Shown: positions 1-64,000 of the stretch, piece after piece
Numbering within the stretch: position 1 is the stretch's first letter
Layout: every line of letters begins with the position of its first letter
NCBI RefSeq assembly: GCF_019823065.1
Contig: NZ_CP081966.1
Coordinates: 4,309,501 to 4,373,500, forward strand
DNA: 64,000 nucleotides
Source of the DNA: Pseudomonas mosselii
GTDB taxonomy: Bacteria > Pseudomonadota > Gammaproteobacteria > Pseudomonadales > Pseudomonadaceae
Direction: 5' to 3'
Translations under genes and position numbers: made by a program
The notes under the pieces: model-generated
Told to the model about the DNA's origin: nothing
Databases searched by the model: none
What the model saw: the letters and a program-made list of their open reading frames with translations, nothing else

Positions 1-63
1 TGCCCATTAATCATGCTTGCCTCGCTGTCTAGCCTGCCTATAACCGTGGATGGGAACCCATAC

Positions 64-1488
<1,425 letters not shown>

Positions 1489-1501
1489 GGAGTAGAGCCT
1501 G

Positions 1502-2110
1502 ATGAACCATGAAGTCGTTGAGAAAAACATAGGCCTGATGGCCCTGCTGATGGTATTCGCCGTCAGCATCGGCGGCCTGACCCAGATCGTCCCGCTGTTC
1601 TTCCAGGACGTCACCAACAAGCCGGTCGAGGGCATGAAGCCCTACACCGCCCTGCAACTCGAAGGCCGCGACATCTACATCCGCGAAGGCTGCGTGGGCT
1701 GCCACTCGCAGATGGTCCGGCCATTCCGCGCCGAGACCGAGCGCTACGGCCACTACTCGGTGGCCGGCGAGAGCGTATGGGACCATCCGTTCCTGTGGGG
1801 CTCCAAGCGTACCGGTCCGGACCTGGCCCGCGTCGGCGGCCGCTACTCGGACGACTGGCACCGCGCGCACCTGTACAACCCGCGCAACGTGGTACCGGAA
1901 TCGAAGATGCCGTCATACCCATGGCTGGTGGCCGCGCAGGTCGACAACAGCCACACCGACGTCAAGATGCGCGTCCTGCGCGGCCTCGGCGTGCCCTACA
2001 GCGACGACGACATCGCCGGCGCGAAGGACGCGGTCAAGGGCAAGACCGAGATGGACGCACTGGTCGCCTACCTGCAGGTGCTCGGCACCGCGATCAAGAA
2101 CAAGAGGTGA
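1502..2110 (+). CDS. ccoO: cbb3-type cytochrome c oxidase subunit II (mono-heme)
   Basis: Membrane-anchored mono-heme cytochrome c subunit that passes electrons from CcoP to CcoN. The 202-residue product has one N-terminal membrane helix (about residues 10-32) and a CVGCH heme c motif at residues 64-68, followed by the family-typical region with WDHPF and [12 protein letters not shown]. It starts 13 bp after ccoN and is 6 bp from ccoQ, consistent with one transcript. Length is normal for the family, and nothing is missing. Confidence 0.97.
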
Positions 2111-2115
2111 GTGCG

Positions 2116-2310
2116 ATGGAAATGGACATCGGCATGATCCGCGGCCTGGGCACCCTGGTGGTGATGATCGCCTTCATCGGCCTGTCGCTCTGGGTGTTCA
2201 ACCGTCGCCGCGACCGTGATTTCGCCGAAGCGCGCCTGCTGCCCTTCGTCGACGACCGCCTGCCCCCCGCCGGGCAGGAACCTGCCGTATTGAGGAGTAC
2301 CCAGCAATGA
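2116..2310 (+). CDS. ccoQ: cbb3-type cytochrome oxidase small subunit CcoQ
   Basis: A 64-residue single-span membrane protein beginning [10 protein letters not shown], with one hydrophobic helix (about residues 8-27) followed by RRRDRDF and an acidic or proline-rich tail. CcoQ proteins stabilise the assembled oxidase and have no catalytic residues. It was identified by position between ccoO and ccoP and by similarity to the second copy at 5736. The stop codon overlaps the ccoP start by 4 bp, so the two are probably translationally coupled. Confidence 0.9.
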
Positions 2311-3248
2311 CCACCTTCTGGAGTACGTACATCAGCGTACTGACCATCGGCAGCCTGATCGGCCTGACCTGGCTGCTGCTCGCCACCCGAAAAGGCCAGA
2401 GCAGCGACACCACCGACCAGACCATGGGCCACAGCTTCGACGGCATCGAGGAGTACGACAACCCGCTGCCCAAGTGGTGGTTCTGGCTGTTCGTCGGCAC
2501 CCTGGTGTTCTCGGTCGGCTACCTGATCCTCTACCCGGGCCTGGGCAATTGGAAAGGCATCCTGCCTGGCTACGAGAATGGCTGGACCCAGGTGGACGAG
2601 TGGCAGAAAGAGATGGACAAGGCCGACGCCAAGTTCGGCCCGATCTTCGCCAAGTATGCCGCCATGCCGGTTGAGGAAGTGGCCAAGGATCCACAGGCGT
2701 TGAAGATGGGCAGCCGGCTGTTCGCCTCCAACTGCTCGGTGTGCCACGGCTCCGACGCCAAGGGCTCCTACGGCTTCCCCAACCTGACCGACAACGACTG
2801 GCGCTGGGGTGGCGAGCCGGAGACCATCAAGGCCTCGATCATGAACGGCCGCCACGGCGTCATGCCGGGCTGGTCCACGGTGATCGGCGAGCAGGGCGTG
2901 GCCGATGTGGCAGCCTTCGTGCTGACCAACCTCGATGGCCGCAGCCTGCCGGAAGGCGTCAAGGCCGACCCGGCCAAGGGCCAGGAAATCTTCGCCACAA
3001 ACTGCGTGGCCTGCCACGGGCCTGAAGGCAAGGGCACCCCGGCCATGGGCGCGCCGAACCTGACCCATCCGCAGGCGTTCATCTACGGCTCGAGCTTCGC
3101 CCAGCTGCAGCAGACCATCCGTTACGGCCGTCAGGGCCAGATGCCGGCGCAGCACGACATCCAGGGCAACGACAAGGTCCACCTGCTGGCGGCCTATGTG
3201 TATAGCCTGTCGCAAGAGCAAGCAGCAGAAACGGTAACCGCCAAGTAA
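2307..3248 (+). CDS. ccoP: cbb3-type cytochrome c oxidase subunit III (di-heme)
   Basis: Di-heme cytochrome c subunit that receives electrons from soluble or membrane c-type cytochromes. The 313-residue product has two N-terminal membrane helices and the [13 protein letters not shown] signature between them. Its two heme c motifs are CSVCH (residues 143-147) and CVACH (residues 233-237). It is 13 residues shorter than the second copy because it lacks a segment just before the first cytochrome domain. It closes the first ccoNOQP operon. Confidence 0.97.
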
Positions 3249-3254
3249 AACCCC

Positions 3255-3281
3255 GTGGGAGCGGTAGTGCGCCGCTCCCAC
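3255..3281 (+). terminator. hairpin downstream of the first ccoP
   Basis: A 10-bp perfect inverted repeat, GTGGGAGCGG at 3255-3264 and its complement at 3272-3281, with a 7-nt loop, lies 6 bp after the ccoP stop. There is no strong T-run, so termination or 3'-end protection is inferred from position only. The same stem sequence recurs after the second operon and near apt, so it also belongs to a repeat family. Confidence 0.5.
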
Positions 3282-3499
3282 GACTCCCTCCCTCGCCCCT
3301 CCCCGCCTTGCACCCCCTCCGAACGCAACTAAGCTTGTTGCCACAGTGGCTCCGCTCGCAGCGACCGGAACAGACGTGGTGCACAGCCTGACATCACGCA
3401 TCGACTCCACGCTCACGAGCCTGCGGCTTTGGGATGACGCCTTGCGTGCCCGTCCCGATCAAAAAGCTTGACCGAACGATCAGAAAAACATGGAAAACG

Positions 3500-3530
3500 G
3501 TACACATTACAAATATTTATTTGTGTACAA
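3500..3530. promoter_or_regulatory. AT-rich nested palindromes upstream of the second cco operon
   Basis: The 431-bp gap 3249-3679 holds no convincing gene. Its only AT-rich stretch contains a perfect 7-2-7 palindrome (ACAAATATTTATTTGT, 3509-3524) and a second inverted pair, GTACAC at 3500-3505 with GTGTAC at 3523-3528. The site ends about 150 bp before ccoN. No TTGAT-N4-ATCAA box was found in this gap, which agrees with the second operon being ANR-independent in other Pseudomonas. The binding protein is unknown. Confidence 0.35.
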
Positions 3531-3679
3531 TCATCCAGCCCAAAAACCGCGGGACGGCGGTGAGAAGGGCCTGGACACGGGTCGGCGCAGGTTTCCTTGC
3601 GTTGCCATAACCCTGGTGGTTATCGATACTGGCGCCGATTTACCAACCAACAAGAACACCCAAACCGTGGAACCTTAGA

Positions 3680-5121
<1,442 letters not shown>

Positions 5122-5122
<1 letters not shown>

Positions 5123-5730
5123 TGAAGCATGAAGCAGTCGAGAAGAATATCGGCCTGATGGCCTTCTTCATGGTCATCGCCGTCAGCGTCGGTGGCCTCA
5201 CCCAGATCGTCCCGCTGTTCTTCCAGGACGTCACCAACAAGCCGGTCGAGGGCATGAAGCCACGTACCGCGCTCGAGGTCGAGGGCCGCGACATCTACAT
5301 CCGCGAAGGCTGCGTGGGTTGCCACTCGCAAATGATCCGGCCGTTCCGCGCCGAGACCGAACGCTACGGCCACTACTCGGTGGCCGGCGAGAGCGTGTGG
5401 GACCACCCGTTCCTGTGGGGTTCCAAGCGTACCGGGCCCGACCTGGCCCGCGTCGGCGGCCGCTACTCGGACGACTGGCACCGCGCCCACCTGTACAACC
5501 CGCGCAACGTGGTACCGGAATCGAAGATGCCGTCGTACCCGTGGCTGGTGGAAAACAAGCTCGACGGCAAGGACACCGCCAAGAAGATGGAAGTGCTGCG
5601 CACCCTGGGCACGCCGTACACCGACGAAGACATCGCCGGCGCCCGTGACGCGGTCAAGGGCAAGACCGAGATGGACGCCATCGTCGCGTACCTGCAAGGC
5701 CTTGGCACCCTCATCAAAAGCAAACGGTGA
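5122..5730 (+). CDS. ccoO: cbb3-type cytochrome c oxidase subunit II (second copy)
   Basis: Mono-heme membrane cytochrome c subunit, 202 residues, nearly identical through the heme domain to the copy at 1502 and with the same CVGCH motif at residues 64-68. It differs mainly in the C-terminal 50 residues. Its ATG overlaps the ccoN stop (TGATG), which points to translational coupling inside the second ccoNOQP operon. Confidence 0.97.
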
Positions 5731-5735
5731 CACTG

Positions 5736-5927
5736 ATGGATATCGGGATGATTCGCGGCCTGGGCACCGTCGTGGTGCTGGTGGCCTTCGTGGGCCTGGC
5801 GCTGTGGGTATTCAGCCCGCGGCGCAAGCAGGAATTCGACGAAGCGACGCAATTGCCGTTCGCGGACGATCCAGAAGCCACCCGCCACGTCGAGCAAGCA
5901 AAAGCTTCTAGGAGCAAACAACAATGA
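5736..5927 (+). CDS. ccoQ: cbb3-type cytochrome oxidase small subunit CcoQ (second copy)
   Basis: A 63-residue single-span protein, MDIGMIRG followed by one hydrophobic helix, a basic RRKQEF segment and a soluble tail. An in-frame GTG at 5727 would add three residues and overlap ccoO. ATG at 5736 matches the start of the paralogue at 2116 more closely, but neither has a strong ribosome binding site. The end overlaps ccoP by 4 bp. Confidence 0.87.
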
Positions 5928-6904
5928 CAACCTTCTGGAGTCTGTACGTCACCGTCCTGACCCTGGGCACCATCTTCGCCTTGACCTGGCTGCTGCTGTC
6001 GACCCGCAAGGGCCAGCGCGAAGAGATCACCGACGAAGTCGTCGGCCACGCCTTCGACGGCATCGAGGAGTACGACAACCCGCTGCCGAAATGGTGGTTC
6101 TGGCTGTTCGTCGGCACCGTCGTCTTCGCCCTCGGCTACCTGGTGCTGTACCCGGGCCTGGGCAACTGGAAAGGCATCCTGCCGGGCTACGCCTACGTCG
6201 ACAACGAGAAGAAGACCGAGTTCTCCAACGGCCAGGCCGGCTGGACCGGCGTGCACGAATGGGAAAAGGAAATGGCCAAGGCCGACGCCCGCTTCGGGCC
6301 GATCTTCGCCAAGTTCGCCGCCATGCCGCTGGAGGAGGTGGCCAAGGACCCGCAGGCCCTGAAGATGGGCGCTCGCCTGTTCGCCTCCAACTGCTCGGTA
6401 TGCCACGGTTCCGACGCCCGGGGCGCCTACGGCTTCCCCAACCTGACCGACAACGACTGGCGTTGGGGCGGTGAGCCGGAGACCATCAAGACCACCATCA
6501 TGAACGGTCGCCACGGCGTGATGCCAGGCTGGGCCTCGGTGATCGGCGAACAGGGCGTGGCGGACGTGGCGGCCTTCGTGCTGACCAACCTGGACGGGCG
6601 CAAGCTGCCCGAGGACGCCAAGGCCGACCCGGCCAAAGGCCAGCAGATCTTCGCCACCAACTGCGTGGCCTGCCACGGCCCCGAGGGCAAGGGCACCCCG
6701 GCCATGGGCGCGCCGAACCTGACTCATCCGCAGGCGTTCATCTACGGCTCGAGCTTCGCCCAACTGCAGCAGACCATCCGCTATGGCCGTCAGGGGCAGA
6801 TGCCGGCCCAAGCGCAGATGCAGGGCAACGACAAGGTCCACCTGCTGGCGGCCTACGTCTACAGCCTGTCGCACCAGGAGCAACAAGAGCCAAAAGCCGA
6901 GTGA
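5924..6904 (+). CDS. ccoP: cbb3-type cytochrome c oxidase subunit III (second copy)
   Basis: Di-heme cytochrome c subunit of 326 residues with two N-terminal membrane helices, the conserved [13 protein letters not shown] stretch and two heme motifs (CSVCH and CVACH). Relative to the first CcoP it carries about 13 extra residues, including [10 protein letters not shown], between the second helix and the first cytochrome domain. That is the clearest structural difference between the two oxidase isoforms. It is the last gene of the second operon, followed at once by a strong hairpin. Confidence 0.97.
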
Positions 6905-6911
6905 TGGGTCA

Positions 6912-6944
6912 AACGTGGGAGCGGCGGTGCGCCGCTCCCACGTT
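6912..6944 (+). terminator. strong hairpin after the second cco operon
   Basis: A perfect 14-bp stem, AACGTGGGAGCGGC at 6912-6925 pairing with 6931-6944, has a 5-nt loop and starts 7 bp after the ccoP stop. The core GTGGGAGCGGC is shared with repeats at 3255 and 15690. No long T-run follows, so it is called a terminator mainly on stem strength and position. Confidence 0.55.
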
Positions 6945-6969
6945 CATTCGAGCATAAAACGAGCCGAAA

Positions 6970-6983
6970 CTGACCTGAATCAA
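6970..6983 (+). promoter_or_regulatory. weak ANR/FNR-type box upstream of ccoG
   Basis: CTGAC-CTGA-ATCAA matches the ANR/FNR consensus TTGAT-N4-ATCAA at 8 of 10 defined positions, with a perfect right half. It lies about 175 bp upstream of the ccoG start. Given the anr gene 7 kb away and the perfect box before hemN, a role in inducing the maturation genes is plausible but unproven. Confidence 0.4.
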
Positions 6984-7158
6984 TTGACACCCGCCATAAC
7001 ACGATTCACACCACGAACCCAACGCGACTAAAGGTCGCAGCGCGCACCGCACGCGCCATCTCAGGCGTATCATGGGCCGCAGAGCGCTAGCAGAACGCGC
7101 GAGACTGCGGCCGGCACGCACTGGCCGCGGCATTTCTCCACTGCCGTGGGACTTGATG

Positions 7159-8574
7159 ATGAGCAAGCAAATTCCGGTACATGACGTCACCCCGCCTGCC
7201 AGCAAAGGGAAGGATTCCGTCGACCTCTACGCCTCGCGCGAAAAAATCTACACCCGCGCCTTCACCGGCATCTTCCGCAGGCTGCGGATGGTCGGTGGCG
7301 CGGCGCTGTTTTTGCTGTACTTCGGCACCGTCTGGCTGAACTGGGGCGGCCACCAGGCCGTCTGGTGGAACCTGCCCGAACGCAAGTTCTACATCTTCGG
7401 CGCCACCATCTGGCCCCAGGACTTCATCCTGCTCTCGGGGATCCTGATCGTCGCCGCCTTCGGCCTGTTCTTCATCACCGTGTATGCAGGGCGGGTCTGG
7501 TGCGGCTACACCTGCCCGCAAAGCGTCTGGACCTGGGTGTTCATGTGGTGCGAAAAAGTCACCGAGGGTGATCGCAACCAACGCATGAAGCTGGACAAGG
7601 CGCCCATGAGCACCAACAAGTTCCTGCGCAAGCTGGCCAAGCACAGCCTGTGGCTGCTGATAGGCTTCGTCACCGGCATGACCTTCGTCGGCTACTTCTC
7701 ACCGATCCGCGAGCTGGCCATCGAGTTCTTTACCGGCCAGGCCGATGGCTGGGCCTACTTCTGGGTCGGTTTCTTCACGCTGGCCACCTACGGCAACGCC
7801 GGCTGGCTGCGCGAGCAGGTGTGCATCTACATGTGCCCGTACGCGCGCTTCCAGAGCGTGATGTTCGACAAGGACACCCTGATCGTCTCCTACGACCCGC
7901 GCCGCGGCGAGACTCGCGGCCCGCGCAAGAAGGACATCGACTACAAGGCCAAGGGCCTGGGCGACTGCATCGACTGCACCATGTGTGTGCAGGTCTGCCC
8001 CACCGGCATCGATATCCGTGATGGCTTGCAGATCGAGTGCATCGGCTGCGCCGCCTGCATCGACGCCTGCGACAGCATCATGGACAAGATGAACTATCCC
8101 AAGGGCCTGATCAGCTATACCACCGAGCACAACCTGTCCGGGCAGAAGACCCACATGCTGCGCCCGCGCCTGATCGGCTACGCCCTGGTGCTGCTGGTGA
8201 TGATCGGCGCCTTGGTCACCGCTTTCGCCACCCGTTCGCTGATCGGTTTCGACGTGGCCAAGGACCGCGTGCTGTACCGCGAGAACGCCCAGGGGCGGAT
8301 CGAGAACGTCTACAGCCTGAAGGTGATGAACAAGGACCAGCACGACCACGTCTACGTGCTCGACGCCGCTGGCCTGCCCGACCTCAAGCTCGAAGGCCAG
8401 CGCGAGATACGCGTCACCGCCGGCGACATCGTCAACCTGCCGGTGCAGTTGTCGGTCGCCCCTGAACAACTGCCCTCGACCACCAACGAAATCACCTTCA
8501 TCCTCAAGGACGCCGACGACAGCGCCAACCAGGTTGAAGCCAAGAGCCGTTTCATCGGCCCACAGATCCGCTGA
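7159..8574 (+). CDS. ccoG: cytochrome c oxidase accessory protein CcoG
   Basis: Membrane iron-sulfur protein (FixG/RdxA family) needed for cbb3 assembly, thought to act in copper reduction. Starting at ATG 7159 gives 471 residues (MSKQIPVHD), with GGGA about 8 nt upstream. Upstream in-frame codons would add about 30 non-conserved residues. Visible features are several membrane helices, CGYTCPQS and CIYMCPYA motifs, and a 2x[4Fe-4S] ferredoxin block (CIDCTMCVQVCP and CIGCAACIDACD), then a C-terminal periplasmic IgG-like domain. It is followed 15 bp later by fixH. Confidence 0.95.
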   Translation: MSKQIPVHDVTPPASKGKDSVDLYASREKIYTRAFTGIFRRLRMVGGAALFLLYFGTVWLNWGGHQAVWWNLPERKFYIFGATIWPQDFILLSGILIVAAFGLFFITVYAGRVWCGYTCPQSVWTWVFMWCEKVTEGDRNQRMKLDKAPMSTNKFLRKLAKHSLWLLIGFVTGMTFVGYFSPIRELAIEFFTGQADGWAYFWVGFFTLATYGNAGWLREQVCIYMCPYARFQSVMFDKDTLIVSYDPRRGETRGPRKKDIDYKAKGLGDCIDCTMCVQVCPTGIDIRDGLQIECIGCAACIDACDSIMDKMNYPKGLISYTTEHNLSGQKTHMLRPRLIGYALVLLVMIGALVTAFATRSLIGFDVAKDRVLYRENAQGRIENVYSLKVMNKDQHDHVYVLDAAGLPDLKLEGQREIRVTAGDIVNLPVQLSVAPEQLPSTTNEITFILKDADDSANQVEAKSRFIGPQIR

Positions 8575-8589
8575 GAGAGAACATCGACA

Positions 8590-9120
8590 ATGCCTGCAGC
8601 CACCGCCGCCAGCCCCTGGTACAAGCACCTCTGGCCCTGGATCATCATCGGCATCCTGGCCACCTCGGTGTGCCTGAGCCTGACCATGGTCAGCATTGCC
8701 GTGCGCAACCCGGACAACCTGGTCAACGACAACTACTACGAGGCCGGCAAGGGCATCAACCGCTCTCTGGACCGCGAGCTGCTGGCACAGACCCTCAACC
8801 TCAAGGCCAGCGTGCACCTGGACGAGCTGACCGGCGAGGTGGAGGTGCGCCTGACCGGCAACAGCGACCCGCAGACGCTGGAACTGAACCTGATCTCGCC
8901 GACCCAGCCGGACAAGGACCGCAAGGTGCCGCTGATCCGCGCCGAGCAAGGCCGCTATGTCGGCCAGCTCGACGACAAGGTCCAGGGGCGGCGCTTCGTC
9001 GAGCTGCTGGGCAGCCAGGATGAGCATGTGTGGCGGTTGTTCGAGGAGGAGAAGGTCGAGCATGGGGTGACCTTGCAGCTGGGGGATGAAGCGCTGCAAG
9101 GGGCCGAGCACCAGCAATGA
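8590..9120 (+). CDS. fixH: FixH family cbb3 oxidase assembly protein
   Basis: A 176-residue protein with one N-terminal membrane helix (about residues 15-37), the motif NDNYYEAGKGIN and a periplasmic beta-rich domain, as in FixH/CcoH proteins that help assemble cbb3 oxidase together with the copper ATPase. It follows ccoG by 15 bp and precedes ccoI across a REP palindrome, the usual ccoGHIS order. Confidence 0.9.
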   Translation: MPAATAASPWYKHLWPWIIIGILATSVCLSLTMVSIAVRNPDNLVNDNYYEAGKGINRSLDRELLAQTLNLKASVHLDELTGEVEVRLTGNSDPQTLELNLISPTQPDKDRKVPLIRAEQGRYVGQLDDKVQGRRFVELLGSQDEHVWRLFEEEKVEHGVTLQLGDEALQGAEHQQ

Positions 9121-9150
9121 ATCGCCGCACCGCAGGGGGCGCCTTGCGCC

Positions 9151-9222
9151 CCTTTCGCGGCACAAGGCCGCTCCTACAGGGACACGCGATCCCCTGTAGG
9201 AGCGGCCTTGTGTCGCGAAAGG
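9151..9222. repeat. REP-type inverted pair between fixH and ccoI
   Basis: Two 31-bp arms (9151-9181 and 9192-9222) are reverse complements with one mismatch. They carry the core TGTAGGAGCGGCCTTGTGTC and flank a 10-bp spacer. The same core appears at 49.8, 52.2, 55.6, 56.7 and 59.6 kb. It matches extragenic palindromes common in P. putida-group genomes and lies inside the ccoGHIS gene series. Confidence 0.85.
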
Positions 9223-9268
9223 GCTGCAAAGCAGCCCCAACAACCCCAAAGTACAAGACAGCACCAAG

Positions 9269-11721
<2,453 letters not shown>

Positions 11722-11740
<19 letters not shown>

Positions 11741-11934
11741 TGATTCCCGCCGCCCTGCTGCTGGTCGGCGTTGCCGTGTACATCTTCTTCTGGGCGGTGG
11801 ACAGCGGCCAGTACGACGACCTCGAAGGCCCGGCCCACAGCATCCTGTTCGATGACCAGGATCCGCGCCATCAGGCCGCCGTGAAGCCCGGGGACGAACA
11901 GCCCGACGACCGGGACCCCTCGCCACGTGCCTGA
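11722..11934 (+). CDS. ccoS: cbb3-type cytochrome oxidase assembly protein CcoS
   Basis: A 70-residue membrane protein beginning [14 protein letters not shown], with one helix and the [15 protein letters not shown] signature typical of CcoS, which is needed to insert heme and copper into CcoN. AGGAAA lies 6 nt before the ATG. It overlaps the ccoI end by 19 bp and the next gene's GTG start by 8 bp, so the three are probably co-translated. Confidence 0.93.
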
Positions 11935-12610
11935 ACTGATTCCGCTCCTGGGCTCGGCGCTGGTCCTGGGCCTGCTCGGCGGCGGCCACTGCCTGGGCAT
12001 GTGCGGCGGCCTGATGGGCGCCCTCACCCTGGCCATCCCACCCGAGCAACGCGGCCGGCGCCTGCGCCTGCTGCTGGCCTACAACCTCGGGCGCATCCTC
12101 AGCTATGCCGCCGCCGGCCTGCTGCTGGGCCTGGCCGGCGTGGCGCTGGCCAGCAGCCCGCTGGCCATCGGCTTGCGCGTCATCGCGGCGCTGCTGTTGA
12201 TCTGCATGGGTCTGTACCTGGCCGGCTGGTGGAGCGGCCTGACCCGTATCGAGGCGCTCGGCCGCGGCCTGTGGCGCCATGTGCAACCCGTGGCCACCCG
12301 ACTGCTGCCGGTGTCCAGCCTGCCTCGCGCCCTGCTGCTGGGCGCCCTGTGGGGCTGGCTGCCGTGCGGGCTGGTATACAGCACCCTGTTGTGGGCGGCG
12401 AGCCAGGGCGATGCGCTGCACAGCGCGGCGCTGATGCTGGCGTTCGGCATCGGCACCTGGCCGGTGCTGCTGGCCACGGGGCTCGCGGCGGAGCGCGTCG
12501 GCGCCCTGTTGCGCAAGCGCGGCGTGCGCGTGGCCGGGGGCGTGCTGGTTATCCTGTTTGGTTTGTGGACGTTGCCTGGGCCGCACCAGCACTGGTTGAT
12601 GGGACACTGA
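11927..12610 (+). CDS. TauE/SafE-type (DsbD_2) membrane protein linked to cbb3 assembly
   Basis: A 227-residue polytopic membrane protein with GTG start overlapping the ccoS end by 8 bp. The N-terminus contains GGGHCLGMCGG, a Cys/His-bearing helix typical of the sulfite-exporter/UreH-like transmembrane family, and WLPCGLVYS lies at mid-chain. Genes of this family often follow ccoS and are implicated in copper handling or thiol redox during oxidase assembly. The exact substrate cannot be read from the sequence. Confidence 0.85.
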   Translation: MPELIPLLGSALVLGLLGGGHCLGMCGGLMGALTLAIPPEQRGRRLRLLLAYNLGRILSYAAAGLLLGLAGVALASSPLAIGLRVIAALLLICMGLYLAGWWSGLTRIEALGRGLWRHVQPVATRLLPVSSLPRALLLGALWGWLPCGLVYSTLLWAASQGDALHSAALMLAFGIGTWPVLLATGLAAERVGALLRKRGVRVAGGVLVILFGLWTLPGPHQHWLMGH

Positions 12611-12634
12611 TCGCGGGGCAAGCCCGCCCCCACG
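12609..12634 (+). repeat. single REP-like half element
   Basis: GATCGCGGGGCAAGCCCGC followed by CCCCACG lies right at the stop of the preceding gene. It is one arm of a repeat type also seen at 15661, 23587 and 46165, here without its inverted partner. Confidence 0.6.
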
Positions 12635-12662
12635 CCAGCCCCGCAACGGTCGCCAACTCACC

Positions 12663-12676
12663 TTGATACAAATCAA
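12663..12676 (+). promoter_or_regulatory. perfect ANR/FNR box upstream of hemN
   Basis: TTGAT-ACAA-ATCAA is an exact match to the ANR/FNR consensus TTGAT-N4-ATCAA. It ends 62 bp before the hemN start, a spacing suited to class II activation near -41.5 with a start site in the short leader. The regulator is encoded 1.6 kb downstream (anr). Confidence 0.85.
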
Positions 12677-12738
12677 CACGACTTCTTACATCCGCCCCTA
12701 GACTCCGGACACTGCAGCTCTATCCGGGGACCACCCAC

Positions 12739-14121
12739 ATGCTCGACGACCTACGCTGGGACGCCGACCTGATTCGTCGCTACGATCTGGCCGGGCCACG
12801 CTACACCTCCTATCCGACCGCCGTGCAACTGCACGGCGAAGTGGGCTCGTTCGACCTGCTTCACGCCCTGCGCGAAAGCCGCCGCGCCACGCGCCCGCTG
12901 TCGCTCTACGTGCACGTGCCGTTCTGCGCCAACATCTGCTACTACTGCGCCTGCAACAAAGTCATCACCAAGGACCGTGGCCGCGCCGCGCCCTACCTGC
13001 AGCGCCTGGAGCAGGAGATCCAACTGGTCGCCTGCCACCTCGACCCGAAACAGGTGGTCGAGCAGCTGCACTTCGGCGGCGGCACGCCGACTTTCCTCAG
13101 CCATGTGGAACTGCGCCAGCTGATGGCCACCCTGCGCCAGCACTTCCACCTGCTGGACGACGACTCCGGCGACTACGGCATCGAGATCGACCCGCGCGAG
13201 GCCGACTGGTCGACCATGGGCCTGCTGCGCGAGCTGGGCTTCAACCGCGTCAGCCTCGGCGTGCAGGACCTCGATCCGGCCGTGCAACGCGCGGTCAACC
13301 GCCTGCAGAGCCTGGAGCAGACCCGCACCCTGATCGAGGCGGCGCGCACCCTGCAGTTCCGCTCGATCAACCTCGACCTGATCTACGGCCTGCCCAAGCA
13401 GACCCCGGAAGGCTTCGCCCGCACCGTCGAGGAAGTGATCCGTCTGCAGCCCGACCGTCTGTCGGTATTCAACTACGCACACCTGCCCGAGCGCTTCATG
13501 CCCCAGCGGCGCATCGACAGCGCCGACCTGCCGGCGCCGGCGGCCAAGCTGGAAATGCTCCACGCCACCATCGACCAACTGACTGCCGCCGGCTACCGCT
13601 ACATCGGCATGGACCACTTCGCCCTGCCCGACGACGAACTGGCCATCGCCCAGGAGGAAGGCACCCTGCAGCGCAACTTCCAGGGCTACACCACCCACGG
13701 CCACTGCGACCTGATCGGCCTGGGCGTGTCGGCAATCAGCCAGATCGGCGACCTGTACTGCCAGAACAGCAGCGACCTCAACACCTACCAGGACACCCTT
13801 TCCACCGCCCAGCTGGCGACCCAGCGCGGCCTTTTGTGCAACCAGGACGACCGCCTGCGCCGGGCGGTGATCCAGCAACTGATCTGCCACTTCGAACTGG
13901 ATTTCGAGGCGATCGAGCAGGCCTTCACCATCGATTTTCGCGGCTATTTCAAAGAGCTGTGGCCGCAGCTGCAGGCCATGCAGCGCGACGGCCTGATCAA
14001 CCTGGACGCCAAGGGCATCCGCATCCTGCCAGCCGGCCGCCTGCTGGCGCGCTCGGTATGCATGGTGTTCGACGCCTACCTCGCGCAGCAGAATCGCCAG
14101 CGTTTCTCCCGGGTGATCTGA
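12739..14121 (+). CDS. hemN: oxygen-independent coproporphyrinogen III oxidase
   Basis: Radical-SAM enzyme of 460 residues that converts coproporphyrinogen III to protoporphyrinogen IX without oxygen, supplying heme under micro-oxic conditions. The CX3CX2C cluster motif is at C63, C67 and C70 in PFCANICYYCAC, followed by the glycine-rich FGGGTPTFL. The Y-x-RYTSYPT N-terminus and the C-terminal HemN domain are intact, and the length is that of true HemN rather than the shorter HemW. Upstream sits a perfect ANR box, so induction at low oxygen is expected. Confidence 0.96.
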   Translation: MLDDLRWDADLIRRYDLAGPRYTSYPTAVQLHGEVGSFDLLHALRESRRATRPLSLYVHVPFCANICYYCACNKVITKDRGRAAPYLQRLEQEIQLVACHLDPKQVVEQLHFGGGTPTFLSHVELRQLMATLRQHFHLLDDDSGDYGIEIDPREADWSTMGLLRELGFNRVSLGVQDLDPAVQRAVNRLQSLEQTRTLIEAARTLQFRSINLDLIYGLPKQTPEGFARTVEEVIRLQPDRLSVFNYAHLPERFMPQRRIDSADLPAPAAKLEMLHATIDQLTAAGYRYIGMDHFALPDDELAIAQEEGTLQRNFQGYTTHGHCDLIGLGVSAISQIGDLYCQNSSDLNTYQDTLSTAQLATQRGLLCNQDDRLRRAVIQQLICHFELDFEAIEQAFTIDFRGYFKELWPQLQAMQRDGLINLDAKGIRILPAGRLLARSVCMVFDAYLAQQNRQRFSRVI

Positions 14122-14308
14122 GGCGATTGAGGCGTTTCACCACATGGACAGACCGCCTTTCGAGGCACACTATGGACAGTTGAACGGTAGCGGAACACCC
14201 CTTCCCTGCCGCCGCTAGCGTGCACCAAAAATGCGCACACTGGCCTACAGCCCATGCCGCAGGTTATCCTTACGGCTTATGTGTGCTTTCCCACAAGGAT
14301 CGAAAGAA

Positions 14309-15043
14309 ATGTCCGAGCCAGTAAAACTGCGCCCACACAACCAGGCCCACTGCAAGGATTGCAGCCTGGCCCCCCTGTGCCTGCCCCTGTCCCTGAACCT
14401 GGAAGACATGGATGCACTGGATGAAATCGTCAAACGCGGTCGCCCGTTGAAGAAAGGCGAGTTCCTGTTCCGCCAGGGTGACAATTTCGGCTCGGTCTAT
14501 GCGGTTCGCTCTGGCGCCCTGAAAACCTTCAGCCTCAGCGATGCCGGCGAAGAACAGATCACCGGCTTCCACCTGCCCAGCGAGCTGGTCGGCCTGTCGG
14601 GTATGGACACCGAGGCCTATCCGGTGTCGGCCCAGGCCCAGGAAACCACCTCGGTGTGCGAGATCCCCTTCGAGCGCCTCGACGAACTGTCGGTGCAACT
14701 GCCGCAGCTGCGCCGCCAGCTGATGCGGGTGATGAGCCGCGAGATCCGCGACGACCAGCAGATGATGCTGCTGCTGTCGAAGAAGACCGCCGACGAGCGC
14801 ATCGCCACCTTCCTGGTCAACCTGTCGGCGCGCTTCCGCGCCCGCGGCTACTCGGCCAACCAGTTCCGCCTGAGCATGTCGCGCAACGAGATTGGCAACT
14901 ACCTGGGCCTGGCGGTGGAAACCGTGTCGCGGGTGTTCACACGCTTCCAGCAGAACGGCCTGCTCAAGGCCGAGGGCAAGGAAGTGCACATCCTCGACCC
15001 GATCCAGCTGTGTGCGCTGGCCGGTGGTGCGCTCGAAGCCTGA
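14309..15043 (+). CDS. anr: anaerobic/micro-oxic transcriptional regulator ANR (FNR family)
   Basis: Oxygen-sensing Crp/FNR regulator of 244 residues, starting [11 protein letters not shown] with AAGGAT about 9 nt upstream. Cysteines C15, C18 and C24 ([10 protein letters not shown]) with C117 form the expected four [4Fe-4S] ligands. A cyclic-nucleotide-binding-type beta roll is followed by the C-terminal helix-turn-helix with [24 protein letters not shown], the FNR-type recognition helix. It is predicted to activate hemN and the cco genes of this window. No ANR box was found before its own start. Confidence 0.97.
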
Positions 15044-15095
15044 TCGCCGCGTGAACAGGGTATACTGGCGCCGAGTTTTTCCAGGATACCCACCC

Positions 15096-15644
15096 ATGCA
15101 CAGCGACACCTTCGACCTCAAAGCCCTGATCCGCCCGGTAGTGGACTTCCCCAAGCCGGGCGTGATCTTCCGCGACATTACCCCGCTGTTCCAGTCGCCG
15201 CGCGGACTGCGCTATGTCGCTGACCAGTTCATCGAGCGCTATGTCGAGGCCGAGTTCAGCCATATCGGTGCCATGGACGCGCGGGGTTTCCTGATCGGCT
15301 CGATCATCGCCCATCAGTTGAACAAGCCGCTGATCCTGTTCCGCAAGCAGGGCAAGCTGCCGGCCGACGTGTTGAGCGAGGGTTACCAGACCGAATACGG
15401 CGAGGCCTTCCTGGAAGTGCACGCCGACAGCCTCTGTGAAGGCGACTCGGTATTGATCTTCGATGACCTGATCGCCACCGGCGGCACCCTGCTGGCCGCA
15501 GCCAACCTCGTGCGCCGCACCGGTGCCCAGGTGTTCGAGGCGGCGGCGATCATCGACCTGCCGGAACTGGAAGGTTCACGCCGCCTGCAGGCGGCCGGGG
15601 TGCCGACCTTCTGCCTGACCGAGTTTTCCCTGAGCGAATACTGA
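15096..15644 (+). CDS. apt: adenine phosphoribosyltransferase
   Basis: Purine salvage enzyme of 182 residues joining adenine and PRPP to form AMP. The PRPP-binding loop [13 protein letters not shown] lies at residues 119-131, and the N-terminal [17 protein letters not shown] signature is complete. ATG 15096 is preceded by AGGA, and a TATACT -10-like hexamer lies about 35 bp upstream, suggesting its own promoter after anr. Its 3' end faces recR across a 40-bp inverted repeat. Confidence 0.96.
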
Positions 15645-15660
15645 GTTCGCGTCCAGAACG

Positions 15661-15757
15661 ATCGCGGGGCAAGTCGCATCGGCGCACCGCCGCTCCCACG
15701 AGATCGACACGGATCGGCGTGGGAGCGGCGGTGCGCCGATGCGACTTGCCCCGCGAT
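15661..15757. repeat. perfect 40-bp inverted repeat between convergent apt and recR
   Basis: Arms 15661-15700 and 15718-15757 are exact reverse complements (40 of 40) around a 17-bp spacer. Each arm joins an ATCGCGGGGCAAG half to a GCACCGCCGCTCCCACG half, mixing two REP subtypes found separately elsewhere in the window. It lies between two converging genes and can fold as a long hairpin in either transcript, so it probably serves as a bidirectional terminator. Confidence 0.85.
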
Positions 15758-15770
15758 GCTTTACATGGAC

Positions 15771-16373
15771 TTACAGCGAAATCGGCCTGCGCCCCGCGAA
15801 AGCATGGGCCAGCGTCCCGCCATCCACCAGCTCCAGCTCCCCACCCAACGGCACGCCATGGGCGATGCGCGTGGCGGCCAGGCCTTTCTCGGCCAGCAAC
15901 TGGGCGATGTAGTGGGCAGTCGCCTCCCCTTCCACCGTGGGGTTGGTGGCCAGGATCACCTCGCTGAAGGTGCCCTGCTCTTCGATCCGCGCCATCAACT
16001 GCGGAATGCCGATCGCCTCCGGCCCCAGGCCATCGAGCGGCGACAGGTGTCCCTTGAGCACGAAGTAGCGGCCGCGATAACCGGTCTGCTCCACCGCGTA
16101 CACGTCCATCGGCCCTTCCACCACGCACAGCTGGCTGTCGTCGCGGCGCGGATCGGCGCACTGCGGGCACAGCTCCTGCTCGGTCAGGGTCCGGCACTGG
16201 CGGCAGTGGCCGACGCCTTCCATGGCCTGGCTCAGGGCCTGGGCCAGGCGCGTGCCACCGCTGCGGTCGCGCTCGAGCAGCTGCAAGGCCATGCGCTGGG
16301 CGGTTTTCTGGCCGACGCCGGGCAGGATGCGCAGGGCATCGATCAGTTGGCGGATCAGGGGGCTGAAGCTCAT
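15771..16373 (-). CDS. recR: recombination mediator protein RecR
   Basis: RecFOR pathway protein of 200 residues that loads RecA at gaps. Start [10 protein letters not shown] at 16373; an upstream in-frame ATG would add 13 unsupported residues. An N-terminal helix-hairpin-helix ([13 protein letters not shown]) is followed by a C4 zinc finger (C57, C60, C69, C72) and a Toprim domain with [10 protein letters not shown]. It is the last gene of the dnaX-ybaB-recR series. Confidence 0.97.
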
Positions 16374-16412
16374 CTCGGCGGGCCGTCCAATTTCAGGAAA
16401 CACAATGAACAA

Positions 16413-16442
16413 GGGAGCAACGTCCCACAGGTCGTTGCTCCC
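16413..16442 (-). terminator. hairpin between ybaB and recR
   Basis: GGGAGCAACG (16413-16422) pairs perfectly with 16433-16442 around a 10-nt loop, 22 bp past the ybaB stop and 40 bp before recR. Only a short T-rich run follows on the minus strand, so it may attenuate rather than end transcription within the operon. Confidence 0.4.
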
Positions 16443-16463
16443 CGGTGTGAAGCGATCAGCCGA

Positions 16464-16799
16464 TCAGAACGGCATCTTGAAACCAGGCGGCAGTTGCATG
16501 CCGGCGGTCATGCTGCCCATCTTGTCCTGGCTGTTCTGCTCGATCTTGCGCACGGCGTCGTTCAGCGCGGCGGCGATCAGGTCCTCGAGCACTTCCTTGT
16601 CGTCCTCGTCGGTCGACATCAGGCTCTGGTCGATGCTGACGCGCTTGACGTCGTGGCGACCGGTCATCACCACGCTGACCAGGCCACCGCCGGACTGGCC
16701 GGTGACTTCCGCGTTGGCCAGCTCTTCCTGCATCTTCTGCATCTTTTCCTGCATCTGCTGGGCCTGCTTCATCAGGCCGGCCATGCCACCTTTCATCAT
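16464..16799 (-). CDS. ybaB: YbaB/EbfC family nucleoid-associated protein
   Basis: Small DNA-binding protein of 111 residues, start [13 protein letters not shown] methionine-rich amphipathic helix with [14 protein letters not shown] leads into the family core [20 protein letters not shown]. YbaB/EbfC forms dimers that bind and bridge DNA, and its gene sits between dnaX and recR in most gammaproteobacteria, as here. A second ATG three bases downstream could serve equally well. Confidence 0.95.
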
Positions 16800-16862
16800 G
16801 GGGGTATACCTCGATTGGGTCATGTGATGCGGCCCCGCACAGGCGGGCCGCATGGTTATCCG

Positions 16863-18929
16863 TTATTGGCCCTGGCTGGCCAGGGCATCTACAGGCTCAA
16901 TAGTATCCTGCCTGACCGTCGCGCCGAACTGCCGGATCATCTGCTGGATGAGCGGATCCTGCTCGATCGATACGACGGCGTCATGCTGGCGCTCGGCGCG
17001 CTTGCGCGAGGCCGCCTGGGCCGGCGTTTCCTGCTCGGGGCGAATCAGCTCGATCTTCAGGCGGATCTCGCGGCCCAACTGTTGGTTGAGCGCCTCATTC
17101 AGTCGGCGCTGCTGGGTCGAGTTGAACAGCGCGCCCTGCCCCGGGTCCAGGTGCAGCAGCCAGTCATCACCATCAGCGGCGATCAGCGTACAGTTTGCGG
17201 CGATGTTGCCTGTCATACCGGAGACAGGCAACTGTGGGAATAATTCCAGCCATTGCAGGGCCAGCCCGGTCGCCGGCATGGCCGCCGGCAGCGGCTCCGG
17301 CGCCTGGACGGGCGCCTCTTCCTGCACGTGCTCGGCCAGCTCGTCCAGGTAGCTGAAGCCGGCCGGGTCGCTGTCGGGCGTGTAGTAGTCCTCGTCTCCC
17401 GGCGGCTCGTCGTCACGCTCCATGCCCGCCGGGCTGTAGGCCGACGGATCGAACGGCGGCTCGTCGTAGTCCGGCTGCGGGTTGGCGGCTTCGACCGCAG
17501 GTGCAGGCTCGGGCGGCTGCTCGGGTGCAACCGGCGCCGGCGCGGCAACGGGCTCCTCCCACGGCAGGTCGATGACCTCCTCGACGGGCTGCGGCTGTGG
17601 CTCGGGCTCTGGTTCCGATTGCGGCGCCTCGACAACCTCGGCAACGACCGGCACTTCGACGACTGGCGGCTCGGGCTGCTCGGGTGGCTCAGCCATGGGC
17701 ACCGGCGCGACCGCTTCAGCGACAGGGCTGGCGACAGCGGGCGGCGCCACGGCCACAGCCGCCGCTGCCACCGGTTGGGCCGGATCAGCTGTGGCCTGGC
17801 TGATCCCCAACGGCTTTAGTAGCGGCTTCGGCGCATCGTCGGTGTCGGCTGGGCGGAACGCCAGCATGCGCAGCAGGACCATCTCGAAGCCGCCACGCGG
17901 GTCCGGCGCCAGCGGCAGGTCGCGACGGCCGATCAGGCCCATCTGGTAATAGAATTGCACATCCTCGGCCGGCAGGGCCTGGGCCAGCGCCAGCACGCGC
18001 TCACGGTCGCCCTGGCCGTTGTCAACCGCCTCGGGCAGGGCCTGGGCGATGGCCACCCGGTGCAACACATTGAGCATTTCCGACAGCACGCCGTTCCAGT
18101 CCGGCCCTTGTTCGGCCAGGTCGCGCACCGCCTCCAGCAATGCCCGGGCATCACCTTCAAGCAACGCCTGCAGCACCCCGTACACCTGGCCATGATCGAG
18201 CGTGCCGAGCATCGCCCGCACGTCGGCAGCCAGCACCTTGCCCTCGCCAAAGGCGATGGCCTGGTCGGTCAGGCTCATGGCATCGCGCATCGAGCCATCG
18301 GCAGCGCGGCCGAGCAGCCACAGGGCATCTTCCTCGAACGGCACGTTCTCGGCGCCCAGCACATGGGTCAGGTGCTCGACCACCCGTTCCGGGCTCATGT
18401 TCTTCAGCGAGAACTGCAGGCAGCGCGACAGGATGGTCGCCGGCAGCTTCTGCGGGTCGGTGGTGGCGAGGATGAACTTGACGTAGGGCGGCGGCTCTTC
18501 CAGCGTCTTCAACAAGGCGTTGAACGAGTGGGTGGAGAGCATGTGCACTTCGTCGATCAGGTAGACCTTGAAGCGCCCGCGGCTCGGCGCGTACTGCACG
18601 TTGTCGAGCAGTTCGCGGGTGTCCTCGACCTTGGTGCGACTGGCGGCGTCGATCTCGATCAGGTCAACGAAACGGCCTTCGTCGATCTCCCTGCACACCG
18701 AACAGGTGCCGCACGGCGTGGAGGTGATGCCGGTCTCACAGTTCAGGCACTTGGCGATGATCCGCGCGATGGTGGTCTTGCCCACGCCCCGGGTACCGGT
18801 GAACAGGTAGGCGTGGTGCAGGCGCTGGTTGTCCAGGGCGTTGATCAAAGCCTTGAGCACATGGGTCTGGCCGACCATTTCGCGGAACGAGCGCGGACGC
18901 CATTTACGTGCAAGAACCTGATAACTCAT
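16863..18929 (-). CDS. dnaX: DNA polymerase III subunits gamma and tau
   Basis: Clamp-loader ATPase of 688 residues, starting MSYQVLARKWRP at 18929; an ORF extension upstream is not conserved. The AAA+ core shows Walker A GTRGVGKT (residues 45-52), a four-cysteine zinc site (C64, C73, C76, C79) and Walker B LIDEVHML. A long Pro/Ala/Glu-rich linker (about residues 400-560) precedes the tau-specific C-terminal domain that contacts the polymerase. No obvious A-rich slippery heptamer was noticed, so a gamma form by frameshift is not supported. Confidence 0.96.
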   Translation of the reverse strand: MSYQVLARKWRPRSFREMVGQTHVLKALINALDNQRLHHAYLFTGTRGVGKTTIARIIAKCLNCETGITSTPCGTCSVCREIDEGRFVDLIEIDAASRTKVEDTRELLDNVQYAPSRGRFKVYLIDEVHMLSTHSFNALLKTLEEPPPYVKFILATTDPQKLPATILSRCLQFSLKNMSPERVVEHLTHVLGAENVPFEEDALWLLGRAADGSMRDAMSLTDQAIAFGEGKVLAADVRAMLGTLDHGQVYGVLQALLEGDARALLEAVRDLAEQGPDWNGVLSEMLNVLHRVAIAQALPEAVDNGQGDRERVLALAQALPAEDVQFYYQMGLIGRRDLPLAPDPRGGFEMVLLRMLAFRPADTDDAPKPLLKPLGISQATADPAQPVAAAAVAVAPPAVASPVAEAVAPVPMAEPPEQPEPPVVEVPVVAEVVEAPQSEPEPEPQPQPVEEVIDLPWEEPVAAPAPVAPEQPPEPAPAVEAANPQPDYDEPPFDPSAYSPAGMERDDEPPGDEDYYTPDSDPAGFSYLDELAEHVQEEAPVQAPEPLPAAMPATGLALQWLELFPQLPVSGMTGNIAANCTLIAADGDDWLLHLDPGQGALFNSTQQRRLNEALNQQLGREIRLKIELIRPEQETPAQAASRKRAERQHDAVVSIEQDPLIQQMIRQFGATVRQDTIEPVDALASQGQ

Positions 18930-19060
18930 CAAAAAACCATCGTGACCGGAGCGGGCGGAAAGAGCGCTAATGCTAGCGGAGCGGGGCCGAAATTGCACCC
19001 TGCCGATCTCGTCTAAGCTCATAGGCGGGCACACCAGCGGCAGATCAGGGAGGATGAGGC

Positions 19061-19867
19061 GTGCGGCGAGTCCTGGCCATCCTGTTACTGTGGACCACCC
19101 ACGGCCTGGCGCAACCGCCGGTGCTGCGCTTTTCCGTCGCCGAGAGCTGGAGCATGCCGTTGATGCGCACCGAGGACCAGCAACCGGTGGAAGGCATCCT
19201 GTTCGAGCTGATGCAGGCCATTGCCCGGGAGACCGATGCCCGCCCGCAATACCACGTGATGGCCCGCCTGCGCCTGCAAGAGGCGATGCAAGCCGGCGAA
19301 ATCGACGTGCGCTGCTATGTCTCCACCCAGTGGCTGACCGACCGGCCGGGCGACTACCTGTGGAGCATCCCCATCATTGAGCAGCGCGACCTGCTGATCG
19401 GCCGCCCCGGCCACAGCGGTCCCACCCGCCCGGAAACACTGCCGCCGCAGGCCATCGGCACCGTGCTCGGCTACACCTATCCCACCCTGGAGCCCCTGTT
19501 CAGCCAGGGCCGCCTGCAGCGCGAGGACAGCCGCAACCAACTACTGGCCCTGCAGAAGCTCGAGGCCGGACGCTTTCGTCACGCGATCAGCAACCAGCTG
19601 TCATTGCAGTGGTACAACCGCTCACTGCCACCGGGGCAGCGCCTGCAAGCCTTGGCCGTGCTGGAAGAGCAAGCGCTGGGCTGCATGGTGCGCAACGATC
19701 CCCAACTGCCGACCCAAGGTGTGCTCAGGGCGCTGGTGCGGATCAAAGAGTCCGGGGAGATGCAGCGAATCGTCGAGCGGTATACCGATGGTCGCCAGCC
19801 CCGCCAGTTCGCCGATGACCAAGGGCCTCAAATACCTGCTGCCACGACACCCAGCGCCGCCAGGTAG
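19061..19867 (+). CDS. solitary periplasmic substrate-binding protein (SBP_bac_3 type)
   Basis: A 268-residue protein, GTG start preceded by GGGAGGATGAGG. It has a short signal peptide (MRRVLAILLLWTTHGLAQ) and a two-lobed fold like amino-acid-binding proteins, with GILFELMQAIARE, DVRCYVSTQW and GTVLGYTYPTL segments. No permease or ATPase gene is adjacent, so it may work with distant transporter parts or as a sensor. It is divergent from dnaX and its end overlaps the next convergent gene by 40 bp. Confidence 0.8.
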   Translation: MRRVLAILLLWTTHGLAQPPVLRFSVAESWSMPLMRTEDQQPVEGILFELMQAIARETDARPQYHVMARLRLQEAMQAGEIDVRCYVSTQWLTDRPGDYLWSIPIIEQRDLLIGRPGHSGPTRPETLPPQAIGTVLGYTYPTLEPLFSQGRLQREDSRNQLLALQKLEAGRFRHAISNQLSLQWYNRSLPPGQRLQALAVLEEQALGCMVRNDPQLPTQGVLRALVRIKESGEMQRIVERYTDGRQPRQFADDQGPQIPAATTPSAAR

Positions 19868-20322
19868 AGGCCGATCCCGAACACGCAATGCGTCACCAGG
19901 CTGCACAGACAACTCTTCAAGGGCGATGGCGTATTCGCAGCGAAGTACCCTGCACCCAATGCAGGCTGCACCACCACCAGCGGCACCAGCACCGAGACCA
20001 CCCCGAACAGCAACGCGGGCCACAGGACCGGCGCCAGCAACCACCCCTCCCCGGCAATAGCCACCAGCAGCGCCGCAAACACCAGCCCCGTGGCGTAGTG
20101 GAGCAACCAGCCCCACGCCAGCTCACCCCTGACCGGCGCGGCCTTGCCGATCGCCACATGCCGCCAGCGCCCCGCGAACAGGTGGCCCGCCCAGCGCCCG
20201 ACCAGCGCGTAGTTCAGCGTGGTGACGCCCAGGCGCCTGAGCAGCAGGGTCCACAGGTCCATGACCAGGGTGGCGCCGATGCCGATAAGCAAAATGGAAA
20301 ATGCGAGAGAAGAAGCGCTCAT
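19828..20322 (-). CDS. DUF2938 family membrane protein
   Basis: A 164-residue polytopic protein, start MSASSLAFSILLIGIGATL, with four or five hydrophobic segments and the DLWTLLLRRLGV and RWAGHLFAGRW motifs of the DUF2938 family. No biochemical function is known. It is divergent from a MerR-type gene across an 84-bp gap holding overlapping palindromes, so its expression is probably set by that regulator. The 3' end overlaps the convergent binding-protein gene. Confidence 0.8.
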   Translation of the reverse strand: MSASSLAFSILLIGIGATLVMDLWTLLLRRLGVTTLNYALVGRWAGHLFAGRWRHVAIGKAAPVRGELAWGWLLHYATGLVFAALLVAIAGEGWLLAPVLWPALLFGVVSVLVPLVVVQPALGAGYFAANTPSPLKSCLCSLVTHCVFGIGLYLAALGVVAAGI

Positions 20323-20372
20323 GACGAAAGCCCTTGGCGGATTGACGGAAAGGTCGATGCCAAGCAGCATGC

Positions 20373-20391
20373 AAGTTGAAGTCAACTTCAA
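20373..20391. promoter_or_regulatory. overlapping palindromes in the DUF2938/merR divergent promoter
   Basis: Two perfect 7-2-7 palindromes share bases: AAGTTGAAGTCAACTT (20373-20388) and TTGAAGTCAACTTCAA (20376-20391). They lie 15 bp before the merR start. MerR proteins bind such dyads between -35 and -10 elements, so this is the likely operator for both genes. Confidence 0.65.
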
Positions 20392-20406
20392 GTCAAGGGA
20401 GCTAAG

Positions 20407-20811
20407 ATGGACATTGCCGATGTCGCCAGGCGCACCGGAGTGCCGGCGTCGACCTTGCGTTACTACGCGAACAAGGGCTTGCTCACATCGCTCGCCGGCC
20501 ATGGCCAACGGCGGCAATTCCCGGCGGATACGCCAGAACGCCTGGCCCTGATCGCCCTGGGCCAGGCGGCAGGCTTTTCGCTGGACGAAGTGGCGGCGAT
20601 GCTGGATGAGCAACGGGTTGACCGAGCGTTGCTGCTGGTCAAGGCCGATGAGATCGAGCAGAGGATCAAGCGCCTGCAGGCGATGAGCAAAGGGCTGCGG
20701 CATGCGGCAGTGTGCCCCGAGGAGAACCACCTGCAATGCCCGACCTTTCGGCGACTGATGCAAGTGTCGGCCAGCAAGGGCAAGCGTGGGAGTCGCCCTG
20801 TCCCGCGATAA
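20407..20811 (+). CDS. MerR family transcriptional regulator
   Basis: A 134-residue regulator starting MDIADVARRTGVPASTLRYYANKG, a classic MerR helix-turn-helix and wing, followed by a coiled dimerisation helix and a short C-terminal part with two cysteines (AAVCPEEN and LQCPTF) that could sense a metal or redox signal. The last nine or so codons, including the stop, are made of a degenerate REP element (20784-20816). It is expected to control the divergent DUF2938 gene. Confidence 0.88.
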   Translation: MDIADVARRTGVPASTLRYYANKGLLTSLAGHGQRRQFPADTPERLALIALGQAAGFSLDEVAAMLDEQRVDRALLLVKADEIEQRIKRLQAMSKGLRHAAVCPEENHLQCPTFRRLMQVSASKGKRGSRPVPR

Positions 20812-20841
20812 GGCCCGCCAGACCACAGTACGACAGCGGGC

Positions 20842-22818
20842 TCAGTAGCCGTGCAACTCGCGGAACGGCTGGCCCTTGTGGTAGTTGATCCACTCTTCCA
20901 CGTCATAGGGCAGGTACAACTGCCGACGCGCCCGCGACAGGGCGATGTACACCGCGCAAATCCGCGCATCGAAGGCGTAGGCGTCCTTGAAGCGCTGGGT
21001 GGTCATCAGCTCCGGCGTCAACAGCACCTGATCGAACTCCAGGCCACCGGCCTCCTCGGCCATCAACAGCGTGAGGCTGGCAGGCTGCGCGGCGACCCGC
21101 GCGTCCAGGCCGGTCAGGTCGGCAAGCTTGAAACCCGCCTCCAGCCGCGCCTCAACCCACTGGAACGCGGCATCGAAACGCTCGGACTCGCGCACCTGCT
21201 GCCAGTCGAGCAGGTGCGCGAAGTACGCATGCGGCCCTTCGGCGTCCTGTCCCGGTGCATAGAACGCCGCCCTGAACAGGCCAATCGCGGTGACCATGAA
21301 CCGTCGCATGTCAGGCCAGTCGGGGAAGTTCAGCAGGCAGTTGGACTCGGCCATCTCCATGGCCCAGCGCATCGTGTCCCAGCGCGAGGCGGTCAGCACC
21401 ACGCAGCCCTCGGGCGGGACGAACCCTTCGGGGAAGTGCTCGATGCCGACATCGACATGCCGCGCCGCCTCGAACGCGACCTTGGACTTCTTCGAGTGCA
21501 CACCGATCAACGGGTTGATCAGCCGTTCCACCTTGGGCCCGGAGCGCACGGCGAAGGCCATGTCCTTCTGGCGCACCTGACGCTCGCGCCTGACCACCTC
21601 GCCGGAGGCCTTCTGGTACTCGTCGCCCAGGGTGATCAGCACCTGGCGGCCACGCTCGATAACCTGCAGCAGCGAGGCCGGCACGTCCTGGCTCTCGTCG
21701 ATGATCACATGGCTGAAACGCGCGGGCACGCTGCAGCCACCCAGGCTGGCGCGCTTGAGCAGCAGCAACGCCTCGAACCCGGTCTGCGCGCCCCAGGCCG
21801 GCTGCGCCTCCAGGTAACGCCACAGGCGGCTGGCGTACTCGAGCAGCACCTGGGCATCGAGGCCGGACAGCGCCTGGCGAAAATGCGGCAGGTGGCGGCT
21901 GGACAGGCTGTAGTCCCGCGACTCGCAATAGTTGCGCAGCACTTCCAGGCAGATATCCAGGGCGTGCTCGGCGTCGTACTGGCGCAGCCCGACGATCCCC
22001 AGCTCTTCGGCCAGCCGGCGCTTGCCGGGACCGCGCTGGGCCGTCCGGGCGGGAACCGGCCGGGTGTCCTTGAGCAGGGCCCGGGCGAACTGGCCAAAGG
22101 TCATGCCGACCTTGGCCTGGGCATCCAGCCCCATGCGTCGACGCAGGGTACCGAGCTTGGCCGGCGTGCGCGCCAGGGCCAGCACCCGGCCACGGGGCAG
22201 GCATTCCATCAGCGCGCCGAGCAGGTAGCTCTTGCCGATCCCGGCGTAGCCCTGCACATGGATGTCCTCGTCGAGGTTGGCCTGGATGACCTTGAGCAGC
22301 TTGTCCTGCTCGACGGTCAGCCAACGCTCGCTGTCGAAGCCAGTGGTCACCCGCTGGCTGAACGGGTTGTCACTGTGGTGCAGGCGGATACGGTAGTCAA
22401 AATCCCACTTGCCGTCCGCCAGCAGGTACTCCCGCGCCTGAACCTGTTCGGTATCGAGCAGGCGCAGCTTGGAGCCCTTGATCACCTCGAGACCAAAATA
22501 GAGCTTGCGCGCATCGAACAGCCGACGGGCCTCGGACAGCAAGCCCACGCCAGGCGAGTGCGCGCCATCGACCGCCCATGCCAACAGCTTGCCGAGCACC
22601 TTTTCCGCCGCCCGCGCATCGACCTGCCCCTGTGCCTGGGCCAGGTTCTGGATCACCAGTACGGCCGCCAGTTCAGGGTCGCCCAGGGTATCGAGCGCAG
22701 GCGCGCCCTCGGCCTGCAGCAAGGCCTGGCACACCTCTGCGCTGACCGGCAGGTACACCGGATGGGAAAAATCGAAGTGTTCGGGCTGCATGTCGGTATG
22801 GGTCCGGGGATCACTCAA
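20842..22818 (-). CDS. uncharacterised superfamily 1 DNA/RNA helicase-like ATPase
   Basis: A 658-residue protein with UvrD/Rep-type motifs: TVEQDKLL before motif I GYAGIGKSYLL (Walker A, residues 190-197), motif II VIIDESQDV (DESQD at 374-378), motif III LITLGDEYQ (397-402), a motif V-like MAEEAGGLEFDQVLL and motif VI YIALSRARRQLYL. The first 165 residues match nothing I recognise. The start is uncertain: a TTG at 22818 gives a 4-bp overlap with the gene upstream, and ATG at 22791 is the alternative; neither has a clear ribosome site. It forms a two-gene unit with the small helical protein. Confidence 0.82.
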   Translation of the reverse strand: MSDPRTHTDMQPEHFDFSHPVYLPVSAEVCQALLQAEGAPALDTLGDPELAAVLVIQNLAQAQGQVDARAAEKVLGKLLAWAVDGAHSPGVGLLSEARRLFDARKLYFGLEVIKGSKLRLLDTEQVQAREYLLADGKWDFDYRIRLHHSDNPFSQRVTTGFDSERWLTVEQDKLLKVIQANLDEDIHVQGYAGIGKSYLLGALMECLPRGRVLALARTPAKLGTLRRRMGLDAQAKVGMTFGQFARALLKDTRPVPARTAQRGPGKRRLAEELGIVGLRQYDAEHALDICLEVLRNYCESRDYSLSSRHLPHFRQALSGLDAQVLLEYASRLWRYLEAQPAWGAQTGFEALLLLKRASLGGCSVPARFSHVIIDESQDVPASLLQVIERGRQVLITLGDEYQKASGEVVRRERQVRQKDMAFAVRSGPKVERLINPLIGVHSKKSKVAFEAARHVDVGIEHFPEGFVPPEGCVVLTASRWDTMRWAMEMAESNCLLNFPDWPDMRRFMVTAIGLFRAAFYAPGQDAEGPHAYFAHLLDWQQVRESERFDAAFQWVEARLEAGFKLADLTGLDARVAAQPASLTLLMAEEAGGLEFDQVLLTPELMTTQRFKDAYAFDARICAVYIALSRARRQLYLPYDVEEWINYHKGQPFRELHGY

Positions 22819-23210
22819 GATTTGTCGGATTCAGCGGCCTGCCCCACCACCAATTCGAAGCGGTAGGCCCCCAACGACCCCGACATGTCGCCGGGATAGC
22901 TGACACCCACCCGCGGTGCGTCGAGTACGCCATCGAGCTCATGCAGCGCCAGTTCCAGCAGCTTGCGCAAGTCGCGCACCGACTGCGCCGACACCTGCAC
23001 CTGCAGCTCGAAGGCCGCCGCGTCAGCCGTTACTGCCACCGGCACGACCGCTGCCTCGAGAATACGCTCGTGTTCTTCTTCCATCTGGTCGAGCACCTGC
23101 GACAACTCCAGCACACGCTCAGGGCTGGCGGCCATCTGGTCCTTGATTTCCAGGCGGCGCAGCTGCCACTCGCGGATCTTCTGGCGGGTGAGGTCGTCGA
23201 CATGTTCCAC
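22815..23210 (-). CDS. small helical protein of unknown function, partner of the helicase gene
   Basis: A 131-residue acidic protein starting with GTG at 23210 (MEHVDDLTRQKIREWQ). The N-terminal 60 residues are strongly helical and charged (RRLEIKDQMAASPERVL and QVLDQMEEEHERIL), suggesting a coiled coil. The C-terminal half is mixed. The open frame runs further upstream, but a strong AGGAGATA site at 23217-23224 fixes the start, and longer versions would run into the 4.5S RNA gene. It overlaps the helicase gene. No family was recognised. Confidence 0.75.
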   Translation of the reverse strand: MEHVDDLTRQKIREWQLRRLEIKDQMAASPERVLELSQVLDQMEEEHERILEAAVVPVAVTADAAAFELQVQVSAQSVRDLRKLLELALHELDGVLDAPRVGVSYPGDMSGSLGAYRFELVVGQAAESDKS

Positions 23211-23216
23211 GGTCGC

Positions 23217-23224
23217 TATCTCCT
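23217..23224 (-). promoter_or_regulatory. ribosome binding site fixing the GTG start at 23210
   Basis: On the minus strand AGGAGATA lies 6 nt before GTG 23210, close to the ideal anti-Shine-Dalgarno match. It decides the start of the small helical protein against the longer open frame. Confidence 0.75.
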
Positions 23225-23368
23225 GGCCGAATGGGCCAACACGATGGGATGCATGATAAGGCGCTACGCGGGATCGTGCAGGCGGAAAACAGTGCGAGGG
23301 TGTAAAGAAACGCGTCTGCTGGACGACGCCTGACAGGTACGCCGGAAAATTCCTGCGCCCAAAATGGA

Positions 23369-23478
23369 GGCGGCCCCACCAGCCACACCCCGGCACTCGA
23401 TGTTCCCGCTATGGCTGCTCCCTTCCGGGCCTGACCAGGTTAACGGGTAATCAATGCGGGGGGACCGATGGGGCCACC
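23369..23478 (-). ncRNA. ffs: signal recognition particle 4.5S RNA
   Basis: Read on the minus strand, the segment has the conserved SRP domain IV core: ACCUGGUCAGGCCCGGAAGG, with the GGAA tetraloop, then GAGCAGCC. Its ends GGUGGCCCCA and UGGGGCCGCC pair over ten positions. The length of about 110 nt fits the bacterial 4.5S class, which binds Ffh and directs membrane protein targeting. Ends are set from base pairing and may be off by a few bases. A CCAUUUUGGG stretch follows the 3' end. Confidence 0.93.
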
Positions 23479-23508
23479 ACGACGGCTCGTCAGTTGACGA
23501 GCCGCGCC

Positions 23509-23536
23509 ATTGTACAGCGCCGGGGCGAAGTTACAA
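23509..23536 (-). promoter_or_regulatory. promoter of the 4.5S RNA gene
   Basis: On the minus strand TTGTAA (23531-23536) and TACAAT (23509-23514) are spaced 16 bp, a good sigma-70 arrangement. The predicted start near 23502 gives a leader of about 24 nt before the mature RNA. The segment 23483-23504 is a perfect 10-2-10 palindrome that covers this leader. Confidence 0.65.
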
Positions 23537-23586
23537 CCTTTGATCGTGAAAAAACCATCATTTCTCAAGGACTTGTGGCAAATCTA

Positions 23587-23644
23587 TCGCGGGGCAAGCC
23601 CGCGCCCACGCCTCATCACCCGCGGGAGCGGGCTTGCCCGGCGA
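23587..23644. repeat. REP-type inverted pair between ffs and ligA
   Basis: TCGCGGGGCAAGCCCGC at 23587 faces a near-complementary GCGGGCTTGCCCGGCGA ending at 23644. It has the same core as the single copies at 12609 and 46165. It ends 13 bp from the ligA stop and could act as a 3' hairpin for ligA. Confidence 0.75.
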
Positions 23645-23657
23645 AAGGCAAGCGGGT

Positions 23658-26991
<3,334 letters not shown>

Positions 26992-27196
26992 GTAATCCCG
27001 TGCCTCTATAAAAAATATGCTTGAAAACAAAGGCTTCAAAGGCCTTTAACACGTGGCGCCAACTCTATGTTCTGACAGGCGTTTTACCCACGCAAAAAAC
27101 AAGTGACATTAAGCTAGCACGACCAAAGGCAACTTTACACCGTCTGTCGCGTCTGCTGAGGCTTTTGCCTACATGTTCACACCCTTTCTTTACCCC

Positions 27197-30100
27197 TTAC
27201 GCATCGACCATGGCCATAGCCTCTTCCACATCAACTGCTACAAGACGTGAACAGCCCGGCTCATGCATGGTCACCCCCATCAACTGGTCGGCCATTTCCA
27301 TGGCGATCTTGTTGTGGGTGATGTAGATGAACTGCACGGTCTCGCTCATTTCCTTGACCAGGCGGGCATACCGCCCGACGTTGGCATCGTCCAGCGGTGC
27401 ATCGACCTCGTCGAGCATGCAGAACGGTGCTGGGTTCAACTTGAAGATGGCGAACACCAGGGCCAGGGCCGTGAGTGCCTTCTCGCCGCCGGACAGCAGA
27501 TGGATGGTGCTGTTCTTCTTGCCCGGCGGGCGCGCCATGATCGTCACCCCTGTATCGAGTAGATCTTCGCCCGTCAGTTCCAGATAAGCGCTGCCGCCAC
27601 CGAAAACTTTTGGGAAAAGTGCCTGTAATCCGGCATTTATCTGATCAAAGGTATCCTTGAAGCGGTTGCGGGTTTCCTTGTCGATCTTGCGGATGACGTT
27701 TTCCAGGGTCTCCAGCGCCTCGACCAGGTCGGCGTCCTGGGCATCCAGGTAACGCTTGCGTTCGGACTGCTGTTCGTATTCCTCGATGGCCGCCAGGTTG
27801 ATCGCGCCCAGGCGCTGGATACGTGCCTCGAGCTGCTCCAGGGCCTGCTCGGTGCCCTGCTCGCTGGCGTCGGCCTCGAGCGTGGCGAGCACGCCCTGAA
27901 GATCGTAGCCGTCGGCGAGCAATTGTTCCTGCAAGGTCTTGCGCCGCACATCCAACCCCTGGGACTCCAGGCGCTGCTGCTCCAGCTGGCCGCGCAGCAG
28001 TTGCGACTGCTGCTCGGCCTGGGTACGGCGCCGCTCGGCATCGCGCAGCTCGCGATCGGCCTCATCCATGTGCAGGCGCGCCTGACGCATTTCCTCGTCG
28101 ACGCTCATGCGTCGTTCCAGCAGTTCCTCGAGCTTGAGGCGCAATTCTTCCAGCGGTGCCTCGCCCTCCTCCAGGTTCAGGTTCAACTGCTCCTGACGCT
28201 CGCTCAAGCGCGCGGCCTGCTGCTCCAGGCGTTCAAGCGCCTGGCGGGTCGAGTCGTGCTGGGCGCGCAGCGAGCCCAGGCGCACGGCCAGCTGGTGGGC
28301 ATGGTCCTTGTGCTGGCGGGCCTCCTGACGGATGCGGTCAAGACCTTCGCGCAGGGTGTCGCGGCGCGCCATCAGCAGCTCTCGCTGTTCGGTATCCTGG
28401 GCCATCATGTCCAGGGCTTCCTGCAGCAACAGGCGCGCCTCGCCCAGTTGCTCGTGCTCCAGGGCGCGCTGCTCCTGCAGCTCGGCCAGTTCTTCCTGCA
28501 GGCGGCGGCGGCGCAGCTCCAGCTGTTCGGCACGGGCACGGCCGGCGGACAGGCGCGCCTTGAGCTCGCCATGCTGGCGGCTTTCGTCCTGGCTGCGACG
28601 GCGCAGTTGCTCGCGCTGCTCTTCCAGATCGAGCTGCTGCTCGCGCAGGCGTTGCAGCTGCTCGTCGAGCTGCTCGAGCAAGGCCTCCTGTTCCAACTGC
28701 TCCCGGCCCAGGCGCTCGATCTCCTGGCCACGGGCCAGCACGCCACCTTGGGCCTCGCCCCCTCGGCTGACCCGCAGGAAATGCCGCCCGACCCAATAGC
28801 CGTCGCGGCTGACCAGGCTCTGCCCGGCGCCCAGCGAGCCCCGCCGTGACAGGGCCTGTTCCAGGGTCTCCACCGGCATGACCTGGCCCAGCCAGGGCGA
28901 CAGGTCGACGCTTCCTTCGACCTTGTCGAGCAGGCTGCCAGTAACACTCGCGCCCTGCGCGCCGACCATCAGCAGGCGCAGCTCGCCCTGCTCCAGCGCG
29001 GCGAATTCCAGGCCTGTGAAGTCATCCAGCAGCACCGCCTGCAGATCGGCGCCCAGCACAGTTTCCACCGCCAGCTCCCAGCCGGGCTCGACCCGCAGCC
29101 CCTCGGCCAGCCGTGGACGCTGCTCCAGGCCCTGGGCACGCAGCCAGTCGGCGGCCCCGACTCCCGGCTCCAGCGCGGCCTGCTGCAAGGCTTCGAGAGA
29201 CGCCAGGCGCCCGCCCAGACGCTGCAGGTCGCCCTGCTGCTGTTGCTGCGCCTGGTTGGCCTGTTGCATCTGCTCGCGCAATGCGTCCAACTGCTCGACC
29301 ACCCGCCGCTCCTGCAACTGGAGGTCTTCGAGCAGCAACTCACTGCTGGCCACCTGCTCGTCCAGGTCGCAGGTCTCGGTATCTTGCGAATCGCCGCCGA
29401 GCTGGTCACGCTCCTCGCCCAGCTTGCGCTGGCGCTCGGCCAGGCGTTCCAGGCTGGCCTCCAGCTGCGCCAGGCGCGCCTGCTGCACTTCGGCCTGGCG
29501 GCGCGGCTCGGCGGAGCGGGTGTTGAAACTGTCCCACTGCTCCTGCCAGCCGTGCATGCCCAGCTCGGCCTCCTCCAGGGTCGCGGCGGCCTCCTCGGCC
29601 GCGGCCAGGGTCAGTTCCTGCTCGGGTTCGAGCATGGCCAGTTCTTCACCCAGGGTCGCCAGCAAGGTGCGGTCGTGCCCCAGGTGCGATTCGGTTTCCA
29701 GACGGCTGCGTTCGGCCTCCTTGAGGTCATCCTGCAACTGACGCAGGCGCTGCTGGCCGTGCTGGATGCTCTGCTCGACCCGGGCGATATCGCCGGCCAC
29801 CGAATAGAAGCGGCCCTGCACCTGGTTGAAGCGCTCGGACAGCTCATGATGGCCGTCGCGCAGGCGCTCGATGCTGGCATCGGCGTTACGCTGCTCGGCC
29901 ACCAGGGCCTCGAAGGCGATCTCCTGGTCGCCAATGACCGTCTCACGCTGACGCACCCGCTGGTCCAGGTCGCGCCAGCGCAGGGCCGCCAGACGCGCCT
30001 TGAGCTGGCGCTCCTCGGCCTTGTACTCGCGGTACTTCTCGGCGGCCTGGGCCTGGCGGTGCAGGCGCTCGAGCTGGCGTTCCAGCTCTTCGCGCAGGTC

Positions 30101-30685
30101 GGTCAGGCGCGCCAGGTTCTCCTGGGTGCGGCGGATGCGGTTCTCGGTCTCGCGGCGGCGCTCCTTGTACTTGGAGATGCCTGCCGCCTCCTCGATGAAG
30201 TTGCGCAGCTCTTCGGGCTTGGCCTCGATCAGCTTGGAGATCATGCCCTGTTCGATGATCGAGTAGCTGCGCGGCCCCAGGCCCGTGCCGAGGAAGATAT
30301 CGGTGATATCACGGCGCCGGCACTTGGTACCGTTGAGGTAATAGGTGTTCTGCCCGTCGCGAGTGACCTTGCGGCGGATCGAGATCTCGGCGTAGGCGGC
30401 GTACTCACCGACCAGCGAGTTGTCGCTGTTGTCGAACACCAGCTCGATGCTGGCCTGGCTGACCGGCTTGCGGCTGGTGGAGCCGTTGAAGATGACATCG
30501 GTCATCGACTCGCCACGCAGGTTCTTGGCCGAGCTTTCGCCCATCACCCAGCGCACCGCGTCGATGATGTTGGACTTGCCGCAGCCATTGGGGCCGACCA
30601 CGGCCGCCATGTTGCTGGGAAAATTGACCGTGGTCGGGTCGACGAAGGACTTGAACCCGGCCAGGCGGATGCACTTCAAGCGCAT
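27197..30685 (-). CDS. smc: chromosome segregation protein SMC
   Basis: Structural maintenance of chromosomes ATPase of 1162 residues. Walker A GPNGCGKS lies at residues 31-38. Two long coiled coils rich in Glu, Gln, Arg and Leu flank a hinge (about residues 510-660). The C-terminal head has the signature LSGGEKALTALAL and Walker B FCMLDEVDAPLDDAN. Length matches Pseudomonas SMC. It begins 3 bp after the stop of the GntR gene, so the two may be co-transcribed, and is separated by 205 bp from zipA. Confidence 0.97.
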   Translation of the reverse strand: MRLKCIRLAGFKSFVDPTTVNFPSNMAAVVGPNGCGKSNIIDAVRWVMGESSAKNLRGESMTDVIFNGSTSRKPVSQASIELVFDNSDNSLVGEYAAYAEISIRRKVTRDGQNTYYLNGTKCRRRDITDIFLGTGLGPRSYSIIEQGMISKLIEAKPEELRNFIEEAAGISKYKERRRETENRIRRTQENLARLTDLREELERQLERLHRQAQAAEKYREYKAEERQLKARLAALRWRDLDQRVRQRETVIGDQEIAFEALVAEQRNADASIERLRDGHHELSERFNQVQGRFYSVAGDIARVEQSIQHGQQRLRQLQDDLKEAERSRLETESHLGHDRTLLATLGEELAMLEPEQELTLAAAEEAAATLEEAELGMHGWQEQWDSFNTRSAEPRRQAEVQQARLAQLEASLERLAERQRKLGEERDQLGGDSQDTETCDLDEQVASSELLLEDLQLQERRVVEQLDALREQMQQANQAQQQQQGDLQRLGGRLASLEALQQAALEPGVGAADWLRAQGLEQRPRLAEGLRVEPGWELAVETVLGADLQAVLLDDFTGLEFAALEQGELRLLMVGAQGASVTGSLLDKVEGSVDLSPWLGQVMPVETLEQALSRRGSLGAGQSLVSRDGYWVGRHFLRVSRGGEAQGGVLARGQEIERLGREQLEQEALLEQLDEQLQRLREQQLDLEEQREQLRRRSQDESRQHGELKARLSAGRARAEQLELRRRRLQEELAELQEQRALEHEQLGEARLLLQEALDMMAQDTEQRELLMARRDTLREGLDRIRQEARQHKDHAHQLAVRLGSLRAQHDSTRQALERLEQQAARLSERQEQLNLNLEEGEAPLEELRLKLEELLERRMSVDEEMRQARLHMDEADRELRDAERRRTQAEQQSQLLRGQLEQQRLESQGLDVRRKTLQEQLLADGYDLQGVLATLEADASEQGTEQALEQLEARIQRLGAINLAAIEEYEQQSERKRYLDAQDADLVEALETLENVIRKIDKETRNRFKDTFDQINAGLQALFPKVFGGGSAYLELTGEDLLDTGVTIMARPPGKKNSTIHLLSGGEKALTALALVFAIFKLNPAPFCMLDEVDAPLDDANVGRYARLVKEMSETVQFIYITHNKIAMEMADQLMGVTMHEPGCSRLVAVDVEEAMAMVDA

Positions 30686-30688
30686 CGA

Positions 30689-31348
30689 TCAGACCCGCGC
30701 CAGCGCCGCCAGCACCAGTTCGCAACTGCGCTGGCAATAGGCGGTGAGCACCTCGCGGATGCGCGGCAGGTCGCGGGCGACCACGGCTTCGAGCAGGCAG
30801 GCGAACAGCTCCAGGTAGTCGACCATGTTGGCCTGGCGCTGGTCCAGGGCCAGGTAGTAGGCGCGGCTCATGGCCGGCTGCAAGTTCTCGACGGTTTCCT
30901 GCAGGTACGGGTTGTTGGCGAACGGATAGGCTGCGCGCATCACCGCGAAACTGTCGGCGACGAAGGCCTTGATGTCCTTGGCGGCGTGGGCCTGCTTGAG
31001 GCGCTGCTGGATGTCCAGGAACGGGCGCAGGTCGCTGTCGCTGCGCCAATGCTGTGCAACGGCGTTGCCCAGCAGGATGTAGAACTCGCCCATCAGGGTG
31101 CACAGGCTGCGCACGCTGTTTTCGTCCAGCTCGGTCACATGGGCCCCGCGGCGCGGCAGGATCGCCACCAGATGGCGGCGTTCGAGGATGAGCAGCGCCT
31201 CGCGCACCGAGCCGCGGCTGACGTTGAGGGCCTGGGTGACCTTCTGCTCCTGGATGCGCTCGCCGGGTGCGAGTTCGCCGCGGATGATCCGCTCGGCCAG
31301 GTAGTGGGCAATTTGCTCGGAGAGGCTGTCCGGCGCCTTGAACGTCAT
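30689..31348 (-). CDS. GntR family regulator with FCD domain, divergent from xdhABC
   Basis: A 219-residue FadR-subfamily regulator: winged helix (residues about 10-75, with KVTQALNVSRGSVREALLILERR) and an all-helical FCD ligand domain. It is divergent from xdhA across a 272-bp gap that holds two TTGACC-N4-GGTCA dyads, making it the likely regulator of xanthine dehydrogenase. The ligand is not known; a purine or ureide is the natural guess. Its stop is only 3 bp from the smc start. Confidence 0.88.
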   Translation of the reverse strand: MTFKAPDSLSEQIAHYLAERIIRGELAPGERIQEQKVTQALNVSRGSVREALLILERRHLVAILPRRGAHVTELDENSVRSLCTLMGEFYILLGNAVAQHWRSDSDLRPFLDIQQRLKQAHAAKDIKAFVADSFAVMRAAYPFANNPYLQETVENLQPAMSRAYYLALDQRQANMVDYLELFACLLEAVVARDLPRIREVLTAYCQRSCELVLAALARV

Positions 31349-31527
31349 GGTTTTCCTTCGCGATCTGGGTAGCTGTGCACAAGGGCGCGATTGTAGCGCA
31401 CTTGTCCCATGCCCGCGCAGCGGCGCGACGCGCTTTGTGCGACTGGCGGGTCAACTTTCCCACTCGGCGCGAACTATGCTTGGAGAAAGGCTCGATGAAG
31501 CGGTTCGGAAGGCCTCTGGGCAAAATC

Positions 31528-31566
31528 TTGACCTTTGGGTCAGAAAATTATTGACCTCAGGGTCAA
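31528..31566. promoter_or_regulatory. tandem TTGACC-N4-GGTCA operators upstream of xdhA
   Basis: Two dyads with the same arms and spacing, TTGACC-TTTG-GGTCAG (31528-31543) and TTGACC-TCAG-GGTCAA (31551-31566, perfect), start 23 bp apart, about two helical turns. They end 54 bp before the xdhA GTG. Divergent placement beside the GntR gene suggests a shared, autoregulated operator, but binding is not shown. Confidence 0.7.
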
Positions 31567-31620
31567 GCGTTGCTTAGAGTCCGCCCGAACAACAATAAAA
31601 CCATTGCGAGGCCCTCCCCC

Positions 31621-33075
31621 GTGATCCAGTTTCTCGTCAACCAGGAGCTGCGCAGCGAGCACGCCCTGGACCCGAACATGACGGTGCTGCAATACCTGCG
31701 CGAGCACCTGGGCAAACCCGGCACCAAGGAAGGCTGCGCCAGCGGCGACTGCGGCGCCTGCACCGTGGTCGTCGGCGAACTCGTCCAGGACGATCAAGGC
31801 AGCGACAGCATCCGCTACCGCAGCCTCAACTCATGCCTGACGTTCGTGTCCTCCCTGCACGGCAAGCAGCTGATCAGCGTCGAGGGTCTCAAGCACCAAG
31901 GTGAACTGCACAGCGTGCAGAAGGCCATGGCCGACTGCCATGGTTCGCAGTGCGGCTTCTGCACCCCCGGTTTTGTCATGTCGCTGTTCGCCCTGCAGAA
32001 GAACAGCGAGGGCCACGACCTGCACCAGGCCCAGGAGGCCCTGGCCGGCAACCTGTGCCGCTGCACCGGCTACCGGCCGATCCTTGCCGCCGCCGAGCAG
32101 AGCTGCGCCCAACCCTGTCGTGACCAATTCGACGCCCAGCAGGCGCAGACCATCGCTCGTCTCAAGGCCATCGCCCCGCAACAGACCGGCGAGCTCAACA
32201 GCGGCGACAAGCGCTGCCTGGTGCCGCTGACCGTGGCCGACCTGGCCGACCTCTACAGTTCGCACCCCGAGGCGCGCCTGCTGGCCGGCGGCACCGACCT
32301 GGCGCTGGAGGTCACCCAGTTCCATCGCACCCTGCCGGTGATGATCTACGTCGGCCATGTCGCCGAACTCAAGCGCATCGACAAGACCGCCACCCACCTG
32401 GAGATCGGCGCCGCCACCCCGCTGACCGACTGCTACACCGCGCTCAACCAGGAGTACCCCGATTTCGGCGACCTGCTGCACCGCTTCGCCTCGCTGCAGA
32501 TCCGCAACCAGGGCACCCTGGGCGGCAACATCGGCAACGCCTCGCCGATCGGCGACTCGCCGCCCCTGCTGATCGCCCTGGACGCGCAGATCGTCCTGCG
32601 CCAGGGCGAGCGCCAGCGTACCCTGGCCCTGGAAGACTACTTCATCGACTACCGCATCACCGCGCGCCAGGACAGCGAGTTCATCGAGAAGATCATCGTG
32701 CCGCGCGCCAGCAATGACTGGGCGTTCCGCGCCTATAAAGTGTCCAAGCGCCTGGACGACGATATCTCCGCCGTGTGCGCGGCGTTCAACCTGAGCATCG
32801 AGAACGGCGTGGTCAGCGGCGTGCGCATCGCCTTCGGCGGCATGGCGGCGATCCCCAAACGCGCCCGCGCCTGCGAGGCCGCGCTGCGCGGCAAGCCATG
32901 GAACCAGGCCAGCATCGAGCGTGCCTGCCAGGCCCTGGCCGAGGACTTCACCCCGCTGAGCGACTTCCGCGCCAGCCGCGAGTACCGCCTGCTGACCGCG
33001 CAGAACCTGCTGCGCAAGTACTTCATCGAACTGCAAACGCCGCACATCGAAACCCGGGTGACCGCCTATGTCTAA
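31621..33075 (+). CDS. xdhA: xanthine dehydrogenase small subunit (2Fe-2S and FAD)
   Basis: Oxidises hypoxanthine and xanthine to urate together with XdhB. 484 residues from GTG 31621 (MIQFLVNQEL); an upstream extension is not conserved. Two [2Fe-2S] clusters are visible: C39, C44, C47 with C72, and C111, C114 with C146, C148 (CGFCTPGF and CRCTGYRP). The FAD domain shows LAGGTDLALEVT and RNQGTLGGNIGNASPIGD. Its end overlaps xdhB by 8 bp. Confidence 0.97.
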   Translation: MIQFLVNQELRSEHALDPNMTVLQYLREHLGKPGTKEGCASGDCGACTVVVGELVQDDQGSDSIRYRSLNSCLTFVSSLHGKQLISVEGLKHQGELHSVQKAMADCHGSQCGFCTPGFVMSLFALQKNSEGHDLHQAQEALAGNLCRCTGYRPILAAAEQSCAQPCRDQFDAQQAQTIARLKAIAPQQTGELNSGDKRCLVPLTVADLADLYSSHPEARLLAGGTDLALEVTQFHRTLPVMIYVGHVAELKRIDKTATHLEIGAATPLTDCYTALNQEYPDFGDLLHRFASLQIRNQGTLGGNIGNASPIGDSPPLLIALDAQIVLRQGERQRTLALEDYFIDYRITARQDSEFIEKIIVPRASNDWAFRAYKVSKRLDDDISAVCAAFNLSIENGVVSGVRIAFGGMAAIPKRARACEAALRGKPWNQASIERACQALAEDFTPLSDFRASREYRLLTAQNLLRKYFIELQTPHIETRVTAYV

Positions 33076-35467
33076 CCATCACGCCGTCAAGAGCCAGGCC
33101 GAGATGGCCGCACTGTTCAGCCAGGACCTGACCACCGGGGTCGGCCGCAGCCTCAAGCACGACAGCGCCGACAAGCATGTGGCGGGCGAGGCGGTGTACA
33201 TCGACGACCGCCTGGAATTCCCCAACCAGCTGCACGTCTATGCGCGCACCGCGGATCGCGCCCATGCGCGCATCCTGCGCATCGACACCACGCCCTGCTA
33301 CCAGTTCGAAGGCGTGCGCATTGCCATCACCCACGAGGACATTCCGGGGCTCAAGGACATCGGCCCGGTGGTGGCCGGCGACCCGCTGCTGGCCATCGAC
33401 AAGGTCGAGTTCTTCGGCCAGCCGGTGCTTGCCGTGGCCGCCCGCGACCTGGACACCGCCCGTCGCGCTGCCATGGCCGCCATCGTCGAATACGAAGATC
33501 TGGAACCGGTGCTCGATGTGGTCGAGGCGCTGCGCAAGAAACACTTCGTGCTCGACAGCCACACCCACAAGCGCGGCGATTCGGACGCAGCCCTGGCCAG
33601 CGCCCCGCACCGCATCCAGGGCAGTCTGCACATCGGCGGCCAGGAGCACTTCTATCTGGAAACCCAGATCAGCTCGGTGCTGCCCAGCGAAGACGGCGGC
33701 ATGATCGTGTACTGCTCCACGCAGAACCCCACCGAGGTGCAGAAGCTGGTCGCCGAGGTGCTCGACGTGCCGATGCACAAGATCGTCGTCGACATGCGCC
33801 GCATGGGCGGCGGCTTCGGCGGCAAGGAAACCCAGGCCGCCAGCCCCGCCTGCCTGTGCGCGGTGATCGCGCGCCTGACCGGCCAGCCGACCAAGATGCG
33901 CCTGCCCCGTGTCGAAGACATGATGATGACCGGCAAGCGCCATCCGTTCTACGTCGAGTATGACGTCGGCTTCGACGACACTGGCCGCCTGCACGGCATC
34001 AACTTCGACCTGGCCGGCAACTGCGGCTACTCGCCCGACCTGTCCGGCTCGATCGTCGACCGCGCCATGTTCCACTCCGACAACGCCTACTACCTGGGCG
34101 ACGCCACGGTGCACGGCCACCGCTGCAAGACCAACACCGCCTCCAACACCGCCTACCGCGGCTTCGGCGGCCCGCAAGGGATGGTTGCCATCGAGCAGGT
34201 GATGGACCATATCGCCCGCCACCTGGCGCTGGACCCGCTGGCGGTGCGCAAGGCCAACTACTACGGCAAGACCGAGCGCAACGTCACCCACTACTACCAG
34301 ACCGTCGAGCACAACATGCTCGAGGAGATGACCGCCGAGATCGAGGCGAGCAGCGACTACCACGAGCGCCGCGAATCCATCCGCCGCTTCAACGCCAACA
34401 GCCCGGTGCTGAAAAAGGGCCTGGCGCTGACCCCGGTGAAGTTCGGCATCTCGTTCACCGCCACCTTCCTCAACCAGGCCGGTGCCTTGATCCACATCTA
34501 TACCGACGGCAGCATCCACCTCAACCACGGCGGCACCGAGATGGGCCAAGGCCTGAACACCAAGGTGGCCCAGGTGGTGGCCCAGGTGTTCCAGGTCGAC
34601 TTCAACCGTATCCAGATCACCGCCACCAACACCGACAAGGTACCCAACACCTCGCCGACCGCGGCCTCCAGCGGCGCCGACCTGAACGGCAAGGCGGCGC
34701 AGAATGCCGCCGAGATCCTCAAGAAACGCCTGACCGAGTTCGCCGCCCGGCACTACAACGTCACCGAGGAAGACGTCGAGTTCCGCAACGGCCATGTACG
34801 CGTGCGCGACCAGATCGTCAGCTTCGAGCACCTGGTGCAGCAGGCCTACTTCGCTCAGGTGTCGCTGTCGACCACCGGTTTCTACCGCACGCCGAAGATC
34901 TTCTACGATCGCGCCCAGGCCCGCGGCCGGCCGTTTTACTACTACGCCTTCGGTGCGGCGTGCGTGGAGGTGATCGTCGACACCCTGACCGGCGAGTACA
35001 AGATGCTGCGCGCCGACATCCTGCACGACGTCGGTGACTCGCTGAACCCGGCCATCGATATCGGCCAGGTCGAAGGCGGCTTCGTCCAGGGCATGGGCTG
35101 GCTGACCACCGAGGAGCTGGTGTGGAACGCCAAGGGCAAGCTGATGACCAACGGCCCGGCCAGCTACAAGATCCCGGCGGTGGCCGACATGCCGATCGAC
35201 ATGCGCGTCAAGCTGGTGGAGAACCGCAAGAACCCCGAGGACACAGTGTTCCATTCCAAGGCCGTGGGCGAGCCGCCGTTCATGCTCGGCATCGCCGCCT
35301 GGTGCGCGATCAAGGACGCGGTGGCGAGCATCGCCGACTACCGTGTACAGCCCGAGATCGACGCACCGTCGACGCCGGAGCGGGTGTTGTGGGGCTGCGA
35401 GCAGATGCGCAAGGCGGTGGCCGCGGCTCAGCCTGCCGAACAGCAACTGGAACCCGTGACGCACTGA
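33068..35467 (+). CDS. xdhB: xanthine dehydrogenase molybdopterin-binding large subunit
   Basis: Molybdenum cofactor subunit of 799 residues that binds and hydroxylates the purine. Conserved segments include the N-terminal aldehyde oxidase hammerhead region, GGQEHFYLETQ, MGGGFGGKETQ, the arginine-bearing AYRGFGGPQGM and the C-terminal AVGEPPFMLG, where the catalytic-site glutamate region of this family lies. The start overlaps xdhA by 8 bp, indicating coupling; xdhC follows after 64 bp. Confidence 0.97.
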   Translation: MSNHHAVKSQAEMAALFSQDLTTGVGRSLKHDSADKHVAGEAVYIDDRLEFPNQLHVYARTADRAHARILRIDTTPCYQFEGVRIAITHEDIPGLKDIGPVVAGDPLLAIDKVEFFGQPVLAVAARDLDTARRAAMAAIVEYEDLEPVLDVVEALRKKHFVLDSHTHKRGDSDAALASAPHRIQGSLHIGGQEHFYLETQISSVLPSEDGGMIVYCSTQNPTEVQKLVAEVLDVPMHKIVVDMRRMGGGFGGKETQAASPACLCAVIARLTGQPTKMRLPRVEDMMMTGKRHPFYVEYDVGFDDTGRLHGINFDLAGNCGYSPDLSGSIVDRAMFHSDNAYYLGDATVHGHRCKTNTASNTAYRGFGGPQGMVAIEQVMDHIARHLALDPLAVRKANYYGKTERNVTHYYQTVEHNMLEEMTAEIEASSDYHERRESIRRFNANSPVLKKGLALTPVKFGISFTATFLNQAGALIHIYTDGSIHLNHGGTEMGQGLNTKVAQVVAQVFQVDFNRIQITATNTDKVPNTSPTAASSGADLNGKAAQNAAEILKKRLTEFAARHYNVTEEDVEFRNGHVRVRDQIVSFEHLVQQAYFAQVSLSTTGFYRTPKIFYDRAQARGRPFYYYAFGAACVEVIVDTLTGEYKMLRADILHDVGDSLNPAIDIGQVEGGFVQGMGWLTTEELVWNAKGKLMTNGPASYKIPAVADMPIDMRVKLVENRKNPEDTVFHSKAVGEPPFMLGIAAWCAIKDAVASIADYRVQPEIDAPSTPERVLWGCEQMRKAVAAAQPAEQQLEPVTH

Positions 35468-35476
35468 CGCCGCGCT

Positions 35477-35511
35477 CCCTGTAGGCGCGACCTTGCGTTG
35501 CGCCCACAGGG
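35477..35511. repeat. degenerate REP-like hairpin between xdhB and xdhC
   Basis: CCCTGTAGGCGC pairs with GCGCCCACAGGG (35477-35511) with one mismatch and an 11-nt loop. It resembles a decayed copy of the TGTAGGAGCGGCCTTG repeat family. It sits inside the xdh operon and could protect the xdhAB message. Confidence 0.55.
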
Positions 35512-35531
35512 GACCGAGGAGGACTGAAGAC

Positions 35532-36377
35532 ATGCACCAATGGATCAACGCCCTCGCCGACCATCAAGCCCGCGGCGAACCCTGCGTCCTGGTGACCATC
35601 ATCGAGGAACGCGGCTCCACGCCGCGCAACGCCGGCTCGAAAATGGTGGTCAGCGCCAGCGCGCTGTACGACACCATCGGCGGCGGCCACCTGGAATTCA
35701 AGGCCCTGCACATCGCCCGGCAGATGCTCGAGGAACATCGCAGCACCCCGCATCTGGAGCGTTTCAGCCTTGGCGCCAGCCTCGGCCAGTGCTGCGGCGG
35801 CGCCACCGTGCTGCTGTTCGAGCCGATGACCGGCGTGCAGGCCGAGATCGCGGTGTTCGGCGCGGGCCATGTCGGCCGCGCTCTGGTACCCTTGCTCGCC
35901 GCGCTGCCCTGCCGGGTGCGCTGGATCGACTCGCGCGAGCAGGAGTTCCCCGACGTCATCCCCAACGGGGTGAGCCGGATCGTCAGCGAAGAGCCGGTCG
36001 ACGAAGTCGCCGACCTGCCCGCCGGCAGCTACTGCATCGTCATGACCCACAACCACCAGCTGGACCTGGAACTGACCGCCGCGATCCTCAAGCGCAACGA
36101 TTTCACCTGGTTCGGCCTGATCGGCTCGAAGACCAAGCGCGTCAAGTTCGAGCACCGCCTGCGCGAGCGCGGTTTCGACGACGCCCTGATGGCGCGAATG
36201 CGCTGCCCGATGGGCCTGGCCGAGGTCAAGGGCAAGCTGCCGATCGAGATCGCCGTGTCCATCGCCGCCGAGATCATTGCCACCTACAACGCCTGTTTCG
36301 GCCAGCACGACGCTGCCGCCAACTCAGGCTCCATCGCCCAGTTGCTGCCGTCCTCGCGACGCAGCCAGACCCTTTGA
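35532..36377 (+). CDS. xdhC: xanthine dehydrogenase accessory protein XdhC
   Basis: Delivers sulfurated molybdenum cofactor to XdhB. 281 residues from ATG 35532, preceded by GAGGAGG. An N-terminal XdhC/CoxI domain with EERGSTPRNAG and IGGGHLE is followed by a Rossmann-type domain with VFGAGHVGRAL and the C-terminal CPMGL motif. guaD follows after 10 bp. Confidence 0.95.
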   Translation: MHQWINALADHQARGEPCVLVTIIEERGSTPRNAGSKMVVSASALYDTIGGGHLEFKALHIARQMLEEHRSTPHLERFSLGASLGQCCGGATVLLFEPMTGVQAEIAVFGAGHVGRALVPLLAALPCRVRWIDSREQEFPDVIPNGVSRIVSEEPVDEVADLPAGSYCIVMTHNHQLDLELTAAILKRNDFTWFGLIGSKTKRVKFEHRLRERGFDDALMARMRCPMGLAEVKGKLPIEIAVSIAAEIIATYNACFGQHDAAANSGSIAQLLPSSRRSQTL

Positions 36378-36387
36378 CGAGAGCCCC

Positions 36388-37692
36388 ATGAGCGCAACCC
36401 GCAAAGCCTACCGAGCCGCCATCCTGCACAGCATCGCCGACCCCGCCGAGGTCGGCCTGGAGGCGTCCTGCGAATACTATGAAGATGGCCTGCTGGTGGT
36501 CGACAACGGCCGCATCAGCGCCCTGGGCCATGCCAGCGAGCTGCTGCCGACCCTCGACGCCGATATTCCGGTACAGCACTACCAGGACGCCCTGATCACC
36601 CCGGGCTTCATCGACACCCACATCCACTTCCCGCAGACCGGCATGATCGGCTCCTACGGCGAGCAACTGCTGGACTGGCTGAACACCTACACCTTCCCCT
36701 GCGAGAAGCAGTTCGCCGACAAGGCCCACGCCGACCAGGTGGCGAAGATCTTCCTCAAGGAACTGCTGCGCAACGGCACCACCACCGCCCTGGTGTTTGG
36801 CAGCGTGCACCCCGAGTCGGTCAACGCCCTGTTCGAGGAGGCCGAGCGCCTTGACCTGCGCATGATCGCCGGCAAGGTGATGATGGACCGCAACGCCCCC
36901 GACTACCTGACCGACACCGCCGAATCCAGCTACCGCGACAGCAAGGCGCTGATCGAGCGCTGGCACGGCAAGGGCCGCCTGCACTACGCGGTCACCCCAC
37001 GCTTCGCGCCGACCAGCACGCCGGAGCAGCTGAGCGTGGCCGGCCAGTTGCTCAAGGAGCACCCGGGCGTGTACATGCACACCCACCTGTCGGAGAACCT
37101 CAAGGAGATCGACTGGGTCAAGTCGCTGTTCCCCGAGCAGAAAGGCTACCTGGACGTCTACGACCACTTCGAGCTGCTCGGCGAGCGCTCGGTGTTCGCC
37201 CACGGCGTGCACCTGTGCGACGACGAATGCCAGCGCCTGGCCGAGACCGGCTCGGCCATCGCCTTCTGCCCGACCTCCAACCTGTTCCTGGGCAGCGGCC
37301 TGTTCAACCTGCCCCAGGCCGAGCGTTTCAAGGTCAACGTGGGCTTGGGCACCGACGTCGGCGCCGGCACCAGTTTCTCGCTGCTCAATACCTTGAACGA
37401 GGCATACAAGGTGATGCAGTTGCAAGGCGCGCGCCTGCACCCGTACAAGTCGCTGTACCTGGCCACCCTCGGCGGCGCCCGCGCCCTGCGCCTGGACGAC
37501 CGCATCGGCAGCCTGCGCCCGGGCAATGACGCCGACTTCGTGGTGCTCGACTACAAGGCCACGCCGCTGCTGGACTTCCGTCTGCAGCAGTCGAAGAACA
37601 TCGAGGAGACCTTGTTCGTGCTCACCACCCTGGGCGACGACCGCACCGTACGCGAGACCTACGCCGCCGGGCGTTGCGTGCACCAGCGCTAA
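36388..37692 (+). CDS. guaD: guanine deaminase
   Basis: Zinc amidohydrolase of 434 residues that converts guanine to xanthine, the substrate of the XdhAB enzyme encoded upstream. Start [11 protein letters not shown] at 36388. Metal ligands are in [10 protein letters not shown] (H78 and H80), HTHLSEN and later HGVHL, with GLGTDVGAG containing the catalytic aspartate. Length is typical. Its stop overlaps the convergent aqpZ stop by 4 bp. Confidence 0.96.
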
Positions 37693-38387
37693 GGCTGTTT
37701 CGCCAGGCCTCGATAGAGCGCACCGCCGATCGCCGCGCCGATCAGCGGTGCCACCCAGAACAGCCACAGCTGCTGGACGGCCCAGCCACCGACGAACAAC
37801 GCCGGCCCCGTGCTGCGCGCCGGGTTCACCGAGGTGTTGGTTACCGGGATCGAGATCAGATGGATCAGGGTCAGCGCCAGGCCGATGGCGATCGGCGCGA
37901 ACCCCGCCGGCGCCCGGGCATCGGTGGCGCCCATGATGATCACCAGGAACATCGCGGTCATCACCACCTCACTGGCAAAGCCTGCCGCCAAGGTGTACCC
38001 GCCGGGCGAGTGCTCGCCGTAGCCGTTTGAAGCCAACCCATTGGCCAGCTCGAAACCGGCCTTGCCGCTGGCGATGAAGTAGATCACCGCTGCGGCGAGG
38101 ATCGCGCCGATCACCTGGGCGATCACATAGGGCAGCAACTCCTTCGCCGGGAAGCGCCCGCCCACCACCAGGCCGAACGACACGGCGGGATTGAGGTGAC
38201 AACCGGAGATATGACCGATGGCGAAGGCCATGGTCAGGACCGTCAGGCCGAAGGCGAAGGCAACACCGAGGACACCGATGCCGACCGGGGAACTGGCGGC
38301 CAGCACCGCGCTGCCGCACCCGCCAAGGACCAACCAGAACGTGCCGACCAACTCGGCACCCATGCGCACACCCAGGGACGAACTCAT
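37689..38387 (-). CDS. aqpZ: aquaporin Z (MIP family channel)
   Basis: Water channel of 232 residues with six membrane helices and the two NPA boxes, [11 protein letters not shown] and [12 protein letters not shown], plus the selectivity-filter arginine after the second NPA. Start taken at 38387 ([13 protein letters not shown]), with GAGGAA upstream on the minus strand; ATG nine codons further in is possible. The channel could also pass small neutral solutes, but the NPA and arginine pattern fits water. Confidence 0.93.
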
Positions 38388-38493
38388 GGAGCATTCCTCA
38401 AGTAATTGGACGCAACGACTGCGCAAGCCCAACTGCCTGATGAAGGTTTGCTGAAGAGAAATCTAGCAGAGCTTTGGCCGGTGGCCAGAAACG

Positions 38494-38520
38494 ACCAGGG
38501 GCCGCAAAGCGGCCCCTGGT
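38494..38520 (-). terminator. terminator hairpin of the second GntR gene
   Basis: ACCAGGGGCCGC (38494-38505) pairs perfectly over 12 bp with 38509-38520 around an AAA loop, 17 bp past the gntR stop. CGTTTCTGG follows on the minus strand, a weak U-run. Confidence 0.6.
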
Positions 38521-38536
38521 TCATGCAGGCAAACGA

Positions 38537-39292
38537 TCAACCCTTGGCGGTGGCCTTGGGCTTTTTCAGCAGGTGCGAGAACACCGCGTGCAGATCGTCC
38601 GAGGCGCTCTCCTCGTCGAGGTTGAGCTTGCTGTCGATATGATCCATGTGGTGCATCATCAGGCTCACCGCCTGTTCGGCGTCACGGGCCTCGATGGCGT
38701 CGATCAGTTGCATGTGCTCGTCGTACGAGCAGTGCGAGCGGTTGCCGCTTTCGTACTGGGCGATGATCAGCGAGGTCTGCGACACCAGGCTGCGCTGGAA
38801 ACTCACTAGTGGCGCATTGCCTGCGGCCTCGGCCAGCTTGAGGTGGAATTCGCCGGACAGACGAATACCGGCGCCGCGGTCGCCGCGGGAGAAGCTGTCG
38901 CGCTCCTCGCGGACCATCTGGCGCAGTTCGTTGAGCTGCTCGGCGGTGGCGTGCTGCACGGCCAGTTCGGTGATGGCGCGCTCGACCATGCGCCGAGAGA
39001 AGAACACCTGGCGCGCCTCTTCCACCGTCGGGCTGGCCACCACCGCGCCGCGGTTCGGCCGCAGCAGCACCACGCTTTCATGAGCCAGGCGCGACAGGGC
39101 GCGGCGGATGATGGTGCGGCTGACGCCGAAAATTTCGCCCAGTGCTTCCTCGCTCAACTTGGTGCCCGGGGCCAGGCGCTGCTCGAGGATCGCCTCGAAG
39201 ATGTGCGCGTAGACGATGTCGTCCTGGGTACCGCTGCGGCCGGCCTTGCCGGTACGCGCAGGTTTTTTCAGAGGTTGCAGCTGTTCGTTCAT
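38537..39292 (-). CDS. GntR family regulator with FCD domain, candidate regulator of ureide and glyoxylate genes
   Basis: A 251-residue regulator with a 35-residue basic N-terminal tail, a winged helix around LSEEALGEIFGVSRTIIRRALSRL and an FCD ligand domain with metal-type histidines (GEFHLKLAE and later MMHHMDHID). Start MNEQLQPLKK at 39292. It is divergent from the NCS2 permease across 358 bp containing four TTGTAC-type sites, one of them 107 bp from its own start. It is the best local candidate for binding the TTGTATACAA motif at 42.5, 42.6, 52.8 and 52.9 kb. Confidence 0.88.
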   Translation of the reverse strand: MNEQLQPLKKPARTGKAGRSGTQDDIVYAHIFEAILEQRLAPGTKLSEEALGEIFGVSRTIIRRALSRLAHESVVLLRPNRGAVVASPTVEEARQVFFSRRMVERAITELAVQHATAEQLNELRQMVREERDSFSRGDRGAGIRLSGEFHLKLAEAAGNAPLVSFQRSLVSQTSLIIAQYESGNRSHCSYDEHMQLIDAIEARDAEQAVSLMMHHMDHIDSKLNLDEESASDDLHAVFSHLLKKPKATAKG

Positions 39293-39398
39293 GGGCGCTC
39301 GAGCACAAGGGATCTGCCAGTCGGACCGTGACTGTAATGCCCGTCGACGGGGGGATGGCAAGTCCGGAAAGAAGATAATGGGCCAAGGTATGGCGCCA

Positions 39399-39507
39399 TT
39401 GTACACAGGCTGACCCGTTTCTGCAGGTGGCCTTTTACCTATATAGCCGTTGTACGACCGTTTGTACGCACAAAAGATAAAACATTATTTGCTTTATTTG
39501 TACACAA
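39399..39507. promoter_or_regulatory. cluster of TTGTAC-type boxes in the gntR/permease divergent region
   Basis: The 358-bp gap 39293-39650 has no gene. It holds TTGTACACAG (39399-39408), TTGTACGACC (39450-39459), TTGTACGCACAA (39462-39473) and TTGTACACAA (39498-39507). The last is one base from the perfect TTGTATACAA found elsewhere. The cluster lies between the two divergent starts, as expected for an autoregulated operator region. Confidence 0.6.
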
Positions 39508-39650
39508 AAGCATAATCCTGCGAGCAACTTCCTGACCCATAAGTCAACAAAATGGTCGGACGTCTGCCACACCCTCCCTCGCGAAGCCCCCAAGTGCGTC
39601 GGCTCAGGACCAGGCTTCGAACAACAAGAAAGACTTGAGGAGTACTCGCT

Positions 39651-41000
39651 GTGGAAAGCCGCAAATCCGAAGCACCTACGCTGGATCTCGCCCCACCGCT
39701 CGAATCGGGCTGGCTGGAGCGGATTTTCAAACTCAAGCGACACGGCACGACCGTCAGGACCGAACTGATCGCCGGGGTGACCACCTTCATCACCATGGCC
39801 TACATCATCTTCGTCAACCCCAACATCATGGCCGACGCCGGTATCGACCACGGCGCGGCGTTCGTCGCCACCTGCATCGCCGCCGCCCTGGGCTGCCTGC
39901 TGATGGGCCTGTACGCCAACTGGCCTGTGGGCCTGGCGCCGGGCATGGGGCTCAACGCCTTTTTCACCTACACCGTGGTCGGCACCATGGGCTACAACTG
40001 GGAAACGGCGCTGGGGGCGGTATTCGTCTCGGGCGTGCTGTTCATGTTCCTGACGGTTTCGCGGGTGCGCGAGTGGCTACTCAACAGCATCCCGGTAAGC
40101 CTGCGCCATGCCATGGGAGCCGGCGTCGGATTGTTCCTCGGGCTGATCGGCCTGAAGACCGCCGGCATCATCGTCGACAGCCCGGCCACCCTGGTCAAGC
40201 TGGGCTCGCTGCATGAGCCCGGCCCGCTGCTGGCGGCCGTGTGCTTCCTGTTGATCGCCATCCTCAGCTACAAGCGGGTGTTCGGCGCGATCCTGATCAG
40301 CATCATCGGCGTCACCCTGGCCGGCTGGGGCCTGGGCTTGGTCAAGTTCGGCGGGGTAATGTCGATGCCGCCGAGCCTGGCGCCGACCTGGATGGCCATG
40401 GACGTGGCCGGGGTGTTCAACGTCAGCATGATCAGCGTGGTGCTGGCGTTCCTGTTCGTGCACATGTTCGACACCGCCGGCACGCTGATGGGCGTGGCCC
40501 AGCGCGCCAACCTGGTGGCGCCGGACGGACGCATCGAGAACCTGTCACGGGCGCTCAAGGCCGACAGCACCTCCAGCGTGTTCGGCGCGGTGGTCGGCGT
40601 GCCGCCGGTGACCAGCTACGTGGAAAGTGCCGCGGGTGTGGCGGCGGGTGGGCGTACCGGCCTGACGGCCGTGGTGGTCGGCGCGCTGTTCGTTGCCGCG
40701 ATGTTCTTCGCCCCGCTGGCCGGGATGATTCCGGCCTATGCCACCGCCGGCGCGTTGATCTACGTGGCGATGCTGATGATGGGCAGCATGGCGCATATCG
40801 AGTGGGACGAAGCCACCGACAGCATTCCGGCGATCGTCACGGTGATCATGATGCCGCTGACCTTCTCGGTGGCGGACGGCATCGCCCTGGGCTTCATCAG
40901 CTACGTGGCGCTGAAGGCGGGTACCGGCAAGTACAAGGAAATTTCGGCCAGCCTGTGGGTGCTGTGCGCCATCTTCATTGCGAAGTTTGTGTTCCTCTGA
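39651..41000 (+). CDS. NCS2 family guanine/hypoxanthine-type permease (AzgA group)
   Basis: Inner-membrane nucleobase transporter of 449 residues with about 12-14 helices. GTG start with TTGAGGAG at 39635-39642. Family motifs include the N-terminal ELIAGVTTFITMAYIIFVNP, GLAPGMGLNAFFTYT and the conserved MFDTAGTLMGVA and GVPPVTSYVESAAGV. These place it in the AzgA/PbuG group that takes up adenine, guanine or hypoxanthine, in keeping with guaD and xdhABC upstream. A hairpin follows at 41021. Confidence 0.93.
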   Translation: MESRKSEAPTLDLAPPLESGWLERIFKLKRHGTTVRTELIAGVTTFITMAYIIFVNPNIMADAGIDHGAAFVATCIAAALGCLLMGLYANWPVGLAPGMGLNAFFTYTVVGTMGYNWETALGAVFVSGVLFMFLTVSRVREWLLNSIPVSLRHAMGAGVGLFLGLIGLKTAGIIVDSPATLVKLGSLHEPGPLLAAVCFLLIAILSYKRVFGAILISIIGVTLAGWGLGLVKFGGVMSMPPSLAPTWMAMDVAGVFNVSMISVVLAFLFVHMFDTAGTLMGVAQRANLVAPDGRIENLSRALKADSTSSVFGAVVGVPPVTSYVESAAGVAAGGRTGLTAVVVGALFVAAMFFAPLAGMIPAYATAGALIYVAMLMMGSMAHIEWDEATDSIPAIVTVIMMPLTFSVADGIALGFISYVALKAGTGKYKEISASLWVLCAIFIAKFVFL

Positions 41001-41020
41001 TCAGCGAGATTCATTCGACT

Positions 41021-41050
41021 CACCTCGGGCAGCCGCAGCGGCCCGAGGTG
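41021..41050 (+). terminator. hairpin after the guanine/hypoxanthine permease
   Basis: CACCTCGGGC (41021-41030) pairs perfectly with 41041-41050 around a 10-nt loop, 20 bp after the stop codon. No real T-run follows. Confidence 0.5.
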
Positions 41051-41153
41051 CCACGTTCGGCTGTGCCCTTCTGACATTTTTGATAGGTGTAAATCCGCTG
41101 CAAGCACGCTACTACTAGCGGGAAAAGCCCTCCTCGCAGGAGTATCAAAAATC

Positions 41154-41930
41154 ATGTTTATTCACATATTGGCAACAGACTGGGCCCACTCAGTCATGCA
41201 AGCCCAGTCCATCCCAAACGCCTATACACCCTATGGAAGCAAGGTACACAGGCCAGGCGTACGGACCGGCTTCAGTGGGCAGATTCCAGACCCCAGCACC
41301 GGCCATTATCATCTGGGCAACGGTCACCGTCTGCTCCACCCCCACCTCATGCGCTTCATTAGCCCAGATCCGCTAAGTCCCTTCGGAGAAGGTGGCAGCA
41401 ATAGTTACACCTATTGCGCAGGCGACCCGATCAATAAACATGACCCTACTGGCGGTGTCACTGCTTTCATCAAGGAGATGCATCAACAATTCACGACTTC
41501 GTTTATACGCAATACCGTGCCCGGCGCCACACCGGGACGCGTCTTGGCCACGCCGGAAGCCAAGCAGATCGTCAATGCCCCAAACAAATCGTTTTTTGGA
41601 GAACGTGTCGCCGGCGCCTACATTGCAAAAGACAGTAATGGGGCCCCGCCCTTGCCCCAACATCTCCAGACTCGTTACGCAGAAACCGTGCAACAGGCGA
41701 ATAGGGGGGAAATCCCCTCTGTCGTCGCCCATCTGGAGATGGCAAACACCTGGCTGAAATTCAACGGTACTCCAGAAGCGGTTGCCGCAAAAATCACACC
41801 CGGAACCATAGCAACCGCTGTAGTCGGCCACCTGCTGGGCGCAGCGACGGCTGGAGGCGCGGACATAGCTGCCTTGAAAACCGGAAGAGCATTGAATCTT
41901 TCCAGCACCGTAGAGAAAGTCAGGGAGTAA
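41154..41930 (+). CDS. orphan RHS-repeat core protein with unknown C-terminal region
   Basis: A 258-residue protein. Residues 24-100 form a complete RHS-associated core (YTPYG, then TGFSGQIPDPSTGHYHLGNG, LMRFISPDPLSPFGEGG and YCAGDPINKHDPTG). Residues 101-258 form a separate tail with no domain I recognise, ending in a Gly/Ala-rich hydrophobic stretch (TIATAVVGHLLGAATAGG). The N-terminal beta-cocoon and PAAR parts of full RHS toxins are absent. AGGAG lies 11 nt before the ATG. Base composition is less GC-rich than the neighbours, which suggests transfer. No immunity-type gene follows; uraH is convergent. Confidence 0.85.
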   Translation: MFIHILATDWAHSVMQAQSIPNAYTPYGSKVHRPGVRTGFSGQIPDPSTGHYHLGNGHRLLHPHLMRFISPDPLSPFGEGGSNSYTYCAGDPINKHDPTGGVTAFIKEMHQQFTTSFIRNTVPGATPGRVLATPEAKQIVNAPNKSFFGERVAGAYIAKDSNGAPPLPQHLQTRYAETVQQANRGEIPSVVAHLEMANTWLKFNGTPEAVAAKITPGTIATAVVGHLLGAATAGGADIAALKTGRALNLSSTVEKVRE

Positions 41931-41941
41931 GGCTCCAGACG

Positions 41942-41970
41942 AAAAAAAGCCCGCCAGTGTGAGAGCGGGC
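41942..41970 (-). terminator. factor-independent terminator of uraH
   Basis: On the minus strand GCCCGC at 41965-41970 pairs with 41949-41954, and a run of seven U residues (41942-41948 as A on the plus strand) follows directly. It begins 32 bp after the uraH stop. This is the clearest classical terminator in the window. Confidence 0.85.
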
Positions 41971-42002
41971 CAAGGACCTACGAAGATTCTTCTAGCGACC
42001 AA

Positions 42003-42356
42003 CTAGCTTCCACGATAGGTCGAATAGCTGTACGGCGAAATCAACAGCGGCACGTGGTAGTGCTCCTGCTGCTCGTCGATACCGAAGCGCAGCACGACCA
42101 CGTCGAGGAACGCGGTGTCCGGCAGCTTCACGCCCTTGGCGCGGTAGTAGTCACCGGCGCTGAACTGCAATTGATAGACGCCGGTGCGATAGTCGTCGCC
42201 CTGCAGCAGCGGCGCGTCGACACGGCCATCACTGTTGGTCAGGGCGGTGTTCACCAGCTCCAGCTGCTGGCCTTCGACGCGGTACAGCTCGACCTTGATC
42301 GAGCTGCCCGGGCAGCCGTGCGCGGCGTCCAGTACGTGTGTGGTCAAACGTCCCAT
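42003..42356 (-). CDS. uraH: 5-hydroxyisourate hydrolase (transthyretin-like)
   Basis: Second step of urate breakdown, converting 5-hydroxyisourate to OHCU. 117 residues from ATG 42356, MGRLTTHVLDAAHGCPG, with AGGCG upstream. The transthyretin-related signature is complete, including the N-terminal catalytic histidine region, YHVPLLISPYSYSTY and the terminal YRGS. It is divergent from puuE across 378 bp carrying two TTGTA(T/C)ACAA sites. Confidence 0.96.
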   Translation of the reverse strand: MGRLTTHVLDAAHGCPGSSIKVELYRVEGQQLELVNTALTNSDGRVDAPLLQGDDYRTGVYQLQFSAGDYYRAKGVKLPDTAFLDVVVLRFGIDEQQEHYHVPLLISPYSYSTYRGS

Positions 42357-42464
42357 TTGCTTGTCGCCTCTTGTCGTATGCGTGGGCAAAAAATACACGG
42401 CAATCACCGGGCACGGGGCCTGCGGCGTGCGGGAATGAAGTCATTAAGACAGTTTATCGGTAAA

Positions 42465-42474
42465 TTGTACACAA
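42465..42474. promoter_or_regulatory. TTGTACACAA box upstream of uraH
   Basis: ATTGTACACAAT, one base from the palindrome TTGTATACAA, lies 108 bp before the uraH start in the uraH/puuE divergent region (42357-42734). Apart from this box and the one at 42648, that 378-bp gap shows no gene, only AT-rich sequence likely to hold two promoters. Confidence 0.6.
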
Positions 42475-42647
42475 TTTTTTATCCCATCCTGCGCAACCTC
42501 TACAAAACAAGCCACCAGTCGCGAAGACAAGCGCCATGCTGCCGCTCTCACCATTTACTGACCAATCGGGCAGGTTTCTTGCAAGCCATTCTCACGCGAC
42601 AAATGGGAAGAAATGCGGAAAAACAGGCTTACAAAAGATTTCAGAAG

Positions 42648-42657
42648 TTGTATACAA
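42648..42657. promoter_or_regulatory. TTGTATACAA box upstream of puuE
   Basis: A perfect 10-bp palindrome lies 77 bp before the puuE GTG. Identical sites lie before the GlcG-like gene and gcl at 52.8-52.9 kb. FadR-subfamily GntR proteins bind comparable GT/AC dyads, so the neighbour at 38537 is the candidate binder. Confidence 0.7.
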
Positions 42658-42734
42658 TCAGCCCATCCGGTGGTGCGACATCCCGACGCGGCCCGCCCCA
42701 CCCACCGCATTAACGAACAAGAAGGAAGACTGCA

Positions 42735-43661
42735 GTGAGCGCTGACTACCCACGCGACCTGATCGGTTACGGCAACAACCCACCTCATCCGCAATGGCCG
42801 GGGAATGCCCGCATTGCGCTGTCCTTCGTGCTCAACTACGAAGAAGGTGGCGAGCGCAACATCCTGCACGGCGACAAGGAGTCCGAAGCGTTCCTTTCCG
42901 AAATGGTCGCCGCCCAGCCGCTGCAGGGCGTGCGCAACATGAGCATGGAGTCGCTCTACGAATACGGCAGCCGCGCCGGCGTCTGGCGCCTGCTCAAGCT
43001 GTTCAAGGACAGCGGCGTGCCGCTGACCATCTTCGCCGTGGCCATGGCCGCCCAGCGCCACCCTGACGTGATCCGCGCCATGGCCGAGGCCGGCCATGAG
43101 ATCTGCAGCCACGGCTACCGCTGGATCGACTACCAGTACATGGATGAAGCGCAAGAGCGCGAGCACATGCTCGAGGCCATCCGCATCCTCACCGAGATCA
43201 CCGGCGAGCGCCCCGTGGGCTGGTACACCGGCCGCACCGGCCCGAACACCCGGCGCCTGGTGATGGAGGAAGGCGGCTTCCTCTACGACAGCGACACCTA
43301 CGACGACGACCTGCCCTACTGGGAACCGAACAACCCGACCGACAAGCCGCACCTGGTGATCCCCTACACCCTGGACACCAACGACATGCGCTTCACCCAG
43401 GTCCAGGGCTTCAACTGCGGCGAGCAGTTCTTCCAGTACCTGAAGGACGCCTTCGACGTGCTCTACGCCGAGGGCGCCGAAGCACCGAAGATGCTCTCGA
43501 TCGGCCTGCACTGCCGCCTGGTCGGCCGTCCGGCGCGCCTGGCCGCGCTCAAGCGCTTCGTCGACTACGCCAAGAGCCACGAACAGGTCTGGTTCGCCCG
43601 GCGCGCGGACATCGCCCGCCACTGGCACGCCACCCACCCGTACAAGAAAGAGAACGCCTGA
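42735..43661 (+). CDS. puuE: allantoinase PuuE
   Basis: Cofactor-independent allantoinase of the polysaccharide deacetylase fold, 308 residues, hydrolysing allantoin to allantoate. GTG start with AAGGAAG about 7 nt upstream. Conserved segments are DLIGYGNNPPHPQWP, FVLNYEEGGE, GHEICSHGYRWIDY and WYTGRTGPNTRRL. Its stop overlaps the uraD start by one base, so the two are coupled. Confidence 0.96.
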   Translation: MSADYPRDLIGYGNNPPHPQWPGNARIALSFVLNYEEGGERNILHGDKESEAFLSEMVAAQPLQGVRNMSMESLYEYGSRAGVWRLLKLFKDSGVPLTIFAVAMAAQRHPDVIRAMAEAGHEICSHGYRWIDYQYMDEAQEREHMLEAIRILTEITGERPVGWYTGRTGPNTRRLVMEEGGFLYDSDTYDDDLPYWEPNNPTDKPHLVIPYTLDTNDMRFTQVQGFNCGEQFFQYLKDAFDVLYAEGAEAPKMLSIGLHCRLVGRPARLAALKRFVDYAKSHEQVWFARRADIARHWHATHPYKKENA

Positions 43662-44176
43662 TGACCGCCTTCAAGACCCTCAAGCCTTCCACCCTCGAGC
43701 GCGCCGCCTTCGTCGCCGCCTTCGCCGACATCTACGAGCACTCGCCGTGGGTCGCCGAGAAAGCCTACGACCTGGGCCAGCTGGCCGAGCTGGACGAGAT
43801 CGAGGCGCTGCATCAGCGCATGAGCGACATCCTGCTCAGCGCCAGCCATGCCGAGCAACTGGCACTGATCAACGCTCACCCGGACTTGGCCGGCAAGGCC
43901 GCCATCCAGGGCGAGCTGACCGAGTCGAGCACCAATGAACAGGCCGGCGCCGGCATCCACCAGTGCACCGCCGAGGAGTTCGCCCGCTTCACCGAACTGA
44001 ACGACGCCTACAAGGCCAAGTTCCAGTTCCCGTTCATCATGGCGGTCAAGGGCAGCAACCGGCACCAGATCCTCGCTGCCTTCGAAAAACGCATCCACAA
44101 CGACCAGGATGCCGAATTCAAGGAAGCCCTGGCACAAATCAACCTGATCGCCCTGTTCCGCCTGCTGCAGCTTTGA
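43661..44176 (+). CDS. uraD: OHCU decarboxylase
   Basis: Converts 2-oxo-4-hydroxy-4-carboxy-5-ureidoimidazoline to (S)-allantoin, 171 residues. The family motif HPDLAGKAAIQGELTESST and the later KFQFPFIMAVKG are present. The order puuE-uraD-allA matches P. putida-type clusters. It lies 104 bp before allA with no gene between; allantoicase, found at this point in some pseudomonads, is absent. Confidence 0.96.
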   Translation: MTAFKTLKPSTLERAAFVAAFADIYEHSPWVAEKAYDLGQLAELDEIEALHQRMSDILLSASHAEQLALINAHPDLAGKAAIQGELTESSTNEQAGAGIHQCTAEEFARFTELNDAYKAKFQFPFIMAVKGSNRHQILAAFEKRIHNDQDAEFKEALAQINLIALFRLLQL

Positions 44177-44280
44177 GGACTGCGTGCCCGCCTCGCCCGA
44201 GTGCGTGACGCGTCCGCACCCAGGGCCCGGCAGGCCGGTCCACCAGAATCCAGAACAACGAACATACAAGAGAGACCCGC

Positions 44281-44784
44281 ATGCGCACCCTGATGATCGA
44301 GCCCCTGACCAAAGAAGCCTTCGCCCCCTTCGGTGACGTGATCGAAACCGACGGCAGCGACCACTTCATGATCAACAACGGCTCGACCATGCGCTTCCAC
44401 AAGCTCGCCACGGTCGAGACCGCCGAGCCCGAGGACAAGGCGATCATCAGTATCTTCCGCGCCGACGCGCTGGAGATGCCGCTGACCGTACGCATGCTGG
44501 AACGCCATCCGCTGGGCAGCCAGGCTTTCATCCCGCTGCTCGGCAACCCCTTTCTGATCGTGGTCGCGCCAGTTGGCGATGCACCTGTATCAGGCTTGGT
44601 CCGAGCCTTCCGCAGCAATGGCAGGCAGGGCGTTAATTACCATCGCGGCGTCTGGCACCACCCGGTGCTGACGATCGAAAAGCGGGATGACTTCCTGGTG
44701 GTTGATCGCAGTGGTTCTGGCAACAACTGCGATGAGCATTACTTCCCCGAGGAACAGATGTTGATCCTCAATCCCCACCAATAA
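44281..44784 (+). CDS. allA: ureidoglycolate lyase
   Basis: Splits ureidoglycolate into glyoxylate and urea, 167 residues. Begins MRTLMIEPLTKEAFAPFGDVIE and carries FRADALEMPLTVRMLERHPLGSQAF and NYHRGVWHHPVL, typical of the AllA cupin. GAGAGA lies upstream. Its products are the substrates of the gcl operon and of the urea channel encoded about 8-15 kb away. Confidence 0.95.
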   Translation: MRTLMIEPLTKEAFAPFGDVIETDGSDHFMINNGSTMRFHKLATVETAEPEDKAIISIFRADALEMPLTVRMLERHPLGSQAFIPLLGNPFLIVVAPVGDAPVSGLVRAFRSNGRQGVNYHRGVWHHPVLTIEKRDDFLVVDRSGSGNNCDEHYFPEEQMLILNPHQ

Positions 44785-44829
44785 GAAAGGGTCGGTCATC
44801 GAGATGGTGACTGGCGAGAGGTACATACT

Positions 44830-46149
44830 GTGGAAGCACACCTTCACGAATGGCTGAACCTGAGCATTCGCTGGGTTCACATGATCACCGGCGTGGCCTG
44901 GATCGGTGCATCGTTCTACTTTGTCTGGCTGGAGAACCACCTGAACCGAAGCAACCCGCGCGATGGGTTGTCGGGTGACCTCTGGGCCATCCACGGCGGT
45001 GGTATCTATCACCTGGAGAAATACAAGCTCGCGCCGCCGAAAATGCCCGAGAACCTGCACTGGTTCAAATGGGAAGCCTACTTCACCTGGATGTCCGGGA
45101 TCGCCTTGCTGTGCGTGGTGTTCTATTGGAACCCGAGCCTCTACCTGCTGGCGCCCGGCAGCACCCTGAGCGGCGCCGAAGGGGTGGCCATCGGTATCGG
45201 TTCGCTGGTTGCCGGCTGGTTCATCTACGACTTCCTGTGCGACTCGCCCCTGGGCAAGCAGCCGGCGCTGCTGGGCGCCGTGCTGTTCGTGCTGATCATC
45301 GCCGCCTGCTGGGGCTTCAGCCTGGTGTTCAGCGGCCGTGGCGCCTACCTGCACACCGGCGCGATCATCGGCACCATCATGGTCGGCAACGTGTTCCGCA
45401 TCATCATGCCGGCCCAGCGCCAGCTGGTGGCGGCGATCGAGAACAACCAGACGCCCGACCCGGTGCTGCCGGCCAAGGGCCTGCTGCGCTCGCGCCACAA
45501 CAACTATTTCACCCTGCCGGTGCTGTTCATCATGATCAGCAACCACTTCCCGAGCACCTACGGCAGCCAGTACAACTGGTTGATCCTGGCCGGGATCGCG
45601 GTGGCCGCCGTATTGATCCGTCACTACTTCAACACCCGCCACGACAGCAACAAGTACGCCTGGACCCTGCCCGTCGGTGCCCTGGCGATGATCTGCCTGG
45701 CCTATGTGACCGGTCCCAAGCCGCTGCCAACCGCACCCGAGCAGGCCGCCGCCAAGGTCGAGTACCAGCCGCTGCCGGCCACTGCCGTCGGTGGCAAGAC
45801 CGCCGCCGAACTGCGCGCAGAAGAGGCCGCCAAGCCTGCCCAGGCACCCGCTGCGGAACCTGCCCAGGCTACGGCCCAGGCGGCCACCGGCAGCTTCGAC
45901 AAGATCCACACCGTCATCCAGGAACGCTGCACCGTGTGCCACTCGGCCAAGCCGACCAGCCCGCTGTTCAGCGCCGCCCCTGCCGGCGTGATGTTCGACA
46001 CCCCGCAGCAGATCCAGGCCCAGGCCGCGCGCATCCAGGCGCAGGCCGTCGCCAGCCAGATCATGCCGCTGGGCAACATCACCCAGATGACCGTCGAGGA
46101 GCGCAAGCTGGTCGGCGACTGGATCGCCAAAGGCGCGCAGGTCAACTGA
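44830..46149 (+). CDS. puuD: membrane-bound urate oxidase with C-terminal cytochrome c domain (PuuD)
   Basis: First step of urate oxidation. 439 residues from GTG 44830. About eight membrane helices begin with LNLSIRWVHMITGVAWIGASFYF, which carries the conserved histidine. After an Ala/Pro-rich linker (about residues 300-355) comes a cytochrome c domain with CTVCH at residues 367-371. The family is known as a cytochrome c-linked urate oxidase that feeds the respiratory chain rather than making peroxide, and it replaces the soluble uricase. Only 45 bp separate it from allA. Confidence 0.92.
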   Translation: MEAHLHEWLNLSIRWVHMITGVAWIGASFYFVWLENHLNRSNPRDGLSGDLWAIHGGGIYHLEKYKLAPPKMPENLHWFKWEAYFTWMSGIALLCVVFYWNPSLYLLAPGSTLSGAEGVAIGIGSLVAGWFIYDFLCDSPLGKQPALLGAVLFVLIIAACWGFSLVFSGRGAYLHTGAIIGTIMVGNVFRIIMPAQRQLVAAIENNQTPDPVLPAKGLLRSRHNNYFTLPVLFIMISNHFPSTYGSQYNWLILAGIAVAAVLIRHYFNTRHDSNKYAWTLPVGALAMICLAYVTGPKPLPTAPEQAAAKVEYQPLPATAVGGKTAAELRAEEAAKPAQAPAAEPAQATAQAATGSFDKIHTVIQERCTVCHSAKPTSPLFSAAPAGVMFDTPQQIQAQAARIQAQAVASQIMPLGNITQMTVEERKLVGDWIAKGAQVN

Positions 46150-46154
46150 GACAC

Positions 46155-46189
46155 CCCACGATTGCGTGGGAGCGGGCTTGCCCCGCGAT
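46155..46189. repeat. REP-like element downstream of puuD
   Basis: CGTGGGAGCGGGCTTGCCCC followed by GCGAT (46165-46189) is a single arm of the repeat family at 12609 and 23587. CCCACG at 46155-46160 can pair with CGTGGG at 46165-46170, forming a small hairpin 5 bp after the puuD stop. Confidence 0.6.
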
Positions 46190-46248
46190 GAGGCCGGTAC
46201 TCCCGGCCTCGCTTCCAAGCTCTACGTAACAAGCAAGCATCGAGCGTT

Positions 46249-46301
46249 CGGCTTCACGTGGGTCCCCAGCCTCCTTCACCGGAGCCTGCCACGTGAAGCC
46301 G
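46249..46301 (+). promoter_or_regulatory. structured leader hairpin before the xanthine-type permease
   Basis: CGGCTTCACGTGG (46249-46261) and 46289-46301 are exact complements over 13 bp. Inside, 46267-46274 pairs with 46281-46288 with one C-C mismatch, leaving a 5-nt bulge (46262-46266) and a 6-nt apical loop. It lies 42 bp before the permease start, inside the expected 5' untranslated leader. A regulatory RNA is possible; no recognised riboswitch consensus could be confirmed by eye. Confidence 0.5.
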
Positions 46302-46343
46302 CCCGCTTGGATCCGAGAATAAAAACAAAACTCGAGGTGCTGC

Positions 46344-47699
46344 ATGTCCGAGTCACCCAAGGCGTACATCCCTGTTGCGCCACCACGACAGCCCCTGCCC
46401 TTGTTCCAGCTGATCCTGGTGGGTCTGCAACACGTTCTGCTGATGTACGGGGGCGCCATCGCGGTGCCGCTGATCATCGGCCAGGCGGCGGGCCTGTCCC
46501 GCGAAGAAGTCGCCTTCCTGATCAACGCCGACCTGCTGGTCGCCGGCGTTGCCACCATCATCCAATCCTTCGGTATCGGCCCCGTGGGCATCCGCATGCC
46601 GGTCATGATGGGCGCCAGCTTCGCCGCCGTCGGCAGCATGGTGGCCATGGCCGGCATGCCCGGCGTCGGCCTGCAGGGAATCTTCGGCGCGACCATCGCC
46701 GCCGGGTTCTTCGGCATGCTGATCGCGCCGTTCATGTCCAAGGTCGTGCGCTTCTTCCCGCCGCTGGTGACCGGTACGGTCATCACCTCGATCGGCCTGT
46801 CGCTGTTCCCGGTGGCGGTCAACTGGGCCGGCGGCGGCCATGAGGCGCAAGCCTTCGGTGCGCCGATCTACCTGATGGTCGCCGGCCTGGTGCTGGCGGT
46901 GATCCTGCTGATCAACCGCTTCATGCGCGGCTTCTGGGTCAATGTGTCGGTACTGGTGGGCATGGGCCTGGGCTATGTGCTCGCCGGCTCCATCGGCATG
47001 GTCGACCTGTCGGGCCTGAGCGAGGCGCCGTGGCTGCAGGTGGTCACCCCCCTGCACTTCGGCATGCCGACCTTCAGCCTGGCGCCGATCCTGTCGATGT
47101 GCCTGGTGGTGGTGATCATCTTCGTCGAGTCCACGGGCATGTTCCTCGCCCTGGGCAAGGTGACCGACCGTGAAGTCACGCCGGGCATGCTGCGACGCGG
47201 CCTGCTGTGCGATGCCGGCGCGTCGTTCATCGCCGGTTTCTTCAACACCTTCACCCACTCTTCGTTCGCCCAGAACATCGGCCTGGTGCAGATGACCGGG
47301 GTTCGCTGCCGCTACGTCACGGTGATGGCCGGCGCGCTGCTGATCCTGCTCAGCCTGCTACCCAAGGCGGCCTTCCTGATCGCTTCGATTCCGCCCGCGG
47401 TACTGGGGGGCGCGTCCATCGCCATGTTCGGCATGGTCACCGCCACCGGGATCAAGATCCTCCAGGAAGCGGACATCGCCGACCGACGCAACCAGCTGCT
47501 GGTCGCGGTCAGCGTCGGTTTCGGCCTGATCCCGGTGGTGCGCCCGGAATTCTTCGCGCAGATGCCGCAGTGGATGGAGCCCATCACCCACAGTGGCATC
47601 GCCATGGCCACCCTCAGCGCCCTGGTGCTGAACCTGCTGTTCAACATCCTCGGCGGCGCCGACCGCGCCGCGCACAACGATGCCTGTCACCAGCATTGA
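46344..47699 (+). CDS. NCS2 family xanthine/urate permease
   Basis: Nucleobase:proton symporter of 451 residues with about 14 helices. Motifs typical of the xanthine/urate branch are GLQHVLLMYGGAIAVPLI, IFVESTGMFLALGKVTDREV and FNTFTHSSFAQNIGLVQMTG with the QNxG substrate signature. GAGGTG lies 7 nt before the ATG. Its place after puuD and before two Tsx-like channels suggests import of xanthine or urate. Exact specificity cannot be read from sequence. Confidence 0.93.
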   Translation: MSESPKAYIPVAPPRQPLPLFQLILVGLQHVLLMYGGAIAVPLIIGQAAGLSREEVAFLINADLLVAGVATIIQSFGIGPVGIRMPVMMGASFAAVGSMVAMAGMPGVGLQGIFGATIAAGFFGMLIAPFMSKVVRFFPPLVTGTVITSIGLSLFPVAVNWAGGGHEAQAFGAPIYLMVAGLVLAVILLINRFMRGFWVNVSVLVGMGLGYVLAGSIGMVDLSGLSEAPWLQVVTPLHFGMPTFSLAPILSMCLVVVIIFVESTGMFLALGKVTDREVTPGMLRRGLLCDAGASFIAGFFNTFTHSSFAQNIGLVQMTGVRCRYVTVMAGALLILLSLLPKAAFLIASIPPAVLGGASIAMFGMVTATGIKILQEADIADRRNQLLVAVSVGFGLIPVVRPEFFAQMPQWMEPITHSGIAMATLSALVLNLLFNILGGADRAAHNDACHQH

Positions 47700-47706
47700 G
47701 TGACCT

Positions 47707-47731
47707 GGGGCGGTGCCGTACCGGCCGCCCC
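47707..47731 (+). terminator. hairpin after the xanthine-type permease
   Basis: GGGGCGG (47707-47713) pairs with CCGCCCC (47725-47731), starting 7 bp past the stop. No T-run follows. It may limit read-through into the tsx-like gene 110 bp further on. Confidence 0.4.
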
Positions 47732-47840
47732 GTTCCAACCACGCGGTAACGCTGGACCGTCGGCCCGCCGGAATGGGCCGCCCGGGGCGCTTGCGCGCCG
47801 AAAAAGCCCTTACAAAAACAATAAGTCCGGGAATCACAAC

Positions 47841-48626
47841 ATGAAGCGCATCACCACGTCCGTCCTGCTGGGCAGCAGCCTGCTGGCCACCCTCCCCGCC
47901 CACGCCGGCGAATGGCTGCAATGGCACGGCGAAAGCCTGTCCTACCTGTACGGCAAGGACTTCAAGGTCAACCCCGACATCCAGCAGACCATCACCTTCG
48001 AACATGCCAACAAATGGAAGTACGGCGACACCTTCCTGTTCGTCGACAAGATCTTCTACAACGGCAAGGCCGACCCCGGCAAAGGCGTGACCACCTACTA
48101 CGGCGAGTTCAGCCCGCGCCTGTCGTTCGGCAAGATCTTCGAGCGCAACCTGGCCTTCGGTCCGATCAAGGACGTGCTGCTGGCCATGACCTACGAACGT
48201 GGCGAGGGCGACAACGAGGCCTACCTGATCGGCCCCGGCTTCGACCTGAACGTGCCCGGCTTCAACTACTTCACCTTGAATTTCTACGTGCGCAACACCG
48301 AAGGCAGCCGCCCCGGCGACAACGTCTGGCAGATCACCCCGGCCTGGTCGTACACCATCCCGGTGGGCAGGTCCGACATCCTGATCGACGGCTACATCGA
48401 CTGGGTGGTCGACAACGACCAGACCCGTCGCGGCACCTACCACGCCAACCTGCAGTTCAACCCGCAGGTCAAGTACGACCTGGGCAAGGCCCTGAACCTG
48501 GGCGCCAAGCAGCTCTACGTCGGCTTCGAATACAGCTACTGGAAGGACAAGTACGGCATCGACAGCCGCGGCAACGTGGACAGCAACCAGAGCGTGGCCA
48601 GTGCCCTGGTGAAGGTGCACTTCTGA
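47841..48626 (+). CDS. Tsx-like outer membrane channel (first copy)
   Basis: A 261-residue protein with a signal peptide cleaved after AHA (residue 22) and a 12-strand-type beta barrel of the nucleoside-specific channel (Tsx) family. It has repeated aromatic turns such as YYGEFSPRLSFGKIF and GDNVWQITPAWSYTIPVG and ends in phenylalanine, as outer membrane proteins do. Its place after a purine permease suggests passage of nucleosides or purine bases. It is strongly similar to the next gene. Confidence 0.9.
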   Translation: MKRITTSVLLGSSLLATLPAHAGEWLQWHGESLSYLYGKDFKVNPDIQQTITFEHANKWKYGDTFLFVDKIFYNGKADPGKGVTTYYGEFSPRLSFGKIFERNLAFGPIKDVLLAMTYERGEGDNEAYLIGPGFDLNVPGFNYFTLNFYVRNTEGSRPGDNVWQITPAWSYTIPVGRSDILIDGYIDWVVDNDQTRRGTYHANLQFNPQVKYDLGKALNLGAKQLYVGFEYSYWKDKYGIDSRGNVDSNQSVASALVKVHF

Positions 48627-48658
48627 AAAACTGACCGAACGCCCAAATTTGCACCACC

Positions 48659-48677
48659 GTGCTCCAGGACGGAGCAC
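48659..48677 (+). terminator. hairpin after the first tsx-like gene
   Basis: GTGCTCC (48659-48665) pairs perfectly with GGAGCAC (48671-48677), 32 bp past the stop, without a T-run. The 350-bp gap 48627-48976 holds no gene; besides this hairpin it has one sigma-54-like site at 48781. Confidence 0.35.
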
Positions 48678-48780
48678 TTGAGGCCCGGCGCGCAAGTGAG
48701 TAATCTGCGCGCCCCCTCGATCGGGGCGGGAAGGATCCCGCCCGCGTTTGCTGACCGCTCAGTCAATGTTTCCGGGCGGT

Positions 48781-48796
48781 TGGCCAACGTGTTGCC
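48781..48796 (+). promoter_or_regulatory. possible sigma-54 promoter of the second tsx-like gene
   Basis: TTGGCC-ACGTG-type spacing places GG at 48782-48783 and GC at 48794-48795 with TT before the GC, matching the -24/-12 spacing. Three of the less conserved bases differ from TGGCACG-N4-TTGC. It lies about 180 bp upstream of the gene. Nitrogen control of purine uptake would make it reasonable. Confidence 0.25.
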
Positions 48797-48976
48797 AGCG
48801 TGAAATACCCATTTCATCCGTTCAGAAAGACGTCGAGCAGGATGGTTGTGCCCAACGTGGAAAAGTTGGCGCAGCTCTTGCCAAACAGCTGTGGCCAATT
48901 GAAAAAAGCTGACCCAAAAGACAAGAACAGCGCCCGAGCGCTGACAACAGATCCAATCAAGGGAGCGACACTCGCA

Positions 48977-49759
48977 ATGCGTATCATCAATAGCCTGATC
49001 CTCGCCGGTGGTCTGCTGGCCTGCGGCGCCAGCCAAGCCGGCGACCTGCTGCAATGGCAGAACAACAGCCTGACCTACTTGTGGGGCAAGAACTTCAAGG
49101 TCAACCCCGAGATCCAGCAGACCGTGACCTTCGAGCACGCCGATGCGTGGAAGTACGGCGACAACTTCTTCTTCCTCGACAAGATCTTCTACCAGGGCAA
49201 GAAGGACGCCAACAACGGCCCCAACACCTACTACGGCGAGTTCAGCCCACGCCTGTCGTTCGGCAAGATCTTCGACCAGAAGCTCGAGTTCGGCCCGGTG
49301 AAGGATGTGCTGCTGGCAATGACCTACGAGTTCGGCGAGGGTGATACCGAGTCCTACCTGATCGGCCCCGGCTTCGACCTGGCCATCCCCGGCTTCGACT
49401 ACTTCCAGCTGAACTTCTACCAGCGCACCACCGACGGCAGCCGTCCGGGCGACAATGTCTGGCAGATCACCCCGGTGTGGTCCTACACCATTCCCGTGGG
49501 CTCGTCCGACATCCTGATCGACGGTTTCATGGATTGGGTGGTCGACAACGACGAGAACCGTCGCGGCACCTACCAGGCCAACCTGCACTTCAACCCGCAG
49601 GTCAAGTACGACCTGGGCAAGGCGCTGCACCTGGGCGAGAAGCAGTTGTACGTGGGTATCGAGTACGACTACTGGAAGAACAAGTACGGCATCAAGGACA
49701 GCGATGCCTTTACCACCGATCAGAACACCATGAGCTTCCTGGTGAAAGTTCACTTCTGA
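48977..49759 (+). CDS. Tsx-like outer membrane channel (second copy)
   Basis: A 260-residue paralogue of the preceding gene with its own signal peptide (cleavage after SQA, residue 21) and the same barrel motifs (YYGEFSPRLSFGKIF, DNVWQITPVWSYTIPVG), ending in VHF. Identity to the first copy looks high throughout, so a tandem duplication is likely. Start MRIINSLIL at 48977, with GGGAG upstream. It appears to have a separate promoter region. Confidence 0.9.
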   Translation: MRIINSLILAGGLLACGASQAGDLLQWQNNSLTYLWGKNFKVNPEIQQTVTFEHADAWKYGDNFFFLDKIFYQGKKDANNGPNTYYGEFSPRLSFGKIFDQKLEFGPVKDVLLAMTYEFGEGDTESYLIGPGFDLAIPGFDYFQLNFYQRTTDGSRPGDNVWQITPVWSYTIPVGSSDILIDGFMDWVVDNDENRRGTYQANLHFNPQVKYDLGKALHLGEKQLYVGIEYDYWKNKYGIKDSDAFTTDQNTMSFLVKVHF

Positions 49760-49777
49760 TCTGATGCCAGTTTAAAG

Positions 49778-49894
49778 CCTGTAAGAGCGGCCTTGCGTCG
49801 CGAAAGGGCTGCGCAGCAGCCCCGACGATTTCGCATGATGCCGAGGTCCTGGGGCCGCTTCGCGGCCCTTTCGCGACACAAGGCCGCTCATACA
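49778..49894. repeat. REP inverted pair after the second tsx-like gene
   Basis: CCTGTAAGAGCGGCCTTGCG at 49778 is the inverted counterpart of a segment ending ACAAGGCCGCTCATACAGG at 49894, with GCAGCAGCC and GGGGCCGC stems between. It is the same family as 9151, 52156, 55595, 56661 and 59588. Confidence 0.8.
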
Positions 49895-49925
49895 GGAGAT
49901 CCGAGGCAAGGCCCGGTCGGGCGCC

Positions 49926-50840
49926 TCAGTTTGCCGGTTTTACCGCCCGCCACACCTTGCCCGCGACAGCAACCGCCGCCAGCACCACCGCCCCGGCGAT
50001 CACTCCCGCCACACCATTGAGCAGTGCCCCGGTCAACGCCCCGCCCCGCCCTTCGCTGAACGCCTCGATGGCGTGATGCAGCGGCGCGATGCCGTGCACC
50101 AGGATGCCGCCGCCGACCAGGAACATGGCAGCGGTACCGACCACCGACAGGCCCTTCATCATGTAGGGCGCCGCGCGCAGGATGCCGTTACCGACCACGC
50201 GGGACAGGTTCGATGCCCGCTGCGTCATCCACAGGCCCAAGTCATCGAGCTTGACGATTCCCCCCACCAGGCCATAGACACCGATGGTCATGACCACAGC
50301 GATACCCGACAGCACAACGATCTGCTGGCTCAACGGCGCATCGGCGACGATGCCCAGGGTAATGGCGATGATTTCGGCGGACAGGATGAAGTCGGTGCGC
50401 ACCGCGCCCTTGATCTTGCTCTTCTCATAGGCGACCAGGTCGACATTGGCGTCGGCCAGCGCTTGCTTGCGCGCCTCGTGCTGCGCCTCGTCCTCGGCCT
50501 TGCTGTGCAGGAACTTGTGCGCCAGCTTCTCGAAGCCCTCGAAGCACAGGTAGGCGCCGCCGAGCATCAGCAGCGGTGTCACCGCCCAGGGAATGAACGC
50601 GCTGATCAGCAACGCCGCCGGCACCAGGATCGCCTTGTTCAGCAGCGAGCCCTTGGCCACCGCCCACACCACCGGTATCTCGCGTTCGGCGCGCACACCG
50701 GTGACCTGCTGGGCGTTGAGCGCCAGGTCATCACCCAGCACCCCTGCGGTCTTCTTTGCCGCGACCTTGGTCATCACCGAGACATCGTCGAGCACCGTGG
50801 CGATGTCGTCGATCAGTACCAACAAACTACTTCCTGCCAT
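49926..50840 (-). CDS. DUF808 family membrane protein (YedI-like)
   Basis: A 304-residue inner-membrane protein starting [21 protein letters not shown], with [22 protein letters not shown], a hallmark of the DUF808/YedI family, and several later helices. Function is unknown. It stands alone on the minus strand with its own promoter region and is not clearly linked to purine use. Confidence 0.9.
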
Positions 50841-50989
50841 GCACTACTCCATAAAAAGCGATCTATTCATCCTACGCCACGCAGTCCCATTCCCTGCCGT
50901 TTGGGAAGATCTGGCCTGCATATCCTATGGCAGGGCATTCCTAGCATAGCGAAGCCACTCCATCGTGCTTCAGACGACAAGGAATACCC

Positions 50990-51427
50990 ATGCTCAAACA
51001 CGCACTCTCGCTCACTCTGCCTGCGCTGCTCGCAGGCAACGTCATGGCCGCAACCATGGAATTCTGCCCCGCGCCGGCCGAAATCCAGAACACCAACGGC
51101 GTACTCACCGCCAGAGCAGAAAGCGGCGATGGCCAATGGCTCGGGCTGCTGAAAGACCAGAACAGCGTCGTGATCTCGTTCGACAGCGCCATATTCTACC
51201 CGTCCGATGGCAAGGTCGACGGCGTAGGCAGGCTGCGCGCCTGCACCTACAAGACTTCGGGAAAGCAGAGCATAGACATGCGCTACCGTACTGAAGTCAC
51301 CCCCGACATCCCAATCCGGCTCGCCAATGCACCAGCCTGGAAGCGACATGAGGGTCCCTTCGGCATCATCTATTTCGAGTGTCGCTCGCAAGACCTGCAG
51401 GGCTGTGCATTCCGGGAAGCCAGGTAA
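50990..51427 (+). CDS. small secreted protein, DUF3757-like
   Basis: A 145-residue protein with a clear signal peptide (MLKHALSLTLPALLAGNVMA) and a mature part beginning ATMEFCPAPAEIQ. It has four cysteines that could form two disulfides. The CPxPxEI start and length recall the DUF3757 family of pseudomonads, whose role is not known. It is monocistronic with a short leader containing AAGGAA. Confidence 0.65.
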   Translation: MLKHALSLTLPALLAGNVMAATMEFCPAPAEIQNTNGVLTARAESGDGQWLGLLKDQNSVVISFDSAIFYPSDGKVDGVGRLRACTYKTSGKQSIDMRYRTEVTPDIPIRLANAPAWKRHEGPFGIIYFECRSQDLQGCAFREAR

Positions 51428-51534
51428 TGCCATCCATGCCGGCCAGCACGGCTGGCCGGCATGGGCGTGGGATGCTTTGTACAAGGGTTCTTGCTACCAT
51501 CCGTGCTCGCAGCGTCAAAGGACCGTCCCCCACC

Positions 51535-52146
51535 ATGAGCACCATTCGCGAGCGCAACAAGGAACTGATCCTGCGCGCGGCCAGTGAAGAATTCGCCGAC
51601 AAGGGCTTCGCCGCCACCAAGACCAGCGACATCGCGGCCAAGGCCGGCCTGCCCAAGCCGAACGTGTACTACTACTTCAAGTCGAAGGAAAACCTCTACC
51701 GCGAGGTGCTCGAGAGCATCATCGCGCCGATCATGCAGGCCTCGACGCCGTTCAACGCCGACGGTGATCCGAAAGAGGTGCTCAGCGCGTACATCCGCTC
51801 GAAGATCCGCATCTCCCGCGACCTGCCCCACGCCTCCAAGGTGTTCGCCAGCGAGATCATGCATGGCGCGCCGCACCTGTCGCCACGCCAGGTCGAGCAG
51901 CTCAACGAGCAGGCCCGCCACAACATCGAATGCATCCAGCGCTGGATCGAGCGCGGTCAGATCGCCCATGTCGACCCGCACCACCTGATGTTCAGCATCT
52001 GGGCGGCGACGCAGACCTACGCGGATTTCGACTGGCAGATCGCCGTGGTGACCGGCAAGGCCAAGCTGGCCGACAGCGACTATGACGCGGCGGCGGAGAC
52101 AATCATCCGCCTGGTGTTGAAGGGCTGCGAGCCCGAGGCGGCCTGA
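51535..52146 (+). CDS. TetR family regulator with RutR-like C-terminal domain
   Basis: A 203-residue regulator starting MSTIRERNKELILRAASEEF. The helix-turn-helix is TKTSDIAAKAGLPKPNVYYYFKSKENLY. The C-terminal part, with FASEIMHGAPHL, RWIERGQIAHVDP and WAATQTYADFDWQI, follows the pattern of the RutR (YcdC) ligand domain that binds uracil or similar bases. No pyrimidine pathway is next to it, so a role in the purine or ureide genes is possible. The ORF can be extended upstream, but only this start fits the family. Confidence 0.88.
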   Translation: MSTIRERNKELILRAASEEFADKGFAATKTSDIAAKAGLPKPNVYYYFKSKENLYREVLESIIAPIMQASTPFNADGDPKEVLSAYIRSKIRISRDLPHASKVFASEIMHGAPHLSPRQVEQLNEQARHNIECIQRWIERGQIAHVDPHHLMFSIWAATQTYADFDWQIAVVTGKAKLADSDYDAAAETIIRLVLKGCEPEAA

Positions 52147-52155
52147 TAGGGCCAA

Positions 52156-52253
52156 TGGGGCTGCTGTGCAGCCCGTTCGCGACACAAGGCCGCTCCAGAG
52201 GTTACGCATTTCCCTGAGCGGCCTTGTGTCGCGATGGGCCGCAGAGCGGCCCC
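52156..52253. repeat. REP inverted pair between tetR and the GlcG-like gene
   Basis: Arms GGGGCTGCTGTGCAGCCC plus TTCGCGACACAAGGCCGCTC and the reverse partner GAGCGGCCTTGTGTCGCGA (52156-52253) lie between two converging genes. They could terminate both. Confidence 0.8.
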
Positions 52254-52266
52254 AAAATGACGAGCC

Positions 52267-52707
52267 TTACGCAGCAACCCCCGCATCCGCCGTCAGCCCC
52301 ACCTCTTCGATCGCACTGATCGCGCACTGCTCGTCGATATCCGAGGTATCGCCGCTGATCCCGACGGCCCCCAGCACCTTGCCGTCCCGATCACGGATCA
52401 GCACCCCGCCCGGCACCGGCACCACCGGCCGCTCGCCCAGCCCGTTCAGCGCGGCATAGAACGCCGGCCGCTGCTGCGAATCCAGCGCCAGCAGGCGCGA
52501 GCCCTTGCCCAGGGCCACCGCGCCCCAGGCCTTGCCGATGGCCACCTGCGGACGCAGCAGGGTGGCGCCATCCTCACGCTGCAGCGCCAGCAGGTGCCCG
52601 CCGGCATCCAGCACCGCCACGGTCAGCGGCGCGGCGTTGATCTTGCGGCCCGCGGCCAGCGCGGCGTTCACCACGCCGACAGCGTCTTTGAGGGTCAATG
52701 CGTTCAT
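52267..52707 (-). CDS. GlcG/HbpS family heme-binding-like protein
   Basis: A 146-residue protein of the DUF336 (GlcG/HbpS) family, start MNALTLKDAVGVVNAALAAG at 52707 with AGGACC upstream. Characteristic segments are AVLDAGGHLLALQREDGA, FYAALNGLGERPVVPVPGGV and GAVGISGDTSDIDEQCA. Members occur in glycolate/glyoxylate operons, though their job is unsettled. It is divergent from gcl, and each gene has a perfect TTGTATACAA box upstream. Confidence 0.9.
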   Translation of the reverse strand: MNALTLKDAVGVVNAALAAGRKINAAPLTVAVLDAGGHLLALQREDGATLLRPQVAIGKAWGAVALGKGSRLLALDSQQRPAFYAALNGLGERPVVPVPGGVLIRDRDGKVLGAVGISGDTSDIDEQCAISAIEEVGLTADAGVAA

Positions 52708-52789
52708 GAAAAGGTCCTCTTCTTGTTGTGAGAAGCCCTGAGGGCAGTTGAAAACCAGTAGACAGAATAGAACACAACGAAGGCACGCT

Positions 52790-52799
52790 TTGTATACAA
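52790..52799. promoter_or_regulatory. TTGTATACAA box on the GlcG-like gene side
   Basis: A perfect 10-bp palindrome lies 82 bp upstream of the GlcG-like start in the 257-bp divergent gap 52708-52964. It is identical to the boxes at 42648 and 52930. Confidence 0.7.
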
Positions 52800-52929
52800 T
52801 TATTTGGCTCAATCTCGCCAAGTGCGACGAAATGCCGCCTCATCGCCCAATGACCACTCAGTCAACGCCGCCGACGAAAATGGATTGACCTTTTGCGCCG
52901 AGCATGAATACACTCTGCCGCAACACAAG

Positions 52930-52939
52930 TTGTATACAA
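52930..52939. promoter_or_regulatory. TTGTATACAA box on the gcl side
   Basis: A perfect palindrome lies 25 bp before the gcl ATG, placed to overlap the promoter or start site, as expected for repression. It lies 140 bp from the partner box at 52790. Confidence 0.75.
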
Positions 52940-52964
52940 TTACAAAATCGATGAGGCACAAACC

Positions 52965-54740
52965 ATGAGCAAAATGAGAGCAATCGATGCAGCCGTTCTG
53001 GTCATGCGCCGTGAAGGTGTAGATACCGCGTTCGGCATTCCGGGGGCTGCCATCAACCCGCTGTACTCGGCCCTGAAGAAAGTCGGTGGCATCGATCACG
53101 TCCTCGCTCGCCACGTCGAAGGTGCCTCGCACATGGCCGAGGGCTACACCCGCGCCAACCCGGGCAACATCGGTGTGTGCATCGGCACCTCCGGCCCTGC
53201 CGGCACCGACATGGTCACCGGCCTGTACAGCGCCTCGGCCGACTCCATCCCGATCCTCTGCATCACCGGCCAGGCACCGCGCGCACGCCTGCACAAGGAA
53301 GACTTCCAGGCCGTCGACATCACCAGCATCGTCAAGCCGGTGACCAAGTGGGCAACCACCGTCCTGGAACCAGGTCAGGTGCCCTACGCCTTCCAGAAAG
53401 CCTTCTATGAAATGCGCACCGGCCGCCCGGGCCCAGTGCTGATCGACCTGCCGTTCGACGTACAGATGGCCGAGATCGAATTCGACATCGACGCCTACGA
53501 GCCGCTGCCAGTACACAAGCCACAAGCCAGCCGCGTACAGGCCGAGAAGGCCCTGGCCCTGCTCAATGACGCCGAGCGCCCGCTGCTGGTAGCCGGTGGC
53601 GGCATCATCAACGCCGACGCCAGCGACAAGCTGGTCGAGTTCGCCGAACTGACCGGCGTGCCGGTGATCCCGACCCTGATGGGCTGGGGCACCATCCCGG
53701 ACGACCACGAACTGATGGTCGGCATGGTCGGCCTGCAGACCTCGCACCGCTACGGCAACGCCACCCTGCTCAAATCCGACCTGGTGTTCGGCATCGGCAA
53801 CCGCTGGGCCAACCGCCACACCGGCTCCGTCGACGTCTACACCGAAGGCCGCAAGTTCGTGCATGTGGACATCGAGCCGACCCAGATCGGCCGCGTATTC
53901 ACTCCGGACCTGGGTATCGTTTCCGATGCTGGCAAGGCACTGGACGTGTTCCTGGAAGTAGCCCGCGAGTGGAAAGCCGCCGGCAAGCTCAAGTGCCGCA
54001 AGGCCTGGCTGGAAGACTGCCAGCAGCGCAAGGCCACCCTGCAGCGCAAGACCCACTTCGACAACGTGCCGGTCAAGCCGCAGCGCGTGTACGAAGAGAT
54101 GAACCAGGTGTTCGGCAAGGACACCTGCTACGTCAGCACCATTGGCCTGTCGCAGATCGCCGGCGCGCAGTTCCTGCACGTGTACAAGCCACGCCACTGG
54201 ATCAACTGCGGCCAGGCCGGCCCGCTGGGCTGGACCATCCCGGCCGCCCTCGGCGTGGTCAAGGCCGATCCGAAGCGCAAGGTCGTCGCGCTCTCCGGTG
54301 ACTACGACTTCCAGTTCATGATCGAAGAACTGGCGGTGGGCGCGCAGTTCAACCTGCCGTACGTCCACGTGCTGGTGAACAATGCCTACCTCGGCCTGAT
54401 CCGCCAGGCCCAGCGTGGCTTCGACATGGATTACTGTGTACAACTGGCCTTCGAGAACATCAACGCCACCGACGCCGCCACCTACGGTGTCGACCACGTC
54501 GCCGTGGTCGAAGGCCTGGGCTGCAAGGCCCTGCGCGTGTTCGAACCGGCCGACATCGCTCCTGCCCTGCTCAAGGCGCAGAAGATGGCCGAAGAGTTCC
54601 GTGTGCCGGTGGTGGTCGAAGTGATTCTCGAGCGCGTGACCAACATTTCCATGGGCACCGAGATCAACGCGGTCAACGAGTTCGAAGACCTCGCCCTGGT
54701 CGGCAACGACGCGCCGACCGCCATCTCGCTGCTGGACTGA
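52965..54740 (+). CDS. gcl: glyoxylate carboligase (tartronate-semialdehyde synthase)
   Basis: Thiamine-diphosphate enzyme of 591 residues that condenses two glyoxylate molecules to tartronate semialdehyde with loss of CO2. It has the three-domain ThDP fold: N-terminal pyrimidine-binding domain with [18 protein letters not shown] and [12 protein letters not shown], a central FAD-type domain, and the C-terminal domain with [18 protein letters not shown]. The position of the usual catalytic glutamate is taken by valine in Gcl proteins, and the FGIPGAA context here fits that. It opens the hyi-glxR-ttuD-pyk series. Confidence 0.97.
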
Positions 54741-54750
54741 TCGCCTGACG

Positions 54751-54771
54751 CCCCCGCGCCTTGCGCGGGGG
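54751..54771 (+). terminator. hairpin between gcl and hyi
   Basis: CCCCCGCGC (54751-54759) pairs perfectly with 54763-54771 around a CTT loop, followed by TCTTC. It lies 10 bp after the gcl stop and 24 bp before hyi. It is probably a partial terminator lowering expression of the downstream genes. Confidence 0.55.
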
Positions 54772-54794
54772 TCTTCAACGCAAGGAGACGACTT

Positions 54795-55577
54795 ATGCCT
54801 CGCTTCGCCGCCAACCTGTCCATGCTGTTCACCGAACAGGACTTCCTGGCCCGCTTCAAGGCCGCCGCCGACGCTGGTTTCAGCGGTGTCGAATACCTCT
54901 TCCCGTACGATTTCAGCGCCGCCGAGATCAAGCAGCAGCTCGACGCCCACGGCCTGACCCAGGTGCTGTTCAACCTGCCGGCCGGCGACTGGTCCAAGGG
55001 TGAGCGCGGCATCACCTGCCACCCCGACCGCGTCGAGGAGTTCCGCGCTGGCGTCGACAAGGCCATCGAGTACGCCAAGGTGCTGGGCAACACCCAGGTC
55101 AACGCCCTGGCCGGCATTCGCCCCGAGGGCCTGGACTGCGCCACCGTGCGCAAGACCTTCGTCGACAACCTGCGCTACGCCGCCGACAAGCTCAAGGCCG
55201 CCGGGATCCGCCTGGTCATGGAAATGATCAACACCCGCGACATCCCGGGCTTCTACCTGAACACCACGAAACAGGCCCTGGAGATCCAGGCCGAGGTGGG
55301 CAGCGACAACCTGTTCCTGCAGTACGACATCTACCACATGCAGATCATGGAAGGTGACCTGGCCCGCACCCTGGAAACCAACCTGAAGCTGATCAACCAC
55401 GTGCAGCTGGCCGACAACCCGGGCCGCCACGAGCCGGGCACCGGCGAGATCAACTACCGCTTCCTGTTCGAGCACCTGGACCGCATCGGCTACCAGGGCT
55501 GGGTGGGCGCGGAGTACAAGCCCAAGACCACCACCGAGGCGGGCCTGGGCTGGCTCAAGACCCACAACGCAATTTAA
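54795..55577 (+). CDS. hyi: hydroxypyruvate isomerase
   Basis: Interconverts hydroxypyruvate and tartronate semialdehyde, 260 residues, a TIM-barrel of the xylose isomerase-like family. Visible segments are PRFAANLSMLFTEQDFLARF, FNLPAGDWSKGERGI, MEMINTRDIPGF and YDIYHMQIMEGDL, with metal-type Glu, Asp and His. AAGGAG lies 8 nt upstream. It sits between gcl and glxR as in many gamma- and betaproteobacteria. Confidence 0.95.
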   Translation: MPRFAANLSMLFTEQDFLARFKAAADAGFSGVEYLFPYDFSAAEIKQQLDAHGLTQVLFNLPAGDWSKGERGITCHPDRVEEFRAGVDKAIEYAKVLGNTQVNALAGIRPEGLDCATVRKTFVDNLRYAADKLKAAGIRLVMEMINTRDIPGFYLNTTKQALEIQAEVGSDNLFLQYDIYHMQIMEGDLARTLETNLKLINHVQLADNPGRHEPGTGEINYRFLFEHLDRIGYQGWVGAEYKPKTTTEAGLGWLKTHNAI

Positions 55578-55594
55578 GACCCACGCGGAACTGT

Positions 55595-55713
55595 TGTAGG
55601 AGCGGCCTTGTGTCGCGAAAGGGCGGCGCAGCAGCCCCCGGCAATCTTCCGGCGTGACTGAGATCGTGGGGCCGCTACGCGCCCCTTTCGCGACACAAGG
55701 CCGCTCCTACAGG
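55595..55713. repeat. REP inverted pair between hyi and glxR
   Basis: TGTAGGAGCGGCCTTGTGTC at 55595 and its inverted copy ending near 55713 enclose GCAGCAGCC and GGGGCCGC stems. This copy is full length and lies within the presumed gcl operon. Confidence 0.85.
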
Positions 55714-55757
55714 GGCCTGGTCGCCTGTTCATACAAATACAAAGAGGCAGAACTCTC

Positions 55758-56651
55758 ATGGCTAAAATCGGTTTCCTCGGCACCGGCATCATGGGCAAGC
55801 CCATGGCCCAGAACCTGCAAAAGGCAGGTCACAGCATCTTCGTTTCCACCCACCACGACGCGGCACCGGCCGACCTGATCGCCGCCGGCGCCGTGGCCCT
55901 GGCCAACCCGAAAGAGGTTGCCCAGGAAGCCGAGTTCATCATCGTCATGGTCCCGGATACCCCGCAAGTCGAGAGCGTCCTGTTCGGTGAGAACGGCGTC
56001 GTCGAAGGCGTCGGCCCGAACAAGGTGGTGATCGACATGAGCTCGATCTCCCCCACCGCGACCAAGGCCTTCGCCGAGAAGATCAAGGCCACCGGCGCCG
56101 CCTACCTGGACGCCCCGGTGTCCGGCGGCGAAGTCGGCGCCAAGGCCGCGACCCTGAGCATCATGGTCGGCGGCTGCCCGAAGGCCTTCGAGCGTACCCT
56201 GCCGCTGTTCGAAGCCATGGGCAAGAACATCACCCGCGTCGGCGGCAACGGCGACGGCCAGACCGCCAAGGTGGCCAACCAGATCATCGTCGCCCTGAAC
56301 ATCCAGGCCGTCGGCGAAGCCCTGCTGTTCGCCGCCAAGAACGGCGCCGACCCGGCCAAGGTGCGCGAAGCACTGATGGGCGGCTTCGCCTCGTCGAAGA
56401 TCCTCGAAGTACACGCCGAGCGCATGATCAAGGGCACCTTCGATCCGGGCTTCCGCATCAACCTGCACCAGAAGGACCTGAACCTGGCCCTGCAAGGCGC
56501 CAAGGAACTGGGCATCAACCTGCCCAACACCTCCAACGCCCAGCAAGTGTTCAGCACCTGCGTGGCGCTGGGCGGCGGCAACTGGGACCACTCGGCGCTG
56601 ATCAAGGGCCTCGAGCACATGGCCAACTTCTCGATCCGCGACGACAAGTGA
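55758..56651 (+). CDS. glxR: 2-hydroxy-3-oxopropionate (tartronate semialdehyde) reductase
   Basis: Reduces tartronate semialdehyde to glycerate. 297 residues of the beta-hydroxyacid dehydrogenase family: N-terminal Rossmann motif GFLGTGIMGKPMAQNL, the substrate-binding signature DAPVSGGEVGAKAATL and the catalytic lysine in GGNGDGQTAKVANQI. The preceding 180 bp contain a REP element and a GAGG site. It fits the gcl pathway directly. Confidence 0.96.
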   Translation: MAKIGFLGTGIMGKPMAQNLQKAGHSIFVSTHHDAAPADLIAAGAVALANPKEVAQEAEFIIVMVPDTPQVESVLFGENGVVEGVGPNKVVIDMSSISPTATKAFAEKIKATGAAYLDAPVSGGEVGAKAATLSIMVGGCPKAFERTLPLFEAMGKNITRVGGNGDGQTAKVANQIIVALNIQAVGEALLFAAKNGADPAKVREALMGGFASSKILEVHAERMIKGTFDPGFRINLHQKDLNLALQGAKELGINLPNTSNAQQVFSTCVALGGGNWDHSALIKGLEHMANFSIRDDK

Positions 56652-56660
56652 TTTGAATCC

Positions 56661-56748
56661 GGGGGCTGCTGTGCAGCCCGCTCTACAGGCGGTACGCAAT
56701 CCCCTGTAGGAGCGGCCTTGTGTCGCGAAAGGGGCGCAAAGCGCCCCC
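56661..56748. repeat. truncated REP inverted pair between glxR and ttuD
   Basis: The right arm CCCTGTAGGAGCGGCCTTGT and following GTCGCGAAAGG is complete (56702-56732), but the left arm keeps only GGGGCTGCTGTGCAGCCC and CTCTACAGG, having lost the middle 20 or so bases. It is the only clearly deleted member of the family in the window. Confidence 0.75.
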
Positions 56749-56893
56749 ACGATTCCAGATCCAACACCGCTGAACCTGCAACCACAGGTCCAGTGATGAC
56801 ACCGAGCAACACCCGCCCCTGGTTCGGCCTGCACGGAGGCAGTTCCAGGGGCGTTTTCGATTGTGCAAAACAACAAGAATCTGGGAGCCTGCC

Positions 56894-58168
56894 ATGTCGG
56901 TCGATCCACAAAAACTCCTGCGCGAGCTGTTCGACACAGCCATCGCCGCCGCCCACCCCCGTCAGGTCCTCGAACCCCACCTGCCCGCCGACCGTAGCGG
57001 CCGGGTCATCGTCATCGGTGCCGGCAAGGCCGCCGCCGCCATGGCCGAAGTGGTCGAAAAGAGCTGGCAAGGCGAAGTCTCTGGCCTGGTGGTCACCCGC
57101 TACGGCCATGGCGCCAGCTGCCAGAAGATCGAGGTGGTCGAAGCCGCCCACCCGGTCCCCGATGCCGCAGGCCTGGCCGTGGCCAAGCGCGTGCTCGACC
57201 TGGTCAGCAACTTGAGCGAAGACGACCGCGTCATCTTCCTGCTGTCCGGCGGCGGCTCGGCCCTGCTGGCCCTGCCCGCCGAAGGCCTGACCCTGGCCGA
57301 CAAGCAGCAGATCAACAAGGCCCTGCTCAAATCCGGCGCCACCATCGGCGAGATGAACTGCGTGCGCAAGCACCTCTCGGCGATCAAGGGCGGCCGCCTG
57401 GCCAAGGCCTGCTGGCCGGCCACCGTCTACACCTACGCGATTTCCGACGTACCCGGTGACCTCGCCACGGTCATCGCCTCCGGCCCCACCGTGGCCGACC
57501 CGAGCACCTCGGCCGACGCCCTGGCGATCATCAAGCGCTACAACATCGACGCGCCCAAGGCCGTCATCGACTGGCTCAACAACCCGGCCTCCGAGACCGT
57601 CAAGGCCGATGACCCGGCCCTGGCGCGCAGCCACTTCCAGCTGATCGCCAGGCCCCAGCAGTCGCTGGAGGCCGCCGCGGTGAAAGCCCGCCAGGCCGGC
57701 TTCAGCCCGCTGATCCTCGGCGACCTGGAGGGCGAGTCGCGCGAGGTGGCCAAGGTGCATGCCGGCATCGCCCGGCAGATCGTCCTGCACGGCCAACCGC
57801 TCAAGGCCCCCTGCGTGATCCTCTCCGGCGGCGAGACCACCGTCACCGTGCGCGGCAACGGTCGTGGCGGGCGCAACGCCGAGTTCCTGCTCAGCCTCAC
57901 CGAAAGCCTCAAGGGCCTGCCGGGTGTGTACGCCCTGGCCGGCGACACCGACGGCATCGACGGTTCGGAGGACAACGCCGGCGCCTTCATGACCCCGGAC
58001 AGCTTCGCCCGCGCCGAGGCCCTGGGCCTGTCGGCCAGCGATGAGCTGGACAACAACAACGGCTATGGCTACTTCGCCGCCCTCGACGCGCTGATCGTCA
58101 CCGAGCCGACCCGCACCAACGTCAACGACTTCCGTGCCATCCTGATCCTCGAGACTCCGCAATCATGA
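56894..58168 (+). CDS. ttuD: glycerate 2-kinase / hydroxypyruvate reductase-type protein (MOFRL family)
   Basis: A 424-residue protein with an N-terminal DUF4147 domain and a C-terminal MOFRL domain. Start MSVDPQKLLRELFDTA at 56894; the ORF begins 33 bp earlier but lacks support. Signature segments are VIGAGKAAAAMAEVVE, LLSGGGSALLALPAEGL and SGGETTVTVRGNGRGGRNAEF. Proteins of this family phosphorylate glycerate to 2-phosphoglycerate; the ttuD name reflects an older annotation as hydroxypyruvate reductase. It overlaps pyk by 4 bp. Confidence 0.93.
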   Translation: MSVDPQKLLRELFDTAIAAAHPRQVLEPHLPADRSGRVIVIGAGKAAAAMAEVVEKSWQGEVSGLVVTRYGHGASCQKIEVVEAAHPVPDAAGLAVAKRVLDLVSNLSEDDRVIFLLSGGGSALLALPAEGLTLADKQQINKALLKSGATIGEMNCVRKHLSAIKGGRLAKACWPATVYTYAISDVPGDLATVIASGPTVADPSTSADALAIIKRYNIDAPKAVIDWLNNPASETVKADDPALARSHFQLIARPQQSLEAAAVKARQAGFSPLILGDLEGESREVAKVHAGIARQIVLHGQPLKAPCVILSGGETTVTVRGNGRGGRNAEFLLSLTESLKGLPGVYALAGDTDGIDGSEDNAGAFMTPDSFARAEALGLSASDELDNNNGYGYFAALDALIVTEPTRTNVNDFRAILILETPQS

Positions 58169-59580
58169 CGCCTGATAAAAAAGTCAAAATCCTCGCCACC
58201 CTCGGGCCTGCGATCAAAGGCATCGATGACATCCGCCAACTGGTCGAGGCCGGGGTGAACATCTTCCGTCTCAACTTCAGCCACGGCGAGCACGCCGACC
58301 ACGCCCTGCGCTACCAGTGGATCCGCGAAGTCGAGCAGCAGCTCAACTACCCGCTGGGCATCCTCATGGACCTGCAGGGGCCGAAGCTGCGGGTCGGCCG
58401 CTTCGCCGACGGCAAGGTCCAGCTGCAACGCGGCCAGGCCCTGCGCCTGGACCTGGACAAGACCCCGGGCGACAGCCGCCGGGTCAACCTCCCACATCCG
58501 GAGATCATCGCCGCGCTGGAGCCGGGCATGGACCTGCTGCTCGATGACGGCAAGCTGCGCCTGCGCGTCACCGCCAAGCACGGCGACGCCATCGACACCG
58601 AAGTGCTGGCCGGTGGCGAGTTGTCCGACCGCAAGGGCGTCAACGTGCCCCAGGCGGTGCTGGACCTCTCCCCGCTGACCGAAAAGGACCGCCGCGACCT
58701 GGCCTTCGGCCTGGAGCTTGGCGTGGACTGGGTGGCGCTGTCGTTCGTCCAGCGCCCTGAGGACATCGTCGAGGCCCGCCAGCTGATCGGTGAGCGCGCC
58801 TACCTGATGGCCAAGATCGAGAAGCCCTCGGCGGTCGAGCAGTTGCAGGCCATTGCCGAGCTGTCCGACGCGATCATGGTCGCCCGTGGCGACCTCGGCG
58901 TGGAAGTGCCGGCCGAGAGCGTGCCGCAGATCCAGAAGGGCATCATCAATACCTGCCGTCAGCTGGGCAAGCCGGTGGTGGTGGCCACGCAGATGCTTGA
59001 ATCGATGCGCTTCTCCCCGGCCCCGACCCGCGCCGAAGTTACCGACGTGGCCAACGCCGTGGCCGAAGGTGCCGATGCTGTGATGTTGTCGGCCGAGACC
59101 GCCTCGGGCGACTACCCGCTGGAAGCAGTGCAGATGATGAGCAAGATCATCCGCCAGGTGGAAAACGGCCCGGACTACCAGGCCCAGCTCGACGTCGGCC
59201 GGCCCAAGGCCGAAGCCACGGTATCCGATGCCATCAGCTGCGCGATCCGCCGTATCAGCGGCATCCTGCCGGTGGCGGTGCTGGTCAACTACAGCGAGTC
59301 GGGGGCCTCGACCCTGCGCGCCGCCCGCGAGCGGCCACGGGCGCCGATCCTCAACCTGACGCCGAACCTCAACACCGCGCGCCGCCTGAGCGTGACCTGG
59401 GGCGTGCACTCGGTGGTCAACGACCGCCTGCGCCAGGTCGACGAGGTGGTCTCCACGGCGCTGGAGATCGCCCAGGCGCAAGGCATGGCCAGCCGTGGCG
59501 ACACGCTGCTGATCACCGCCGGTGTGCCTTTCGGCAAGCCGGGTTCGACTAATACGCTGCGCATCGAGACCTTGGTCTGA
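58165..59580 (+). CDS. pyk: pyruvate kinase
   Basis: Type I/II-like pyruvate kinase of 471 residues. Begins MTPDKKVKILATLGPAIKG and has NFSHGEH, DLQGPKLRVGRF, the metal-binding MAKIEKPSAVEQL and the signature VARGDLGVEVP, then a C-terminal allosteric-type domain. With gcl, glxR and ttuD it turns glyoxylate into pyruvate; enolase must come from elsewhere. The start overlaps ttuD, so this copy is probably expressed with the glyoxylate genes. Confidence 0.96.
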   Translation: MTPDKKVKILATLGPAIKGIDDIRQLVEAGVNIFRLNFSHGEHADHALRYQWIREVEQQLNYPLGILMDLQGPKLRVGRFADGKVQLQRGQALRLDLDKTPGDSRRVNLPHPEIIAALEPGMDLLLDDGKLRLRVTAKHGDAIDTEVLAGGELSDRKGVNVPQAVLDLSPLTEKDRRDLAFGLELGVDWVALSFVQRPEDIVEARQLIGERAYLMAKIEKPSAVEQLQAIAELSDAIMVARGDLGVEVPAESVPQIQKGIINTCRQLGKPVVVATQMLESMRFSPAPTRAEVTDVANAVAEGADAVMLSAETASGDYPLEAVQMMSKIIRQVENGPDYQAQLDVGRPKAEATVSDAISCAIRRISGILPVAVLVNYSESGASTLRAARERPRAPILNLTPNLNTARRLSVTWGVHSVVNDRLRQVDEVVSTALEIAQAQGMASRGDTLLITAGVPFGKPGSTNTLRIETLV

Positions 59581-59587
59581 GATCGCC

Positions 59588-59706
59588 GGGGGCGCTGTGC
59601 GCCCCTTTCGCGACACAAGGCCGCTCCCACAGGGATCACACCCAGGCCTGAACACACGATCCCTGTGGGAGCGGCCTTGTGTCGCGAAAGGAGGGCGCAG
59701 CCCTCC
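59588..59706. repeat. perfect 34-bp REP inverted pair after pyk
   Basis: Arms 59604-59637 and 59658-59691 are exact reverse complements over 34 bp around a 20-bp spacer. Outer GC-rich stems GGGGGCGC/GCGCCCC and GGAGGGC flank them. It marks the end of the gcl operon. Confidence 0.85.
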
Positions 59707-59788
59707 CCGTACACCGATGCAACAGAACTGCGGATAACCCGAGGCCCAAAGAGGCCCACCGCTCCCCCACCCACTTTACCGACTGCCC

Positions 59789-60664
59789 ATGTACACCAAG
59801 AATTTCGTCAACCCGTGCCCGGACTGGGCCACGGCCTTGCTCAACGGCTTCAGCCAGGTGCTGCTGCTGCGCAATCCCCTGTGCGGCCTGTGCTGCCTGC
59901 TGGCCATCCTGCTGACCGCTCCGAACCTGGTCGGCGGTGCCCTGCTTGGCGCCCTCGCCGGCCTGCTCACCGCCCAGCGCCGCGGCTACGAACGCGCCGA
60001 CCGCCAGGCCGGGCTGTATTGCTACAACGGCGTGCTGATCGGCATCCTGATCAGCGCCGTGCTGCCCTGGTCGGCGATCCTGCCGCCGCTGATCATCGCC
60101 GCCGGCGGCCTGTCGAGCATGCTCACCCACCAGTGGCGCAAGCGAGGCGGCAAGCTGCTGATCGCCTACACCGCGCCCTTCGTGCTGCTAGGCTGGGCCA
60201 CCCTGCTGCTGGCCGAGCCGTCGGCCAACGGCTATGTCGAGGCAGACCCTGTGTATGCCCTGCTGCGCGGCGTGGGGCAGATCTTTTTGCTCGACAAGCC
60301 CATGGCCGGCCTGCTGATCGTCATCGGCATGTACTTCGCCAACCCCTATGCCGCCACCTGGGCGGTGATCGGCTCGGCCATCGGCGGCGGGGTCGCGCTG
60401 CTGGCCGGTGAAGCGCAAGGGGCCTGGTTGGGGCTTTATGGCTTCAATGCGGCACTGGCCGCGCTGGCCTTCAGCCGCCAGGGCGAGAAACCCTGGGTGA
60501 CCTTGCTCGCCATCGCCTGTGCCTTGCTGCTACAGCCACTGTTCAACCTGCTACCGCTCGCCGGGCTGACCGCGCCGTTCGTCACCGCCTGCTGGCTGAT
60601 GCACCTGGGCAACCATCTGGCCCAGCTCAACCAGCGCCGTAACGCGCCTCGCTTGCACAGCTGA
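59789..60664 (+). CDS. urea transporter (UT family channel)
   Basis: A 291-residue membrane channel starting MYTKNFVNPCPDWATALLNGFSQVLL. Two homologous halves each carry a UT signature: GLYCYNGVLIGILISAV in the first and WLGLYGFNAALAALAF in the second, with LTAPF pore segments. About ten helices are visible. Urea is a product of ureide breakdown (allA step), so the gene may handle urea released by purine degradation. It stands after a REP element with a weak ribosome site. Confidence 0.88.
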   Translation: MYTKNFVNPCPDWATALLNGFSQVLLLRNPLCGLCCLLAILLTAPNLVGGALLGALAGLLTAQRRGYERADRQAGLYCYNGVLIGILISAVLPWSAILPPLIIAAGGLSSMLTHQWRKRGGKLLIAYTAPFVLLGWATLLLAEPSANGYVEADPVYALLRGVGQIFLLDKPMAGLLIVIGMYFANPYAATWAVIGSAIGGGVALLAGEAQGAWLGLYGFNAALAALAFSRQGEKPWVTLLAIACALLLQPLFNLLPLAGLTAPFVTACWLMHLGNHLAQLNQRRNAPRLHS

Positions 60665-60709
60665 AACACAGCCCCTAGGCTCTGCCCATTCGCACAATGG
60701 AACGCGCCC

Positions 60710-61531
60710 ATGGACAACCCTTCGAGCCTGCGCGAGCGGCTCTACGTCATCGTCTTCCAGACCGACACCGTCGCTGGAAGACGCTTCGACAAGATCCTCC
60801 TGCTGATCATCCTCGCCAGCCTGGTCACGGTGATCCTCGACAGCATCGACGATGTTCACCAGAACTACGCCGGGCTGCTGGCCGGCATCGAGTGGGGTTT
60901 CACGGCGATCTTCCTCGCCGAGTACATCACCCGCCTGTACTGCTCGCCCAAGCCGCTGCGCTATGCCTTCAGCTTCTACGGGCTGGTCGACCTGCTGGCG
61001 ATCGTGCCGGGGATCATCGCCCTGTACTACAGCGACGCCCAGTACCTGCTGATCATCCGGGTGATCCGCATGCTGCGGATCTTCCGCGTGCTCAAGCTCA
61101 GCCCCTATCTGAAGCAGGCCCACTACCTGCTGGCGGCGCTGCAAGGCAGCAAGCAGAAGATCATCGTGTTCCTGGTCAGCGTGTCGACCCTGGTCACGGT
61201 GTTCGGCACGCTGATGTACGTGATCGAAGGGCCGGAGCACGGCTTTACCAGCATTCCCAAGGGCATCTACTGGGCCATTGTCACCCTGACCACGGTAGGC
61301 TTCGGCGATATCGTGCCGAAGACGCCGCTGGGGCAGGTGCTGTCGTCGCTGGTGATGATCACCGGTTACTCGATCATTGCCGTGCCCACCGGCATCTTCA
61401 CCGCCGAACTGGCCAATGCCCTGCGTGGCGAGCAGTTGCAGCATGACTGCCCGACCTGCGCCAAGCACCACCACGAGCATGGCGCGGCGTTCTGTTCGCG
61501 CTGTGGCAATGCGTTGTTTCCAAAGCAATAG
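60710..61531 (+). CDS. voltage-gated-type potassium channel (ion transporter family)
   Basis: A 273-residue six-helix channel. An S4-like helix with regularly spaced arginines lies at residues 117-129 (RVIRMLRIFRVLK). The pore filter TVGFGD at 195-200 specifies potassium. After the last helix an unusual tail carries CPTC (247-250), a histidine run HHHEH and CSRC (262-265), a zinc-ribbon-like module. It follows the urea channel by 45 bp. Confidence 0.9.
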   Translation: MDNPSSLRERLYVIVFQTDTVAGRRFDKILLLIILASLVTVILDSIDDVHQNYAGLLAGIEWGFTAIFLAEYITRLYCSPKPLRYAFSFYGLVDLLAIVPGIIALYYSDAQYLLIIRVIRMLRIFRVLKLSPYLKQAHYLLAALQGSKQKIIVFLVSVSTLVTVFGTLMYVIEGPEHGFTSIPKGIYWAIVTLTTVGFGDIVPKTPLGQVLSSLVMITGYSIIAVPTGIFTAELANALRGEQLQHDCPTCAKHHHEHGAAFCSRCGNALFPKQ

Positions 61532-61640
61532 GCAGCGTCCCAAGGCGGGGCAAGCATAAGCAAAGAGCCATTTGATCTTTAGCGACCAAAGCGCCAAACG
61601 CTATAGTCGCTGGCATATCGCCAACCCTTTGAATCAGAAC

Positions 61641-61645
61641 AAGGA
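61641..61645 (+). promoter_or_regulatory. ribosome binding site deciding the sbp start
   Basis: AAGGA abuts ATG 61646 with no spacer but lies 9 nt before GTG 61655. The GTG is therefore the better start and gives a normal signal peptide, MKKLFSASLL. Confidence 0.6.
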
Positions 61646-61654
61646 ATGCCCCCA

Positions 61655-62653
61655 GTGAAAAAACTCTTCAGCGCCTCGCTGCTCGCCGCGGGCCTGGCCC
61701 TGGGCAACCTCGCCCAGGCCGCCCCGACCCTGCTCAACGTCTCCTACGACGTGATGCGCGACTTCTACAAGGACTACAACCCGGCGTTCCAGAAGCACTG
61801 GGAGGCCGAGCACAAGGAGAAGGTCAATGTGCAGATGTCCTTCGGCGGCTCGAGCAAGCAGGCGCGCGCGGTGATCGATGGCCTGCCGGCCGACGTGATC
61901 ACCATGAACATGGCCACCGACATCAACGCCCTGGCCGACAACGGCAAGCTGGTGCCGGACAACTGGGTGAGCCGCCTGCCGAACAACAGCGCGCCGTTCA
62001 CCTCGGCCACCGTGTTCATCGTGCGCAAGGGCAACCCCAAGGCGCTGAAGGACTGGCCGGACCTGCTCAAGGACGGCGTGCAGGTGATCGTGCCCAACCC
62101 AAAGACCTCGGGTAACGGCCGCTATACCTACCTCTCGGCCTGGGGCTACGTGCTCAAGCAGGGCGGTGACGAAACCAAGGCCCGCGACTTCGTCGGCAAG
62201 CTGTTCAAGCAGGCGCCGGTCCTGGACACCGGTGGCCGCGCCGCCACCACCACCTTCATGACCAACCAGATCGGCGACGTGCTGGTGACCTTCGAGAACG
62301 AGGCCGAGATGATCGCCCGCGAGTTCGGCCGCGACCAGTTCGAAGTGATCTACCCGAGTGTGTCGGCCGAGGCCGAGCCGCCGGTGAGCGTGGTGGACAA
62401 GGTGGTAGCCAAGAAAGGCACCCAGGCCGTGGCCGAGGAATACCTGAAGTACCTGTGGTCGCCCGAGGCCCAGGAAATCGCCGCCAACAACTACCTGCGC
62501 CCGCGTGACGCCACCGTGCTGGCCAAGTACACCGACCGCTTCCCGAAAGTCGACTTCCTGTCCGTTGAAAAAACCTTCGGCGACTGGCGCACCGTGCAGA
62601 AGACCCACTTCAATGACGGTGGCGTGTTCGACCAGATCTATACCAACAAGTAA
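61655..62653 (+). CDS. sbp: sulfate ABC transporter substrate-binding protein
   Basis: Periplasmic sulfate or thiosulfate-binding protein of 332 residues, GTG start chosen by ribosome-site spacing. The signal peptide ends at LAQA near residue 22. Conserved segments include LLNVSYDVMRDFYKDYN, SFGGSSKQARAVIDGLPADV and NPKTSGNGRYTYLSAW, where the sulfate is bound. No cysTWA genes follow. The leader 61540-61650 has a nested hairpin (AGCGAC 61581-61586 with GTCGCT 61606-61611). Confidence 0.93.
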   Translation: MKKLFSASLLAAGLALGNLAQAAPTLLNVSYDVMRDFYKDYNPAFQKHWEAEHKEKVNVQMSFGGSSKQARAVIDGLPADVITMNMATDINALADNGKLVPDNWVSRLPNNSAPFTSATVFIVRKGNPKALKDWPDLLKDGVQVIVPNPKTSGNGRYTYLSAWGYVLKQGGDETKARDFVGKLFKQAPVLDTGGRAATTTFMTNQIGDVLVTFENEAEMIAREFGRDQFEVIYPSVSAEAEPPVSVVDKVVAKKGTQAVAEEYLKYLWSPEAQEIAANNYLRPRDATVLAKYTDRFPKVDFLSVEKTFGDWRTVQKTHFNDGGVFDQIYTNK

Positions 62654-62668
62654 CCGCCGTTCGCCGGG

Positions 62669-63598
62669 TCAGGCCTGCTGGCGGAACACCAGCGCCTTCA
62701 GGCCACCCTCCGGATCCGCATCCGGAAACTCCGGCGGATTCTTAAGCCGCTCGACAAACACCAGCCCCGGCGCCTGCTCGGCCATCCCCTCGATGAGAAA
62801 CTGCGGCCCGATCCCCGGATCGTTGACGCAGGCCAGCACCGTACCGCCTTCAGTCAACAACTCCGGCAAACGCCGAAGGATCTTGGCGTAGTCCTGGGTC
62901 AGCACGAAGCTGCCGCGCTGGAAGGTCGGCGGGTCGATGATGATCAGGTCATACGGCCCGTACTTGCGCACCTTGCCCCATGACTTGAACAGCTCATGCC
63001 CCAGGTACGCGACCCGCGAGGCGTCATGGCCGTTGAGTCGGTGATTGTCGCGGCCCCGGGACAGCGCCGACTTGGCCATGTCCAGGTTGACCACCTGCTC
63101 GGCGCCGCCGGCGATCGCCGCCACCGAAAAGCCGCAGGTGTAGGCGAACAGGTTGAGTACGCGCTTGCCGGCCGCCTGCTCGCGTACCCAGCGTCGGCCA
63201 TAGCGCATGTCGAGGAACAGGCCGTTGTTCTGGCGCACGCCCAGGTCGAGCAGGTACTTCAGGCCATCCTCGACCACCTCGCGCTGCTGGCACGGCTCGC
63301 CCCACAACCACTGGCCAGGGCTGTCCGGCAGGTAGCGGTGCTGCAGCAGGATGGCCTGGCCGGTCCACTGCGGGCGCTCGGCCAGCGCCATCAGCATCGC
63401 TTCGAGCTCGGCCAGCTGGCCCTCGGGCGGCTCACGGAACAGCGCCACCAGCAACACGCCGTCGAGCCAGTCGACGGTGATCTGCTCGAGTCCCGACCAG
63501 CAACGGCCACGGCCATGGAACAGGCGGCGGGTCTCCAGAGGGGCGGGGTCGAGGGCGGCGAGCAGGTGCTGCTCGAGGGTGGCGATGGCTGGGCTCAT
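62669..63598 (-). CDS. class I SAM-dependent methyltransferase (RlmI/RlmK-like)
   Basis: A 309-residue methyltransferase, start MSPAIATLEQHLLAALD at 63598. After an N-terminal RNA-binding-like region come VRQNNGLFLDMRYGRRWV, the SAM motif LNLFAYTCGFSVAAIAGGA and the catalytic-type IIIDPPTFQRG. These resemble the C-terminal part of 23S rRNA cytosine methyltransferases, but the PUA domain is absent, so the substrate is open. It is convergent with sbp, 15 bp apart. Confidence 0.88.
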   Translation of the reverse strand: MSPAIATLEQHLLAALDPAPLETRRLFHGRGRCWSGLEQITVDWLDGVLLVALFREPPEGQLAELEAMLMALAERPQWTGQAILLQHRYLPDSPGQWLWGEPCQQREVVEDGLKYLLDLGVRQNNGLFLDMRYGRRWVREQAAGKRVLNLFAYTCGFSVAAIAGGAEQVVNLDMAKSALSRGRDNHRLNGHDASRVAYLGHELFKSWGKVRKYGPYDLIIIDPPTFQRGSFVLTQDYAKILRRLPELLTEGGTVLACVNDPGIGPQFLIEGMAEQAPGLVFVERLKNPPEFPDADPEGGLKALVFRQQA

Positions 63599-63759
63599 GT
63601 CGGCTACGGTCAGGCAAAAGCGCCATTCTACCCGCTCAATGCCGGGCCGGGCGGTCATCAATGAAGGGGATGAGAGGGTTTGCGGCACTTTTGTCGCTTT
63701 TTTCTTGCCGGGGCGCTGTGGATAGTGCGGCCATCCCTCCCTGAAACCGGATCACTGCC

Positions 63760-64000
63760 ATGTCACCCCTGAAAGTCGAATTCTTCCACGATGTCGTCTG
63801 CGGCTGGTGCTTCGTCCTCGCCCCGCGCCTCAAGCAGTTGCAGGACGAACTCAACCTGGACATCCAGCACCGCAGCTTCATCCTGCAGACCAGCCGCGAG
63901 GCGATGGTCGAGCGCTTCGGCTCAATGCCCAAGGCCAAGGAAACCATCCTCAGCCACTGGCTGTCGTGCTCGCGCGCCGAGGACATCAAGCGCATCAACA
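63760..64000 (+). CDS. DsbA-family (FrnE-like) oxidoreductase, 5' part
   Basis: The first 80 residues are present, cut by the window end. MSPLKVEFFHDVVCGWCF gives a thioredoxin-fold start with a CGWC active site at residues 14-17. FrnE-like DsbA proteins and 2-hydroxychromene isomerases share this pattern; the CXXC favours a dithiol oxidoreductase. There is no signal peptide, so a cytoplasmic location is likely. It is divergent from the methyltransferase. Confidence 0.8.
   Translation, partial: MSPLKVEFFHDVVCGWCFVLAPRLKQLQDELNLDIQHRSFILQTSREAMVERFGSMPKAKETILSHWLSCSRAEDIKRIN

Follow-up and report, generated by a model that had tools for sequence, protein, structure and literature searches.

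Paired palindromes with an approximately 11-bp spacing comb at purine and glyoxylate genes of Pseudomonas suggest looping by the GntR repressor UgmR

In a 64,000-nucleotide stretch of the Pseudomonas mosselii genome (the window), a ten-base palindrome recurs between genes of purine breakdown and genes of glyoxylate assimilation, raising the questions of which protein reads it and why its copies are paired. An earlier note on this DNA had proposed that the motif links the two pathways through a shared GntR regulator. We place our main reading, that the palindromes are operators of the repressor UgmR (= GclR) which are paired and looped, at a probability of about 0.68. Papers with PMC numbers are cited from excerpts.

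The repressor and its gene neighbourhood

The GntR/FCD gene adjoins purine permease and uraH/puuE genes, as in the UgmR/GclR regulon. The genes concerned are the following, the names of the glxR-, ttuD- and pykF-like genes being presumed from gene order:

38537..39292, minus strand, ugmR/gclR, GntR/FCD repressor of 251 aa (Pfam GntR PF00392 and FCD PF07729, above cutoff)
39651..41000, plus strand, ncs2A, NCS2-type purine permease (PF00860)
42003..42356, minus strand, uraH, hydroxyisourate hydrolase (TIGR02962, above cutoff)
42735..43661, plus strand, puuE, allantoinase (TIGR03212, above cutoff)
51535-52146, RutR-like TetR gene adjoining glcG (score below RutR cutoffs)
52267..52707, minus strand, GlcG/HbpS-like gene (glcG), divergent from gcl (PF03928)
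52965..54740, plus strand, gcl, glyoxylate carboligase (TIGR01504, above cutoff)
54795..59580, plus strand, hyi (TIGR03234) and glxR-, ttuD- and pykF-like genes (Pfam), 3' of gcl

Gene context and published work make it likely that the GntR protein is GclR of P. putida, known as UgmR (PA1520) in P. aeruginosa. It contains winged helix-turn-helix GntR and FCD domains, the layout of the FCD subfamily. A structure model of the monomer (mean pLDDT 68.7 for the whole chain and largely above 80 in the FCD helices) has six FCD helices, at 90-114, 117-135, 139-157, 160-180, 190-201 and 205-221; as six rather than seven helices define the VanR group (PMC7797058), the modelled protein would belong to that group of FCD/GntR regulators. 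Three metal-binding histidines occur in some VanR-group members, and H150, H193 and H215 of UgmR are invariant in 24 sequences.

UgmR of P. aeruginosa binds DNA ahead of both gcl and the allantoin cluster, and its repression is lifted by uric acid (PMC12694930); GclR (PP_4283) is described as a repressor with a link to xanthine metabolism, its gene lying at a distance of 12 kb from the gcl genes (PMC13357446). The primary papers on the protein are Xu 2022 and Li 2019. The core idea of the earlier note, with this GntR protein as the likely shared regulator, is thus right and not new, because it has already been published that UgmR/GclR controls purine and glyoxylate genes.

In the mechanism that we propose, TTGTAYACAA would be the operator through which UgmR, as long as uric acid is absent, represses its own gene, the purine permeases, uraH, the puuE operon, glcG and gcl. 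Repression, binding and relief by uric acid as the inducer are taken from the papers above. In at least the uraH/puuE and glcG/gcl regions, a dimer bound at each operator would contact its partner, closing the DNA between them into a repression loop.

Operators in the window, the genome and related species

We identified two operators at each of three divergent promoters in the window, all listed on the plus strand:

39399..39408, plus strand, second operator of the ugmR/ncs2A divergon, TTGTACACAG, 99 bp from the main operator
39498..39507, plus strand, main operator of the ugmR/ncs2A divergon, TTGTACACAA, one mismatch, intergenic
42465..42474, plus strand, uraH-side operator, TTGTACACAA, one mismatch, intergenic
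42648..42657, plus strand, puuE-side operator, TTGTATACAA, exact, intergenic
52790..52799, plus strand, distal (glcG-side) gcl operator, TTGTATACAA, exact, 140 bp from the proximal gcl operator
52930..52939, plus strand, proximal gcl operator, TTGTATACAA, exact, just 3' of the predicted gcl promoter

The three exact and two one-mismatch copies that the earlier note had reported were all found, each between genes; the site at 39399-39408, the paired layout and the helical phasing do not occur in that note. Its view that the palindromes are unlikely by chance was borne out, since the window holds six matches to TTGTATACAA with at most one mismatch, against a shuffle mean of 0.11, and none of 100 shuffles attained six. 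The sixth match (3521-3530) precedes a ccoN-type oxidase gene.

Across the whole genome there are 10 exact copies (0.6 expected from base composition) and 23 with one mismatch, giving 33 forward matches against 16 for a reversed-pattern control at the same stringency. Five of the exact copies are associated with genes for purines or glyoxylate, namely puuE, glcG, gcl and the genes of an NCS1 permease and of a xanthine permease of NCS2 type, so that operators stand before these two permease genes as well. The other five are near genes for azurin, hemE and lipoamide dehydrogenase, an ORF without a family match, and an LsrG-like ORF (family score below cutoff) with a DUF748 gene. The claim that the motif recurs only at functionally joined starts therefore fails, as half of the exact copies and the match at 3521-3530 lie at other genes, although the even spread over the genome that would have spoken against the note did not occur.

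Conservation at orthologous promoters, the other point on which the linking role of the motif hung, was pronounced. In a sample of related loci from the best 80 of 544 relatives, the motif precedes ugmR in 80/80 loci, ncs2A in 72/72, and uraH and puuE in 59/59, with the centre of the uraH-side operator the same in all 59. The site TTGTACACAG is found 97-99 bp from the main ugmR/ncs2A site in 71 of 72 orthologous loci, and in the remaining locus its place is taken by an exact operator, 99 bp away. For gcl, we collected 131 places (identity of 76% or more, or a clear gcl piece) and examined 127, leaving out G123, a split copy in G060 and two further copies in G090. Operators are carried by 114 of the 127, all 219 sites there being exactly TTGTATACAA, and an exact pair stands upstream of 105. 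The operator is absent from all 19 gcl copies that have a LysR gene as neighbour. The purine cluster and gcl both have the operator, which is conserved together with the regulator. We consider it almost certain that these palindromes are UgmR operators, and infer that their exact letters are those bound by UgmR.

Spacing of the paired operators

Within Pseudomonas, the spacings of the operator pairs form a comb with a period of approximately 11 bp. At uraH/puuE, all 208 pairs listed avoid the intervals 185-192, 197-202 and 209-214 bp; in one spacing scan, 24 of the 174 matching genomes fall outside the matches listed. At gcl, tooth positions fixed in advance were matched to within 2 bp by 48 of 50 genomes with spacings of 106-136 bp, and by one of three gcl-type pairs above 141 bp (151 fits; 146 and 147 are off). 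In those genomes of this test that had not been sampled before, places were assigned to glcG/gcl by sequence appearance; a 164-bp pair in G086 was not counted as gcl, being on a different contig from the 116-bp pair of that genome. Among the new genomes, 25 of 30 share one spacing.

Changes of spacing along the trees tell a similar story at uraH/puuE, where 16/16 and 10/10 jumps are in phase and teeth were entered from both sides. At gcl, 6 of 8 jumps are in phase on a tree built on approximately 360 nt (simulated p of approximately 0.07); jump p-values assume uniform jump sizes, and tree tips are not independent. One gcl pair, at 147 bp, is off the comb. A control using operator-to-start-codon distances had 2 of 4 large jumps in phase, and is weak because there are only four.

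Outside Pseudomonas, 26 of 29 uraH/puuE pairs lie at most 3.5 bp from a tooth, a loose band that takes in approximately 63% of positions, and those at 133, 168 and 201 bp are off; at gcl, 8 of 19 pairs are off (155-157 bp, all from g9, with one mismatch in the distal site). The ugmR/ncs2A pair (97-99 bp) differs in phase from the other pairs and varies widely in spacing between genera. In the genus, helical phase therefore constrains spacing at uraH/puuE and, for pairs less than 142 bp apart, at gcl; the constraint is weaker in other genera and above 141 bp.

Two candidate promoter elements lie between the operators:

42569..42582, plus strand, sigma54-like -24/-12 element (GG-N10-GC) in a conserved block
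52885..52914, plus strand, predicted gcl promoter with -35 TTGACC, an 18-bp spacer and -10 TACACT (consensus match only)

The first, which we take to be sigma54-like, is possibly the puuE promoter. In its strict form, the block occurs at 47 of 59 loci. Its distance to one operator is 74-76 or 86 bp and to the other 108-109, 118-121 or 130 bp, in 11-bp register with both. Of the 105 two-operator gcl promoters, 104 have TTGACC between the operators, and in 102 of these it lies 43-45 bp from the proximal one. The distal operator is 93-97 bp from the -35 in 82/104 and 83-85 bp in 16/104, with single cases at 18, 61, 72 and 104 bp and two at 113 bp. Conservation between the gcl operators is otherwise low. 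Paired operators are common to the uraH/puuE and glcG/gcl divergons, and we saw no other element shared by the two.

Looping, its alternatives and known systems

Operator pairs kept whole helix turns apart suggest a looping repressor, and two bound UgmR dimers would quite probably form such a loop at uraH/puuE and glcG/gcl. The doubtful alternative is that each operator acts alone, and that the comb comes from promoters or an activator held on one helix face between them. The block between uraH and puuE fits this, since its 11-bp register means that promoter or activator phasing could create the comb there, and 71 of 100 double-site divergons of the FadR subfamily were classed as independent sites (PMC4494728, in the part seen). 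However, the DNA between the gcl operators is little conserved, yet the distal operator shifts relative to the -35 mostly by approximately 11 bp, and paired operators are all that the two divergons visibly share. A comb inherited from a few old insertions, spread by descent and periodic by luck, would accommodate the related tips, the short gcl tree, the two gcl jumps out of phase and the spacing common to most new genomes; it is improbable given that every uraH/puuE jump fits and that teeth were entered from both directions.

Readings that deny UgmR its operators fare worse. Another binder, either the RutR-like TetR protein or a UgmR paralogue of 50% identity (G000:C1:4084495), might be entertained because the RutR-like gene adjoins glcG and because PA1504, a RutR-like TetR gene, is suspected in the allantoin response (PMC12694930). 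It is very improbable, as UgmR is the published binder (PMC12694930), GT-N2-AC is among the forms listed for FadR-subfamily GntR proteins (PMC4494728), the motif precedes ugmR itself in every sampled locus, and the 4.5 kb around the paralogue contain no operator-type site. It is hardly credible that AT-rich intergenic DNA produced the copies as chance words: the reversed control would put approximately half of the degenerate matches down to background, but no shuffle reached six matches and the motif is near-invariant across species.

For looped UgmR pairs, the balance is somewhat in favour of natural variation in several hundred Pseudomonas genomes recording a DNA-loop constraint, with insertions and deletions between operators kept, on that same joint reading, almost only when they amount to whole turns, the period being close to 11 bp. 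A real loop would extend looping in the GntR family, with UgmR as a further such repressor beside Atu1419 and AraR; genomes by themselves could then reveal a helical constraint, and searching genome collections for spacing combs could serve as a general loop finder without experiments. The findings also bear on a question left by PMC12694930, namely that allantoin induces gcl although uric acid, not allantoin, relieves UgmR. Once gclR is deleted, P. putida KT2440 is able to use ethylene glycol, a PET monomer, for growth (PMC11166783), and knowledge of the operators and their layout may permit tuning of the repressor in place of deletion.

Our regulator resembles UgmR (PA1520) and GclR (PP_4283) in neighbourhood, in gcl and allantoin/purine targets, and in the relief by uric acid described for them (PMC12694930, PMC13357446), whereas the operator letters, paired layout, helical phasing and permease targets are absent from the excerpts of these two papers. 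The letters may already be in print, because a SELEX data set with the UgmR motif is cited in the UgmR/GclR literature, as excerpted. We add the paired operators, the near-invariant motif, the comb and the operators before the NCS1 and xanthine permease genes.

TtdR, a LysR protein of P. umsongensis GO16, likewise controls gcl and has its gene 5' of it (PMC13357446). It differs in being an activator, and the gcl copies with a LysR neighbour, whose LysR genes are candidate TtdR orthologues, lack the operator. Atu1419 of Agrobacterium fabrum, in the VanR group, shares the fold class of UgmR and recognises a 10-bp palindrome, ATGTATACAT, in two copies 190 bp apart; a tetramer and DNA looping were proposed for it (PMC7797058). 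Counting against the loop, the UgmR model resembles dimeric relatives equally well or better. Atu1419 has another regulon and effector than UgmR, and the looping proposed for it rests on structure, whereas that proposed for UgmR rests on comparative spacing. AraR of Bacillus subtilis has a GntR-type DNA-binding domain like that of UgmR, but belongs to another GntR subfamily (AraR) and controls a sugar regulon. Looping by AraR is named in the title of a 2001 paper in the reference list of PMC4494728. The lac repressor is a protein unrelated to UgmR, studied with engineered spacings rather than natural variation; it too uses two operators, with repression oscillating with their spacing at a fitted period of 10.95-11.60 bp in Escherichia coli, the 10.95 belonging to a strain without HU (PMC1762422). 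The period of the UgmR comb, near 11 bp, agrees with the fit for lac loops in vivo.

UgmR and the genes around it

We found that the window encodes much of the route from purines through glyoxylate to pyruvate. The purine and ureide genes encode an NCS2 permease, UraH, PuuE, UraD, ureidoglycolate lyase, a urate-oxidase-domain protein and a second Xan_ur_permease-family protein, and the glyoxylate side comprises GlcG-like, gcl, hyi, glxR-like, ttuD-like and pykF-like genes, together with a urea transporter. The transporter gene (59789-60664) lies after the gcl-pykF genes, consistent with urea being the second compound that ureide breakdown yields. Within the purine cluster, at 41154-41930, an orphan fragment carrying an RHS repeat-associated core domain (TIGR03696) lies between the NCS2 permease gene and uraH. 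A RutR-like TetR gene, scoring below the RutR cutoffs, adjoins glcG at 51535-52146; the RutR-like PA1504 is described as suspected of a role in the gcl allantoin response (PMC12694930).

The regulator locus contains:
38537-39292, GntR/FCD regulator gene (ugmR, also gclR)
39399-39408, second site between ugmR and ncs2A, TTGTACACAG

Published work describes GclR (PP_4283) as a repressor of the GntR family that is encoded close to the gcl genes and linked to xanthine metabolism (PMC13357446); deleting it activates the gcl pathway (PMC11166783). Pseudomonas aeruginosa UgmR (PA1520) is likewise stated to bind upstream of gcl and the allantoin cluster and to be relieved by uric acid, not allantoin (PMC12694930, citing Xu 2022), and a SELEX data set includes a UgmR motif at gcl (PMC12694930). 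These papers already join the purine and gcl genes under UgmR/GclR, and thus the shared regulator is known. The earlier note, which had proposed that a palindrome links ureide breakdown to glyoxylate assimilation under the GntR protein, described a real regulon signal and pointed to the right candidate, although its core link is not new. Beyond this, our analysis contributes an operator map, a swap of the neighbour of gcl for a LysR gene, and a comb of operator spacings in steps of about 11 bp.

Distribution and conservation of the operator

All five palindromes of the earlier note were present, at ncs2A (39498-39507), uraH (42465-42474), puuE (42648-42657), glcG (52790-52799) and gcl (52930-52939). 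The window holds six matches with at most one mismatch, whereas shuffled versions average 0.11. The match beyond those five, TTGTGTACAA at 3521-3530, precedes a ccoN-type oxidase gene. Across the whole genome (6.35 Mb) we identified 33 such forward matches, against 16 for the reversed pattern, and 10 exact copies where base composition predicts 0.6. Five exact copies adjoin purine or glyoxylate genes (puuE, glcG, gcl, an NCS1 permease and an NCS2 xanthine permease, the last some 70-80 bp ahead of the inferred start codon), as do three of the six copies with centre AC/GT (ncs2A, uraH and NCS1). The motif is enriched at these genes yet not exclusive to them, with 5/10 exact copies elsewhere. Exact TTGTATACAA occurs near the azurin, hemE and lipoamide dehydrogenase genes (regions L001, L009 and L010; position 1501-1510 in each), and these copies may be sites of another GntR regulator.

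We compared the loci around ugmR in the best 80 of 544 relatives, almost all of them labelled Pseudomonas. A TTGTNNACAA site was found upstream of ugmR in 80/80 and of ncs2A in 72/72, and two such sites between uraH and puuE in 59/59 loci. Of 212 TTGTNNACAA sites in 1.57 Mb, 199 fall within these two divergons, and the remaining 13 all have centre CG or CC. In a 149-genome genus sample, the motif was present at 114 of 127 gcl copies (125 genomes), as a pair at 105, and every one of the 219 sites reads TTGTATACAA without a mismatch. Such conservation suggests that the letters of the palindrome are those of the UgmR operator. Its centre is promoter-specific within the genus, with AT at gcl, glcG and puuE, AC at uraH, and AC in 53/73 ncs2A sites; in one other genus (g9), usage at gcl and uraH is reversed.

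Further sites are paired. The second ugmR/ncs2A site lies 97-99 bp from the first in 71/72 loci, the 72nd having an exact site at 99 bp instead. The NCS1 permease gene, found in 21/57 relatives, is preceded by TTGTATACAA in 19, with a second site 258-262 bp away in nine (two exact, seven with one mismatch), and the xanthine permease operator has a one-mismatch partner at 103 bp.

Operator absence beside a LysR gene

Thirteen gcl copies lack an exact operator. A divergent LysR gene replaces glcG in 12, and the thirteenth (genome G042) keeps glcG with two one-mismatch sites. In six other genera, gcl occurs in 26/30 genomes, with a site at -35 or -36 in 19/19 copies beside glcG and no operator at 7/7 beside LysR. 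This pairing is a natural experiment. UgmR was identified in 136/149 genomes (E 1e-60); gcl is likewise absent from 12 of the 13 without it, the exception, G076, being a fragmented assembly. UgmR occurs without gcl in 10/149 genomes, and four of these (G018, G037, G126, G133) have the uraH/puuE pair, at a spacing of 182-184 bp.

Spacing of paired operators

Of 298 genomes, 58 have exact uraH/puuE operators separated by 160-190 bp and 174 have them separated by 191-221 bp. The 208 spacings among the matches listed fall at 175 (1), 178-184 (57), 193-196 (90), 203-208 (57) and 215-218 bp (3), with none at 185-192, 197-202 or 209-214 bp. The gcl pairs (n=105) are spaced at 62, 106, 116, 127-130, 137-141 and 147 bp. 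With the allowed gcl values, or teeth, fixed in advance at 139 ± multiples of 11.1 bp (tolerance 2 bp), pairs of 106-136 bp occurred in 50/398 genomes, at 106 (2), 116-118 (3) and 127-130 bp (45); 48/50 agreed, and both misses, at 130 bp, were known before the prediction. The 30 genomes that were not in the first sample all fell within 2 bp of a tooth, but 25 share 128 bp and so may represent few events. Above 141 bp, one of three gcl-type pairs fits (151, not 146 or 147 bp; 147 was known beforehand).

On an 85-genome tree, uraH/puuE jumps of at least 4 bp matched a multiple of 11 (tolerance 2 bp) in 16/16 cases, a result equalled by 1 in 20,000 simulations, and on a 59-locus tree in 10/10 (p 4.5e-4), the two sets being drawn from one genus and not independent; gcl jumps fit in 6/8 (p 0.07). 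As a control, operator-to-start-codon distances of uraH, puuE and ugmR showed 1-3 bp changes plus four larger jumps (10, 12, 71 and 72 bp), of which two match the comb, too few to weigh much. Fitted periods were 11.54 ± 0.10 (tips) and 10.86 ± 0.41 (distinct values) for uraH/puuE, and 10.81 ± 0.18 and 11.08 ± 0.44 for gcl, excluding the 62- and 147-bp pairs. Escherichia coli lac looping models are quoted at 11.60 and 11.08 bp per turn, and at 10.95 in the absence of HU (PMC1762422).

From the comb follows a testable proposal: UgmR on paired operators would loop the intervening DNA. The ugmR/ncs2A spacing is constant in Pseudomonas but out of phase with the other pairs, and varies widely in other genera (109-130, 160-161, 171, 185 and 340-358 bp). 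There, 26/29 uraH/puuE pairs are no more than 3.5 bp from a tooth, a tolerance that takes in ~63% of positions (misfits 133, 168 and 201 bp), and 11/19 gcl pairs fit (139 or 149 bp), all eight from g9 lying off the comb at 155-157 bp with a degenerate distal site.

Phasing at uraH/puuE could instead serve a promoter or activator, since a conserved block there, upstream of puuE (42560-42590; 47/59 loci), carries a GG-N10-GC element and is itself in 11-bp register with both operators. We take this element to be sigma54-like (-24/-12), and it may reflect nitrogen control of ureide breakdown. No comparable conserved block was seen between the two gcl operators; at gcl it is the distance from the distal operator to the -35 that changes in steps, while the -35 keeps 43-45 bp to the proximal operator in 102/104 cases.
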